From assembly GCA_030278955.1 (NCBI GenBank), contig JAOANR010000014.1, forward strand, positions 17,362,068 to 17,426,067: a stretch of DNA of 64,000 bases, in the 5' to 3' direction. The DNA comes from Hygrophila difformis. Its lineage: Eukaryota > Streptophyta > Magnoliopsida > Lamiales > Acanthaceae. Shown here in pieces: positions 1 to 64,000 of this stretch. The position numbers and the translations under genes are program-made. Within the stretch, counting starts at the first letter, position 1. Every line of letters begins with the position of its first letter. The notes under the pieces are model-generated. The model made no database searches. It had not been told where the DNA came from and saw only the letters and a program-made list of their open reading frames with translations.

Positions 1-1
1 T

Positions 2-1042
2 GAATATGCGAAGTATGCAACATTGGCTAACAGCATGACAAGCGTGACCGCCCCTGGACACACATTCAATGCAAAATGGCTGCGGATACAGTTCATGCCA
101 ACTTATGAGTTCTACATGTCCAAGATCCGGCCCAACTCGCATCCGCACACCACATCTGGAAATGTGCTAATGGGATTTGCAAGAATGTGGAGCGGAGCAA
201 AACTAAATATAGGGAGGCATGTATCCGAGGTGATGATAACCAGGATAAAGGATAGACAGGTGCTATGCTATCCAAATCTGATTAGGAGAATCTGCACAGC
301 TCAGGGAGTTGATCTGAGCGCTTTCGAGGGTGACACAGTAGTGAAAGTGAACCCACCCATCAGTGTGCCGAGACTCCCCCTGTGTGAGAGTATCAGATAC
401 TCTCTCCCCCAACTGTTCGTCAGAGGAGATTCAGACGCTCAATCCTCTTTCATATCGGGTGGGCAGGCATCAAGAAAACGAAAGAGGCAGCCCAAGACAA
501 AGAAGGGAACACAGAACACCTGTGCTGATGCAGGACCTTCGAATGTTCAAGAGGAGCCTCCTGCGGACCAAGAACGGACTGAGATTCCAATTCCACCTCC
601 GACCCAACCTCAACCTCAGATACCTCCTCAAAGCCAGAACATATCTCAGTTCCCTGCTGATTCCCAAACGATTGAGATGGTGAGCAGAATGAGTCAATCT
701 ATGCTCGAGGGAATGAAATCCATGACTGATGTAATTTTGGCAAGCCAAGAGGGACAGCAGAAAAGGGCAGAAGAGGAGCGTGAGGAGCGAAGGAGGGAGA
801 GAGAGGAAGAACGCCAAGAGCGTAGGAGAGAAAAGGAAGAGAAACGGAAGGAGAAGTTGGAGAAGGAAAGGAGAGACGAGGAATTCAGAATGATGATGCT
901 AGAAAAAGAAGAGAAGAATCAAAAAATGGTGGAATCACTGATCCTTAGTCAAAATCAGATCCTGCAAACCTTACTCAAGAAGATCCCTGATGAAGCTGGC
1001 TCCTCAAAGAAATCAGACGAGAAGAAAGATGGCGATCCCTGA
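2..1042 (+). CDS. Accessory ORF of element D, Transposase_32-like, 5' truncated by window
   Basis: C-terminal part of the Athila-type protein found between integrase and 3' LTR, often called env-like or 'putative plant transposon protein'. The frame is open from base 2, so the ATG at 23 is internal. Residues about 30-115 match the conserved domain (motifs FMPTYEFYMSKIRP, LMGFARMW, CYPNLIRRICTAQGVD), aligning with 24115-24750 of element B. A proline/glutamine-rich linker follows, then a highly charged E/R/K coiled coil (about residues 250-300) and a short acidic tail. No transmembrane segment or signal peptide is visible, so an envelope role is not supported here. Stop TGA at 1040-1042. Function unknown; the coiled coil suggests self-association. 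Confidence 0.8.
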   Translation, partial: EYAKYATLANSMTSVTAPGHTFNAKWLRIQFMPTYEFYMSKIRPNSHPHTTSGNVLMGFARMWSGAKLNIGRHVSEVMITRIKDRQVLCYPNLIRRICTAQGVDLSAFEGDTVVKVNPPISVPRLPLCESIRYSLPQLFVRGDSDAQSSFISGGQASRKRKRQPKTKKGTQNTCADAGPSNVQEEPPADQERTEIPIPPPTQPQPQIPPQSQNISQFPADSQTIEMVSRMSQSMLEGMKSMTDVILASQEGQQKRAEEEREERRREREEERQERRREKEEKRKEKLEKERRDEEFRMMMLEKEEKNQKMVESLILSQNQILQTLLKKIPDEAGSSKKSDEKKDGDP

Positions 1043-2686
1043 CTCCATCATTTCTGAGCTTAATTGTAAATATCATATAAGAGAATTTCAATTCATCCAT
1101 GCAAGATAGATTTGATTGCAAATGAAATCTCTTGTAATTGATATAATTACTGCTTTCAGATTGGGACTTTGCAGCCCCAACAACAGTCTTTGTTTTTATT
1201 TGGTTCTTTTATTTCTGAAAAGATGTCTGACAGTCCAAGATGAATAAGTGACTGTCAGGCCAAAAATTTGCTGTTGACATGCTCCGTATGTCAGCAGTGT
1301 CTCTTTACTGCTTTCAATTAAATAACCAGCAAAAGTATGCATAAAATTGCTCTAAATTCACATGTTGAATTTAGGCTTGTGATTAAATTTTCAAACCTTT
1401 AAATTGGGATAATATAATTGAGAACATGCATGACATGAATTCCTGAGGTTTTGAGCTATAAAAATTTAATGATGCGATCAGCTTATTGGGTAATAAATCT
1501 GCATGTTAGAGATTTTGATTGAATAAACTGTTAGAATTAAGCTTCGATTAAATTTGAGAATATTGTATGACATGAATCAACCCAACCTTGTGAGATTTGA
1601 GCCATGAGTCATTTTCACTCATTCATTTTCTTTGATGTGTGAATCATTTTGATTAAAGGAAACTAGAACTTGCAATTGGGACCGATTCAAGACCACGCCA
1701 CATTCCCGAAATCGAGCATATGATCAAGGCACCTAGAAAACCCAAATTTTTGCCCTTCGTTTGAAATCCAAACCCAAAAATATTTCCCTTTAGGATTAAC
1801 CAACTTGAGCCTATAAGCCTAATTTTTCTTTGAAGCCCTCTATATTATTCCTAGCCTTCTAAAAAGACCAAGAAAATCAAACCCAAGTATGCAAGGATGA
1901 ATTCTATCAAGGCATTACAATTTTGATCATCAATGAAAACTATAAATCGGTATTCTATAAAACCGATTCAAAAAAAAAAAAAAAAAAGAAGAAAAAGTTG
2001 AATGTCATTTAACACAAATAAATTGCAGATGACAAGCAATTAGACTTAGTCTAATGTCATGCAAAGGAAAAAGAAAAATAAAAGAAAGAAATATTGATGA
2101 TCATAAATTTTCAGATAAAAATGCCAAGTTATGATAGAATAAATCTTTGCCACTTCTAGCCAATAATTTCCCTTTCCTACCTAATGTTACAACCGTACGC
2201 CCCGTTATAACCCTCAAATAAGACCTCGTGATCTCGATTTGAAGAAATGAGCCGGTGGCGAGTTGGTCTGATTGCAAGCATATGGGAGAATTTAATTAAA
2301 ACTGATTATGAGCGTTCACTGACTGAACCCCAATTGAGAGTGAGTGATCTTTCCGATTCTCTTATAAGTGAGGCTCTGTTTCATTAAAAATGTTCATGTC
2401 ATCCTCTAATTCTAATCCTTAATCTGTGCATCTTTCAAACATGATATTCATGAAGGATTGACAATAATGTTTGATTTGTAGGCCCGATATAGTGAGCAAG
2501 TATCATTTCATTAAACACTGCAATCAAGGGAGTTTAATACTTGTAGTAGCTTTTGATTGTCTTATCCCAATCCAAAAAGAATGTGATTTATGAAGCCACG
2601 AAAATGAATTGAATATGTAGAGTCCGTGTTCTTACGAACATTGACTCTGACTGCTCGGGGACGATCAGTATTAAATGTGAGGATGT
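1043..2686 (+). other. Element D 3' noncoding segment
   Basis: AT-rich and without a credible ORF. The same segment is present in all copies (58620-60258 in A; reverse strand 21772-23376 in B and 42418-44067 in C), so it is part of the family and not host DNA. It contains an A run at 1970-1987 and short inverted repeats such as ATTAGACTTAGTCTAAT near 2038. It ends in the purine-rich tract AAATGTGAGGATGT (2673-2686) abutting the LTR. Confidence 0.8.
2673..2686 (+). other. Polypurine-like plus-strand priming tract, element D
   Basis: AAATGTGAGGATGT lies directly before the LTR's first TG, the place where LTR retrotransposons prime plus-strand DNA synthesis. The same sequence abuts the 3' LTR in elements A, B and C. 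It is not a pure purine run, so the call rests on position and conservation. Confidence 0.65.
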
Positions 2687-2990
2687 TGATAATGGCCAAA
2701 AATGACCATTATTTTCAATCCATTTCCGTGTCTTAAACGGGCATTTGATCGCATTCCGGTCTTACATTAAGTAAGAAAGTAGTCGAATTGGACTAATTTA
2801 TGCATAATCGTAAAAATAATAAGCTGGTGTGAAAAAGGCATAAATATGTAATTTTATTACATATTTATGTTAGAAAAATCCAAAAACATGAGAAAAAGAA
2901 AAGGAAACAAAAAGATGGGAAAAAGATAGAAAAGCCCACAAAAAGAATATTTTCGGCCCATCTGGCCCAATCCAGCAGGTCCAGGAAGAC

Positions 2991-3241
2991 CTTGGTCGCG
3001 GAAGCCCCTTGGCGCGATGCAGTGTTCCGCGACAAAGGCATGCTCCGCGACCAAGTGGCCCAAATGAAGAGGAGACCAGCCAAGCCCCTTGGCGCGATGA
3101 CCTTTGTCGCGATGGCATGCTCCGCGACAAAGGCATGTTCCGCGACCAAGATGCACAAACAGAGACACAAGACCCAGTCGAGAAGCTTTGCCACATGCAG
3201 TGTGTTCCGCGACCAAACTTGGTGCTCCGAGACAAAGCTGT
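2991..3241 (+). repeat. Stem-loop cluster 1 (GTCGCGG class), U3 of element D
   Basis: Repeated half-sites of GTCGCGGA and complementary TCCGCGAC, spaced so that arms pair across 15-30 base loops, lie 70-320 bases upstream of the LTR TATA box. Arms are less perfect than in the downstream cluster. In copies B and C the same place is occupied by a different repeat built on TACGGCGCTA. Confidence 0.8.
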
Positions 3242-3307
3242 GATGTGTGTGATGTCTTGAGACACAATGGGCTCAAATCAAGGCCCATGAGCTTAGGGTT
3301 TCCCCTC

Positions 3308-3315
3308 TATAAATA
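3308..3315 (+). promoter_or_regulatory. LTR TATA box, element D
   Basis: TATAAATA in the context CTCTATAAATATGAGG, about 620 bp into the LTR and just after stem-loop cluster 1. Its position is matched in the other LTRs (45640, 60878, and on the - strand 21154, 34162, 41797). Confidence 0.7.
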
Positions 3316-3938
3316 TGAGGTGTTTCCTTTGAGCTAGAGGTTGGAAGAATTTTAGAAAAACTATACCTTCTTGAAGACAAGTTGGGGAGTTCAGTAGTTT
3401 AGTCTAGTTTAGGGTAGTTTAGTTAGAGTTTTCTTTTGTATTATTTAATTTATGCACTAGTTAGAAGTAGTTTATTGCACTTTGGTTAGATAGCCAGTTT
3501 ACACTCTATTTCTTGTTCTAAACTTTTGTTTAAAGGTTTGTGGTACTCAAACCATGGGTATGAACAACACCGTTTAATAATATGGGAAAACATTCTCCAT
3601 TTGTGTCCCAAAATCATGAAATGGGTCTCACACCCCATGGATCTTACTGCTTCCGTTTTCCTTGGGTCATTTGATCCTTGTTTTGCATTTTAATGTCACT
3701 GCTTGGTGACTTTTTCTTGGGATAATGTTGCATGCTTATGGATGATCAAGCTTAGATTAGGGTTTCTTAAGTTTTAAGTTTGCTTTAGTTCTATTATGTT
3801 CAAGCATGTTCTAGCTAGATTCAAATTCTGTTTTGTTATTTTGAGCTTAGTTTAGCTTTTGAATCTGAAATGGGTGAGATCACACATAATGCATGCCACT
3901 GTTCCACTTTACTTTTCTGACATGTGTACTGGACACAC

Positions 3939-4409
3939 TTTTGTCGCGGAACAACTCTTGTCGCGGAACCACGTTCCGCGACAAAATGGTGCTTTGGCGA
4001 CAAAGGTGCCAAAGAACATTTGTTGACCATTATTTTAAAACCCTTGGTCGTGAAACACCCCTTGGCGCGGAACCACGTTCCGCGACAAAATCTTGATTAG
4101 CGACCAAGGACCCAAACACTTGTGATTTTATTCTGGAAGGGCTCTGTCGCGAAGCAACCTTGTCGCGGAACCACGTTCCGCGCCAAAACCTCTTGTTCCG
4201 CGACAAGAATTATGCCTTGTCCAATTTTCAACCTTTTTGTCGCTATGCCCTTGTCGCGGAACCATGTTCCGCGACAAAATTTTCTTTACTTAGCGACAAA
4301 GCAAACCCTAAGTGTTCAAAATCCCATTTCTCTTATTTCCCACCCCTTTGTCGCGAAACCTTTGTCGCGGAGCCATGCTCCGCGACACGAACCCTGCATC
4401 GCGACAAGG
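3939..4409 (+). repeat. Stem-loop cluster 2 (GTCGCGG class), transcribed part of element D LTR
   Basis: About six nested units. Each has an inner near-perfect palindrome (TTGTCGCGGAAC, 3-base loop, GTTCCGCGACAA) flanked by an outer pair of arms. Outer arms vary in a paired way: TTTGTCGCTA with TAGCGACAAA near 4233-4302, TTTGTCGCGA with TCGCGACAAG near 4349-4408, and TTGGTCG with CGACCAA near 4044-4108. Paired change keeps the stem while the sequence drifts. Confidence 0.85.
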
Positions 4410-7198
4410 TGGCACCTTATTGCCAAGTTTTCATTCTTCATCTCATTCCATTAATTAATTGAACCTTTATATTAATATTTTGAGGTTGAAATCCAATGAT
4501 CTCAACCCATGATTAATTTGATATAAAGAACCTTGTTCAATTTCCCATTAAAAGATTCTTTTACAAATGATTAAACTCTAATGATCTAAGTATATAATCC
4601 GGACTGTAATTAATTAATTAATTATGGAATGAGCGATTATTTAGACATGAAGAGTAATTATGGATTTAGTTCCATATCCTTGCATGAGAAACCAATGTCT
4701 CTCATGCAAGATGACCCAAAAATATTTTCTTTTATTTTATTTTTTTCTTTTCCGTGATGTGTGAAACAGCTAATAAGGAATATATCAGATTAATGTTGGC
4801 GGGTATTCCCACACGGATAACTAGCTCGTGATCTGTATATTAATTACTAGTTGATATTTTGCATGGTCCAGATAGTGGTCGGTGGAAGCCTTGGCGGTTC
4901 ATCCCTCCGGGATTATAATAGCTGCTCAGCTGACTCCCATCTGGATACAGTTTTCTTTCCTTACTTTAATTTCAAACCTGAATCTGGAGCTGTAGCAATG
5001 TTAGATGATATATGCCAATGTCATCTAATGATTATTGCAGTAATAGAACATGTGGGTTTTTGCCCAAATTCACAGACAGTGAAGTCTGAGATGACGGCGA
5101 CAACTGTCATTTGAGGCAATTCACTATCTAATAATCATCCCACCTGAAAGAATCAGGACCTGGATAGCAGATGTTTGCAGTCCGGATCATCCTGATTATT
5201 TTTGCCATCTTTTTAGCCAAATAAATTCTTCTCATCTCCGGCTATTTCATCTCTGTGTTTCACATTCTGTCTAAACCCACCTTATATTTTGGGTTATTTT
5301 ATTTTACACTTCTCTATAAATTTATGCATGATATTATTATGTAGATATTGTGGTCGATATTATTTTGGGACCCTTCCCTTGGACATAGAAGTCTTGATCA
5401 GATGTCTCATAATAAATTTCCAACAAAAATTCATTTATAAAATCCGGATCTAAGTAAGGGATAAATTCCACAGTTATGACTAATTCATATCCGACTGGGG
5501 GTTGATTTTGGGAAATTAGAAGCAGAGTCAGCGATTAGGTCTCACCTAGATTGAAAGGGTCTGTGTTCTTATTGAGAGTCTAGTACCTGATAGGGAATGA
5601 TTTTCAGATTTATTATTTTCCGAAATTGCTGTTTGTTGGAAATCTTGTATTAAATATTGCACTGGGTCAGAGTCCACTTGGATTCTGATAAGGTGTGACA
5701 GATAATACTAGAGAAACAACATTCGGGCCTTGGTTATTTTCTAAGGTAGGGTTGAGTATTCTTTTAACTGCTATCTTCTTCTGCCAAAGCCTATTTTTGA
5801 GTCCTGAGTGAGTGCATCCGGAACGAACTAATTTCATTAGTTCGTTTCATTAGTTTGTGTCTCATAACCACCCGACGAGAAGTGAACACTGCGAGCGATT
5901 CACCGAGAATAGGGAATTCTTGATCCACATCCGGTCATTCTGACTGGGGGCTTTCTTTTACTACCAGGGTCAGACTTTCAAAAACCTCCGAGTGATAGGA
6001 TTTTAAATGCTTTCTTTACCGCTTTCTTTCAATTGCTTTCTTTAGAGGTCACTCGGTTGTATTGAGAGTTGTGTAACTGCTACTAGGACTGAGAGTTAAG
6101 GGATAGTTTAGGGTTTGATTTGAATCTTCGGGTGTGACATGGGGGAATGATAGCAGTACTTGACACTTCAATAAATGATTTGTCAGGTGTCGCTTGTCCA
6201 CCACAGATAAATGACACGCTCTGACGGGAGCAGTTGTGAGTCTGTGGTATCTTAGATTTTGCTGTCTTAAGAGCATGTAACCTCTTACTGTAAGTACCTG
6301 TCTGTTAAAGGGAACATGGTATAGAGAGCATGAGAGTTAGCTAACTGAAGGATTATCCCAAGCTAAGATCTGTGTATTAAAATGGAAGTTTAACTATGTT
6401 TAATCTGAATCTTGTCCAACTTTTATTATTTTCGTCCTGTCCCTTCTGTCTCATTTTAAATCTGCTTTCTTAAATAATTTTAACCGCTTTCCTAGAATAA
6501 TTTTATCGCTTACCTAGATTGAGTTTAATTCGCTTTCTAGAATAATTTTATCTGCTTTATTTTAATTGCTTTCATAATCTAGTTAAATTCTGTCAAGTAG
6601 TTGTTAGTCATTTCACACACTTGAATCGAGTACCGAGAGGAAAATCTTAGTAAATGACGTGGGCCCTGCTTCCATCGCACATCCTCCAGTGAACGATCCG
6701 GTCTTACTATAAATTACTGCAATTTTTGACACCGTGCGCTTTCGGGGGCACAGTTTCTTAACTACGAGCAATAAAAACATGACTACGTATAAATATATCC
6801 CTAATCACAACACCGCCATCATAAATTGGTTTCATTAAATAAAACCTAAACCAGGATCATGATTTTTCAGAAAATACTCATGTAGTGGGAATCAGTCAAA
6901 AGTTTCATGGCAGGAAATCTTATGGCAAGAATTGATGAGAAGTATCATGGCATATTTGCCGGGGATCCTCAGTGTGACAGGCTGAAGGTCAACCTATCCC
7001 GGCTATGCCATGAGATTTGTCAACATTTCATGACAGAGAGGACCACAGCGCCATTTGAAACCAAAGCACCATACTTGAGTAATAAAAAGATATATCCCTA
7101 AACCCTTTCCCGTGAATCTTAATGCTTTTCATTTAATAAATCTAACCTGGTATAATTTTAGCAAAAGCTCGTGTTAACGAAACTTGTCAAAAGTTTCA

Positions 7199-7861
7199 TC
7201 CTCGAAGTTGTGTTTCTCCCACTTGAAATTCTAGGTCTCGTCGTCTCACGTCGGCATAACTCTTTTGACGGTCTTGTGCGGCTTTCATCTTCCCTTGGAT
7301 CACTTTGATTTGTTGAGCCATGTCTTCGATAAGTTGTGGTCCCACTACCACGGACTTATCGTTTTCTTCCCAGCTCAAAGGGCTTCGGCACTTTCGTCCA
7401 TACAATGCCTCGAAAGGTGCCATGCCGGTACTCGCATGGTAACTATTATTATAGGAAAACTCAATCAAGGGTAAATGAGATTCCCAATTTCCTTTGAACT
7501 CCAACACGCATGCTCTCAGCATGTCTTCTAGTGTTTGGATTGTCCTTTCGGTTTGTCCATCCGTCATCGGGTGGAATGCGGTGCTCATTTTGATTTGAGT
7601 ACCGAGAGCTTTTTGTAACTCCATCCAGAAATGAGAGACAAATCTACTGTCTCTATCGGAAATGATATCATGTGGTACTCCATGTCGTCGTACCACATTA
7701 TCAATGTAGGCTCGGGCCAATTGGTCCATAGTCCACGTGTCTTTCATTGGGATAATTATGGCTGTCTTCGTTAGCCTATCCACAATCACCCAAATCTTGT
7801 TCATGCCTTTAGGTGATCGGGGTAATCCCGAGACAAAGTCCATCGAGATGCTATCCCACTT
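7199..7861 (-). pseudogene. Integrase fragment of element E
   Basis: Catalytic core of a Ty3/gypsy integrase. Visible acidic residues are the first Asp in MDFVSGLPRS, the second in IISDRDSRF and the Glu of the TERTIQTLEDML segment. It is in the same frame as the RT/RNase H segment to its right but separated from it by TAG (7862-7864), at a position normally read through. The C-terminal part, where a chromodomain would be, is missing because element D is inserted at 7198/7199. Confidence 0.88.
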
Positions 7862-9478
7862 CTAACTTGGAATCTCTAGTGGTTGCATCAATCCTAAGGG
7901 TTTATGTCGCACTGCCTTAACCTTTTGGCAGGTGAGACATCTCGCTACGAAATTTGCCACTTCCTTCTTCATTCCCGGCCACCAATAGATCTTCTTCAGA
8001 TCTTTGTATAGCTTGTCACCTCCGGGATGTACGGAATATGGCGTGTTGTGCCCTTCCTCCATCAATCTTTGTTTCAACTCGGCACATTTAAGAGGCACAC
8101 ACAATCTACCTTTAAAACGGATGCTTCCATCCTCGTGGACAGCAAATCCTATTGCCTTTCCTTCGGCAATATACCCTTTTATCTTCTCGAGTTTCGGATC
8201 GCCCGGTTGAGCGAGTCGAATCTCGTCTAATATTGGAGTCTCTACGACCATGGCATTGATCGTTTCTCTCACTGTGCCAGGATGCACAAGTTCCAACTCC
8301 AATCTTGCCAAATCCATGTACAATGCCGGCGGAATTACCAACGAGTTTGTCACGTGTTGGGTTTTCCGACTTAGGGCATCGGCTACCACATTCGCCTTCC
8401 CCTCGTGGTACGCTATCTCTAAATCGTAGTCCTTAATGAGTTCCAACCACCTTCGCTGTCTCAAATTCAACTCCTTCTGAGTGATTATATACTTCAAGCT
8501 TTTGTGGTCGGTGAACATTCGACACTTCCGCCCATAAAGATAATGCCTCCATATCTTTAGAGCGAAAACGACCGCTGCCAACTCCAGGTCATGTGTCGGA
8601 TAATTTTCCTCGTGAGGTTTTAGTTGGCGTGATGCATAGGCTACGACTCTCGAGTCTTGCATCAAAACACAACCTAAACCTTCCTTCGAAGCATCGCTAT
8701 ATACTTCGAAGTCACCATTCTCTGATGGTAATGTTAATACGGGGGTGGTTGTGAGTCGTTTCTTCAGCTCTTGAAACGATGACTCACATGCTTCGGTCCA
8801 CTCGTATTTTGCTCCTTTCTTAAGTAGCTGGGTCAAAGGACGTGCAATCCTTGAAAAGTCCTTTACAAATCGTCTATAATATCCGGCTAATCCTTGGAAA
8901 CTCCTTATTTCCGTTGGACTTTTCGGAGTTGCCCATTCAGTTACGGCAGAGACTTTTGCCGGATCCACTGATACTCCATCAGCGGATACTATGTGTCCGA
9001 GAAATGCCACTTCTTTCAGCCAGAAGTCACACTTCGACAGCTTGCCGTATAGCTGATTCCTTCGCAAGATTTCCAACACTTGATGTAAGTGTTTCGCATG
9101 CTCCTCCTCGCTCTTCGAGTAGATCAGGATGTCGTCAATGAACACTACGACACACTGGTCTAACAATTCTCGGAACACGTTGTTCATGAGATTCATGAAC
9201 ATGGCCGGAGCATTTGTTAACCCGAAGGATAACACTGTGAACTCGTAATGGCCATATCGTGTTCGAAACGCCGTCTTTGGAATGTCCTTCTCGGCAATCC
9301 TCAATTGATGATACCCAGATCGCAAATCGATCTTCGAGAATACTGAAGCTCCCTTCAGTTGATCAAACAGATCCTCTATTCTCGGTAGGGGGTATTTATT
9401 CTTAATGGTCACTTGGTTTAGTCCTCGGTAATCTATGCAAAGACGTAGTCCTCCGTCTTTCTTCTTGACAAACAAAAC
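7862..9478 (-). pseudogene. Reverse transcriptase, RNase H and integrase zinc domain of element E
   Basis: The RT begins near the [18 protein letters not shown] motif and has the catalytic motif [11 protein letters not shown]. RNase H follows, with [10 protein letters not shown], the ELAAV region, MFTDHKSL and NVVADALSR. The segment ends with the integrase HHCC zinc domain (conserved histidines, then CLTCQ). It is in a different frame from the upstream Gag-protease ORF: a G run near 9484-9488 (minus-strand reading) appears one base out of register. The frame then ends at TAG 7862. Not functional as it stands. Confidence 0.92.
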
Positions 9479-11501
9479 CGGTGCTCCCCCAAGGGGACGT
9501 ACTCGGTCTTATGTAACCTTTTCCCAATAGCTCCTCGAGTTGTTCCTTTAACTCCTTCATTTCCAGTGGTGCCATCCGGTACGGAGCTTTTGAGACAGGC
9601 TCTGTCCCCGGAATGAGATCTATGGTGAATTCAAGATCTCTCTCAGGTGGCATGCCCGGAACGTCTTCAGGGAACACGTCCGGGTATTCTCTTACCACTG
9701 GTATGCTATCAACCTTGTTCTCTTCCGCCTCAAGGTTGTGCACATAGCACGCATATAGTTCATACCCCTTACGCATCAAGTTACTTAGTTTAAGTGCGCT
9801 AACGATTTTGTTACTTTTCTTAGGGGGCTGAGAGTAAAAGATAACTCTCTTTCCCCTTCTTTTTGACAAGGTGATCTTTTGCTTTTGGCATTCGATCACC
9901 GCTTTATACTGGGATAGCCAATCCATCCCCAGTATGATGTCAAAGTCTCTTAAGTTAAATTCTACTAAGTTCGCGAAGAATTCTACGTTCTTTATCACTA
10001 TAGGAATTCCGTTATATCGTTTAGAGCAAGACACTACTTCTCCAGAAGGCAATTGAATTCCTAAGCTAATTCTCTCGCACTTAGGTAGATCTAACTCAGG
10101 CACTATCCTTGATGCTATAATTGAGCAACTAGCTCCAGAATCAAATAGAATTCTAAGGGGCGTATTCAAAACGTGAAATGTTCCTGCCATCACTTCTCCT
10201 TGCGCAGGCACGTCCGCTTGGTTCACCACGTTGAGCCTCCCCATAGGGCGTCCCTGATTGCCCTGCTGATTCGCATTCGGCTGCTGATTTTGTTGCTGGT
10301 TTTGATTCTGTGGGGGCGGAGGTCGTTGGTTCTGGTTCTGGTTTTGCGGCCTATTTTGAGGGGGTCTGTACCCTTGGTTATTGCCATTTCGCCCGTTTTG
10401 GTTTTGAGGCTGTTCTTGCCCCGCGACCAAATCGTCCCTCTTCGTTATGTTCTCGAGCCTAGTTCGACATTCCCGTCGAACGTGACCCATTCGACCGCAT
10501 CGGTAACAAGCGCCTTGTTGCGGGCATCCCCTTGCCAGATGTGGTCGTCCACATCGCGGGCAAGGCGGTACCAGATCTTCTTGATTGAACCTCCTTCCCG
10601 TGTTGTTTTGTTGGGGCCTATTCGACCCTCTGCGCTGCTCGTTCCTTCCAGTGTTGTTCTCGTTTCTTGAGTCTCGGCTTCTCTTTTCCTGAGGACCCCT
10701 GCTGGACTCCCCACTCACCCTTCTTTTCCGCTGCTGCACGCGTGCTACCGCTACAGCGCGATCGTATACGGCTTGCAAATCGGGGTAGTGTACCCCCGCG
10801 ATCACTTCGCGCACAGACAGGTTCAGTCCCATCTCGAACTTCTGTGCCTTCTCCGCATCAGTAGGCACTAGCCTTGGTGCGAACCTCACCAGCTCCTTGA
10901 AGCGGGTGTAGTATTCCTGCACCGTTTGACTTCCTTGCTTCAACGACAGGAATTCTTCGTACATGGCAGCTTTGGTACTCAAGGGATAGAATCGATCCCT
11001 GAGTAGTTCCATCATCTCCATCCACGAGTAAGGCTCGTCATCTTCAGTTAGTTTGGCTTGCGTTGCTTGCCACCAGTCATCAGCTTCGCCTCCCAAGTAG
11101 TATGAAGCGACATGTACCCTCTCTCCTTCCGGACATTTGACCGCTCCCAGCAGCTTGTCAAAAGTCCGGATCCATTCCTCCAATTTAGCTGGATCCTCCT
11201 CACCAGCATAGTGGGGCGGCTGGTAGGGATTCACCATCGCCAGGTAGTTAGGGCGAGCTTGGGGCGGAGGTACCGCCGCAGCTTGACCCTGGTTGACTTG
11301 CGCGTTTCCGAGTGCAATCAACACTTCCTCTATCGTCCTAAGACGATCGCCCACATTGTTCGGTGCGGGGGCATCCCGCACACCTTGGGGTTGTTCCATC
11401 TCAGGTTGAATCGGTTCAGTGACGTTTGGTAGTGTCTCAGTAGGAGTTTCAGTGGTGGTTTGGGGAGCGGTTTGAGTCCTTCCTCTTCCTCTGGGTGCCA
11501 T
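9402..11501 (-). CDS. Gag-protease of element E
   Basis: The start was chosen at the ATG at 11501 ([10 protein letters not shown]); the open frame extends 14 codons further up. It has a Gln/Pro-rich N-terminus, then a Retrotrans_gag domain (around [12 protein letters not shown] and [18 protein letters not shown]). Two zinc knuckles follow, [13 protein letters not shown] and [14 protein letters not shown], then a long N/Q/P-rich linker. The retropepsin has the active site [10 protein letters not shown] and ends near the start of RT, where the frame is lost. Gag packages the RNA and forms the particle; the protease would mature the polyprotein. Confidence 0.9.
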
Positions 11502-11743
11502 TCTGGTACAAATAGGATAGTTTAGGAATGATGAATTTAGCATATAGTCTAAGCAATTTCTATGAATGTATATGTGTGCAGTAATTTAGCACGTGGTGCT
11601 TTGTTCGGATTAAGAAGCATCGTATGCTTCGGGGTTTTATTTTATTTTGTTTTGTTTGTTTTGAAAAAAAATAAATCGGGCATTTTATTTCCTCAGAAGA
11701 AATTTTAGTACAAAAGTAGAAATATTTTCCTAGCAAAATAATA

Positions 11744-11933
11744 CTCCCTCCGTCCCACCCCAAGTGTCTTGTTACTGTTGGGCACGGGAATTAATGTAGA
11801 GTTGGTTTGTGAGTATATGGTGGGGTCCACATAGTTGTTGGAGGGGAAAATTATTTCTATTTATAGAAAGAAGACATTTGTAATGGGACATCCAAAAATA
11901 GTAAGTAGGACATTTGGAATGGGACAGAGGGAG
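11744..11933. mobile_element. Stowaway-like MITE (190 bp) inside element E
   Basis: Terminal inverted repeats CTCCCTCCGTCCCA and TGGGACAGAGGGAG differ at one position and are flanked by TA on both sides (11742-11743 and 11934-11935). This is the signature of Stowaway (Tc1/mariner-derived) MITEs. It lies between the upstream small ORF and gag of element E and so inserted after E. Non-coding. Confidence 0.9.
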
Positions 11934-11951
11934 TATCTAACAATAGAATCT

Positions 11952-12287
11952 CTAGTGTCTCATGACGTCCTCCGGTGGGGTAGCAGGATCTTCCTCCGGA
12001 TCTTCCTCCTCCGAACTCGGCGGTAGTAGGTCGTCAAAGATAGTGTTTAAATCTTGCCCGTGGGCATCGATGTATTCCTTTAGTATTAAGTTTTGTGTAG
12101 TGAGGGTTTGAACTTGGCGCTCGAGTTGGTTTATGCGGTGATGATCCGCCTCTCTCAAGTTGCCCATGTGATGTAAATTGGCCTCCAATTGAGCCATACG
12201 GTACTTCATTTGCTCTAGGGTTTGGTGGGAATCGAGATGAACGCTCATCATCCTGACCATCAACTGCATCATGTCTTGACTAGCCAT
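11952..12287 (-). CDS. Small coiled-coil ORF upstream of gag in element E
   Basis: 111 codons from ATG at 12287, between the PBS and gag on the element's coding strand. The N-terminal half is methionine-rich (MASQDMMQLMVRMM). A heptad-like region follows (LEQMKYRMAQLEANLHHM; INQLERQVQTLTTQNLILKEYI) that should form a coiled coil. The C-terminus is strongly acidic (PPSSEEEDPEEDP). I do not recognise a family. The typical Tekay/Del layout has no separate ORF here. It may be an accessory protein or a displaced Gag N-terminus. Confidence 0.5.
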   Translation of the reverse strand: MASQDMMQLMVRMMSVHLDSHQTLEQMKYRMAQLEANLHHMGNLREADHHRINQLERQVQTLTTQNLILKEYIDAHGQDLNTIFDDLLPPSSEEEDPEEDPATPPEDVMRH

Positions 12288-12318
12288 CTAGCGCAAGCAA
12301 GAGATCTACGTTAATATT

Positions 12319-12455
12319 CGCCAAGATTCTAGGTTCGAGTTTCCAAGATTCTAAGTTCAAGTTTCGCCAAGATGCTAAGTTCAAGTTTCGCCAAGATTCT
12401 AAGTTCAAGTTTCGCCAAGATTCTAAGTTCAAGTTTCCAAGATGCTAAGTTCATA
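12319..12455. repeat. Tandem repeat, about 25-bp unit
   Basis: Five to six copies of a unit close to CGCCAAGATTCTAAGTTCAA plus GTTT, with small variants (gattct/gatgct) and some copies lacking CG. It lies in the 5' leader of element E, between the PBS and the small ORF. Confidence 0.85.
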
Positions 12456-12657
12456 GCAGAGATGCGACATGCATATGCAAATGATAATTCCCCCCAATAA
12501 TAATTTAATACACCATATACTTTTCCATGGGTTTTAAAATAAAGAATAAAAATTCTTCCATGGAAATAATACTTTAAAATTTAAAATAATAGTCAAAATA
12601 TTAATAGTAGTTTAAAAATAATAATGGTTTAAAAATAATAGTTTAAAAATAGCCGGA
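12456..12657 (-). other. AT-rich 5' leader of element E
   Basis: Low-complexity AT-rich sequence with repeated TTTAAAAATAATA-like stretches between the tandem repeat and the PBS. No ORF or RNA gene seen. Confidence 0.6.
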
Positions 12658-12668
12658 CTCTGATACCA
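12658..12668 (-). other. Primer-binding site of element E (initiator tRNA-Met type)
   Basis: The reverse strand reads TGGTATCAGAG, complementary to the 3' end of plant initiator tRNA-Met as used by many Ty3/gypsy and Ty1/copia elements. It starts 3 bases after the LTR end. Confidence 0.85.
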
Positions 12669-12671
12669 ACT

Positions 12672-15269
12672 TGTAACACCCCGGTTTTTGGTCACCCAGG
12701 TCGGGATGTCACCGCCACATCTCCCTAGTAAGACACGGTTTCTCCGAGCTTACTAAAGAGATGCAAGGCTAGGTATTGCAGTATTTAAAACATTTAAAGC
12801 ATTCGAAATAGCCCATACAATATAATTCGAAAATAATAATAGCATAGCGCAGCGGAAATATTTAGTTTAGTACAGTATCGCAGCGGAAATTATAAAAAGG
12901 GCCGACATGGCCAAAACACGGGTTAATCAGGCCCGTTCATAATATAGTCTAAGTACGAAATTTAAAAACAAAATAACAATTCCCAAAATCCCATGCATGA
13001 TTCGTGCTCATACAGGCTCATTCCACATATTCTGTAAAGAAAGGAATAAAAATGGTTTTGGTCAGCAAAATTGCTGAGTAAGTTAACACATGCATGATTG
13101 TAGGGTTTAAAAGCCATAAGTTTAATAATTTAACAAAAGCATGATAATAACATAATATTTAGTTTCATCTAATCCATATCCAATAGCATAATTTATCTCA
13201 GGCTCTATTTAATAACACTTACCACATGGTTCAAAATAATAGCCATAACTTAAATAAAGCATTTAAATAATTTAATTTGACAACAATATCATTTAATCTA
13301 GTTTAATTTAATTTAGAATCCCCATTACATTCCCGATTTGGTATTTCAAAGTTTCACGATAAAAATCGCGATGTCAACAAGTTTAGCCGGTAGCCCGGCG
13401 GCCGCAGCCGTATCAGCCGTACCCAGTACCACTCCGGAGCCTCGGGAAACCCATACGGATATTCACGAGAGTGTAGGCTCTATATTTCGCCGTTTTGGCA
13501 ATATCACATTTCAAGTATAGCGCGCGGGGTCACCATCGTCCATTACGGCACGAAGTGAATCGTTAGGGGGCACCCTGCAGAGCACTCACCCCTAATTTTA
13601 ATTTATCAAGTTTGTAAGGGGATTTAGTTTTTAAAATCTGCCTTCCATTGTATTAATTTAGAAACAATATCTCAATTCGTTTCAACCCTAAAGGTTAATT
13701 CCATGTTTCAACAAGATTTCAAAATTTCGTTTCGGTAAATCACAGTTTACTCCAAAATTCGTCTAAAATCAGATTTAATTCCAAAAATTCCAAAATTTCA
13801 CATCTGACTCGGAAACATCAAGATCTACAACTTTCGTGTTTTAACTTTTTCAATCCGAGATACCTAAGTAGGTCAAAATCGCCAATTTTCGCATAAGAAG
13901 AAATCTGTCCGAGTTTAACATGCCACAGTTTAAAGATTTCAAATTCTAACATATCAATTCAACTCCAAACTTAATGAAATTTGACAGGGATCATCTTAAG
14001 ACATTTATCTACAACGTTCATGTTTGGCCAAAGATCTAAAACAGCCTAGACCCTATGTCAAAAACGAGATCAAGATCATTCCTAAGTTCTGTCCAAGATT
14101 TCAAGATCTAGAATCAAACAGTTCGGTTTCAACAGGTTTTCACATATCAAATCAACTCCAAAAATTCTCAAATTTTTACAGTAGCTAGGTCTAAGTCTTA
14201 GGAACGTTTTTCGTGTTTTAAGTTCTTCCGTTTGAGTTCGTTTTAAGGGTCGGAAAAATTCACCAAATCTGTTGCGTCGGTAGAAAACAAAAGTGGACAG
14301 ATTTATGGTTCTTGTTGAATCTTTTAGGTTTCGAATGTTTTAAAATCTCCCAAAACCATGTAAGGTTAACTTACAGTGTCTATGAACGTCGGGAATGTCT
14401 AGTTTGGAGGCGTGGCTTCCAGGTCACCGTTTCTCCTCTCCGTTCGTCGGGTTCTACGATCTAGATTCGATACGGGGTGTAGAAAGAAAAGAATCGAAGT
14501 TAGAATCCGTTTTCGGATTGAAACGTGAAAAGATTTATTGGACTAGAGCTTACCACAACGTTTGGAGACCTTGGATTTTCGTCCAAGCTGCTGCCTCCGT
14601 TTGGTGCTTTCCGTCGACTCCGAATTTAGGGTTTCGAACGTATAGAAGATTGTAGGGTTTTGTAAACTTGTTTGGGGCTCCCAAGGGGCTTATTTATAGA
14701 ATTCTAAGTCCCTAGGGCGTCCACAACCGACCTAAAAGTCTGGAATCGAGAGATGTTCAACCGAAAGTCGAAAAATCCGCGTTCGGGCGAGAGATTCACG
14801 CAACGACCGAATCTGTGGGGTGGCGCGGTCGTGGCGCGCTAATGCCACTTCACCGCACGGCCACCGCGCCGACTTCGCCTGGACTTCGGTCCGGGCGGGT
14901 CGTGCGATCCGTCGTGCTTTTCCGCCTCTCTTTCGGGTTTCTATCCCTCTATGCTCCCGAATTCCGATTTCCGGGGTATATTCGGGTCCATACTTTCTCT
15001 CTAATTTTATTCTCAGTCTAATTGGATGTTTTGGACTCGAATACTCGAGTTCATTAGTGTCGGGTTTTGGTGTTCCATTTATCCATCCTTTTGTTTAATT
15101 AAATTCCTTTAATTCCTTTTTAAGTAAAAATCTCATTTCTCATTTTCTTATCTTTATTTATTTCTTTTATTTGCTGGTTTTGTTTATTTATTTATAGTAT
15201 TTATTTTATTTATTATTTATTTATTTAATTACTGTTTTATTTTATGTTGGAAAATTCTCGGGTATTACA
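12672..15269 (-). repeat. 5' LTR of element E (2598 bp)
   Basis: On the element's strand it starts TGTAATACCCGAG and ends GGGTGTTACA, the usual ends of plant Tekay/Del-like LTRs. The right boundary at 15269 is taken from the terminal ACA. The 3' LTR is outside the window. No gene is seen inside. Confidence 0.85.
14691..14701 (-). promoter_or_regulatory. TATA box of element E LTR
   Basis: The - strand reads TTCTATAAATAAG about 570 bp into the LTR, giving a U3 of about 0.57 kb and a long R-U5 of about 2 kb. Confidence 0.55.
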
Positions 15270-16329
15270 ACATGGGTATTGAATTAATACGATGATATAA
15301 AATGAGAATATAGTGTTTTTTGGATTACATGAGATTCAAAATTATTTGCTTAAATAGTGGTTGGAATGCATGCAACAAAAATTAAAAGGAAACTAAAGGA
15401 GATAATAAGATGAATGAAGGAAATATTCAACCCAGGTGGATATAATATAAAATAAATTATTTTTACTGTTAAAAAATTAAATATATATAATTTTATTTCA
15501 TATCTAAAATGATGAGAGCAAGTGAAAAATAAATACCTCTTAACTATTCAAAATTAGAAAAAATTACTCCACCCATCCCACTAATTTTGTCGCACTTTCC
15601 TTTTTGGTTAGTTCCGCTACAACTGTCACATTTTTCTTTTTACAAAAACTTACTCCACAAACATCAACTAAAACATCGCATCAACTAATTACTCCGCTTA
15701 ATCACAATAACCCATTATATCTAAAATACCGTGTCCAAAAGTTTGGGGACGGTATTACCGGAACTGATGGAGTATATTTTGCATTATTAAGGTTCTAAAA
15801 AAATATTAATTTACTCCCTAATATGTTGTACATTTTGACTATTATCCCCAAAGTTTTTAAAAAATATTATTTATACTTTTTATTGTCTTTTCATCATTTA
15901 AAACTTATATTTTATTACGTAATGTATTTTAAATTTTTGTTGTGATTAGTTTTTATGGACTAATATTTAAATTAAAAAATAAATTTTAATTATAATTACG
16001 TTTTGATTATCTGTTAATTTTTTAAATATTACTTTAGTCCATAATATTTTCTCCAATTTTATCTTTTCCATAATCGATGAGGATTACTGGATTAATGATA
16101 TTATGTCTAATAATTAAACTATGACGTGTTTTAGTCTTTTTTTTCCTTTTCTTTCTTTTCTTCTTTTAAAAGAAAAAAATTATGTAGAATTTTTTTAGAA
16201 TGGTATAAAATTTTTTAGGTGATTAGTCATTTTATATTAATCAATATTTTAGGGTCAATTTAATATTTACATCATATTTTCAATGAATTAATTTATTTAA
16301 AATATGATTATTATATTATATTCCTTATA
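15270..16329. other. Unassigned AT-rich DNA between two elements
   Basis: Very AT-rich sequence between the LTR of element E and the poly(A) end of the LINE. Apart from a MITE-like repeat at 15566-15772, no gene, RNA or repeat was recognised. It may be the oldest layer visible in the window. Confidence 0.6.
15566..15772. mobile_element. Degenerate Stowaway-like MITE (207 bp)
   Basis: Ends CTCCACCCATCCCA and, in reverse complement, CTCCATCAGTTCCG, flanked by TA (15564-15565 and 15773-15774). The ends resemble the Stowaway consensus CTCCCTCCGTCCC with several changes. Non-coding. Confidence 0.65.
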
Positions 16330-16415
16330 TTTTTTTTTTTGGCGTAGCCTAAGCCGGAAAAGAAAAAGGAAAACAAGAAAAATAAAACAAGAAAAGAAAA
16401 ACAAAGCCAGCAAGA

Positions 16416-17316
16416 TTAAATCCTAGGGAACCATACGCCGGACGCATCCGCCGCCATGTCCCCTAGCACAAAGTCCGGAGGGAAAGTCCACGTAGTGAAG
16501 AAATCCTGGATCGCCGCTCCATGCCTAGCAAGACGATCGGCCACCTTGTTCCCTTCTCGAAGGACATGGAAAATTTGACAGTCCCTGAAAGATGCCCTGG
16601 TATCATTCACTATTCTCACCATTGCAGCCAATGGGTGGAAATCATCTCTTGAGTCCAACATCTTAATAGCTGTAGAGGAGTCCGAATACACACAAAGCCG
16701 TTCAATGCCCTATAAGCGAAAGAAAGGCCTGCAGATAGAGCAGCGAGCTCCACATAAGTGTTTGTAGCTTCTCCGAGGAAGCCACAACCCCCTCCTAACC
16801 ACTGTCCTTCTTCGCTCCGAACCACAAACACGTATCCCGCACGCCCCTGGTTGCCAGCCGAGCTACCATCGACGTGAAGGATAGTCTCAAACCCCCTTCT
16901 AGAATGCCAATTAACCATGCAGGTAACAGGAGAACAATTCGAGCGAGTCCTCTGACCCTTCAAGATATCAGCCACCATGAAGTGAATATCCCGCTTGAGC
17001 CTCCACCTCGACTTAGAGATGCCGCGAAAAATCCGGGCATTACGTTCCACCCATAAATTCCAAAGGATAGCCAGGAAGAGAATACCAAAGCAGCCATATA
17101 TCCCTTTTAAGAATTCACAGATGGATTCTCTAGGGATCAAGTTACCATCTGGAGGAATATGAATGAAGAACGATTGCCAGACATTGCTTGCCCAAGGGCA
17201 ATAAAATAAACAGTGTGACCAAGTTTCCTCCGCGATGCCACAAATTGTACAGAGGGGTGACGATGCCAGGTTGCGCTTGTACCGAAGAGAGTTGACCGGT
17301 AACGCCTCATGGCTCA
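16416..17316 (-). pseudogene. LINE zf-RVT end and RNase H
   Basis: The zf-RVT cysteines/histidine (CTICGIAEETWSHCLFYC) lie just inside the right edge, followed by the common plant LINE segment ILWNLWVERNARIF. RNase H follows: LHVDGSSAGNQGRAG (first Asp), the ELAALSAGL region (Glu), YSDSSTAIKML (Asp) and GNKVADRLARHG. The frame changes between about 16691 and 16616, so the domain is broken. RNase H at the ORF2 C-terminus is known in plant L1-clade LINEs. Confidence 0.88.
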
Positions 17317-17321
17317 GTAAC
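17317..17321. repeat. Target-site duplication of element B, left copy
   Basis: GTAAC, repeated at 34762-34766 on the other side of element B. Five bases is the usual duplication length for Ty3/gypsy integration. Confidence 0.95.
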
Positions 17322-20153
17322 TGAAACTTTTGACAATTTTCTACACGAGTATTTTCTAAAATATCCCAGGTTAAACTTATTAAATGAAAAGAGTTATGAT
17401 TCAGGGGAAAGGGGTTTAAGGATATATTTCACTTTTTATTACTCGAATGGGGTATTCTGATTTCAAACGGCGCTGTGGACCTCACTGGCATGAAACTTTT
17501 GACAACTTTCACGGTGCAGCCGGGATAGATAGTTCAATCTTGACCTTCAGTCTGTCACACTGAAGGTCCCTGGCAATTTGCATCATGAAACTTATCATAA
17601 TTTCATGTCATGAAAATCCGTGCCATGAAACTTTTATCACATTCCCACTATATGAGCATTTTCTAAAAAATCACATTCCTGGTTTTCAATTTTATTTAAT
17701 GAAACCAATTTATGATGGCGGAGTTGGGATTAGGGATATATTTATAGGTTGTTGCGTTTTTATTACTCGTGTTAAGAAACTGTGGCCCGAAAGCGCACGG
17801 TGTCAAAAATTGCAGTAATTTATAGTAAGACCGGATCGTTCACTGGAGGATGTGCGATAGAAGCAAGACCCACGTCATTTACTAAGATTTTCCACTCGGT
17901 TACTCGATTCAAGTTTGTGTTTTGACTATCAACTACTTGACAGAATTTAAACTAAGCTATGAAAGCAGTAAAGTAAAACAGACAAAATTATTCTACAGAG
18001 CGAATTAAATTTAATCTAAGAAAGCAATAAAATTATTCTAAGAAAGCGATTAAGATTATTCTAAGAAAGCAGATTTAAAATGAGACAGAAGGGACAGGAA
18101 GAAAAGAATTAAAGATTGGACAAGATTCAGACGAGACACAATTAAACTTCCATTTTAATACACAGACCTTAGCTTGGGATAATCCTTTTAGTTAGCTAAC
18201 TCTCATGCTCTCTACACCGTGTTCCCTTTAACAGACAGGTACTTACAGTAAAAGTTTACATGCTCTTAAGAAAACAACCTCTAAGACACCACAAACTTAT
18301 AACTCCTCTTGCAATGCCTTGCGAGAGTATGTCAGCCATCTGTGGTGGACAAGCAACACCCGACAAATCACTTATTGAAGTTTCAAGTACTGCCATCATT
18401 CCCCCATGTCACACCCAAAGATTCTAATCAAGCCCTGAACTATCCCTTAACTCTCAGTCCTAGTAGCAGTTACACAACTCTCAATACAACCGAGTGACCT
18501 CTAAAGAAAGCAGTTAAAAGAAAGCGGTAGAAGAAAGCGGTAAAGAAAGCATTTAAAATCCTATCACTCGGAGGTTTTTGAAAGTCTGACCCTGGTAGTA
18601 AAAGAAAGCCCCCAGTCAGAATGATCGGGTGTGGATCAAGAATTCCCTGTTCTCGGTGAACTGCTCGCAGTGTTCACTTCCCGTCGGGTGATTATGAGAT
18701 ACAAACTAATGAAACAAACTAATAAATTAGTTCATTCCGGATGCACTCACTCATGACTCAAAAATAGGCATTGGCAGAAGAGGATAGCAGTTGAAAGAAT
18801 ACTCAACCCTATCTTAGAAAATAACCAAGGTCTATGTATTGTTCCTCTAGAATTATCTAACACACTGTATTTGAATCCAAGTGGATCCCATCTCGGTGCG
18901 TTAATTAAGACTAGATTCCCAATACATAGCAATTCTGGAAAATAATAGATGCTTGAAAATCATTCCCTAAACACGTACTAGACTCTCAATTAAAACACAG
19001 ATCCTTTCAGTCTAGGTGAGACCTAATCGCTGACTCTGCTTCTAATTTCCCAAAATCAACCCTCAGTCGGATATAAATTAGTCATAACTGTGGAATTTAT
19101 CCCTTACTTAGATCCGGATTTTATAAAAGAATTTTTGTTGGAAATTTATTGTGAGACATCTGATTTAAATCAAGACTTCTATGTCCAAGGGAAGGATCCC
19201 AAAATAATATTGACCACAATATCAACATAGTAATATCAGGCATAAATTTATAGAGAAGTGTAAAATTAAGTAACCCAAAATATAAAGTGGGTCTAGACAG
19301 AAGTTGAAACACAGAGATGAAATAGCCGGAAATGAGAAGAATTTTGGCTAAAAAGAATGCCAGAAATAACTGGGGTCGTCTGGACTGCAAACATCTGCTA
19401 TCCAGTTCCCAATTATTCCAGATGGAATGATTTTGGACAGCAAAAGATCTTAATGACAGTGATCGCTATCATCAAGACTCCTACTATCTGTGAAATGAGA
19501 GAAAAACCTACATGTTTTCTTACTGCAGTATTATTCAAACACTGTTGATCGACACCGTTTGATAATAATACAGCTCAAAATTCAGGTTTGAAATTAAGAT
19601 AAAGAAAAGGAAATTGTATCCGGATGGGATTCAGCTGAGCAGCTATTATAATCCCGGATGGATGAACCGCCAAGGCTTCCACCGACCACTATCCAGACCA
19701 TGCAAAATAACATCTAGTAATTAATATACAGACCACGAGCTAGTTATACGTATGGGAATACCCGCCAACATTAGTCTGTTATATCTCTTACTAACTGTTT
19801 CACACAACACGGGTAAAGACAAAATGAATAAAAGAAAATATTTTTAGGTCATCTTGTATGAGAGACATTGGTTTCTCATGCAAGGGTATGGAATTAAATC
19901 CATAATTACTCTTTATGTCTAAATAATCACTCATTCCATAATTAATTAATTAATTACAGTCCGGATTATATACTTAGATCATTAGAGTTTAATTTTTGTA
20001 GAAAATTCTTTTAATGGAATTGAACAAAATTCTTTATATCACATTAATCATGGGTTGAGATCATTGGATTTCAACCTCCAAATGCTAGTATAAAGGTTCA
20101 ATAATTTAAGTGAGGAAAATGGAGAAATGGAAAATTTGGCAAGAAGATGCCAA

Positions 20154-20505
20154 CTACGACGCTAGACAAATGTTACGGCGCTATCCAAGGATAGCGCCGT
20201 GATGATAACGTCGTAGGGAGAATTTTTAGAAGTGTTGATAAAATTGGAGGGTACGGCGCTATACACTAAATGACGACGCTATCCTAGGATAGCGTCGTAG
20301 ATATAGCGTCGTAAGTGGGTTTTGTGAAGGATTAAGCATTTTGGGGACCTACGGCGCTAGACAAAAATTACGACGCTATCCTTGGATAGCGTCGTTGGTG
20401 TAGTGCCGTAGGACAAATTTTTGTTCAAGTTCTGGGCAACTACGGCGCTAAACCTCACCTAAGACGCTATCCAAGGATAGCGCCGTAGGGCGGTTAGCGT
20501 CGTAG
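20154..20505 (-). repeat. Stem-loop cluster 2 (TACGGCGCTA class), element B 3' LTR
   Basis: Four consecutive units of about 60 bases. Each has an outer arm, an inner palindrome such as ACGGCGCTATCC-AA-GGATAGCGCCGT, and a complementary outer arm (20154-20217, 20262-20312, 20351-20421, 20451-20505). Inner stems vary in pairs: GGCGC with GCGCC, or GACGC with GCGTC. Confidence 0.88.
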
Positions 20506-21153
20506 CTAGCCCAGAAACATGTTGTTGTTCGGGTGATGCAATCTATGCGATTGCTAACCCTATTTTCAAGTTCATGGTTCACTTATGCAAGACAGGAGAC
20601 AAGAGAAAGCATTAACAGTTATAAAAAATAAAATAAAGTGCAAGGAAAACTCAAATAACAGTAAAAATAAAGCACAAATGAACCATAAACCTAAGTTAGG
20701 GTTTTTAACCAACACATCATGCATGAAATTCCACAAACAATAGTAAAAACACAAACCCACATAAAACTGTAAAACAAGGTGACCAAGGGGTCATTCAACC
20801 AAAATAAAGCAATAAATCCATGGACTCATGTCCATTTCATGATTTTGGGACTCTTTTTGTGATTAACTTCCCATTTATAAGAAATGGCTTGATAATACCC
20901 ATCATTTGGGTATTTCAAGCCTTAATAAGAGTTCAACAAAGCTGGAAATAATGTAAAATGCGGCTAGCTAGGGTAGCAAATGCTAATGACAACACTGGTC
21001 TATAATAAAAATCTAAACTAGGGCATAAATATAAATAATACAAGAAAATAAAATCCTAACTACCTAACTAACCTACACACCTCAAGAACACTAGGTTGTC
21101 TCCAAGTTTGAGTGTTTTCTGGCTTGATTCTGATCATTGGAGTCAACTGGTCC

Positions 21154-21160
21154 TTATATA
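21154..21160 (-). promoter_or_regulatory. LTR TATA box, element B 3' LTR
   Basis: The - strand reads CCTATATAAGGAC about 610 bp into the LTR, between stem-loop clusters 1 and 2. Confidence 0.65.
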
Positions 21161-21219
21161 GGTGGGAAACCCTAGGCCCATAGGCCCCCAGGCCTTGAAA
21201 TTGGAGTTCTGAGCCTCAG

Positions 21220-21485
21220 TACGACGCTATAGCTGGGTACGGCGCTATCCTACTACGGCGCTATAGGTCTAGCGTCGTAGTCTTCCATCCCGAAGACACT
21301 CTTTGTTTCTGAATGGACAGCTTACGGCGCTATCCTTGCTTACGGCGCTATACTCAACTACGGCGCTATACATGTTTAGCGCCGTCCACCTTTCTTCAAC
21401 TGTCAGCTTCAGTTTCCTCCTACGGCGCTAGACCAAGCTACGGCGCTATACATGCATAGCGTCGTAGTTTGTGTCTAGCGTCGTA
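21220..21485 (-). repeat. Stem-loop cluster 1 (TACGGCGCTA class), U3 of element B 3' LTR
   Basis: Repeated TACGGCGCTAT arms and complementary ATAGCGTCGTA arms just upstream of the TATA box, at the place where elements A and D carry the GTCGCGG class. Confidence 0.85.
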
Positions 21486-21771
21486 ATATCCTGTAAAATC
21501 AACTTTTTGTGGGTTTTTCATTTCTTTTCCCATCTTTTTGTTTCTTTTTTCTTTTCTTTTCTTTTCTCATGTTTTTGGATTTTTCTAACATAAATGTGTA
21601 ATAAAATTACATATTTATGCATTTTTCATACCAGCTCAATATTTTTACAATTATGCATAAATCAGTCTAATTCTACTGCTTTCTTATTTAATATAAGACC
21701 GGAATGCGATCAAATGCCCGTTTCAGACACGGAAATGGATTGAAAATAATGGTCATTTCTGGCCATTATCA

Positions 21772-23376
21772 ACATCCTCACATTTAATACTGATCGTCCC
21801 CGAGCAGTCAGAGTCAATGTTCCTAAGAACACGGACTCTACATATTCAATTCATTTTCGTGGCTTCATAAATCACATTCTTTTCGGATTGGGATAAGGCA
21901 ATCAAAAACTTCAAGTATTAATTTCCTTTGATTGCAGTGTTTAATGAAATGATACTTGCTCACTATATCGGGCCTACAAATCAAACATTATCATCAATCC
22001 TTCATGAACATCGTGTTTGAAAAATGCAAGGATTAAAAATCAGAATCAGGGGATGGCATGAACATGTTTAATGAAACAGAGCCTCATATATAAGAGAATC
22101 GGGAAAATTCACTCACTCTCAATGGGGTTTAATCAGTGTATCGCTCATAATCAAGTTTAATTAAATTATCCCATAAGCTTGCAATCAGACCAACTCGCCA
22201 CCGGCTCATTTCCTCAAATCGAGATCATGAGGTCTTATTTAAGGGTTAAAACGGGGCATACGGTTGTAACATTAGGTAAGGAAAATGAATTATTGGGTTA
22301 ATAAGTGGCAAGAATCCATTCCATCATACTTGGCACGTTTATTTAAAGTTTATGATCATCAATATTTTTCTCTCTTTTGCTTTTCTTTACTATTGCATAA
22401 CATTAGACTATGTCTAATTTGCTTTGTCATTTGCAATTTATTGTTGTTGAATGGATCTCAACACACATATTTTTTTTTAATCGGTTTATTGAATACCGAT
22501 TTATACATCTATGATGATCACAAATTCAATGCCTTGATAAAATTTATTCTTGCACACTTGGGTTTGAAATTTTTAGGTCTTTTTGTAGGCTAGGAAAAAT
22601 ATAGTGGGTTTCAAAGAAAAATTAGGCTTAAAGGCTCAACTTGGTTAATCCTAAAGGGTAAATATTTTTGGGTTTGGATTTCAAAAGAAGGCCAAAATTT
22701 GGGTTTTTCTAAGTGCCTCGATCATATGCTCGATTTTAGGAATATGGCATGGTCTTGAATCGGTCCCAATCGCAAGTTCTAGTTTCCTTTAATCAAAATG
22801 ATTCGCACATCGAAGAAATAAGTGAGTAAAAGTGACTCATGGCTCAAATCTCACAAGGTTGGGTTGATTCATGTCATACAATATTCTCAAATTTAATCAA
22901 AGCTTAGTTCTAACAATTTACTCAATCAAAATCTCTAACATGCAGATTTATTTCCCAATAAGCTGATCGCATCATTGAATTTTTATAGCTCAAAACCTTA
23001 GGAATTCATGTCATGCATGTTTTCAAATATATTATCCCAATTTAAAAGTTTGAAAATTTAATCATAAGCCTAAATTCAACATGTGAATTTAGAGCAGGTT
23101 TATGCATATTTTTGCTGGTTATTTAATTTAAAGCAGTAAAGAGGCACTGCTGACATACGGAGCATGTCAACAGCATATTTTTGGCCTGACAGTCACTTAT
23201 TCATCTTGGACTGTCAGACATCTTTTCAAGAATAAATTTGTTTTTGGACTGCAAAATTCCCTTTTGGAAAGCGGAAATTACATCAATTACAAGAGATTTC
23301 ATGCAATAAGAATGAATTTGCACAAACGACAGAAATTCTCTTATTAAGCTCAAAAATGAATAGGGGCAGATTAGAT
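21772..23376 (-). other. Element B 3' noncoding segment and purine tract
   Basis: Homologous to 1043-2686 and 58620-60258. The purine-rich tract AAATGTGAGGATGT abuts the LTR (21772-21785, - strand). It carries a short A run (T9 at 22470-22478 on +). The 102-codon + strand ORF at 22285 is antisense and has no support. Confidence 0.75.
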
Positions 23377-26300
23377 TCATTCTTTCGGCTCTCGCGGTTG
23401 AGTTGAAGGCCCAGCATCATCTGTTGGCGGAGGTGGCGGCTTCGGAAGCTGTTGAATGAGTGCTTGCATCACCATTTCCATCATTTTTCTTTGACGTTCT
23501 TCACTCTCCATCATCATCTTCCGTTGCCTCTCTTCGCTTTCTAGCCTTTCTCTGTAGTGCCTTTCTTCTCTTTCCAACAGGAGCAGTCTGAATTCATCCT
23601 CTCTTCTCCTTTGTTCGGCTCTTTCTTCCTCCTTCCTCTTATCTCTCTCCTCTCTGATTCTCCTATCATCTTCCCTCCCCAGAATGATAACATCTGCCAA
23701 CTGCTTAACACTTTCTGTCATGGTTTTGTTCATTGAACTCACGATCTCGACTATATTCGAGTTAGCAGGATGTTGGGACACGTTCTTGCTTGGAGGAGGG
23801 ACTTGGGAGAGCTGAGCTTGCTGCTGAGGGGCTTGAATCGGTGGTGATGAAGGAATTTGGCTTGGACTCGGTTCTGTTGGCTCATGTTGATGCTCTTCCA
23901 CTTGTGTTGAAGGTCCCGCCTCAGTACGGGCCTTTCTTCTTCTTTTAGGAGCAGGGGGAGGCATTGGATCTCTTCTTTGAATCGATGGTGCTTCTTCACC
24001 GGATATGAATGAAGATTGCACATTCGAGTCAGCCGGGAATGGAGGAAGTGCATACGTGATCCTTTCTTGATTTGGCATGGATGGGACTCGGATAGGAGGA
24101 TTCAGAATCACCTAGGCATCAGTGTCAAATTCTCCCATGTCTACCCCTTGAGCTGTGCAGATTCTTCTAATCAGATTCGGGTAGCAGAGAGCATTCTTCT
24201 TCTCAATTCGTGTAGTCATGACTCTAAAGATATGTTCCCCAACATTCAGTTTTCGCCCATGCCACAACTTTGCAAATCCCATCAGTACGCTGCCTGAAGT
24301 AGTTTGGGGATGCGAGCTGGGCCTGATTCTAGCCATGTAAAATTCGAATGTGGGCATGAACTCCACTTTTATCTTGGACGTGCTGAATGTTCCTACCAAG
24401 CCTGGTGTTCTGGTCAGGGAGTCGGCGATGGCCTGATATGTTGCTTTCATCTTTGTTTTGCCACGCCTACTCAAGATCTCTTCCTCCGGTATCTCACTTT
24501 GATAGCTGGGTGTTCGGAGGAACCTGTTTAGATAATCCGGGGATATATCTATTGTCTTTCCTCTGACCCAGGTTGTTCGTCTTGCAACGTTAATGTTGCA
24601 ATAGAACTCCCTAGTCAACTCCATGTACCCGGGATCTCCGTGATGTAATAAGAATTGCTCCCATCCAAGCCATGTCCTCCAAAAATCGACAGTCGGGTGC
24701 CTTAACGATTCTGGAGCAAACCCCTTGTCGGGTATGATGCTTTCCAAGAGCTCCTTATATGCCTTGACTGCTTTTGGATTCCCGTTGAATTTCCGAATCA
24801 CGTCTTCCTCCTTTATGATCATCTTGGTGTTTTCTATTTTCTGAATTCCCATTCGGGCGCGAACTCCGGTTTCTTCCCAAAATCTGGCGGGTTTGACTGA
24901 TCCAACAGATTCATCCTTGCTTGAGTGCCAGTCAGTTGGTTCGTCTTGCCCCTCCTGAATGGGTTCATGCCCGCTTGGTTCGCCTCCTTCCTGGGCTGCT
25001 TCGTTTAATGGATCCTGCTGAGCCTCTTCTACCTCCTCAACCTGTTTAATTACATTTTTCATTGTATTGTATTCAGTCATTACAGGCTTTGTAAAATTAA
25101 GTACAGGAACGTAAGGATCAACACTAGTTGATACCTCCTCCTCCTCCCTTTCTCTTCGTTCTGCAGCTTCCCTCAAAACTTGCTTGGCTGTTTTTGTGAA
25201 AAATGCTGCTACAGCCCTTGCTTCTCCTTCATCCTCTTTTCTTTCTTGTTCTTCTTCGACAGCATCTCTTTCCTCCCTTACCTTTTGTCTTTTCTCAGCT
25301 TCTTGTTGCTCATCAACTTTATCCTTTACCAATTCAGATAGTGGAATTGGATCCGCTCTTTCCTCAGGTTCGTCATTTTCTCCAATCATGACTCTTCTTC
25401 TTTTACTCTGCCCAGATGATGTTTCGGGAGCGATTACTGCTTCAATTCGAGCTGTCCCAACAAGGGGATCGATTATCCGGCCTACTTCAGTTTGGTATCT
25501 GATCTGTTCTTGATCTGCCCCTGCATCAATCCTAGCTTCAATCTGCTCATTAACATTTTGTCTTATGTGATCCCGGATGGTTGCAGCATCGTGAGCAGTG
25601 GGACCAGTCCAAGTAGGTGGTTGCTCTTCATTGATTTTCAGTCCCTTTCCCTCAACTCCACCAATGATTCTCAATTCTTCACCGTCTCCTAGTTCGGCTT
25701 CTCCTGACTTCCTGCTTTCTAAGTCCGCTTGCAGCCTTTCAGCTATTGCCCTGTCATGAATCTCTTTCTTCTTCCTTTCCTCCTCGGCTTTTGCTTTCTC
25801 AGTATTTTTCATCATTTCTGTATCTTGCATTGCCCGTTCTTCTCTCCTTATTCTTTCTCTAATTTCGGCTTCACTGGGCGGCTCTTCAGACATTTGCTGT
25901 TCCAGCACACCTGCCTGTGCATTTTCATCTTCTTGCATCTTTCTAGCTATCTCGGCGTCTCGAGCAATTTGTTCTTTCCGTTTAGGAGGTGGTGGTGGCA
26001 TTACTCCTTTTCCTTTGTCATTTGGATCTGCAGGTTTAGTTGCCTTCCTTGTAGTGGTCTCGGGCTCTCTGATTACAACTTTTGGCTCCGGTGCCCGTCC
26101 ACTTTTCTCCTTGTCAGCCAGCTTTATCAGTTTACCTCTAGTTTGAACTTGAGGTTCATAATGGCTTTCGGACACAGCGGCAGTAGCAGGGGTAGCAGGT
26201 ACTTGCTCTCGTGCTGGCAGGGCTGAGGCTTGCACAGCTGGTTGGGTTGGCAAGGGGTTAGCGTCATTGAAGACCTGAGGTGGTGACGCAGCACTCGTGT

Positions 26301-27667
26301 ATTGATCGATCAACACATCATCTTCATCTTCACCCCCTTCTCGTTCTCCTTCATCCACATTAATTCCCAGATTCTTTTCTGCATCTTTCACATATTTCTT
26401 GATGAAAACGGGACTGGAGATGCGATTTAGTCGCTTCACCCATACCTTTCGGATGTGATTACAGTAATAGGCTCTGTGCTCCCTCTTGTACAATAGCGGA
26501 GTGTTAGCTTTGACGGTGTTGCAGTAGTTCAACCCGAAAGCATCCATCTCCATCAAGAAGCGCACGAAATCCATTCTGTTTTCTTCGACCAGTGACTCAA
26601 CAATTGGCTTGGCCTCTGGCTTCACAAAAGACATGTCGTGGGAAAATTCGACTCGGATGTATTCCCCAGCCTCGGCCTGAGTCAAAAGTCGGGTCTGTCA
26701 TTGATTCTTCCCCAGCACCTTCCAAGGTGTATTCGTAATGAAACCAGTGATCTGATCCCTGAGCACATTGAGTTGGGCCAATCCTTGCGGTCTCTGCTCA
26801 GCGAGGTGAGTTGGCTTGTACACATCTTCCAAGAAGATTGTGTCAAAATAGTCCTCCTCTGGCAGTACCAGGTCCTTATCCAAGACAGATTCCGTAATGT
26901 CTTTTCTGCCCGTGCCCCATAGCGTCATCAAGGCATGCCACTGCTCCCTGAATTCTTTAGTTAAGTCTATCATTCTCTTAACTATTGGAGTCTGATTGTC
27001 CTTCTCTGATGCCATGGCCTTGTTGATGGCACTATTCAGATTGTGGCTCACTTCTCCGTGCCTCATCCTCGCTTGTTGCGTCAACCACCTCTGCTCCTTC
27101 ACGCCTTTGTTCTCCAACAAGCTAGAGTTGTATAAAAATGGCAGGGCTTTCTGCATCATGAAGATTCCATGAGTCACCAGATGACTGAGGTTGGGCACCT
27201 TTTCTGTGAACTGCTTCTTAACTCTTTCATCCACTCTGTTGGGCACCATTATGATATCAAATTCCATGCAGGCGGGATCTATTGTCTTTGAATGCTGGTG
27301 CCTTTCCCATCGGGCCATGAATTCATGAAATCTCCTCAAAATTCTTTCGGTGTGCACATCTTCTGGAAATTTCATGTCTTCTGCAGTCGCATCCATTTGC
27401 TTCTCCCAGAATTTTGACAGATAGTAGTAAAAGTCCCGTTGGAAACCCAACTCCTTGAAATTCCGTTCCTCAGGCTTGATGTGCTTGTCCCATCCTTTTG
27501 GCAATCTGAAATTCACTTCGATCTGATTCACGATTGACAGTTTATATGTTGATTCAAGAGCCTCCCGGTAGTCGTTAACCTTTTTGCGGAACTGCGAGCT
27601 CTCTAGGACCCCTTTGTCCTGTGTGCAAGGGGGCAGTCCTGCCCGTGACTCGACTACTAACTTTTCC
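23377..27667 (-). pseudogene. Accessory gene exon 2 of element B: very long Transposase_32-like ORF with two stops
   Basis: About 1430 codons in one frame from a splice acceptor (TTTTTCAG, exon starting 27667), interrupted by TGA at 26698-26700 and TAG at 24112-24114. The true stop is at 23377. N-terminal third: unrecognised globular-looking region (start context LPKGWDKHIKPEERNF). Middle: about 500 residues rich in E, K, R and Q, coiled coil or disordered. Then the conserved domain at about 24750-24115 (ELTREFYCNINVARRT, ISPDYLNRFLRTP, CYPNLIRRICTAQGVD), as in the Athila env-position ORF. C-terminus: Pro-rich, then RE-rich coiled coil. No transmembrane segment seen. The first stop falls before the conserved domain, so a full protein is unlikely from this copy. 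Confidence 0.8.
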
Positions 27668-29212
27668 CTGAAAAATATGAGCGTATTAAATCCAGTTTTT
27701 ATAATTTTTGCAGGAGTTATTTAAATTGAAAATCAACATCCTCACATTTAGAGCTTTGCTCTGAATGTGAGGTTGTTAAATCTTCAACTTAAATTTTATT
27801 GTAAAGCAGAGGTAAATTTTTCTTTTTACAAGTTTTGAGACTTTTTAAGAAAGCTTAAATTATTCTGAGAACTTAGGAGTCATTGGGCTCCCAAATATTT
27901 AGTGGACTAAGAGTCCAAAATAAAAGAGAAATGGTCATTGGACCAAGGATATTTTTAATGGGTCATTGGGCCCAAAAATTTTGATTTTCCCATTTTAAAC
28001 AATACCGAGGTGATTGTTGAAAGTGCAATGGAAAAATGGATGGAATGGAATGGATCGCGAATCGAGGAATGTGAAAGTGGAAAGTGGCGGTTTGGATCTG
28101 CTCGAAAGGATCTGCTATGGAACGAGATGGACAGCCCAAGACATACTCACAAAGAAACTAAACTATTTTAATTTTTATAAGAGGTTGACTTATTCTTTTA
28201 TTTAATAAAATTGGGATTTTGTGGGTCCCATTTTTGGATTTTTAAAATAATAGCAGCCCCACATATGAGGAACAAGAACTGCTATTTTTATACTAGCTTT
28301 ATGCTCCTTCGGGAGCAAAAACAAGTGAGTCAACTTATCAAACCAAATCCTACCAAATATTTTGTCTTTTTCTAAAGTGCTTTTTTCTGAAAAAGTTTGC
28401 TGCGTTTTTGGCTGCTTGCACAGGCTTTCCCAAAACAATACAAACATTTGCTTTTTATAATCCCAGGTACACCAAAGCAAACATACCAAATAAAACACCT
28501 AATTTAATGCTTCTTACAGCATCACAGTGGCATGCAAAACATATAGCATGAATACCAACACCATGCTCATGAGTTTCAAAGATGCAGATTCAATCCTCTT
28601 AACAAAGAGATCAAACATGCTTTCAGACTTCAGATTCACCAACAACATATTTGAAATTCTAAAATTCCCCACATGCTCAATGGTTTAAGATTCTAACTAT
28701 ACTAACATGCTTCTCAGTTAAGGGCGAATTACCATAGAGATTCAATAACACCAAGCTATACCATGAATAACTAAATGCACAACAGTTTTAACTTGAACAG
28801 GGGATTTATAACAAGAATCGAAGCAAAAACAAGAAGAATCTTCCCGAGAACCCTCAAACTCAAAAACTTAACAAAGGTGGGACATCAACCCTAGTTATCT
28901 ACGTCTGCTACCCTAGCCTATAACACCAAAGATCAAGATAGCAAACACATTACCCACACGAACTGTTCTTCCCCACCCTTTAAATCGAAAAAACTCCCAT
29001 CACAACCACAACTCAGCATTCGGTCATCAACACCCATTTACAGAAATCCAACAATGCCCACTTCATAAAATCCCTAGAATCGAACTAAAGCACGCGAAAC
29101 AGACCATAAGAACATCTATTTACAATGTCTCGCAAAACAGAAACAAAAATCCCCAAATTTGGGAAAAACAGGAGGCACTGGTTGCGCGAACCGGAGGGGG
29201 ATAGACGCTTAC
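27668..29212 (-). other. Predicted intron of element B accessory gene
   Basis: Donor CTG|GTAAGC (intron begins 29212) and acceptor TTTTTCAG|GG (ends 27668); phase fits exactly. Near the 3' end it contains a conserved hairpin and purine-like tract (27734-27771). No ORF of note inside. Confidence 0.65.
27741..27771 (-). repeat. Conserved hairpin with purine-like tract in intron, element B
   Basis: CTCACATTTAGAGC-TTT-GCTCTGAATGTGAG: 14-base arms with one mismatch. On the element strand it contains AAATGTGAGGATGTTG (27749-27734), the same sequence that abuts the 3' LTR. Equivalent hairpins are at 57851-57881 (A) and 44801-44831 (C). Confidence 0.85.
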
Positions 29213-29259
29213 CAGGGTTTCTCGGCCTTAGAAGATGAAGGAGGCGAAGAAGAGGCCAT
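29213..29259 (-). CDS. Accessory gene exon 1 of element B (predicted)
   Basis: ATG at 29259 opens a 47-nt coding exon (15 codons plus 2 nt; Ser/Pro-rich, MASSSPPSSSKAEKP) ending at the strong donor CTG|GTAAGC. The 2-nt overhang plus one base from the acceptor at 27667 joins the frame of exon 2, which has no good start of its own (its first in-frame candidates are GTG or TTG). It lies about 150 bp downstream of a TATA box. Evidence is phase, splice-site quality and the parallel arrangement in element A. Confidence 0.65.
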
Positions 29260-29408
29260 TTGCTTGATTTGGAAAAATTTCGACAGAGTTTCCCCTTGGT
29301 TTTGAGTGGAAAAAGTGTTGTGCGAACTCTGCGTTCGTCGAAAGAGAAGGGTTCGGGAGTGAGAGTTCGAAAATGTGAAGTGTGGGAATGAGGAGGGAGA
29401 CGAAGGGG

Positions 29409-29417
29409 TTATTTATA
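29409..29417 (-). promoter_or_regulatory. Internal TATA box of element B accessory cassette
   Basis: The - strand reads TTTTATAAATAACCCC immediately after the internal stem-loop cluster and before a pyrimidine-rich 5' UTR. The equivalent in element A is at 56641-56648. Together they suggest a second promoter for the accessory gene. Confidence 0.6.
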
Positions 29418-29433
29418 AAAGGGGGAAAAAGAC

Positions 29434-29780
29434 TACGGCGCTGAACTTGACTTACGGCGCTATCCTAGCGCCGTAGGCCTTGTTCAGCGTCGTAGATAGA
29501 AAATAAAGGAAAAAGGGGTACTACGGCGCTATCCTAATACTACGGCGCTATCCGAGGATAGCGTCGTAGTAATGGATTGCGCCGTAAGGCGGTGGAGAGA
29601 TAAGGGGGTACTACGGCGCTGTACCCTCAGTACGGCGCTATCCTAGGATAGCGTCGTTCTCAAGGACTGCGTCGTAGGAAGATATAGATAAAGGAGTGGG
29701 AAGTGCCCTACGACGCTATCCTACCACTACGGCGCTATCCTAGTGGTAGGATAGCGTCGTAGGTGAGAATAGCGTCGTAG
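29434..29780 (-). repeat. Internal stem-loop cluster (TACGGCGCTA class), element B
   Basis: The same nested arms as in the LTR clusters (inner palindromes CTATCCGAGGATAG and CTATCCTAGGATAG), ending within 20 bases of the internal TATA box. Same class as this element's LTR clusters. Confidence 0.88.
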
Positions 29781-30165
29781 CTGAGAGCGGGATTAAGTTG
29801 CATTTGAAAATTTTCAAAATTTTCAAAATTTACGCGGACTGGGCCTGGGTAGATGAAATTGGGCCTCAGTTGGTTTTATTTGTTTTGGACTTAAGAAATT
29901 TTTAGTCCAAAACATTTTTGCAGTGTTGATGGGTTAACTTAATAATTCAACTTGCATAAAATAGGTTGGATTAATTCCATTTGTTTGCCAAAATTATTTC
30001 GGATTTTAAATTGCTTTAATTTCCGAGATCATTTTCTCAAATTCATGGATTTAATCCAACCGGGAACCTGGTTTTCTGCTTGATTTTTCTGCTCCTTCTT
30101 TTTGGTGGTTCGAAATTTCCTGCAAGACAAATAAATACCCAATGGGTTAGGTTTTCTCCTTAAAT

Positions 30166-30181
30166 CAACATCCTCACATTT
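30166..30181 (-). other. Internal purine-like tract, element B
   Basis: The - strand reads AAATGTGAGGATGTTG, followed about 40 bases on by a good splice acceptor (TTTGTCTTGCAG, ending 30120). It matches 55954-55969 in element A, just after integrase. Confidence 0.75.
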
Positions 30182-30314
30182 ATAGTCTTAGTACTCTAAA
30201 TGTTTAATTGATTTGAGGGTACTTCTCTGTTCTGAAATAAAGACACTAAACTAACACTAAACTAACTATGAGTAATCAGGAGTGTAATTCTCTTAATAAA
30301 CGACGCTGCATCCT

Positions 30315-30331
30315 CCCCGGCAACGGCGCCA
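30315..30331 (-). other. Primer-binding site of element B (Athila type)
   Basis: The - strand reads TGGCGCCGTTGCCGGGG directly at the LTR end, the characteristic PBS of the Athila lineage, reported as complementary to tRNA-Asp. Confidence 0.93.
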
Positions 30332-33163
30332 TGAAACTTTTGACAATTTCCTACACGAATATTTTCTAAAATATCCCAGGTTAAACTTATTAAATGAAAA
30401 GAGTTATGATTCATGGGAAAGGGGTTTAAGGATATATTTCACTTTTTATTACTCGAATGGGGTATTCTGATTTCAAACGGCGCTGTGGACCTCCCTGGCA
30501 TGAAACTTTTGACAACTTTCACGGTGCAGCCGGGATAGATAGTTCAATCTTGATCTTCAGTCTGTCACACTGAAAGTCCCTTGCAATTTGCATCATGAAA
30601 CTTATCATAATTTCATGTCATGAAAATCCGTGCCATGAAACTTTTATCACATTCCCACTATATGAGCATTTTCTGAAAAATCACATTCCTGGTTTTCAAT
30701 TTTATTTAATGAAACCAATTTATGATGGCGGAGTTGGGATTAGGGATATATTTATAGGTTGTTGCATTTTTATTACTCGTGTTAAGAAACTGTGGCCCGA
30801 AAGCGCACGGTGTCAAAAATTGCAGTAATTTATAGTAAGACCGGATCGTTCACTGGAGGATGTGCGATAGAAGCAGGACCCACGTCATTTACTAAGATTT
30901 TCCACTCGGTTACTCGATTCAAGTTTATGTTTTGACTATCAACTACTTGACAGAATTTAAACTAAGCTATGAAAGCAGTAAAGTAAAACAGATAAAATTA
31001 TTCTACAGAGCGAATTAAATTTAATCTAAGAAAGCAATAAAATTATTCTAAGAAAGCGATTAAGATTATTCTAAGAAAGCAGATTTAAAATGAGACAGAA
31101 GGGACAGGAAGAAAAGAATTAAAGATTGGACAAGATTCAGACGAGACACAATTAAACTTCCATTTTAGTACACAGACCTTAGCTTGGGATAATCCTTTCA
31201 GTTAGCTAACTCTCATGCTCTCTACACCGTGTTCCCTTTAACAGACAGGTACTTACAGTAAAAGTTTACATGCTCTTAAGAAAACAACCTCTAAGATACC
31301 ACAAACTTATAACTCCTCTTGCAATGCCTTGCGAGAGTATGTCAGCCATCTGTGGTGGACAAGCAACACCCGACAAATCACTTATTGAAGTGTCAAGTAC
31401 TGCCATCATTCCCCCATGTCACACCCAAAGATTCTAATCAAGCCCTGAACTATCCCTTAACTCTCAGTCCTAGTAGCAGTTACACAACTCTCAATACAAC
31501 CGAGTGACCTCTAAAGAAAGCAGTTAAAAGAAAGCGGTAGAAGAAAGCGGTAAAGAAAGCATTTAAAATCCTATCACTCGGAGGTTTTTGAAAGTCTGAC
31601 CCTGGTAGTAAAAGAAAGCCCCCAGTCAGAATGACCGGGTGTGGATCAAGAATTCCCTGTTCTCGGTGAACTGCTCGCAGTGTTCACTTCCCGTCGGGTG
31701 ATTATGAGATACAAACTAATGAAACAAACTAATAAATTAGTTCATTCCGGATGCACTCACTCAGGACTCAAAAATAGGCATTGGCAGAAGAGGATAGCAG
31801 TTGAAAGAATACTCAACCCTATCTTAGAAAATAACCAAGGCCTATGTATTGTTCCTCTAGAATTATCTAACACACTGTATTTGAATCCAAGTGGATCCCA
31901 TCTCGGTGCGTTAATTAAGACTAGATTCCCAATACATAGCAATTCTGGAAAATAATAGATGCTTGAAAATCATTCCCTAAACAGGTACTAGACTCTCAAT
32001 TAAAACACAGATCCTTTCAGTCTAGGTGAGACCTAATCGCTGACTCTGCTTCTAATTTCCCAAAATCAACCCTCAGTCGGATATAAATTAGTCATAACTG
32101 TGGAATTTATCCCTTACTTAGATTCGGATTTTATAAAAGAATTTTTGTTGGAAATTTATTGTGAGACATCTGATTTAAATCAAGACTTCTATGTCCAAGG
32201 GAAGGATCCCAAAATAATATTGACCACAATATCTACATAGTAATATCAGGCATAAATTTATAGAGAAGTGTAAAATTAAGTAACCCAAAATATAAAGTGG
32301 GTCTAGACAGAAGTTGAAACACAGAGATGAAATAGCCGGAAATGAGAAGAATTTTGGCTAAAAAGAATGCCAGAAATAACTGGGGTCCTCTGGACTGCAA
32401 ACATCTGCTATCCAGTTCCCAATTATTCCAGATGGAATGATTTTGGACAGCAAAAGATCTTAATGACAGTAATCGCTATCATCAAGACTCCTACTATCTG
32501 TGAAATGAGAGAAAAACCTACATGTTTTCTTACTGCAGTATTATTCAAACACTGTTGATCGACACCGTTTGATAATAATACAGCTCAAAATTCAGGTTTG
32601 AAATTAAGATAAAGAAAAGGAAACTGTATCCGGATGGGAGTTAGCTGAGCAGCTATTATAATCCCGGATGGACGAACCGACAAGGCTTCCACCGACCACT
32701 ATCCAGACCATGCAAAATAACATCTAGTAATTAATATACAGACCACGAGCTAGTTATACGTATGGGAATACCCGCCAACATTAGTCTGTTATATCTCTTA
32801 CTAACTGTTTCACACAACACGGGTAAAGGCAAAATGAATAAAAGAAAATATTTTTGGGTCATCTTGTATGAGAGACATTGGTTTCTCATGCAAGGGTATG
32901 GAATTAAATCCATAATTACTCTTTATGTCTAAATAATCACTTATTCCATAATTAATTAATTAATTACAGTCCGGATTATATACTTAGATCATTAGAGTTT
33001 AATTTTTTTAGAAAATTCTTTTAATGGAATTGAACAAAATTCTTTATATCACATTAATCATGGGTTGAGATCATTGGATTTCAACCTCCAAATGCTAGTA
33101 TAAAGGTTCAATTATTTAAGTGAGGAAAATGGAGAAATAGAAAATTTGGCAAGAAGATGCCAA

Positions 33164-33515
33164 CTACGACGCTAGACAAATGTTACGGCGCTATCCAAGG
33201 ATAGCGCCGTGATGATAGCGTCGTAGGGAGAATTTTTAGAAGTGTTGATAAAATTGGAGGGTACGGCGCTATACACTAAATGACGACGCTATCCTAGGAT
33301 AGCGTCGTAGATATAGCGCCGTAAGTGGGTTTTGTGAAGGATTAAGCATTTTGGGGACCCACGGCGCTAGACAAAAATTACGACGCTATCCTTGGATAGC
33401 GTCGTTGGTGTAGTGCCGTAGGACAAATTTTTGTTCAAGTTCTGGGCAACTACGGCGCTAAACCTCACCTAAGACGCTATCCAAGGATAGCGCCGTAGGG
33501 CGGTTAGCGTCGTAG
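33164..33515 (-). repeat. Stem-loop cluster 2 (TACGGCGCTA class), element B 5' LTR
   Basis: Same four nested units as 20154-20505, with a few substitutions. One changes an outer arm from GTCGTA to GCCGTA near 33318, restoring a Watson-Crick pair or leaving a wobble depending on the strand. Confidence 0.88.
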
Positions 33516-34161
33516 CTAGCCCAGAAACATATTGTTGTTCGGGTGATGCAATCTATGCGATTGCTAACCCTATTTTCAAGTTCATGGTTCACTTATGCAA
33601 GACAGGAGACAAGAGAAAGCATTAACAGTTATAAAAATAAAATAAAGTGCAAGGAAAACTCAAATAACAGTAAAAATAAAGCACAAATGAACCATAAACC
33701 TAAGTTAGGGTTTTTAACCAACACATCATGCATGAAATTCCACAAACAATAGTAAAAACACAAACCCACATAAAACTGTAAAACAAGGTGACCAAGGGGT
33801 CATTAAACCAAAATAAAGCAATAAATCCATGGACTCATGTCCATTTCATGATTTTGGGACTCTTTTTGTGATTAACTTCCCATTTATAAGAAATGGCTTG
33901 ATAATACCCATCATTTGGGTATTTCAAGCCTTAATAAGAGTTCAACAAAGCTGGAAATAATGTAAAATGCGGCTAGCTAGGGTAGCAAATGCTAATGACA
34001 ACACTGGTCTATAATAAAAATCTAAACTAGGGCATAAATATAAATAATACAAGAAAATAAAATCCTAACTACCTAACTAACCTACACACCTCAAGAACAC
34101 TAGGTTGTCTCCAATTTGAGTGTTGTCTGGCTTGATTCTGATCATTGGAGTCAACTGGTCC

Positions 34162-34168
34162 TTATATA
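34162..34168 (-). promoter_or_regulatory. LTR TATA box, element B 5' LTR (active-position promoter)
   Basis: TATATAA on the - strand. This is the copy positioned to transcribe element B. Confidence 0.65.
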
Positions 34169-34228
34169 GGTGGGAAACCCTAGGCCCATGGGCCCCCAGG
34201 CCTTGAAATTGGAGTTCTGAGCCTCAGT

Positions 34229-34475
34229 ACGACGCTATAGCTGGGTACGGCGCTATCATACTACGGCGCTATAGGTCTAGCGTCGTAGTCTTCCATCCCG
34301 AAGACACTCTTTGTTTCTGAATGGACAGCTTACGGCGCTATCCTTGCTTACGGCGCTATACTCAACTACGGCGCTATACATGTTTAGCGCCGTCCACCTT
34401 TCTTCAACTGTCAGATTCAGTTTCCTCCTACGGCGCTATACATGCATAGCGTCGTAGTTTGTGTCTAGCATCGTA
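34229..34475 (-). repeat. Stem-loop cluster 1 (TACGGCGCTA class), U3 of element B 5' LTR
   Basis: Upstream of the TATA box; shorter than the partner at 21220-21485 by one half-unit. Confidence 0.85.
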
Positions 34476-34761
34476 ATATCCTGTAAAATCAACTTTTTGT
34501 GGGTTTTTCATTTCTTTTCCCATCTTTTTGTTTCCTTTTTCTTTTCTTTTCTTTTCTCATGTTTTTGGATTTTTCTAACATAAATGTGTAATAAAATTAC
34601 ATATTTATGCATTTTTCATACCAGCTCAATATTTTTACAATTATGCATAAATCAGTCTAATTCTACTGCTTTCTTATTTAATATAAGACCGGAATGCGAT
34701 CAAATGCCCGTTTCAGACACGGAAATGGATTGAAAATAATGGTCATTTCTGGCCATTATCA

Positions 34762-37700
34762 GTAACCATAAAAGAAAACACACATTTTCTGGAATATCAA
34801 CCTTCCATAGCCATCTCCAGTTTGAATTAGTATGGGTATCCGAGGACAGGAAATGATAAGCCGATTTCACAGTGTACACGCCTGAAGAACTCCAATTCCA
34901 AACCCAAATGTCGTCCACTGCCTCATGAAGCTGGGAGGAGGGGAGTTAGTGATCTGAGACAGCATGTCCGATGTGATTGGAGTGTAAAGATTACTCCAAT
35001 TCCAGCAGCCTGATTCAATCACATCCCGAACTTGAAGACCAAGATCCTGAGTCGCCACCACCGGTAGTTGAGGGAGAATCACTTGCTCTTTCCACCATCG
35101 GGAAAACCAAAGTGAGATAGCCCCCCTCCCCAATCTAAGTTTAAAACCATCCCGAAGAAACGGTTGGAGCTTGACCAATAGACGCGAGATGTAAGAACTG
35201 GGCTTCAGGGGAGCCGAGTACAACAAATCTGAAGGCTGGGCTGAGCCGATAATCAATTGAACCCAAGTTTTACCCGGACAGTGGAGAGCCCCCCAAAGGA
35301 GTTTACCCAATAAAGCAATGTTCATAAGGCGGGCACGACGAAGGCCCAGGCCCCCAGCTGCACGCGGTTTGGCCACAGACGCCCAGCTGACCAAGTGTAA
35401 TCCCTTGCCACATCTATCTTTCCAAAGGAACCGGCTGATACGCCTGTCGAGGCCCTGGCACACCGCTTCCGGGATCCAGTGGATCTGCATAAAATACGTG
35501 GGGATGGTGCAAGGACCGACCGACAGAGAGTGAGTCGTCCGGCCTTGTTTAGGAGCTTGGCCGCCCACCCCTCCAGACGAGCGTCCATCTTCTCAAGTAA
35601 AAAGGCAAAATCACTGCACTTCCTCCGCCCACGGAGCATGGGCAATCCGAGATAGGTGCCAAGGCTGTTCACTTCAGGGATCCCTAATGTAGCACCAACC
35701 CACTGTCTGTCCGAATCCGACACAGCTGAGGAGATAAGCACTGAAGATTTCTGAATATTCAGTACCATTCCAGACTCGTGTGCAAACCTATTTAAGGATT
35801 GAGAGATCGTCTGAATGCTGGACCTATCCATAGATGAACACAGAATGAGATCATCGGCGAAGCACAGATGCGACAGGCCTATGTTTGAACCCGGGAGCCA
35901 AATAGGTTTCCAACTTCCGTCATTAACCAATGAGGTAATAAGCACAGATAGCTTGTCCATCACGAGTAAGAAAAGGTACGGAGACATGGGATCGCCCTGA
36001 CGAAGTCCTTTCCCTGGACGAAAAGGAGGCAACGCCTGTCCATTCCAAAGGAGAGTATAGGACGGAGAGGAGACGCAGTGCATTATCAGTTCAATAAGAG
36101 TACCAGGAAGGCTAATTTCATGAAGACATTTCTCAAGAAAATTCCACAAGACGTTATCGTACGCCTTAGCAATATCTATTTTTAAGACCACCGCCCGAGC
36201 ACGCGAGGAGGCACCTGTGATATAACCCATCAACTCCTAGAGGGTAATAGCGTTGTCGACCGGACCCCGACCCGGTAGGAAAGCGGATTGTAAGGGAGAA
36301 ATACAATCCTGTAGACAGGGGCGAATGCAGTTTACAATAACCTTAGTCAGGATTTTGTAGATCACATTGCATAGTGTGATGGGCCTAAACTGGGAGAGTG
36401 AGACCGGTCTCTCCACCTTCGGGATCAGACATATGTAGGCCTGGGTGATCGCCGAGGGAAGGGTCCGATCGTGAAATGCTTTCGAGATACACCGAACCAC
36501 TGCCGAACCAACAATACTCCAATACTGTTTGTAAAACAATGGGGGGAAGCCGTCGGGACCCGGAGCTGAGTAACCCTACATCTCCGTCACCACCTTGTTG
36601 ATTTCCTCCTCTGAAGTATCTTTAGAAAGCTCAGAATCAATTGCTATGGAGGACGCAGGCAGTGGGGGAAGGACCAAGTTACCATTATCATTAACAACAG
36701 CCGCATCAGAAGCCTCAGCGGGAAGGGAATATAGAGCTTGCCAAAACTGCATAGCCTGGCTTCTCAACACTTCTTCATCCTCACACCACTCTCCCGATGG
36801 CAGGAAAAGGCCATGAATTCTCTCCTTGTGCCGTTTACATTTAGCGCGGGCATGGAAGTATGCCGTATTCCGATCTCCACATCTGACCCACTTCTCTCTA
36901 GACCTTTGATACCAAAAAAGTTCCTCCTGGGCCAACAAGGACTCATATTCATTTTTAAGTTCCGCTTCCAACAGAAGTAACCGAATAGAGTCTGTGTGTT
37001 CCAACGCCTTTGCAATACCCTCCAATCTCTTAAGGAGTTTCAGTTTGCGCCATTTGAAGTTGACGCCACTGGTTTTCTTGAATTGGACCGAAGCCTCTTG
37101 AACATGACCCAACTGCTCGGATAAGGTTGTGGCAGACTTCCCCCAAGTTGAAGCAACCACGTCCTTATATTCATTCGATAACGTCCAAAGGGCTTCCCAT
37201 CGAAACGGTGCAGGACGAGCCCGAGAGACCGCTTGACCGCATTTCAACAGTAGGGGGCAATGGTCCGACCCTAACATAGGAAGCACCTGCACATGACCCT
37301 GTGGGAATAGAGAGATTCAATTTAAGTTCCCCACCGCCCGATCCAAACATTTGTAAATCCGGCCCGCATTCCCCAACGGCCGTGACCACGTATATCTCCC
37401 CCCTTGAGTGTTGATATGCAACAAGCCACAATCATATAAGAATCCCGCAAATTCCTCAGCTCTTCCGAGATTAAAAAGACCTCCCTGTGCCTCTGATTCC
37501 CCCAATATTTGATTCCAATCACCCATTAAAAGCCACGCCTCCTCAATGCGACCTGACAAGTCTTTAATATACTCCCAGGTCGAACGCCTCTCCACATAAC
37601 GAGGGGAGGCATACACGGCTGAAACCAGCCAGCAGGCAGAGCCCTTCCACAGTTTAATGGTGAGCACCTTGGTCCCCTCTTCGAAAACCTGAGCTTGGCA

Positions 37701-37989
37701 ATTGATACCAATTTTTGCCAAAATCCAGACACCTCCGGACCTACCCGACGCCTCCTGGACACACAAAGGAACGAATCCCATTTGAAAGAAAAGCAGCTGA
37801 GATCGGGCGAACATAGATTGAGGCTCCAGAACGAAGACCAAATCCGGATTATGTTGACGCACAATATCCTTTAAGACCCGCCTAGTAGACGAGCCAATCA
37901 CACCCCCCACATTCCACGAAATAATTCTGAATTGTTTAAAATCCATAGAAAACTTAAATAGGGGGTGGCGCACACATACCTAGGATTAC
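34762..37989 (-). mobile_element. L1-like LINE, main fragment (between elements B and C)
   Basis: Contains endonuclease, RT and the start of the zf-RVT region of one LINE, continued at 16330-17321. The right end is cut by element C at 37989/37990, so ORF1 and the 5' UTR lie beyond the window. The first five bases are element B's right-hand target duplication. Confidence 0.9.
34767..37946 (-). pseudogene. LINE ORF2: endonuclease and reverse transcriptase, multiply broken
   Basis: The start was chosen at the ATG at 37946, just before the APE-type endonuclease motif RIISWNVGG; the open frame begins a few codons earlier. Endonuclease motifs: LVFVLEPQ, LLMGDWNQI, GGRYTWSR and, after a TGA at 37317-37319, GSDHCPLLL. 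RT: APGPDGFPPLFYKQYW, FRPITLCNVIYKI, DIAKAYDNVLW, GLRQGDPMSPYLF and the catalytic FADDLIL. Stops at 37317, 36576 and 36237 share one frame; frameshifts occur near 35540 and 34900. The zf-RVT begins YTVKSAYHFL and is split by element B. Non-functional. Confidence 0.93.
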
Positions 37990-40673
37990 TGAAACTTTTG
38001 AAAATTTCGTCACACGAGTATTTTCTAAAATAACCCAGGTTAAATTTATTAAATGAAAAGAGTTATGATTTATGGGAAAGGGGTCTAAGGATATATTCCA
38101 CTTTTTATTACTCATGAGAGTAAACCTTGAGTTCAAGTGTCATTTCGAACCTCCCCGGCATGAAATCTCTGACAATTTTATGCCTTGAAGATCCTTGCCA
38201 TGAAACTTTTGACAAGTTCTCTCTTCATGAGTATTTTCTGAAAAATCGTAATCCTGGTTTTCGATTTTATTCAATGAAACCGATTTATGATGGAGGAGTT
38301 AGGATTAGGGATATATTTATAGGTTGTCACGTTTTTATTACTCGTGTTAAGAAACTGTGGCCCGAAAGCGCACGGTGTCAAAAATTGCAGTAATTTATAG
38401 TAAGACCGGATCGTTCACTGGAGGATGTGCGATAGAAGCAGGGCCCACGTCGTTGTACTAGATTTTCCATTCGTATTGCTCCAATTGGTTTGAAAAGTGA
38501 TTAACATCTACTAACATGAATTTATACTAAACTTATAAAAGCGTTTAAATGTATTCTACAAAGCAAATAAGCCTATTCTAGAAAGCAGGTAAAGTTATTC
38601 TACAAATGCGATATATACTATCTATGAAAGCAGTGAAAATTTACATTATGCCAGCTGTGAAGCTGAATCACAATGTAGACAGAAGGGACATGAAGAAAAG
38701 AATAAGAATTGGACAAGATTTAGATACAGCAACATTAAACTTCCATTTTTATACACAGATCTTTGCTTGGGATAATTCTATCAGATAGCTAATTCTCATG
38801 CTCTCAATACTGCTTTCCCTTTAACAGACAGGTACTTACAGTATGAATTTACATGTTCTTAAGACCGCAAATTCTAAGATACCACAAACTTATAACTGCC
38901 CTAGCCTGGGTATGTTACTTCATCTGCGGTGGATAAGCAACACCTGACAAATCATTTATTGACATGCCAAGTACTACTATCATTCTCCCATGTCACACCC
39001 AAAGATTCTAATTAAGCCCTGAACTATCCCTTAACTATCAATCCTAGTAGCAGTTACGCAACTCTCAATACAACCGAGTGACCTCTAGAGAAAGCGGTTA
39101 AAAGAAAGCGATAAAGGAAGCAATAAAGAAAGCATTTAAAATCCTATCACTCGGAGGTTTTGAAGGTCTGACCCTGGTAGTAAAAGATAGCTCCCCATCA
39201 GAATGAAGGGTATGGATCAAGAATTCCCGACTCTTGGTGAACCACTCGTGTGTTCACCTCCTTCCGGGTGGTTATGAGATACAAACTAATGAAACGAACT
39301 AATAAATCAGTTCATTCCGGATGCACTCACTCAGGACTCAAAAATAGGCTTTGGCGGAAGAAGATAGCAGTTGAAAGAAAACTCAACCCTATCTTAGAAA
39401 ATAACCAAGGCCTGGATGATGTTCCTCTAAGACTATTTACTACACTGTATTTGAGTCCAAGTGGACCCCATCTCGGTGTAATATTTAATCTTAGATTCCC
39501 AACAAACAGCAATTTTGGAAAATAATGAGTTTGAAAACCATTCCCTAAACAGGTACTAGACTCTCAGTTAAGACACAGATCCTTTCAATCTAGATGAGAC
39601 CTAATCGCTGACTCTACTTCTAATTTCCCAAAATCAACCCTTGATAGAATATGAATTAATCATAACTGAAGATTTTATCCCTTACTCAAATCCGGATTTT
39701 ATAAAAGAGTTTTTTATCGGAAATTTAATAGGCAATACCTGTTTAAAATCTATGCTTCTATTGTCCAAGGGAAGGATCCCAAAATATTTTAGACCACAAT
39801 AATACATAATAATAGCATGCATAAGGATATATGGAAATGTAAAATTAACTGACCCAAAATATAGGTGCGGGTCTAGAAGAAGGTGGGACAAAGAGATGAA
39901 GTGGTCAGGAGACCAAAGTACTGGCAGAATAATCGGGTGGACCGTAAACATCTACCGTCCAATTTCCCAATTACTCGGATGGAGCGAATTTAGACGGCGT
40001 AGTCCCTGTAATGGCAGTGTCAATGCCAGTTGGGCCTCCACTGTCTGTGAATTCGGATAAAAACCTACATGCTTCCTCTCTGCAGTACTTATCAGCTAAT
40101 GTTGACAGACATTAGCAGAGTTTTATTACAGATTGGAATTTGGGTTTGGAAATTCAGATAAATAAAATAAAACTGTATCCGGATGGTAATCAGTTGAGCA
40201 GCTATTATAGTCCCGGATGGACGAACCGCCAAGGCTTCCACTGACTGCCATCCAGACCATGCAAAATAACATTTAGTAACTAATACCCAGGATACGAGCT
40301 AGTTATTCGTGTGGGAAAACCCGCCAACATTAGCCTGATGTATTCTTTACTAATTGTTACACACAATACGCAAAAGACAAAATAAAATGAAACAAAGAGA
40401 AGAACTTGCATGAGAGACATTGGTTTCTCATGCAAGGTTGATGACTTAAATAATCCCTCCTACCATAATTAATTACAGTCCGGATTATCTGTTTAAGACA
40501 TCATGATTTTGTTTATAGAAAAATGTTTTAATGGCAATTGAACAAAGGTCCTCTAATCACAACATTTAGTGATTTAATTATTGCTAATTAGAATCACTAA
40601 TCATTAATGACTAAAGGGTTCAATTAATTAATGATGAAAATGGAGAATGGAAAATCTGCATGAAGATGCTGAT

Positions 40674-41140
40674 TACGACGCTAAACAGATGTTACGACGC
40701 TATCCTAGGATAGCGTCGTGAGGATAGCGTTGTCATGGGTTGGTGCAAGAGAGAGAATAAATTTTGGATTAAAGGGGGTAATTACGACGCTATACACTAA
40801 ACTACGGCGCTATACTAGTATAGCGTCGTAGGTGTAGCGCCGTAGGTGGTATGAGAAATAAGAAGTTTTTGGAAAAAGAAGAGATATTACGGCGCTAAAC
40901 ATTAAATGGCAACGCTATCCTAGGATAGCGTCGTATGGATAGTGCCGTGGGTGGGTTCTGTGAGATAGAGGAATTTTGGGGTCCTACGGTGCTAAACAAA
41001 AATTACGACGCTACCTGAGGATAGCGCCGTTGGTTTAGTGCCGTAGGGCAAATTTTTGTTTAAGTTCTGGGCAACTACGGCGCGAAACCTCACCTACGAC
41101 GCTATCCAAAGATAGCGCCGTAGGGCGGTTAGCGTCGTAG
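40674..41140 (-). repeat. Stem-loop cluster 2 (TACGGCGCTA class), element C LTR
   Basis: Nested units as in B, with further paired changes: inner stem CTATACTAGTATAG near 40808 in place of CTATCCTAGGATAG. Confidence 0.87.
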
Positions 41141-41796
41141 CTAGCCCAGAAACATGTTGTTGTTCGGGTAATGCAATCTCTGCGATTGCAAGCCCTATTT
41201 TCAAATCCATGGTTCACAAATGCATGAAAAATGAAATAACAAGCTAAGAACAGTAGAGTAAAATGCAATAAATGCAAAACAGTGAACAAAACTATGCTAA
41301 ACTACACACTCATGAACCACAAACCCAAAATGAGGGTTTTCAACCATAAGAACATGCATAGAAACCCAGAAAGAAGAAGAAAACAGCAAACCCACATTGC
41401 AAGAGAAAAATAAAATGACCAAATGGTCATTACACCAAAATAAAACAAGAAAATCCATGGAATCATTTCCATTTCATGTTTTTGGGACACTTTCATGATT
41501 AACTTCCCATTTTATATCAAATGGTTTGATAATACCCATCATTTGGGTATTTCAAACCTAAATAGAGGTTAAACAAAACTGTAAATAATGTAAACAGTGG
41601 CTACCCTAAACTGGAAGTCACAAAATAATACTAATCTAACAAAATACAAACTGAACTAAGCTAACTACATGCATAATTTAAATAATACAAGAAAATAAAC
41701 CTAACTAACTAACTACCTCTACACTATTCTCAAGAACAGCCTCTTGTCTTCAAATTTGGAATGTGGTGAAGTGACAAGACCAGGGAGTCAACACCC

Positions 41797-41804
41797 TTTA
41801 TATA
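41797..41804 (-). promoter_or_regulatory. LTR TATA box, element C
   Basis: The - strand reads CCTATATAAAGGG between the two stem-loop clusters. Confidence 0.65.
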
Positions 41805-41863
41805 GGCGAGAAACCCTAGGCCCATGGGCCCCCAGGCCTTGAAATTTGAATTCTGGCAAGGCT

Positions 41864-42129
41864 TACGACGCTATAGGTGCAATACGGCGCTATCCTTGCT
41901 ACGGCGCTATAGGTGAGGCGTCGTAGTCTTCCATCCCAAGGACACTCTTGCTTCTGAATGGACAGCCTACGGCGCTATCCTTGCCTACGGCGCTATGCTT
42001 GATTACGGCGCTATCCATGCTTAGCGCCGTCCGCTTCTCTTCAGACTGCTGCTTTGGTTTCCTCCTACGGCGCTAGACCAAGCTACGGCGCTATACATGC
42101 TTAGCGCCGTAGTTGTGTCTAGCGTCGTA
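41864..42129 (-). repeat. Stem-loop cluster 1 (TACGGCGCTA class), U3 of element C LTR
   Basis: TACGGCGCTA arms and complementary TAGCGCCGTA arms upstream of the TATA box, matching 21220-21485 in element B. Confidence 0.85.
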
Positions 42130-42417
42130 ACATCCTGAAAAATTCAACTTTTTGTGGGTTTTTCATTTCTTTTCCCATCTTTTTGTTTCCTTTTTCTTTT
42201 CTTTTCTTTTTCTTATGTTTTTGGATTTTTCTAACATAAATGTGTAATAAAATTACATATTTATGTATTTTTCATACCAGCTTAATATTTTTACAATTTT
42301 GCATAAATCAGTCCAATTCTACTGCTTTCTTATTTAATATAAGACCGGAATGCGATCAAATGCCCGTTTCAGACACGGAAATGGATTGAAAATAATGGTC
42401 ATTTCTGGCCATTATCA

Positions 42418-44067
42418 ACATCCTCACATTTAATACTGATCGTCCCCGAGCAGTCAGAGTCAATGTTCCTAAGGACACGGACTCTACATATTCAATTCAT
42501 TTTCGTGGCTTCATAAATCACATTCTTTTTGGATTGGGATAAGACAATCAAAAACTACAGGTATTAAGCTCCCTCGATTGCAGTGTTTAATGAAATGATA
42601 CTTGCTCACTACATCGGGCCTACAAATCAAACATTATTATCAACCCTTCATGAATATCGTGTTTGAAAGATGCAAATATCAAAAATCAGAATGAAGGGAT
42701 GACATGAACATATTTAATGAAACAGAGCCTCACTTATAAGAGAATCGGAAAATTCACTCACTCTCAATGGGGTTTAATCAATGAACACTCAAAATCAAGT
42801 TTAATTAAATTATCCCATAAGCTTGCAATCAGACCAACTCGCCACCGGCTCATTTCTTCAAATCGAGATCATGAGGTCTTATTTAAGGGTTGTAATGGGG
42901 CATACGGTTGTAACATTAGGTAGGAAAGGGAATTTATTGGGCTAAGAAGTGACAAGAATTAATATTATCTTAACTTGGCATTTGTTAAAAATTTATGATC
43001 ATCATTATTTCTCCTTTCTTTTGTTTTTCTTTTCTATTGCATGACATTAGACTAAGTCTAATTTGCTTTGTCATTTGCAATTTATTGATGTTGAATGGGA
43101 TTCAACTTTTTTTTTTTTTTTGAATCGGTTTATTGAATACCGATTTGATGAATTGATGATCATAAATTTATTGCCTTGATAAAATTTATTCTTGCACACT
43201 TGGGTTTGATTTTTCTTGGTCTTTTTGTAGGCTAGGAAAAATATAGTGGGTTTCAAGAAAAATTAGGCTTAAGGCTCAAATTGGTTGATCCTAAAGGGAA
43301 AATACTTTTGGTTTTGGATTTCAAACGAAGGCCAAAAATTTGGGTTTTTCTAAGTGCCTCGATCATATGCTCGATTTTGGGATATGGCATGGTCTTGAAT
43401 CGGTCTCAATCGCAAGTTCTAGTTTCCTTTAATCAAAATGATTCACACATCAAAGAAAATAAATGAGTAAAAGTGACTCATGGCTCAAATCTCACAAGGT
43501 TGGGTTGATTCATGTCATACAATCTCAAATTTAATCAGAGCTTAATTCTAACAATTTATTCAATCGAAATCTCTAACATGCAGATTTATTACCCAATAAG
43601 CTGATCGCATCATTAAATTTTTATAGCTCAAAACCTTAGGAATTCATGTCATGCATGTTCTCAATTATATTATCCCAATTTAAAAGTTTGAAAATTTAAT
43701 CATAAGCCTAAATTCAACATGTGAATTTAGAGCAGGTTTATGCACATTTTTGCTGGTTATTTAATTTAAAGCAGTAAAGAGGCACTGCTGACACACGGAG
43801 TGTGTCAACAGCATATTTTTGGCCTGACAGTCACTTATTCATCTTGGACTGTCAGACATCTTTTCAAAGGAAGCAAATAAAGATTGTTGCAGATCTCAAA
43901 CTTGAGTTCAATTTTGTGGAAAGCGGTAAAGTACAATAATTTTAAGAGATTCCTATGCAGTTAGTGTAAACCTGCATGCAAAAGAGGAAATCCCTTATGT
44001 AATGCCTGATACTAGAGCTTAAAAAGAACTAGAGCATACTAGGATTCATTTCTCCTTCTTCCTTTTC
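42418..44067 (-). other. Element C 3' noncoding segment
   Basis: Homologous to the 3' segments of A, B and D. A purine-rich tract abuts the LTR (42416-42431 including LTR TG), and there is an A run (T15 at 43107-43121 on +). No gene seen. Confidence 0.75.
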
Positions 44068-44725
44068 TCAGAACATGTATCTGAGCCAGTGGACATAGCT
44101 GGTCAGCTCACAGCGCAGGCACCAGTTGTGGTCTCGCAGGGGTGCATGCATCCTTCTGCAGAAAACTCGGGGTGGTTGCCCTGCAAACAAGTAGGGAGCA
44201 TGATTGTCTGCCATCCACGCGAGGGTGTTGGTGGATGTGTAGTTGAAAACCTCCCGATTGGTCACCATCCTCTCTATCATTGCGATCCCCTGATTGACCT
44301 GGCCTTCATCCAGCTTGCTCATGAGCATCAGTCCGCGAGTGAGGATTGACGCTTTATGATTGTCTTCGATGCCTGGCCGTAGCAGCTCGCATGCTTGCTC
44401 TTCATCCCCTTCTGCAAATGCCATGAGTGCTGGAACAATTTGGAGATTGAAGTTTCCAGCCTCAGTGCATATGTGCAGAAATCTTTCTTTCTGCCTTCGT
44501 ACCTCCTCCTGCCAGTGCCTCACCCTAGCCGCATCCAACTCGCATCGCTTGTAAACGATGGCGAGGTTTCCTGCGTCCCTTAGTTTCGTGCAAGTTCCCC
44601 TAGTTCTGAACACTTCTTTCATTTCATCCTCCCCGATTCGGGAGAGAATTTCTCCTAGAAGCTCTAGCGGAAGGTCCAGCAGCTGGGTTCCTCCGGGCAC
44701 TGGGTCTGGGTTTGGAAGATTGCCC
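44068..44725 (-). CDS. F-box protein, accessory exon 2 of element C
   Basis: About 218 codons, open throughout, starting at splice acceptor CTTTTCAG|GGGC (first exon base 44725); exon 1 is displaced beyond element A. The F-box lies at the N-terminus (LLDLPLELLGEILSRIGEDE), followed by a helical repeat-like region (FAEGDEEQACELLRPGIEDN; ASILTRGLMLMSKLDEGQVN) resembling the Sel1-like part of At2g35280-type plant F-box proteins. A C-terminal Cys motif follows (WCLRCELTSYVHWL). F-box proteins are substrate receptors of SCF ubiquitin ligases through Skp1/ASK. It occupies the site that holds the Transposase_32-like ORF in B and D. Target unknown. About two thirds identical, by eye, to the copy in element A. 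Confidence 0.82.
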
Positions 44726-44800
44726 CTGAAAAGATAAGAAGTGATGAATCCAATTTTCATATAATTTTTCAGAAATTATTCAAGTTCAGAAACCAACATC

Positions 44801-44831
44801 CTCACATTTAGAGCTTTGCTCTAGATGTGAG
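44801..44831 (-). repeat. Conserved intronic hairpin with purine-like tract, element C
   Basis: CTCACATTTAGAGC-TTT-GCTCTAGATGTGAG, about 75 bases upstream of the exon 2 acceptor on the element strand. Equivalent to 27741-27771 and 57851-57881. Confidence 0.85.
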
Positions 44832-45324
44832 GTTATTAAATTTCCAACTTGAATTTTAATAAAAAGCATGGGTAATATAAATTTTTATGAAAGGATAGGG
44901 GTCATTGGGCCCCTATATATTTTTAATGGGCCATTAGGCCCAAAAATTTGATTTTCCAGTTTTATTAAACAAGTCCGAGACACTTGTTGAAAATGGGATG
45001 AGATGGAACGAATGGAATGTGATAATGGCCAAAAATGACCATTATTTTCAATCCATTTCCGTGTCTTAAACGGGCATTTGATCGCATTCCGGTCTTACAT
45101 TAAGTAAGAAAGCAGTCGAATTGGACTGATTTACGCATAATTGTAAAAATAATAAGCTGGTGTGAAAAAGACATAAATATGTAATTTTATTACATATTTA
45201 TGTTAGAAAAATCCAAAAACATGAGAAAAAGAAAAGGAAACAAAAAGATGGGAAAAAGATAGAAAAGCCCACAAAAAGAATATTTTCGGCCCATCTGGCC
45301 CAATCCAGCAGGCCCAGGAAGACC

Positions 45325-45570
45325 TTTGTCGCGGAAGCCCTTGGCGCGATGCAGTGTTCCGCGACAAAGGCATACTCCGCGACCAACTGGCCCCAAATGA
45401 AGAGGAGACCAGCCAAGCCCCTGGCGCGATGACCCTTGTCGCGATAGCATGACTCCGCGACAAAAGCCCATTCCGCGACCAAGATGCACAAATAGAGACA
45501 CAAGACCCAGTCGAGAAGCCTTGCCACATGCAGTGTGTTCCGCGACCAACTTGATGTTCCGAGACAAAGC
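45325..45570 (+). repeat. Stem-loop cluster 1 (GTCGCGG class), U3 of element A 5' LTR
   Basis: Arms such as TTTGTCGCGGAA and TTCCGCGACAAA separated by about 20-base loops, ending about 70 bases before the TATA box. Confidence 0.85.
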
Positions 45571-45639
45571 TGTGATGTGTGTGATGTCTTAAGACACAAT
45601 GGGCTAGAATCAAGGCCCATGGGCTTAGGGTTACACTTC

Positions 45640-45647
45640 TATAAATA
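45640..45647 (+). promoter_or_regulatory. LTR TATA box, element A 5' LTR
   Basis: TATAAATA in TTCTATAAATATGAGG; the promoter expected to make the genomic RNA. Confidence 0.7.
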
Positions 45648-46277
45648 TGAGGTGTTTCCCATGAGCTAAGGGTTGGTTGGTTGGAAGTTTGAAATTTAGA
45701 AGTTCTTGAAGGCAAGCAGTAGGAGTTCTCTCTTAGGTAGAGTAGTTAGGTTTATTTTTATGTATTATTTAATTTTTGCACTTAGTTTAGTTTAGATTAG
45801 TGTTTTACTGTTCACAGTGCTTAGATAGCCATTTTTATACTATGTTTTGTTTTCTAAACTCTTGTTTTAGGGTTTGTAATACCCAAATCATGGGTATTAA
45901 CAACACCCCTTCAATAATATGGGAAAACATTCATCATTTGTGTCCCAAATCATGAAATGGGTCTCACACCCCATGGATTTATGCTTTCTTTTTCATTTTG
46001 GGGTCATTTGACCCCCATTTTGCTATTTTTATGTTACTGTTAGCATATTATGGATAATGTTGTGTGGATGTGTGATCAAACCCTAGATTAGGACTCTTGC
46101 TTTATTTTAATATCCTGCCCAGTCTTGTTATTTTTGTTTAAGCATGTTCTTCTTTATTTTGAATGTTTCTTGTTTATTTTTAGCTTAGAATAGCTTTTTG
46201 ATCTGAAATAGGGTGAGATCACGCTGTTTGCATGCCACTGTTCATTTCTGCTTTTTCTGACTTTTGTCCTGAACCAC

Positions 46278-46816
46278 CTTGGGCGCCAACCGCCTTCTGG
46301 CGCGGAACCACGTTCCGCGACAGAGTGGCAGTTCCGCGACCAAGGTGTTTCAAGACACTTGTCTCTATAATTTAAAACCCTTTGTCGCGGAATACCTTGT
46401 CGCGGAGCCACGTTCCGCGACAAAACTGTCCATGCATAGCGACAAAGGAGCCAAACTCTTGCATGTTGTCTTCATGGCTTCTTGTCGCGGAATCATCCTG
46501 TCGCGGAGCCACGTTCCGCGACAAACTCCCATTCCGAGACAGAAAAATTATGCCATGTTTCTTAACCTTTGAACATTTTGTCGCGGAACCACGTTCCGCG
46601 ACAAAATCTCCATGCATAGCGACAAAGGTTCAAATGCTTTAGAATTTTATGAAAACACTTTGTCGCGATGTCACCCTTGTCGCGGAGCCACGTTCCGCGA
46701 CAAAACCTTGCATAGCGACAAAGAGGCGTTATGCTGCCAAAAATTCTAAAAACTTGTCGGGATGTCCATGTCGCGGACCTCGGTCCGCGACAACATTTAT
46801 GATATAGCGACAAGGT
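46278..46816 (+). repeat. Stem-loop cluster 2 (GTCGCGG class), element A 5' LTR
   Basis: Six nested units. An inner stem variant GTCGCGGACC-TC-GGTCCGCGAC near 46771 replaces GGAAC/GTTCC by GGACC/GGTCC on both arms. Outer arms are TTTGTCGC with GCGACAAAG. One unit is 15 bases shorter than in the 3' LTR (near 46578). Confidence 0.88.
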
Positions 46817-49714
46817 TCTTCTCTCCCTATTTGATCTCAAACAAATTTCATTCTCTTCCTATTTTATATTGCAACACTCACATCATAGCCCCACGGGTTA
46901 GGATGTAACATTCTGGAATTGCAATATAGGGTGTTATGCTGCCCAAATTTTGATTCTCCATTGGCATCACTTAACTGATTGAACCCTTGACTCATTAATG
47001 ATTAAAGATTGAGATTAGCAATAATCAAATTTCAACAATCATCATGATTAAAGGACCTTTGTTCAATCGCCATTAAAATATTCTTGTATAAACAAAATCC
47101 TGATGGCTTAAACAGATAATCTGGACTGTAATTAATTACGGTAGGAAGGATTATTTAAGACCATTACATGTGGGCCCGATCCACAACCTTGCATGAGAAA
47201 CCAATGTCTCTCATACAATGGATCTTCTTTTGCTTCTTATTTATTTTGTCTTTGTGTATTGTGTGGAACCATTAGTAAAGAATACATCAGAATAATGTTG
47301 GCGGGTACTCCCTCATGGATAACTAGCTCGTATTCTGGGTATTAGTTACTAATCGTTATTTTGCATGGTCTGAATGGCTGTCAGTGGAAGCCTTGGCGGT
47401 TTGCCCATCCGGGGTTATAATAGCTGCTCGACTGATTTCCATCCAGATCCAGTTTTATTTTTGTTATCTTAATTTCCAAACCCGAATTCCAATCTGCAGT
47501 GGGAGTCAGTTGGCATCAGTCAATGCCAACTGATGATCATTATAGAAAGGAAGTATGTAGGTTTTTATCCGAATTCACAGACAGTGGAGGCCCAACTGGT
47601 GTTGACACCACCATTATAGGGTCTAAGCTGTCTAAATTCGCTCCATCCGAGTGATTGGGAAATTGGACAGTAGATGTTTACAGTCCACCTGATTACTCTG
47701 CCATTACTTTGGTCCCTTGACCATTTCATTCTGTGTTTCACCTTCTGTCTAGACCCGCTTTTATATTTTGGGTCAATTAATTTTACACTTCCATATATCC
47801 TTATGCATGATAATATTATGTACTGTTGTGGTCTGTAATTATTTTGGGATCCTTCCCTTGGACAATAAAAGTCTAGATCTTAAACAGATATGGTTTTATA
47901 AACTTCCAACAAAAACCTCTTTATAAAATCCGGATCTGAGTAAGGGATAAATTCTTCAGTTATGACTAATTCATATTCTATCAAGGGTTATATTTTGGGA
48001 ATTAAGAAGCAGATTCAGCGATTAGGTCTCGTTTAGACTGAAAGGGTCTGTGTTTTAACTGAGAGTCTAGTACCTGATAGGGAATGATTTTCAAATCCAT
48101 TATTTTCCAAAATTGCTGGTTGATGGAAATGTAAGATTAGGTGCTACGCCGAGATGGGGTCCACTTGGATTCAAATACAGTGTAGTACATAATCTTAGAG
48201 GAACATCATTCAGGCCTTGGTTATTTTCCAAGATAGGGTTGAGTTTTCTTTCAACTGCTATCTTCTTCTGCCAAAACCTACTTTTGAGTCCTGAGTGAGT
48301 GCATCCGGAACGAACTAATTTATTAGTTCGTTTCATTAGTTTGTATCTCATAACCACCCGGAAGGAAGTGAACACATTAGTGGTTCACAGAGAGCCGGGA
48401 ATTCTTGATCCATACTCCTTCATTCTGATGGGGAGCTGTCTTTTACTACCAGGGTCAGATTTTCAAAACCTCCGAGTGATAGGATTTTAAATGCTTTCTT
48501 TACTGCTTTCTTTTAACCGCTTTCATTAGAGGTCACTCGGTTGTATTGAGAGTTGTGTAACTGCTACTAGGATTGACAGTTAAGGGATAGTTTAGGGCTT
48601 GATTCAAATCTTTGGGTGTGACATGGGAGAATGATGGTGGTACTTGGCATTTCAATAAATGATGTGTCGGGTGTTGCTTATCCACCACAGATGAAGTAAC
48701 ATACCCAGGCCAGGGCAGCTACGAATCTGTGGTATCTTAGAATTTGCGGTCTTAAGAACATGTAAACTCATATTGCAAGTACCTGTCTGTTAAAGGGAAA
48801 GCCTTATTGAGAGCATGAGAATTAGCTATCTGAAAGAATTATCCCAAACAAAGATCTGCGTATAAAAATGGAAGTTTAATATTGCTGTATCTCACTCTTG
48901 TCCAATTTTCATTCTTTTCTTCCTGTCCTTTCTGTCCACATTGTGACTCAACTTCACGGTTGGCACAATGCTCCTTTTCCCTGCTTTCGTAGATAATGTT
49001 TACTGCATTCTTAGAATAATCCTTATCCGCTTTCTAGAATAGATTTATTTGCTTTGTAGATTAATTTAATTGCTTTCTAGATCTAATTTACATTCATGTC
49101 AGTAGTTATTAATCACCTTTCAAACCTATTGAGCAATACGAATGGAAAATCTAGTAAAACGACGTGGGACCTGCTTCTATCGCACATCCTCCAGTGAACG
49201 ATCCGGTCTTACTATAAATTACTGCAATTTTTGACACCGTGCGCTTTCGGGCCACAGTTTCTTAAACACGAGCAATAAAAACATGACTACTTACAAATAT
49301 ATCCCTAATCATAACACTGCCATCATAAATTGGTTTCATTAATAAAAACTTAAACCAGGATCATGATTTTTCGGAAAATACTCATGTAGTGGGAACTTGC
49401 CAAAAGTTTCATGGCAGGAACTCTCATGGCTAGAATTGATGAGACGTGTCATGGCATACTTGCCGGGGATCCTCAGTGTGACAGGCTGAAGATCAACCTA
49501 TCCCGGCTATGCCATGAGATTTGTCAACATTTCATGACAGGGAGGACCACAGCGCCATTTGAAATCAAAGCACCACACTTGAGTAATAAAAAGACTAATA
49601 ATCTTGATATATCCCTAAACCCTTTCCCATGAATCATAACTCTTTTCTTGTAATAAATCTAACCTGGTATAATTTTAGCAAAAGCTCGTGGGACGGAAAT
49701 TGTCAAAAGTTTCA

Positions 49715-49731
49715 TGGCGCCGTTGCCGGGG
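49715..49731 (+). other. Primer-binding site of element A (Athila type)
   Basis: TGGCGCCGTTGCCGGGG immediately after the LTR, as in Athila elements (tRNA-Asp primer in published descriptions). The 144-base leader to gag contains a good splice donor TACAG|GTACTG at 49847/49848. Confidence 0.95.
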
Positions 49732-49875
49732 AGGATGCAGCGCCGTTTTATTTAGAGAATTACATTCCTCATTGCTCCTAGAGTAGCCTATACATATAAT
49801 TATAAATATTCACCTTCAGAACCACTTCTAACCTGGGGATTGTACAGGTACTGTCATTATTGAAGCCGTTGTTCT

Positions 49876-51867
49876 ATGCAAAGGAGGAAGCAGACGCCAA
49901 CCGAGATCCCGTTTAATTCAGAGATAGAAAAGACAGCTCGACGTCTTAGGGCGGAGACTAAACGAAGAAGGGAACGGGAACGACAGGCATTACTTTCGCC
50001 AAGCACCAGCAGCGATATCTCCGAGATGGCAAACCCTGACATCCCACCAATCATTCAACCCAATCCCCCACTTCACAACATTGAGGAAGACCCCGAAGAT
50101 GTTGATCATGATGATTTGGATGATCCCCCTCCCCAGATCATACAAGGAGGTGGGAATCCACCAAACATGGAGCAGCAACACTTCGAGGCACCCCCTCCCA
50201 ACCCAAACCAAAACCCACCAAACAACCAAAACCAACCAAATCAGCAAAATTTCCCAAACCAACAGAATCAGCAATACCACAACCCCCATCAGAATCCCCC
50301 AAATCCGAATGATTTCAATGATCCGAGGAACTATTTCATGCCTCAGAACTACTACCCACAGCAATACCAAGGCGGGCCTGAGAACAATCATCAAGCAGCA
50401 GCTGCTGCTGATTACATGCAGCCGATTTTAGAGCCATATCTGAACATTCCTGGACAAGCTCCATTCTTGGCCAGGAATTTCGAACTAAAACCGGCCCTAA
50501 TCAATCTAGTCCAGAGCAACCAGTTTGCCGGAGCAAGTCATGAAGATCCCCATGATCACCTGCAAACCTTCCTAGAATTGTGTGACACGATCAAGAATCG
50601 TGATGTACCCGCAAACACCATTCGACTAAGGCTATTTCCCTTCTCTCTGACAAGCGGAGCACGAACATGGTACAAGTCACTGCCCGTAAATCAGAAGTCT
50701 ACATGGGAAGATGTGATCAGAAACTTCCTAGCAAAATACTTCCCGGAGTCCAAGGTGGATGAATGCCGCTCCAAAATTGCGGAATTCAAGATGAAACCTG
50801 ACGAGTCCTTGTATGATGCAAAGGAAAGATTCTTCAACCTACTCAGAAAGTGTCCTCAACATGGTTTCCATGACTGGGAGAGACTGAGAAAGTTCTACAG
50901 TGGTCTGACCCCAGCATGGAAATCCATGCTTGATGCTGCCGGTGGTCAACATTTGCTCTACATACCGATGGACCAAGCCTGGGCAAAGATTGAAGCCATG
51001 AGTGTCAACCGTTCTGTTCTAACTGATGATGGTAATCCCACTCCCCCTCGTGGTTTGTGTGTTGTAGGTACAGTAGAGAAGTCAGACATTGAAAAGCTTC
51101 AAGAGCAAGTGGCAGCGTTGTCTGTAAATCAAGGAGTTGGAAGTTCTGCGCAGGGACAGCAAACTGATGTGATCTGTGGACTGTGTCAAGGTGCTCATGC
51201 AACTGACACATGCGAGCAAGTCACAGCTGAGAGCTGTAACTATGCAGGAGCCTTTCCAAATAGACACCCGAATTTGTCTTATTCAAACAACAACGCCTTG
51301 AACTCACATCTCTTGAACAAGCCACAGCAACAGCAGTTCAACCCTCAACAGAATCAGGGATTCAACCAGAACAGGGGCCAACATTTTCAGAATCCAGGTT
51401 TCCAACCTCAGATCCAGCAGAGGCCGCCTCAGAATTTCCAGAACTTTCAGCCCAATCAGAATTTCCAGCCTCAGTTTGTCCCAAACCAAGGCCAGTGGAA
51501 TCAGAATCAGCAGCAAAATCAGAATCAGAATCAAAAGCCCCCTTCAAGGCTTGAGAATCTGATGACTGATTTCATCACTAGTCAGAAAGAGATCAACAAT
51601 CAACTGCAGGCCTCCATCAGAAATGTGGAGACCCAAGTTACACAGATGGCTAATGAGATGCAGAAAAGGGACAAAGGAACATTGCCTAGCACTGCGGAAA
51701 AGAACCCGCAATGCAAGGCAATAACCTTGAAATCTGGGAGAGTACTAGCTGGACCAAAGGGAGCGGATACTGGAGCGGAATTTGAAGAAGATGATATTGT
51801 TGACAATGCTGGTAAGGAAGCTGATAATGGGAACGAAGCAGAAAAAGAGAGCCGAATTGCAGACTGA
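49876..51867 (+). CDS. Gag polyprotein of element A
   Basis: 663 codons from the first ATG after the leader. Basic N-terminus (residues 1-40) with Athila-like EKTARRLRAETKRR; N/P/Q-rich region (about 75-170); capsid-like Retrotrans_gag domain about 225-355 (ARTWYKSLPV, FLAKYFPESKVDECRSKI). One zinc-knuckle-like motif CGLCQGAHATDTC at about 433, then a long N/Q/F-rich stretch and an acidic tail. It ends at TGA 51865-51867 in a frame different from pol, overlapping the pol frame by 86 bases. Athila gag and pol are usually continuous, so this may be an indel (an A5 run lies at about 51841-51845) or frameshifting. Confidence 0.92.
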   Translation: MQRRKQTPTEIPFNSEIEKTARRLRAETKRRRERERQALLSPSTSSDISEMANPDIPPIIQPNPPLHNIEEDPEDVDHDDLDDPPPQIIQGGGNPPNMEQQHFEAPPPNPNQNPPNNQNQPNQQNFPNQQNQQYHNPHQNPPNPNDFNDPRNYFMPQNYYPQQYQGGPENNHQAAAAADYMQPILEPYLNIPGQAPFLARNFELKPALINLVQSNQFAGASHEDPHDHLQTFLELCDTIKNRDVPANTIRLRLFPFSLTSGARTWYKSLPVNQKSTWEDVIRNFLAKYFPESKVDECRSKIAEFKMKPDESLYDAKERFFNLLRKCPQHGFHDWERLRKFYSGLTPAWKSMLDAAGGQHLLYIPMDQAWAKIEAMSVNRSVLTDDGNPTPPRGLCVVGTVEKSDIEKLQEQVAALSVNQGVGSSAQGQQTDVICGLCQGAHATDTCEQVTAESCNYAGAFPNRHPNLSYSNNNALNSHLLNKPQQQQFNPQQNQGFNQNRGQHFQNPGFQPQIQQRPPQNFQNFQPNQNFQPQFVPNQGQWNQNQQQNQNQNQKPPSRLENLMTDFITSQKEINNQLQASIRNVETQVTQMANEMQKRDKGTLPSTAEKNPQCKAITLKSGRVLAGPKGADTGAEFEEDDIVDNAGKEADNGNEAEKESRIAD

Positions 51868-54652
51868 AGCTGCGCCTGAAACGGCTGAACCAGATAAGGG
51901 TACAGGTGAAGGTACAACTTCCTTCCCTTCACCACCAAAAATTGCTAATAACAAGTACATGCCCAGGATTCCTTATCCTGCGCGGCTTAAAAATAAAGAA
52001 CATGATCTTAAATTCAAGAAATTTCTGCAACGATTAAAGTCTGTAGAGATAACCATTCCTCTCACAGAAATGATTTCCGAAATGCCCATCTATGCTAAGT
52101 TCTTGAAAGAATTGATTTCAGGAAAAAGGCAGGTTGAGCAGGAAGAGGTAATTATTCTCAACAGCACATGCAGTGCCATCGTTCAGAGGAGAATGCCTGA
52201 AAAGAAAGAGGACCCCGGATGTTGCACACTTCCAGTACAATTCGGAAAGGCCAAAGTGAGTATGGGGCTTTGTGATTTAGGATCAAGCATCAATGTGATG
52301 CCACTAGCTATGGCTGTTCGCCTCAAGCTTGGAGAAATTCAACCGGTCAAGATGAGACTGCAACTTGCAGACAGATCAATCACTCAGCCCGTAGGAATCC
52401 TCAAGGATGTTGTGGTCAAAACCGGGCAGGTTCTTTTCCCGGTCGACTTCATCGTCCTCGACATTGAAGAGGATTCTGAAATGCCGCTTATCCTTGGACG
52501 CCCATTTCTAGCCACTGGTGGTGCACTGATTGACGCCAAATCCGGAAAAGTCACCCTAAGGGTCGATGGCGAGGAGATCATCTTTGATATGGAGAAATTG
52601 CAGAAATTTCCGAATGACAGTTCTTGTTTTTCATTCGAAAATGTAATAGTTAGGGAAGAGCTTGACTCTGAACTTGAGTGTGAAATGATGCTGGATGAAC
52701 CATCAAAGCAGGTACTGAAGCCTGCTGGCGTGGAGCACAAAGAATGCAAAGCCGTTCACGTCGCCGATCCCGAAACAGGGGATTTGGAGGAATTTGATGG
52801 CATGGACTTCCATGAGGACACCAATCAAGAGGAGGAAGAGGATCCTGTACTGATGCAGGATCCCGAAGGTAAATCTGTTCTCCCACTACCCAATTCTCGC
52901 AAACTACTCCCTTCCGTTGAATGTCCACCAGAGCTTGAACTTAAAACACTACCCGATCATCTCAAGTACGCGTTTCTCGCAGAACATAAAAAGTTACCTG
53001 TGATTGTTTCGGCTAAGCTCTCCCAAGAGCAAGAAAATGCTCTGGTGGTCGTTCTTAAGAAACATGTACATGCAATAGGTTGGACCATTTCTGATATAAA
53101 AGGAATAAGCCCTTCTATTTGCATGCACAGGATTCTAATGGAAGAAGAGTTTAAACCCTCCCGTCAACCTCAGAGGCGATTGAACCCCCTTATGCAGGAA
53201 GTGGTAAGGAAAGAAGTTATCAAGCTCTTAGATGCTGGTATAATCTATCCTATCTCTGATAGCAAATGGGTTAGCCCAGTGCAGGTCGTACCCAAACGAG
53301 GAGGGATGTGCATAACCAAGAATGAGCAAGGAGAAGAGGTTGCAACCAGGCCAGTGACCGGATGGAGAGTTTGTATCGACTACCGGAAGCTGAATGAGGC
53401 CACACGCAAGGACCATTTTCCATTGCCATTCATTGATCAGATGCTTGAGAGGTTGGCAGGGAGAGAGTTTTATTGCTTTTTGGATGGTTATTCTGGTTAT
53501 AATCAGATTGTTATTTCCAGTGAGGACCATGATAAAACCACTTTTACTTGCCCGTACGGCACTTTTGCCTATCGACGGATGCCTTTTGGTTTATGCAATG
53601 CACCTGCTACTTTTCAAAGATGCATGATGTCTATTTTCTCTGAATTTATCGAAAAATGCATTGAGGTCTTCATGGATGACTTCTCTGTATATGGAGATAC
53701 GTTCGAAGATTGTTTGACCAATCTTGCTAAGATTTTAAAGAGGTGTGAAGACACTAACTTGGTTTTAAATTGGGAAAAGTGTCATTTTATGGTCACTGAG
53801 GGCATAGTGTTAGGTCATCGCATTTCTCGTGCAGGCATTGAAGTTGATCCAGCCAAAGTTTCCATCATTTCCAATCTCCCTCTTCCTAACTCGATCAAAT
53901 CAGTTAGGAGCTTCTTAGGGCATGCCGGTTTTTACCGGCGATTCATTAAGGATTTCTCTAAAATTGCCAAGCCGCTCACTAATCTGCTTTGTAAAGAAAA
54001 TCCTTTCTTAATAAATGAAGCGTGTGTCCAAGCCTTTGACACGCTCAAGAAGATGTTGGTTTCTGCACCGATAGTGCAACCACCCGATTGGTCACTGCCT
54101 TTCGAGGTAATGTGCGATGCTAGTGGTCTCGCCGTAGGCGCAGTTCTTGGACAGCATAAGGATGGGAGACATTGCGTAATTCACTACGCAAGTCATGCCC
54201 TGAATGAAGCCCAAATTAACTACACCACAACGGAGAAAGAGATGTATGCTGTAGTCTTCGCGTTTGACAAGTTCAGACAGTATCTGATAGGTACAAAGAC
54301 CATAGTATACACCGACCATACAGCATTGAGATACTTGTTTAGCAAACAAGATGCAAAACCTCGATTAATCAGGTGGGTACTTTTGCTGCAAGAATTCGAC
54401 ATCATAATAAAAGATAGGCGAGGTCGAGATAATGGTGCTGCTGACCACTTATCTCGATTAGATAATGATAAAAAGGAAAAAGCCGTCAATGAGGATTTCC
54501 CGGACGAACAGTTGTTCGTGTTGCATCTGCATAATCAAGCTTGTCCATGGTTTTCCGACATCGCTAACTTCTTGGCATGCGGAATAACCCCCCAGTTTTC
54601 GAGCTATCATCAGAGGAATAAGTTCAAACGAGATGTATTAAGTTACTTCTGA
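51782..54652 (+). CDS. Protease, reverse transcriptase and RNase H of element A
   Basis: 956 codons in frame +1 to gag; no ATG start is needed since it should be made as a fusion. Retropepsin around residue 164 has LCDLGSSINVMP (DLGS active site, usual for Athila) and ends with MPLILGRPFLATGGALID. RT: WVSPVQVVPKRGG, WRVCIDYRKLNEATRKDHFP, the catalytic VFMDDFSVYG (FMDD at 53669-53680), VLGHRISRAGIEVDPAK. RNase H: MCDASGLAVGAVL, TEKEMYAVVFA, VYTDHTALRYL and GAADHLSRL. It stops at TGA 54650-54652, before integrase, where relatives continue without a break. This looks like a single-base nonsense change. Confidence 0.93.
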   Translation: MKKMILLTMLVRKLIMGTKQKKRAELQTEAAPETAEPDKGTGEGTTSFPSPPKIANNKYMPRIPYPARLKNKEHDLKFKKFLQRLKSVEITIPLTEMISEMPIYAKFLKELISGKRQVEQEEVIILNSTCSAIVQRRMPEKKEDPGCCTLPVQFGKAKVSMGLCDLGSSINVMPLAMAVRLKLGEIQPVKMRLQLADRSITQPVGILKDVVVKTGQVLFPVDFIVLDIEEDSEMPLILGRPFLATGGALIDAKSGKVTLRVDGEEIIFDMEKLQKFPNDSSCFSFENVIVREELDSELECEMMLDEPSKQVLKPAGVEHKECKAVHVADPETGDLEEFDGMDFHEDTNQEEEEDPVLMQDPEGKSVLPLPNSRKLLPSVECPPELELKTLPDHLKYAFLAEHKKLPVIVSAKLSQEQENALVVVLKKHVHAIGWTISDIKGISPSICMHRILMEEEFKPSRQPQRRLNPLMQEVVRKEVIKLLDAGIIYPISDSKWVSPVQVVPKRGGMCITKNEQGEEVATRPVTGWRVCIDYRKLNEATRKDHFPLPFIDQMLERLAGREFYCFLDGYSGYNQIVISSEDHDKTTFTCPYGTFAYRRMPFGLCNAPATFQRCMMSIFSEFIEKCIEVFMDDFSVYGDTFEDCLTNLAKILKRCEDTNLVLNWEKCHFMVTEGIVLGHRISRAGIEVDPAKVSIISNLPLPNSIKSVRSFLGHAGFYRRFIKDFSKIAKPLTNLLCKENPFLINEACVQAFDTLKKMLVSAPIVQPPDWSLPFEVMCDASGLAVGAVLGQHKDGRHCVIHYASHALNEAQINYTTTEKEMYAVVFAFDKFRQYLIGTKTIVYTDHTALRYLFSKQDAKPRLIRWVLLLQEFDIIIKDRRGRDNGAADHLSRLDNDKKEKAVNEDFPDEQLFVLHLHNQACPWFSDIANFLACGITPQFSSYHQRNKFKRDVLSYF

Positions 54653-55834
54653 GAAGAACCTTATCTCTTCAAACACTGCCCTGATTTAATAATCAGGCGA
54701 TGTGTGACTGAGCATGAAGCTTATCAAATTGTCAGAAAATGCCATGAATCAGAATATGGAGGTCACCATGGTCCCGCTCGAACGGCCCACAAGGTCCTCG
54801 AATGTGGATTTTATTGGCCTCACATCTATGAGGATTGCAGGACATTTGTTAAGGGCTGTGACAGATGCCAAAGATTAGGAAACATCTCCAAGAGGGATGA
54901 GATGCCTCAAAAGGGAATTCTCACACTTGAGATCTTTGATGTATGGGGCATTGACTTCATGGGACCGTTTCCACCATCTGGTGGAAACTACTACATCTTG
55001 GTAGCTGTCGATTACGTATCCAAATGGGTCGAGGCTGTCGCATTACCGACCAATGATGGTAGCCAAGTCATCAAGTTCCTCAAGAACAACATTTTCAGTC
55101 GATTTGGCGTACCTAGGGTGGTGATATCTGATGGAGGAACACACTTTATTAATAAAGGTTTTGAAACTTTAATGAGTAAAAATGGGATCCTCCATAAGAT
55201 AGGCACGCCTTACCATCCTCAGACTAGTGGTCAAGTCGAAGTATCCAATCGCGAAATCAAACACATACTCGAAGCCACTGTCGGGATAACCCGTAAGGAT
55301 TGGGCACGTAAGCTCAATGATGCTCTATGGGCATACCGCACAGCATATAAGACTCCCATCGGGATGTCTCCATATAGGCTGGTCTTCGGAAAAGCCTGTC
55401 ATTTACCCGTAGAGCTAGAGCATAAAGCTTACTGGGCCGTTAAAACGCTTAACTTCGATCCGAAAGTTGCTCAGAGCAAACGTAAGTTGGACCTCAATGA
55501 AATTGAGGAAATACGAGCGCAAGCTTATGAAAGCTCTCGAATTTACAAGGAGCGGACCCAGAAGTTGCACGATCGCCGGATTAAACCTAAGTATTTCTAT
55601 GTTGGTCAACATGTGTTATTATTCAATACTAGGTTGAAGCTGTTCCCCGGAAAGCTCAAATCTAGATGGGAAGGACCACATGAAGTACTAGAGGTGTTCA
55701 AAAATGGAGCTGTCAGGATTCGAACTGGCAGGGGCGATATAGTGGTGAATGGGCAGCGATTGAAAGAGTACCTCGGACAGTTCGATCCGGAGAAAGAAAG
55801 CCAAGCAGTGGCAGACCCGGCTTACACTCAATAA
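54653..55834 (+). CDS. Integrase of element A (downstream of in-frame stop)
   Basis: Same frame as RT/RNase H, separated only by the TGA at 54650. HHCC zinc domain: [11 protein letters not shown] ... CDRCQRLGN. Catalytic core: [20 protein letters not shown] (first Asp), [10 protein letters not shown] (second Asp), [18 protein letters not shown] (Glu). The C-terminal domain ([17 protein letters not shown]) has no chromodomain, as expected for Athila. Stop at 55832-55834. Without readthrough or another start (a GTG at 54704), it would not be made by this copy. Confidence 0.93.
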
Positions 55835-56317
55835 GAAACAGCATTTAAAAATACAAAAATTTCAGTTTATATATATAGTATATAGTTACAGTATTTATTT
55901 CATGGCAAGGAAGTACCCAAAGATCAATTAAACATTTATAGTACTAAGACTCTAAATGTGAGGATGTTGATATTTGGAGAAAATCTAATGCGTCTTATTT
56001 GTCTGTCTTGCAGAAGTTCGGAACCACCAAAAAGAGGAGGAGATGACAGTAACATGGAAAACCAGGTTCTTGGTTGGATTAGTTCTATAAATCCGAGAAA
56101 ATGTTCTCGGGAATTGAAGAAATTCAAAACCCGAAACAAAATTCACAGATAAAATGGAACTGACCCAACCTAATTTTATGCAAGTGGATTATTTAATTTT
56201 CAGCCCAGCATTTTGAATTTACTTGGACTAAATTCATTCAGCCCAAGTCAAATAAAATGGACGCAGGCCCAATACCACACTCGGGCCCAGTCCAAGAAAA
56301 TTTGAAAATTCAAATTT
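55835..56317 (+). other. Post-integrase segment of element A
   Basis: Noncoding. Contains the purine-like tract AAATGTGAGGATGTTG (55954-55969), a good splice acceptor TGTCTGTCTTGCAG (ending 56013) and a possible donor CCAG|GTTC at 56065. All three are conserved in element B (30166-30181, acceptor ending 30120). A short spliced exon here is possible. Confidence 0.6.
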
Positions 56318-56633
56318 CTTTGTCGCGGAAGGTCCTTTGTCGCGGTGTCATGCATCGCGACCAGGCCCTGTTCCGCGACAAACTCCCTTTTTCCGTCTAA
56401 ACCATTTCCCCACATCTTGTCGCGATGCACCTTGTCGCGGAGCATGACTCCGCGACCAAGCCCTGCTCCGCGACATGACCTGCGTTGACTGTCTCCATAC
56501 TGAACTTTGTCGCGGTAGTCTTGTCGCGGAGCATGACTCCGCGACCAACCCTCAACTCCGCGACCACTCTAATGTCGCTATGCCTTGTCGCGGAACCTTG
56601 TTCCGCGACAAAGTCTCGGATTCCGCGACAAAA
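56318..56633 (+). repeat. Internal stem-loop cluster (GTCGCGG class), element A
   Basis: TTGTCGCGGA / TCCGCGACAA arms in several hairpins (for example TTGTCGCGGAAC-CTT-GTTCCGCGACAA near 56585), ending 7 bases before the internal TATA box. Same class as the element's LTR clusters. Confidence 0.88.
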
Positions 56634-56640
56634 GTTCAAG

Positions 56641-56648
56641 TATTTATA
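56641..56648 (+). promoter_or_regulatory. Internal TATA box of element A accessory cassette
   Basis: TATTTATA directly after the internal stem-loop cluster, followed by a pyrimidine-rich stretch typical of a 5' UTR and then exon 1's ATG at 56796. Same arrangement as 29417-29409 in element B. Confidence 0.6.
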
Positions 56649-56795
56649 CCCCCCCACCCCCTCCAGTTTCTTTTCACCTTCCTCCTGTCATTTCAACTTC
56701 TTTCAGTTTTTTCATCTCCTTTCCCCCATTTTTCTCTCATCCGAACGAACACCACGTGTTCTTCGCACTCTTGCACGCCATTTCTAAGGGAAACT

Positions 56796-56863
56796 ATGGA
56801 CCGATTTCATGGACCCCTCCCAATCCTTGGACCCGCGCCTAGACCCGAGCCAAGGAGGAGAGG
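56796..56863 (+). CDS. F-box gene exon 1 of element A (predicted)
   Basis: ATG at 56796 and 68 coding nt (22 codons plus 2; Pro/Arg-rich, PILGPAPRPEPRRR) up to donor AGG|GTAAAC at 56864. Joined to the acceptor at 57956 the frame is kept (68 + 664 = 732 nt, 244 codons with stop). Exon 2 has no ATG before codon 100, so an upstream exon is needed for the F-box to be translated. Prediction rests on splice sites, phase and the parallel in B. Confidence 0.7.
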
Positions 56864-57955
56864 GTAAACCCTATTTTCACCATGGTCATAGCCCCCCCTT
56901 CGGACCAGTCCCTTTTGTTTTGTCTCGTTTTGTTTTTCATTTTGTTGTGTTCGTGGTGTGGTGTTGTTAGTGTGCACATCCAACTTCAGATTTTTGGAGG
57001 TTTTGAGTGCCCTCGGCTTTGAGCACCATTTTGAAGTTTTTGAGAACTTGTTTTGAAAACTGATTAATGGAGTTAAAACTGTTCATGGATAAGATTTTTG
57101 AAGTTTAAAACTGGAAAGAACAAACCGATAAACATTTGGGTATTGTTTTGAATATCTTGATGTTATTAGTTTGATTGATCCTGATGTGATGTGCACAGTG
57201 TGGGTGGTGTAATAAAGATGGAAGATCTTTTTGGGCACATTTGTTCTCATGTTAGAAATCTCATGGGAATAAATGTTTGTTTGTTTATGGAAACATAGTA
57301 CAAACACCCAATAGGAAGCTTCCACTTTTAATAAAAGCAACCTTTTAGAAAAAGACAAAAAGAGTTATTTTTGTTTAATGTTTGACTTGAGTTTTGTTCC
57401 CAATGGAACACTAGTGTGAGTAAGATAGCAGTATTTTGTCACCTAACTGCTATCCTTTTCAAAAATCCAAAATGGGACCACTCACATCCCACTTTTATTA
57501 AATAAAACAAGTCAACCATTTTTAAAATTAAAAATAGTGTTTGCAAATTTTTGGATGCTAAAACTGTCCAAACAGTCCAAGCTATCCAGAAATAGCAAAT
57601 CCGTTCCGCCACGTCTCCATTGCACATTCCAATATTCGAGCATTCCATTTCCACCTATCCATCTCATTCCACTTCCAACAAGTATCTCGGACTTGTTTAA
57701 TAAACTGAAAACTTTTGGGCCCTACGGCCCATTAAAAAGATTTTAGGCCCAATGGCCAATTTTATTTTATTTTGGGCTCTTTAGCCCAATTAAAACCAAA
57801 TATTGTTTACTTGTGCTTTAAATTAAAATTCAAGTCAGAAATTTAATAATCTCACATCTAGAGCAAAGCTCTAAATGTGAGGATGTTGGTTTCTAAACTT
57901 GAATAATTTCCGAAAATTATATAAAAATTGGATTCATCACTTCTTATCTTTTCAG
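56864..57955 (+). other. Predicted intron of element A F-box gene
   Basis: 1092 bp, GTAAAC ... CTTATCTTTTCAG; AT-rich and T-rich near the 3' end. It has a conserved hairpin at 57851-57881 overlapping a purine-like tract (57873-57888). The 3' quarter is shared with the introns of elements B and C. Confidence 0.65.
57851..57881 (+). repeat. Conserved intronic hairpin with purine-like tract, element A
   Basis: CTCACATCTAGAGC-AAA-GCTCTAAATGTGAG, one mismatch in 14 base pairs. Its 3' arm runs into GGATGTTG, recreating the sequence that abuts the 3' LTR. Confidence 0.87.
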
Positions 57956-58619
57956 GGACAATCTTCCAAACCCAGACCCTGCACCCGAAGAAACCCATCT
58001 GCTGGACTTACCCCTTGAGCTCCTGGGTGAAATCCTCTCTCGCGTAGGAGAGAATGACATCAGTGAAGCCTTCAAAGCACAGCAAACCTGCAAGAAATTC
58101 AGGGATGCCGGAAACCTCTCCATCGTCTACAAACGATGCGAGGTCAACACATCCACTATAAAGAGAGGGCGGGAGTACTATCGTTGGGAGAAGCGGAGAT
58201 TCCTTCGGACATGCGACCAGGCTGGAAACCACAATCTCCAAATCATCCCAGCAATGTTGGCATTTGCAGAGGGGAATGAAGAGCAAGCCTATGAACTGCT
58301 ACGCCTGGGAATTGAGGACAATCATAAAGCGACAATCTCTTCCTACGGGTTGATGCTCATGAGCAAAGAGGACACAGGGCAGGTCGAGCAGGGAATCAGG
58401 ATGATTGACAGGATAGTGACAAGATGGTCAGTCTTCCAAGACACATCCGTCAATGTCCTCGAATGGATGGTTGACCAACCAGACACCCCATTCCTATGGG
58501 CTGATCAGGAAGGCAGAGTTTACTGCCCCAGGGATCACGAGGCCATAACAGATCCCAATGATTGGTGTCTGCGGTGTGAGCTATCCAGCTATCTCCACTG
58601 GGCTAGCTACATGTTCTGA
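57956..58619 (+). CDS. F-box protein, accessory exon 2 of element A
   Basis: 221 codons including TGA at 58617-58619; open from the acceptor. F-box near the start (LLDLPLELLGEILSRVGEND), then CKKFRDAGNLSIVYKRCE, a Sel1-like segment (FAEGNEEQAYELLRLGIEDN), and a C-terminal pair of cysteines (WCLRCELSSYLHW). Layout matches plant F-box proteins of the At2g35280-like group, which are about this length. Probable SCF ubiquitin-ligase substrate receptor. The frame is intact here and in element C despite clear divergence, unlike pol of the same element, which suggests selection on the protein or very recent capture. Target unknown. Confidence 0.85.
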
Positions 58620-60258
58620 AAGGAAGAAGAATCCTAGTTCCAATTTACCGTGCTTTGTTTTATTTCCAGTCTAGTAGTAGTAATCTGCAAGGGATTTCCT
58701 CCTTTTGTGTGTGCAGGTTCGCATTAACTGCACGAGAATCCCTTGCCTCGGATGTATTTAATTGCTTTCCCTAAAATTGGAACTCAACTTTTGAGACCAC
58801 TGAACAATTCTTTACTGCTTTCTTTTGAAAAGATGTCTGTACAGTCCGAGATGAATAAGTGACTGTCAGACCAAAAGTATGCTGTTGACATACTCAGTAT
58901 GTCAGCAAAAATATGCATAAACTTGCTCTAAATTCACAGGTTGAATTTAGGCTTATGATTAAATTTTCAAACTTTTAAATTGGGATAATATAATTGAAGA
59001 CATGCATGAAATGAATTCCTGAGGTTTTGAGCTATAAAAATTTAATGATGCGATCAGCTTATTGGGTAATAAATCTGCATGTTAGAGATTCCGATTGAAT
59101 AAATTGTTAGAATTAAGCTTGGATTAAATTTGAGAATATTGTATGACATGAATTAACCCAACCTTGTGAGATTTGAGCCATGAGTCACTTTTACTCATTC
59201 ATTTTCTTTGATGTGTGAATCATTTTGATTAAAAGAAACTAGAACTTGCGATTGGGACCGATTCAAGACCATGCCATATTCCCGAAATCGAGCATATGAT
59301 CGAGGCACTTAGAAAAACCCAAATTTTTGGCCTTCGTTTGAAATCCAAACCCAAAAATATTTTCCCCTTAGGATTAACCAACTTGAGCCTATAAGCCTAA
59401 TTTTTCTTTGAAACCCACTATATTATTCCTAGCCTTATAAAAAGACCAAGAAATTCAAACCCATGTGTGCAAGGATAAATTCTATCAAAGGCATTAAATT
59501 TGTGATCATCAGAAAATGTACTAATCGGTATTCCATGAACCGATTCAAAAAAAAAAAAAAAAAAAAATGTTGAATTTCAGTCAACAACAATAAATTGCAA
59601 ATGACAAAGCAAATTAGACATAGTCTAATGTCATGCAATAGAGAAGAAAATCAAAAAGAAAGAAACAATGGTGATCATAAATTTTGGATAAAAATGCCAA
59701 GCTATGATGGAATTAATTCTTGCCACTTCTTAGCCCAATAATTCCCCTTTCCTACCTAATGTTACAACCGTACGCCCCGTTACAACCCTTAAATAAGACC
59801 TCGTGATCTCGATTTGAAGAAATGAGCCGGTGGCGAGTTGGTCTGATTGCAAGCTTATGGGATAATTTAATTAAAATTTGATTTTGAGCGTTCATGATTA
59901 AACCCCAATTGAGAGTGAGTGAATTCTCCGATTCTCTTATAAGTGAGGCCTTTTCTCATTACACATGTTCGTGTCATACCTTAATTCTAATTTTTAGTCT
60001 TTGCATCTTTCAAACATGATATTCATGAAGGATTGATAATAATGTTTGATTTGTAGGCCTGATATAGTGAGCAAGTATCATTTCATTAAACACTGCAATC
60101 AAGGGAATTCAACACTTGTAGTTTTTGATTGTCTTATCCCAATTCAAAAAGGATGTGATTTATAAAGCCACGAAAATGAATTGAATATGTAGAGTCCGTG
60201 TTCCTAGGAACATTGACTCTGACTGCTCGGGGACGATCAGTATTAAATGTGAGGATGT
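58620..60258 (+). other. Element A 3' noncoding segment
   Basis: Family-wide 3' segment, homologous to 1043-2686. A21 run at 59547-59567 beside an inverted repeat (AATCGGT ... ACCGATT). The last 14 bases (60245-60258) are the purine-rich tract at the 3' LTR. No ORF with support. Confidence 0.75.
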
Positions 60259-60562
60259 TGATAATGGCCAAAAATGACCATTATTTTCAATCCATTTCCG
60301 TGTCTTAAACGGGCATTTGATCGCATTCCGGTCTTACATTAAGTAAGAAAGCAGTCGAATTGGACTGATTTATGCATAATTGTAAAAATAATAAGCTGGT
60401 GTGAAAAGACATAAATATGTAATTTTATTACATATTTATGTTAGAAAAATCCAAAAACATGAGAAAAAGAAAAGGAAACAAAAAGATGGGAAAAAGATAG
60501 AAAAGCCCACAAAAAGAATATTTTCGGCCCATCTGGCCCAATCCAGCAGGCCCAGGAAGACC

Positions 60563-60808
60563 TTTGTCGCGGAAGCCCTTGGCGCGATGCAGTGTTCCGC
60601 GACAAAGGCATACTCCGCGACCAACTGGCCCCAAATGAAGAGGAGACCAGCCAAGCCCCTGGCGCGATGACCCTTGTCGCGATAGCATGACTCCGCGACA
60701 AAAGCCCATTCCGCGACCAAGATGCACAAATAGAGACACAAGACCCAGTCGAGAAGCCTTGCCACATGCAGTGTGTTCCGCGACCAACTTGATGTTCCGA
60801 GACAAAGC
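60563..60808 (+). repeat. Stem-loop cluster 1 (GTCGCGG class), element A 3' LTR
   Basis: Copy of 45325-45570; no difference seen. Confidence 0.85.
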
Positions 60809-60877
60809 TGTGATGTGTGTGATGTCTTAAGACACAATGGGCTAGAATCAAGGCCCATGGGCTTAGGGTTACACTTC

Positions 60878-60885
60878 TATAAATA
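60878..60885 (+). promoter_or_regulatory. LTR TATA box, element A 3' LTR
   Basis: TATAAATA, equivalent to 45640-45647. In a 3' LTR it could drive transcription into flanking DNA. Confidence 0.65.
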
Positions 60886-61515
60886 TGAGGTGTTTCCCAT
60901 GAGCTAAGGGTTGGTTGGTTGGAAGTTTGAAATTTAGAAGTTCTTGAAGGCAAGCAGTAGGAGTTCTCTCTTAGGTAGAGTAGTTAGGTTTATTTTTATG
61001 TATTATTTAATTTTTGCACTTAGTTTAGTTTAGATTAGTGTTTTACTGTTCACAGTGCTTAGATAGCCATTTTTATACTATGTTTTGTTTTCTAAACTCT
61101 TGTTTTAGGGTTTGTAATACCCAAATCATGGGTATTAACAACACCCCTTCAATAATATGGGAAAACATTCATCATTTGTGTCCCAAATCATGAAATGGGT
61201 CTCACACCCCATGGATTTATGCTTTCTTTTTCATTTTGGGGTCATTTGACCCCCATTTTGCTATTTTTATGTTACTGTTAGCATATTATGGATAATGTTG
61301 TGTGGATGTGTGATCAAACCCTAGATTAGGACTCTTGCTTTATTTTAATATCCTGCCCAGTCTTGTTATTTTTGTTTAAGCATGTTCTTCTTTATTTTGA
61401 ATGTTTCTTGTTTATTTTTAGCTTAGAATAGCTTTTTGATCTGAAATAGGGTGAGATCACGCTGTTTGCATGCCACTGTTCATTTCTGCTTTTTCTGACT
61501 TTTGTCCTGAACCAC

Positions 61516-62069
61516 CTTGGGCGCCAACCGCCTTCTGGCGCGGAACCACGTTCCGCGACAGAGTGGCAGTTCCGCGACCAAGGTGTTTCAAGACACTTGT
61601 CTCTATAATTTAAAACCCTTTGTCGCGGAATACCTTGTCGCGGAGCCACGTTCCGCGACAAAACTGTCCATGCATAGCGACAAAGGAGCCAAACTCTTGC
61701 ATGTTGTCTTCATGGCTTCTTGTCGCGGAATCATCCTGTCGCGGAGCCACGTTCCGCGACAAACTCCCATTCCGAGACAGAAAAATTATGCCATGTTTCT
61801 TAACCTTTGAACACTTTGTCGCGGAACACCTTGTCGCGGAACCACGTTCCGCGACAAAATCTCCATGCATAGCGACAAAGGTTCAAATGCTTTAGAATTT
61901 TATGAAAACACTTTGTCGCGATGTCACCCTTGTCGCGGAGCCACGTTCCGCGACAAAACCTTGCATAGCGACAAAGAGGCGTTATGCTGCCAAAAATTCT
62001 AAAAACTTGTCGGGATGTCCATGTCGCGGACCTCGGTCCGCGACAACATTTATGATATAGCGACAAGGT
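61516..62069 (+). repeat. Stem-loop cluster 2 (GTCGCGG class), element A 3' LTR
   Basis: As 46278-46816 plus 15 bases: one unit has an outer arm (TTTGTCGCGGAACACC) that the 5' LTR copy lacks. Confidence 0.88.
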
Positions 62070-64000
62070 TCTTCTCTCCCTATTTGATCTCAAACAAATT
62101 TCATTCTCTTCCTATTTTATATTGCAACACTCACATCATAGCCCCACGGGTTAGGATGTAACATTCTGGAATTGCAATATAGGGTGTTATGCTGCCCAAA
62201 TTTTGATTCTCCATTGGCATCACTTAACTGATTGAACCCTTGACTCATTAATGATTAAAGATTGAGATTAGCAATAATCAAATTTCAACAATCATCATGA
62301 TTAAAGGACCTTTGTTCAATCGCCATTAAAATATTCTTGTATAAACAAAATCCTGATGGCTTAAACAGATAATCTGGACTGTAATTAATTACGGTAGGAA
62401 GGATTATTTAAGACCATTACATGTGGGCCCGATCCACAACCTTGCATGAGAAACCAATGTCTCTCATACAATGGATCTTCTTTTGCTTCTTATTTATTTT
62501 GTTGTGTATTGTGTGGAACCATTAGTAAAGAATACATCAGAATAATGTTGGCGGGTACTCCCTCATGGATAACTAGCTCGTATTCTGGGTATTAGTTACT
62601 AATCGTTATTTTGCATGGTCTGAATGGCTGTCAGTGGAAGCCTTGGCGGTTTGCCCATCCGGGGTTATAATAGCTGCTCGACTGATTTCCATCCAGATCC
62701 AGTTTTATTTTTGTTATCTTAATTTCCAAACCCGAATTCCAATCTGCAGTGGGAGTCAGTTGGCATCAGTCAATGCCAACTGATGATCATTATAGAAAGG
62801 AAGTATGTAGGTTTTTATCCGAATTCACAGACAGTGGAGGCCCAACTGGTGTTGACACCACCATTATAGGGTCTAAGCTGTCTAAATTCGCTCCATCCGA
62901 GTGATTGGGAAATTGGACAGTAGATGTTTACAGTCCACCTGATTACTCTGCCATTACTTTGGTCCCTTGACCATTTCATTCTGTGTTTCACCTTCTGTCT
63001 AGACCCGCTTTTATATTTTGGGTCAATTAATTTTACACTTCCATATATCCTTATGCATGATAATATTATGTACTGTTGTGGTCTGTAATTATTTTGGGAT
63101 CCTTCCCTTGGACAATAAAAGTCTAGATCTTAAACAGATATGGTTTTATAAACTTCCAACAAAAACCTCTTTATAAAATCCGGATCTGAGTAAGGGATAA
63201 ATTCTTCAGTTATGACTAATTCATATTCTATCAAGGGTTATATTTTGGGAATTAAGAAGCAGATTCAGCGATTAGGTCTCGTTTAGACTGAAAGGGTCTG
63301 TGTTTTAACTGAGAGTCTAGTACCTGACAGGGAATGATTTTCAAATCCATTATTTTCCAAAATTGCTGGTTGATGGAAATGTAAGATTAGGTGCTACGCC
63401 GAGATGGGGTCCACTTGGATTCAAATACAGTGTAGTACATAATCTTAGAGGAACATCATTCAGGCCTTGGTTATTTTCCAAGATAGGGTTGAGTTTTCTT
63501 TCAACTGCTATCTTCTTCTGCCAAAACCTACTTTTGAGTCCTGAGTGAGTGCATCCGGAACGAACTAATTTATTAGTTCGTTTCATTAGTTTGTATCTCA
63601 TAACCACCCGGAAGGAAGTGAACACATTAGTGGTTCACAGAGAGCCGGGAATTCTTGATCCATACTCCTTCATTCTGATGGGGAGCTGTCTTTTACTACC
63701 AGGGTCAGATTTTCAAAACCTCCGAGTGATAGGATTTTAAATGCTTTCTTTACTGCTTTCTTTTAACCGCTTTCATTAGAGGTCACTCGGTTGTATTGAG
63801 AGTTGTGTAACTGCTACTAGGATTGACAATTAAGGGATAGTTTAGGGCTTGATTCAAATCTTTGGGTGTGACATGGGAGAATGATGGTGGTACTTGGCAT
63901 TTCAATAAATGATGTGTCGGGTGTTGCTTATCCACCACAGATGAAGTAACATACCCAGGCCAGGGCAGCTACGAATCTGTGGTATCTTAGAATTTGCGGT

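Follow-up and report, generated by a model that had tools for sequence, protein, structure and literature searches.

The nested inverted-repeat arrays in the LTRs of an Athila-like retrotransposon family, found in the 64-kb window (the whole stretch of Hygrophila difformis DNA that was analysed), are a real and orderly feature. On balance, they are probably clusters of binding sites for a class-specific DNA-binding factor, and not hairpins kept for their own sake. The explanation proposed is that a sequence-specific, probably dimeric factor, derived from either the host or the element, would recognise inverted half-sites grouped in quads, and this in three places, namely ahead of the LTR promoter, within the leader transcribed from the LTR, and ahead of a putative internal promoter. 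The latter would drive a separate, spliced 3' gene, and the factor would jointly activate or de-silence the two promoters. There are two motif classes, each serving all clusters of one element, and the motif-bearing U3 module has recombined between two element backbones. Since one motif recurs with near-fixed geometry beside two likely promoters and in the leader, with conserved arms and kept CpGs, a DNA-binding factor is the simplest account. At the sequence level, its basis consists of the clusters, their spacing, class identity and conservation, a conserved LTR core promoter, and the mosaicism of the elements.

Retrotransposons of the window

LTR retrotransposons were abundant in the 64-kb window, as became apparent from self-comparison, LTR ends, and protein families. 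The family studied here appears to consist of Athila-like Ty3 LTR retrotransposons, the PBS and domain order of which fit the Athila lineage. Element A (45020..64000, forward strand) comprised a 5' LTR (45020-49715), ORFs for gag, PR-RT-RH, and IN, an F-box gene, and a 3' LTR that starts at 60259 and runs past the window end; LTRs, a PBS after the 5' LTR, and the order gag-PR-RT-RH-IN were all present. Its integrase stretch was 46-69% identical to plant proteins (Tanacetum, Malus, Prunus, and others) among the 120 matches listed. The B/C element (17322..34761, reverse strand) was bounded by the LTRs B (3' LTR, 17322-21771) and C (5' LTR, 30332-34761) and by the TSD GTTAC, with the PBS TGGCGCCGTTGCCGGGG, which we take to be typical of the Athila lineage, from 30331 on the reverse strand; in element A, the LTR match ends one base later and GGCGCCGTTGCCGGGG follows from 49716. 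Neither gag nor pol domains were found when looked for in the ORFs of the B/C element, which looks like a non-autonomous form retaining an internal cluster and a 3' gene. Its PBS region passes almost straight into a stretch corresponding to the post-pol stretch of element A (30244-29818 on the reverse strand versus 55891-56310 on the forward strand). Furthermore, the B/C element is nested, with the TSD GTTAC, in a LINE (16616-17428 and 34867-37979), which has endonuclease and RT ORFs on one side and RNase H/zf-RVT on the other.

The two other elements were truncated. Element D (1..7199, forward strand) consisted of remnants of a Transposase_32-type 3' ORF from position 8 and a 3' LTR (2687-7199). 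Element C2 (38159..44775, reverse strand) carried an F-box 3' gene, a 3' UTR, and an LTR (38159-42417). The C2 LTR is followed, at 38159 and below on the reverse strand, by CCGGGGAGG, which resembles a PBS end, though internal sequence also precedes this LTR; C2 is possibly an internal-LTR-internal junction with a small deletion. Another Ty3 element (7196-11585, reverse strand), coding for gag, RVP_2 protease, RT, RNase H, and integrase, directly adjoins the LTR end of D. A search for relatives in viral contigs returned none.

Nested arrays and their two motif classes

The nested stem-loops announced by the original prediction were retrieved at all six intervals, as runs of four to six nested units of about 60 bases each. 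On the reverse strand, the arrays of B (20154..20505; four quads), C (33164..33515; four quads), and C2 (40674..41140; five quads) were built from the BC motif TACGRCGCTATCC. On the forward strand, the arrays of D (3939..4409; five quads), the A 5' LTR (46278..46816; six inner palindromes, four complete quads by scan), and the A 3' LTR (61516..62069; with an outer arm that is absent from the 5' LTR copy) were built from the AD motif TTGTCGCGGAAC. The arm of the BC class (B, C, and C2) reads TACGRCGCTA(TCC) and that of the AD class (A and D) TTGTCGCG(GAAC), the half-sites of roughly 10 bp containing CpG. The array unit is a quad of four arms, mostly in the order + + - -, which measures approximately 60-65 bp and recurs with a period of mostly 90-111 bp. 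Both classes follow nearly the same spacing scheme, being + 14-17 + 18 - 19-20 - in the BC arrays and + 14-17 + 18-19 - 18-22 - in the AD arrays. The inner spacing was 18 bp in all nine scanned quads of the B and C2 arrays and 18-19 bp in the AD arrays; exceptions were two units of the internal cluster of the B/C element, with inner spacings of 24 and 13 bp.

The position of the arrays was the same in both classes, as had been claimed, the first exact array arm falling at LTR position 1248-1316 in the six LTR copies. The claim of two unrelated sequences stood up as well, as the stretches covering the U3 cluster and the array were 35-57% identical between classes in a forced alignment, versus mostly 60-95% for the rest of the LTR, and comparisons of the BC and AD core motifs gave no significant similarity (P 0.09, 0.33, and 0.58). 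A common origin of the two motifs was considered and set aside, its best comparison, that of the AD outer arm with the BC arm, being the non-significant one with P 0.09.

Folding of the six arrays gave RNA folding energies at z -8.9 to -17.9 against dinucleotide shuffles, on both strands (40 shuffles each), in agreement with the predicted stem-loops. Two control stretches yielded z 0.1/0.4 and -4.6/-3.4, respectively, and thus a moderate folding z is not special in this window.

Clusters in U3 and after pol

The LTR array that had been noted is one of three clusters, those in U3 and after pol having been overlooked. Indeed, a motif scan revealed the same class-specific motif in two further places per element, namely in U3 (approximately LTR position 287-554), where a cluster was present in every LTR copy, and after pol, where it was present in both elements with an internal region inside the window (A and B/C). 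The motif, telo-box, and TATA patterns used here and below were picked after inspection of the sequence.

The U3 clusters with the BC motif, all on the reverse strand, were those of B (21220..21486; three units, + + - -, + - - -, and + - - -), C (34228..34476; the first unit being + + - only, with one arm fewer), and C2 (41864..42130; + + - -, + - - -, and + - - -). Those with the AD motif, on the forward strand, were found in the A 5' LTR (45306..45567; three units, the third with two minus arms only), the A 3' LTR (60544..60805), and D (2993..3235; three units, the third with minus arms only). In the + - - - units of B and C2, the arms follow each other at 16-19 bp steps; as these make up two of the three units, motif and spacing are kept there without a proper nested hairpin. 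The post-pol clusters were located at 56320..56631 (forward strand; AD motif, four quads) in element A and at 29434..29782 (reverse strand; BC motif, four units, three of them complete quads by scan) in the B/C element. In these two elements, and in these only, the class of the LTR clusters could be compared with that of the internal cluster, and it matched.

Within cluster limits drawn from the same scan, all 98 BC sites with at most one mismatch lay inside BC clusters, and 72 of 75 AD sites with at most two mismatches lay inside AD clusters, the other three being isolated. Folding was less marked in the four U3 clusters examined (A, D, B, and C2; z -1.8 to -9.4) than in the two internal clusters (z -10.0 to -13.5).

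These results also bear on the alternative that the units are independent insertions into the LTR, be it of a MITE, as the original prediction had itself considered, or of subterminal DNA-transposon sequence. Short CpG-rich inverted motifs do recall the subterminal repeats of CACTA elements. Yet a flanking direct repeat above 4 bp, as expected from target duplication, accompanied none of 18 quads (for one of which the right edge was set inside the unit), the units occupy the same positions with a similar period in both classes, and the same motif occurs in three regions, which makes such insertions highly improbable.

Conservation of arms and CpG dinucleotides

Between B and C2, the arms were far better conserved than the linkers, both in the array (147 of 160 positions or 92% versus 154 of 215 or 72%; P 8e-7) and in U3 (117 of 120 or 97.5% versus 130 of 169 or 77%; P 2e-7). 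Between A and D, the contrast was weak in the array (144/195 or 73.8% for arms versus 208/306 or 68.0% for linkers), in part owing to units that are aligned out of register; in U3, it was small (86/88 versus 189/201). When arms were masked, no similarity could be detected among the linkers, whether different clusters of an element or different units were compared. This comparison is of low power, as even the homologous arrays of A and D go unmatched in it and one shared B-C2 linker only is recovered.

Each core arm contains two CpGs. The CpG observed/expected ratio of the clusters was high, amounting to 1.44 and 1.60 in the LTR clusters of B, 0.93 and 1.42 in those of A, and 1.38/1.44 in the internal clusters. 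The ratio dropped to 0.13 and 0.05 between the LTR clusters (mid-LTR), was 0.43-0.61 in most other element parts, and reached 0.72 and 0.95 in the short LTR tips. The genome as a whole is not depleted, given the ratios of 1.16 at 11.6-16.5 kb and 0.90 in another Ty3 element. Cluster CpGs were kept in 100 of 108 cases between B and C2 and in 94 of 112 between A and D, versus 64/110 and 64/123 elsewhere in the LTR; the P values for this contrast (2e-9 and 2e-7) are overstated, as both sequences of a pair were counted and kept sites count twice. Similarly, decay of CpG to TG, CA, or TA within a class affected 6-8% of sites in clusters versus 32-33% elsewhere. Between classes, where the clusters are not alignable, only 36 of 108 and 36 of 100 CpGs were kept. 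Selection on the sites that contain CpG and low methylation of the clusters would each account for this retention.

The same figures invite the reading that the arrays are a source or target of small RNAs in host silencing, their CpG density marking a methylation target. Inverted repeats can seed small RNAs, and the CpG ratio of the clusters (0.93-1.60) does stand out from that of the neighbouring mid-LTR (0.05-0.13). Nevertheless, selection should purge a silencing target, and methylated CpGs should decay faster, whereas those of the clusters decay least; in addition, stems of 12-13 bp are short for Dicer. This reading is therefore considered improbable.

Pairing and covariation

The original prediction stated that arms change in pairs, and concluded that the hairpin itself is selected, as RNA structure, as cruciform DNA, or as protein-bound inverted sites. 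Pairing and covariation were examined with one LTR per element (the C and A 3' LTR copies being omitted), in 25 quads for the core arms (leaving aside two A units and one internal unit of B without a complete arm set), in 14 AD and 11 BC inner palindromes for the covariation score (three of odd length being omitted), and in 12 quads per class for the flanks; the unit shuffles ignore relatedness among units. Some of what had been stated was recovered. The listed examples exist, the pairs GTCGCTA/TAGCGAC and GTCGCGA/TCGCGAC being units 4 and 5 of D. Likewise, the AD class had excess pairing beside the dyad, with a within-element P of 0.009 (Watson-Crick) and 0.003 (with G-T), and pooled values of 0.0006 and 0.0003; its covariation score was reached by 2 of 500 shuffles, a single pair (columns 11 and 17) contributing most of it. 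The core arms themselves paired no better than re-paired ones, with 103 versus 103.7 expected pairs for the BC inner arms (P 0.76), 104 versus 101.1 for the BC outer arms (P 0.14), 96 versus 96.4 for the AD inner arms (P 1.0), and 90 versus 87.9 for the AD outer arms (P 0.18). Fully complementary outer arms were found in none of the four scanned quads of the A array. For the BC class, paired changes were absent or marginal, since the within-element P beside the dyad was 0.23 and, with G-T allowed, 0.18 (pooled 0.07 and 0.04, the latter being 0.036 with G-T) and the covariation score was reached by 91 of 500 shuffles. Over five covariation measures, the observed value was reached by 12, 37, 4, 104, and 2 of 500 shuffles in the AD class and by 246, 78, 256, 40, and 91 of 500 in the BC class. 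Outside the outer arms, the flanks had a weak pairing excess in the AD class (P 0.02-0.04), the BC values being 0.36-0.52. Hence, covariation is confined to the dyad and the flanks, mainly in the AD class; the motif itself is the best-conserved feature, and extra support for pairing comes mainly from the AD class.

These data weigh upon the possibility that the hairpins act as RNA, with the nested stems of the array in the leader and those of the internal cluster in the genomic RNA serving packaging, dimerisation, translation control, or stability. Such a role would agree with the high stability predicted for the folds of both arrays and internal clusters, at z about -9 to -18, with a position of the array probably downstream of the LTR start site, with the AD dyad covariation and the marginal pooled BC dyads, and with the extended dyads, which were found in array and internal clusters and were much fewer in the U3 cluster. 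Against it stand the lack of clear covariation in the BC class and in the core arms of either class, the antisense strand folding as strongly, and the occurrence of the same arms upstream of the inferred LTR start, outside the 5' leader. Moreover, inner-stem mismatches on the sense strand were G-T in 11 cases, A-C in 12, and other in 22, so that there is no preference for RNA-compatible wobbles, and no Rfam family matched at gathering score. An RNA function is thus rather unlikely.

At the DNA level, the quads may extrude as cruciforms, or slippage and template switching may keep them palindromic, and they would then have hardly any function or none. Symmetric changes in the dyad (TCCTAGGA/TACTAGTA and GAAC.GTTC/GAGC.GCTC) resemble quasi-palindrome correction, and the two LTRs of element A (46578-46604 versus 61816-61857) differ by 15 bases, lost or gained, between two direct arm copies, which is best read as recent slippage in a young array, a change since insertion. 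Such processes leave the conservation of arms versus linkers between B and C2 and the CpG retention unexplained, as well as the same motif at separate promoters and the inner spacing of 18 bp (18-19 bp in the AD class), and they are an unlikely explanation.

Of the three forms of selection originally suggested, protein-bound inverted sites are favoured, since the same arms lie upstream of two likely promoters and the core arms do not covary in a pair-specific way, which speaks against RNA and cruciforms. Because the AD dyads have excess pairing and the array is probably transcribed, RNA or cruciform pairing may retain support in the AD class. Conversely, independent half-sites need no pairing, so that the pairing of AD dyads and flanks and the marginal pooled BC dyads count against the site reading. 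Taken together, the hairpin reading is only partly supported, and an operator array at two promoters with exchangeable motif classes seems to be the better reading.

Putative promoters and the 3' gene

Each of the six LTR copies had a telo-box followed by a TATA box (LTR position 594-622) shortly after its U3 cluster, the TATA lying 59-72 bp downstream of the last U3 arm. The pattern of both boxes within 12 bases, devised after alignment, matched six times in the window, once per LTR copy and nowhere else. On the forward strand, these candidate core promoters were located at 45627..45645 in the A 5' LTR (telo-box AGGGTT and TATAAA, the TATA lying 72 bp after the last U3 arm), at 60865..60883 in the A 3' LTR (telo-box and TATAAA), and at 3295..3313 in D (telo-box and TATAAA). 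On the reverse strand, they were located at 21155..21173 in B (AGGGTTT..TATATA), at 34163..34181 in C, and at 41797..41817 in C2 (telo-box and TATA in both). Assuming a start approximately 30 bp after the LTR TATA, the nested array would fall within the leader, some 0.6-1.2 kb further downstream, and is probably transcribed. A main promoter just after the nested array, suggested by TTTATA in A, B, and D and by the mosaic breakpoint, was dropped in favour of the fully conserved, stronger combination of telo-box and TATA.

Similarly, a putative internal TATA follows the post-pol cluster, 9 bp after the last arm in element A (TATTTATA, a weak TATA; 56641..56648, forward strand) and 16 bp after it in the B/C element (TATAAATA; 29410..29417, reverse strand); a TATA-like box is expected approximately 0.02 times per 25 bp. 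The leader after this box is CT-rich (75% C+T in A and 63% in B/C) and free of ATG. The first ATG (56796 in A and 29259 in B/C) opens a short exon that ends at a phase-2 donor. For the 3' gene of A, the proposed exon 1 (56796..56863, forward strand; GTAAAC donor, phase 2) and exon 2 (57956..58619, forward strand; acceptor TTTCAG at 57950-57955), the latter coding for F-box and TPR_27, join into an open frame of 243 codons plus stop. In C2, exon 2 (44068..44725, reverse strand; F-box and TPR_27) has the acceptor TTTTCAG at 44732-44726, exon 1 lying outside the window. In the B/C element, the proposed exon 1 (29213..29259, reverse strand) extends from the ATG to a GTAAGC donor, and exon 2 (23377..27667, reverse strand), the acceptor of which ends at 27668, contains ORF stretches of 340, 861 (Transposase_32, PF20167), and 244 amino acids, which share a frame but are separated by stop codons where the first two of them end. 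GGCCCA/TGGGCC elements, of which 44 occur in the window, adjoin both putative promoters of A (45288, 45297, and 45311; 56266 and 56284).

The F-box ORFs of A and C2 share 148 of 235 amino acids (63%), with a dN of 0.26, a dS of 0.89, and a dN/dS of approximately 0.3, which points to constraint. The F-box and TPR_27 ORFs (44068-44775, reverse strand; 57903-58619, forward strand) are borne by retroelements and have a C-terminal tail with Cys/His. A protein database search returned no relatives at E<=0.001, either for the F-box ORF of A or for the Transposase_32 stretch; the F-box protein had no solved relative at E below 0.01, and five 3' ORFs gave no NCBIfam match. A structure prediction of the F-box protein (mean pLDDT 36) yielded a useless model, and no DNA-binding domain was found in the F-box and Transposase_32 ORFs.

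Mosaic backbones and exchange of motif modules

Informative sites in a four-way alignment grouped A with D and B with C2 in columns 0-1999 (321 sites versus 15 and 15 for the other groupings), although the figure of 321 is inflated by many sites in stretches that are not truly alignable between classes. In columns 2000-4399, A grouped with C2 and B with D (179 versus 24 and 12), after which A and D grouped again (12 versus 2). The principal change of grouping occurs immediately past the array (position 1932 to 1967 of A). As each of the two motif classes is found with each of the two backbones, the motif module has moved between the latter. A simple strand transfer with a single breakpoint (U3/R) does not fit the mosaic, given the second breakpoint near LTR position 4150. 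The type of the 3' ORF tracks the downstream LTR type, being F-box in A and C2 and Transposase_32 in B and D. This contradicts a dependence of the motif class on the type of 3' ORF and, since ORF type does not track motif class, counts against the site-factor reading; the 3' UTRs gave a mixed grouping signal. The LTR tips (positions 1-200) were 93-98% alike among the four elements, and similarity was mostly 84-98%, and 77% at the lowest, in the 3' UTR blocks that adjoin the LTR; as neighbouring parts are far more diverged, this suggests frequent recombination between copies.

Comparison with known systems

Repeated cis-acting motifs occur in the U3 of the plant LTR promoters of Tnt1 and Tto1, which the present arrays resemble in this respect. 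Unlike in Tnt1 and Tto1, the motifs occur here also in the leader and at the internal promoter, as inverted quads and in two exchangeable classes.

A closer parallel concerns the VANDAL elements of Arabidopsis, for which the accessible parts of two reports describe VANC proteins that bind element-specific motif arrays in non-coding stretches and undo silencing (PMC5735166, PMC10398659). Alike are the dense, short, element-specific motifs in non-coding sequence, upstream of a gene and in introns, and the different motifs of related families, which turn over together. VANDALs, according to the same sources, differ in being DNA transposons with an encoded VANC (PMC5735166, PMC10398659). Furthermore, the VANC21 motif is described there as occurring in one orientation, in tandem repeats, whereas the arms here form inverted quads with linkers without detectable similarity. 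No VANC-family protein appeared among the Pfam matches of the 18 window ORFs scanned, some of which matched nothing.

Foamy viruses offer a second parallel, as the Tas protein binds both the LTR and an internal promoter, its binding being reported as demonstrated in the available text (PMC4929722). Common to both systems would be an LTR promoter and, as proposed here for the family studied, a promoter inside the element that serves a 3' gene, each of them next to sites of one class (PMC4929722). In the family studied, the same cis-sites were present at both putative promoters of the A and B/C elements, two elements only. The genes are not homologous to those of foamy viruses, and here both promoters are proposed from sequence signals, from which we infer start sites, splicing, binding, and coordinate control of both promoters. 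The arrays belong to neither the VANC nor the Tas group, as the VANC21 targets have another motif orientation and a protein resembling VANC or Tas was not found.

As for the 3' gene, Grande (gene23) and Retand likewise carry an extra gene downstream of pol and ahead of the 3' LTR, as far as the consulted portions of the reports go (PMC7264820, PMC11963269), and gene23 is reported there to have its own, antisense, promoter (PMC7264820). Those ORFs are described as mainly antisense, whereas the gene considered here is in sense orientation and its proposed promoter shares the motif array with the LTR; in the same portions, the tandem repeats of Retand are not described as promoter motifs (PMC7264820, PMC11963269). 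Athila elements of sunflower carry a 3' ORF with Transposase_32 (PF20167), as does the family studied here, but the consulted part of that report describes no motif arrays or internal promoter (PMC11728184). In the present family, an F-box gene replaces the ORF in sister copies. Sunflower Athila elements are also stated, in the accessible part of another report, to fall into groups, one of which has a marked methylation drop in its LTRs (PMC12844716). At the level of titles and the opening lines of abstracts, no description of such arrays was encountered among the literature matches listed.

Implications

The site-cluster explanation can be extended, tentatively and with considerable doubt, to a two-promoter programme resembling that of foamy viruses. 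The LTR promoter would then serve gag-pol and the internal promoter the spliced 3' gene (F-box or Transposase_32), and both would be commanded by one self-recognising, CpG-dependent, anti-silencing or activating factor acting through interchangeable palindromic operators, the motif class being an exchangeable mark of identity that determines to which factor an element responds. If this is true, an LTR retrotransposon would have convergently built, as foamy viruses and VANDAL transposons have, private cis-sites common to two promoters, the identity of which can change as a set. It would become testable how a retrotransposon lineage escapes silencing and why motif identity turns over, and similarly whether recombination between copies swaps regulatory identity. 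Finally, it would offer a concrete starting point in the search for what the puzzling 3' ORFs of Athila-type elements do.
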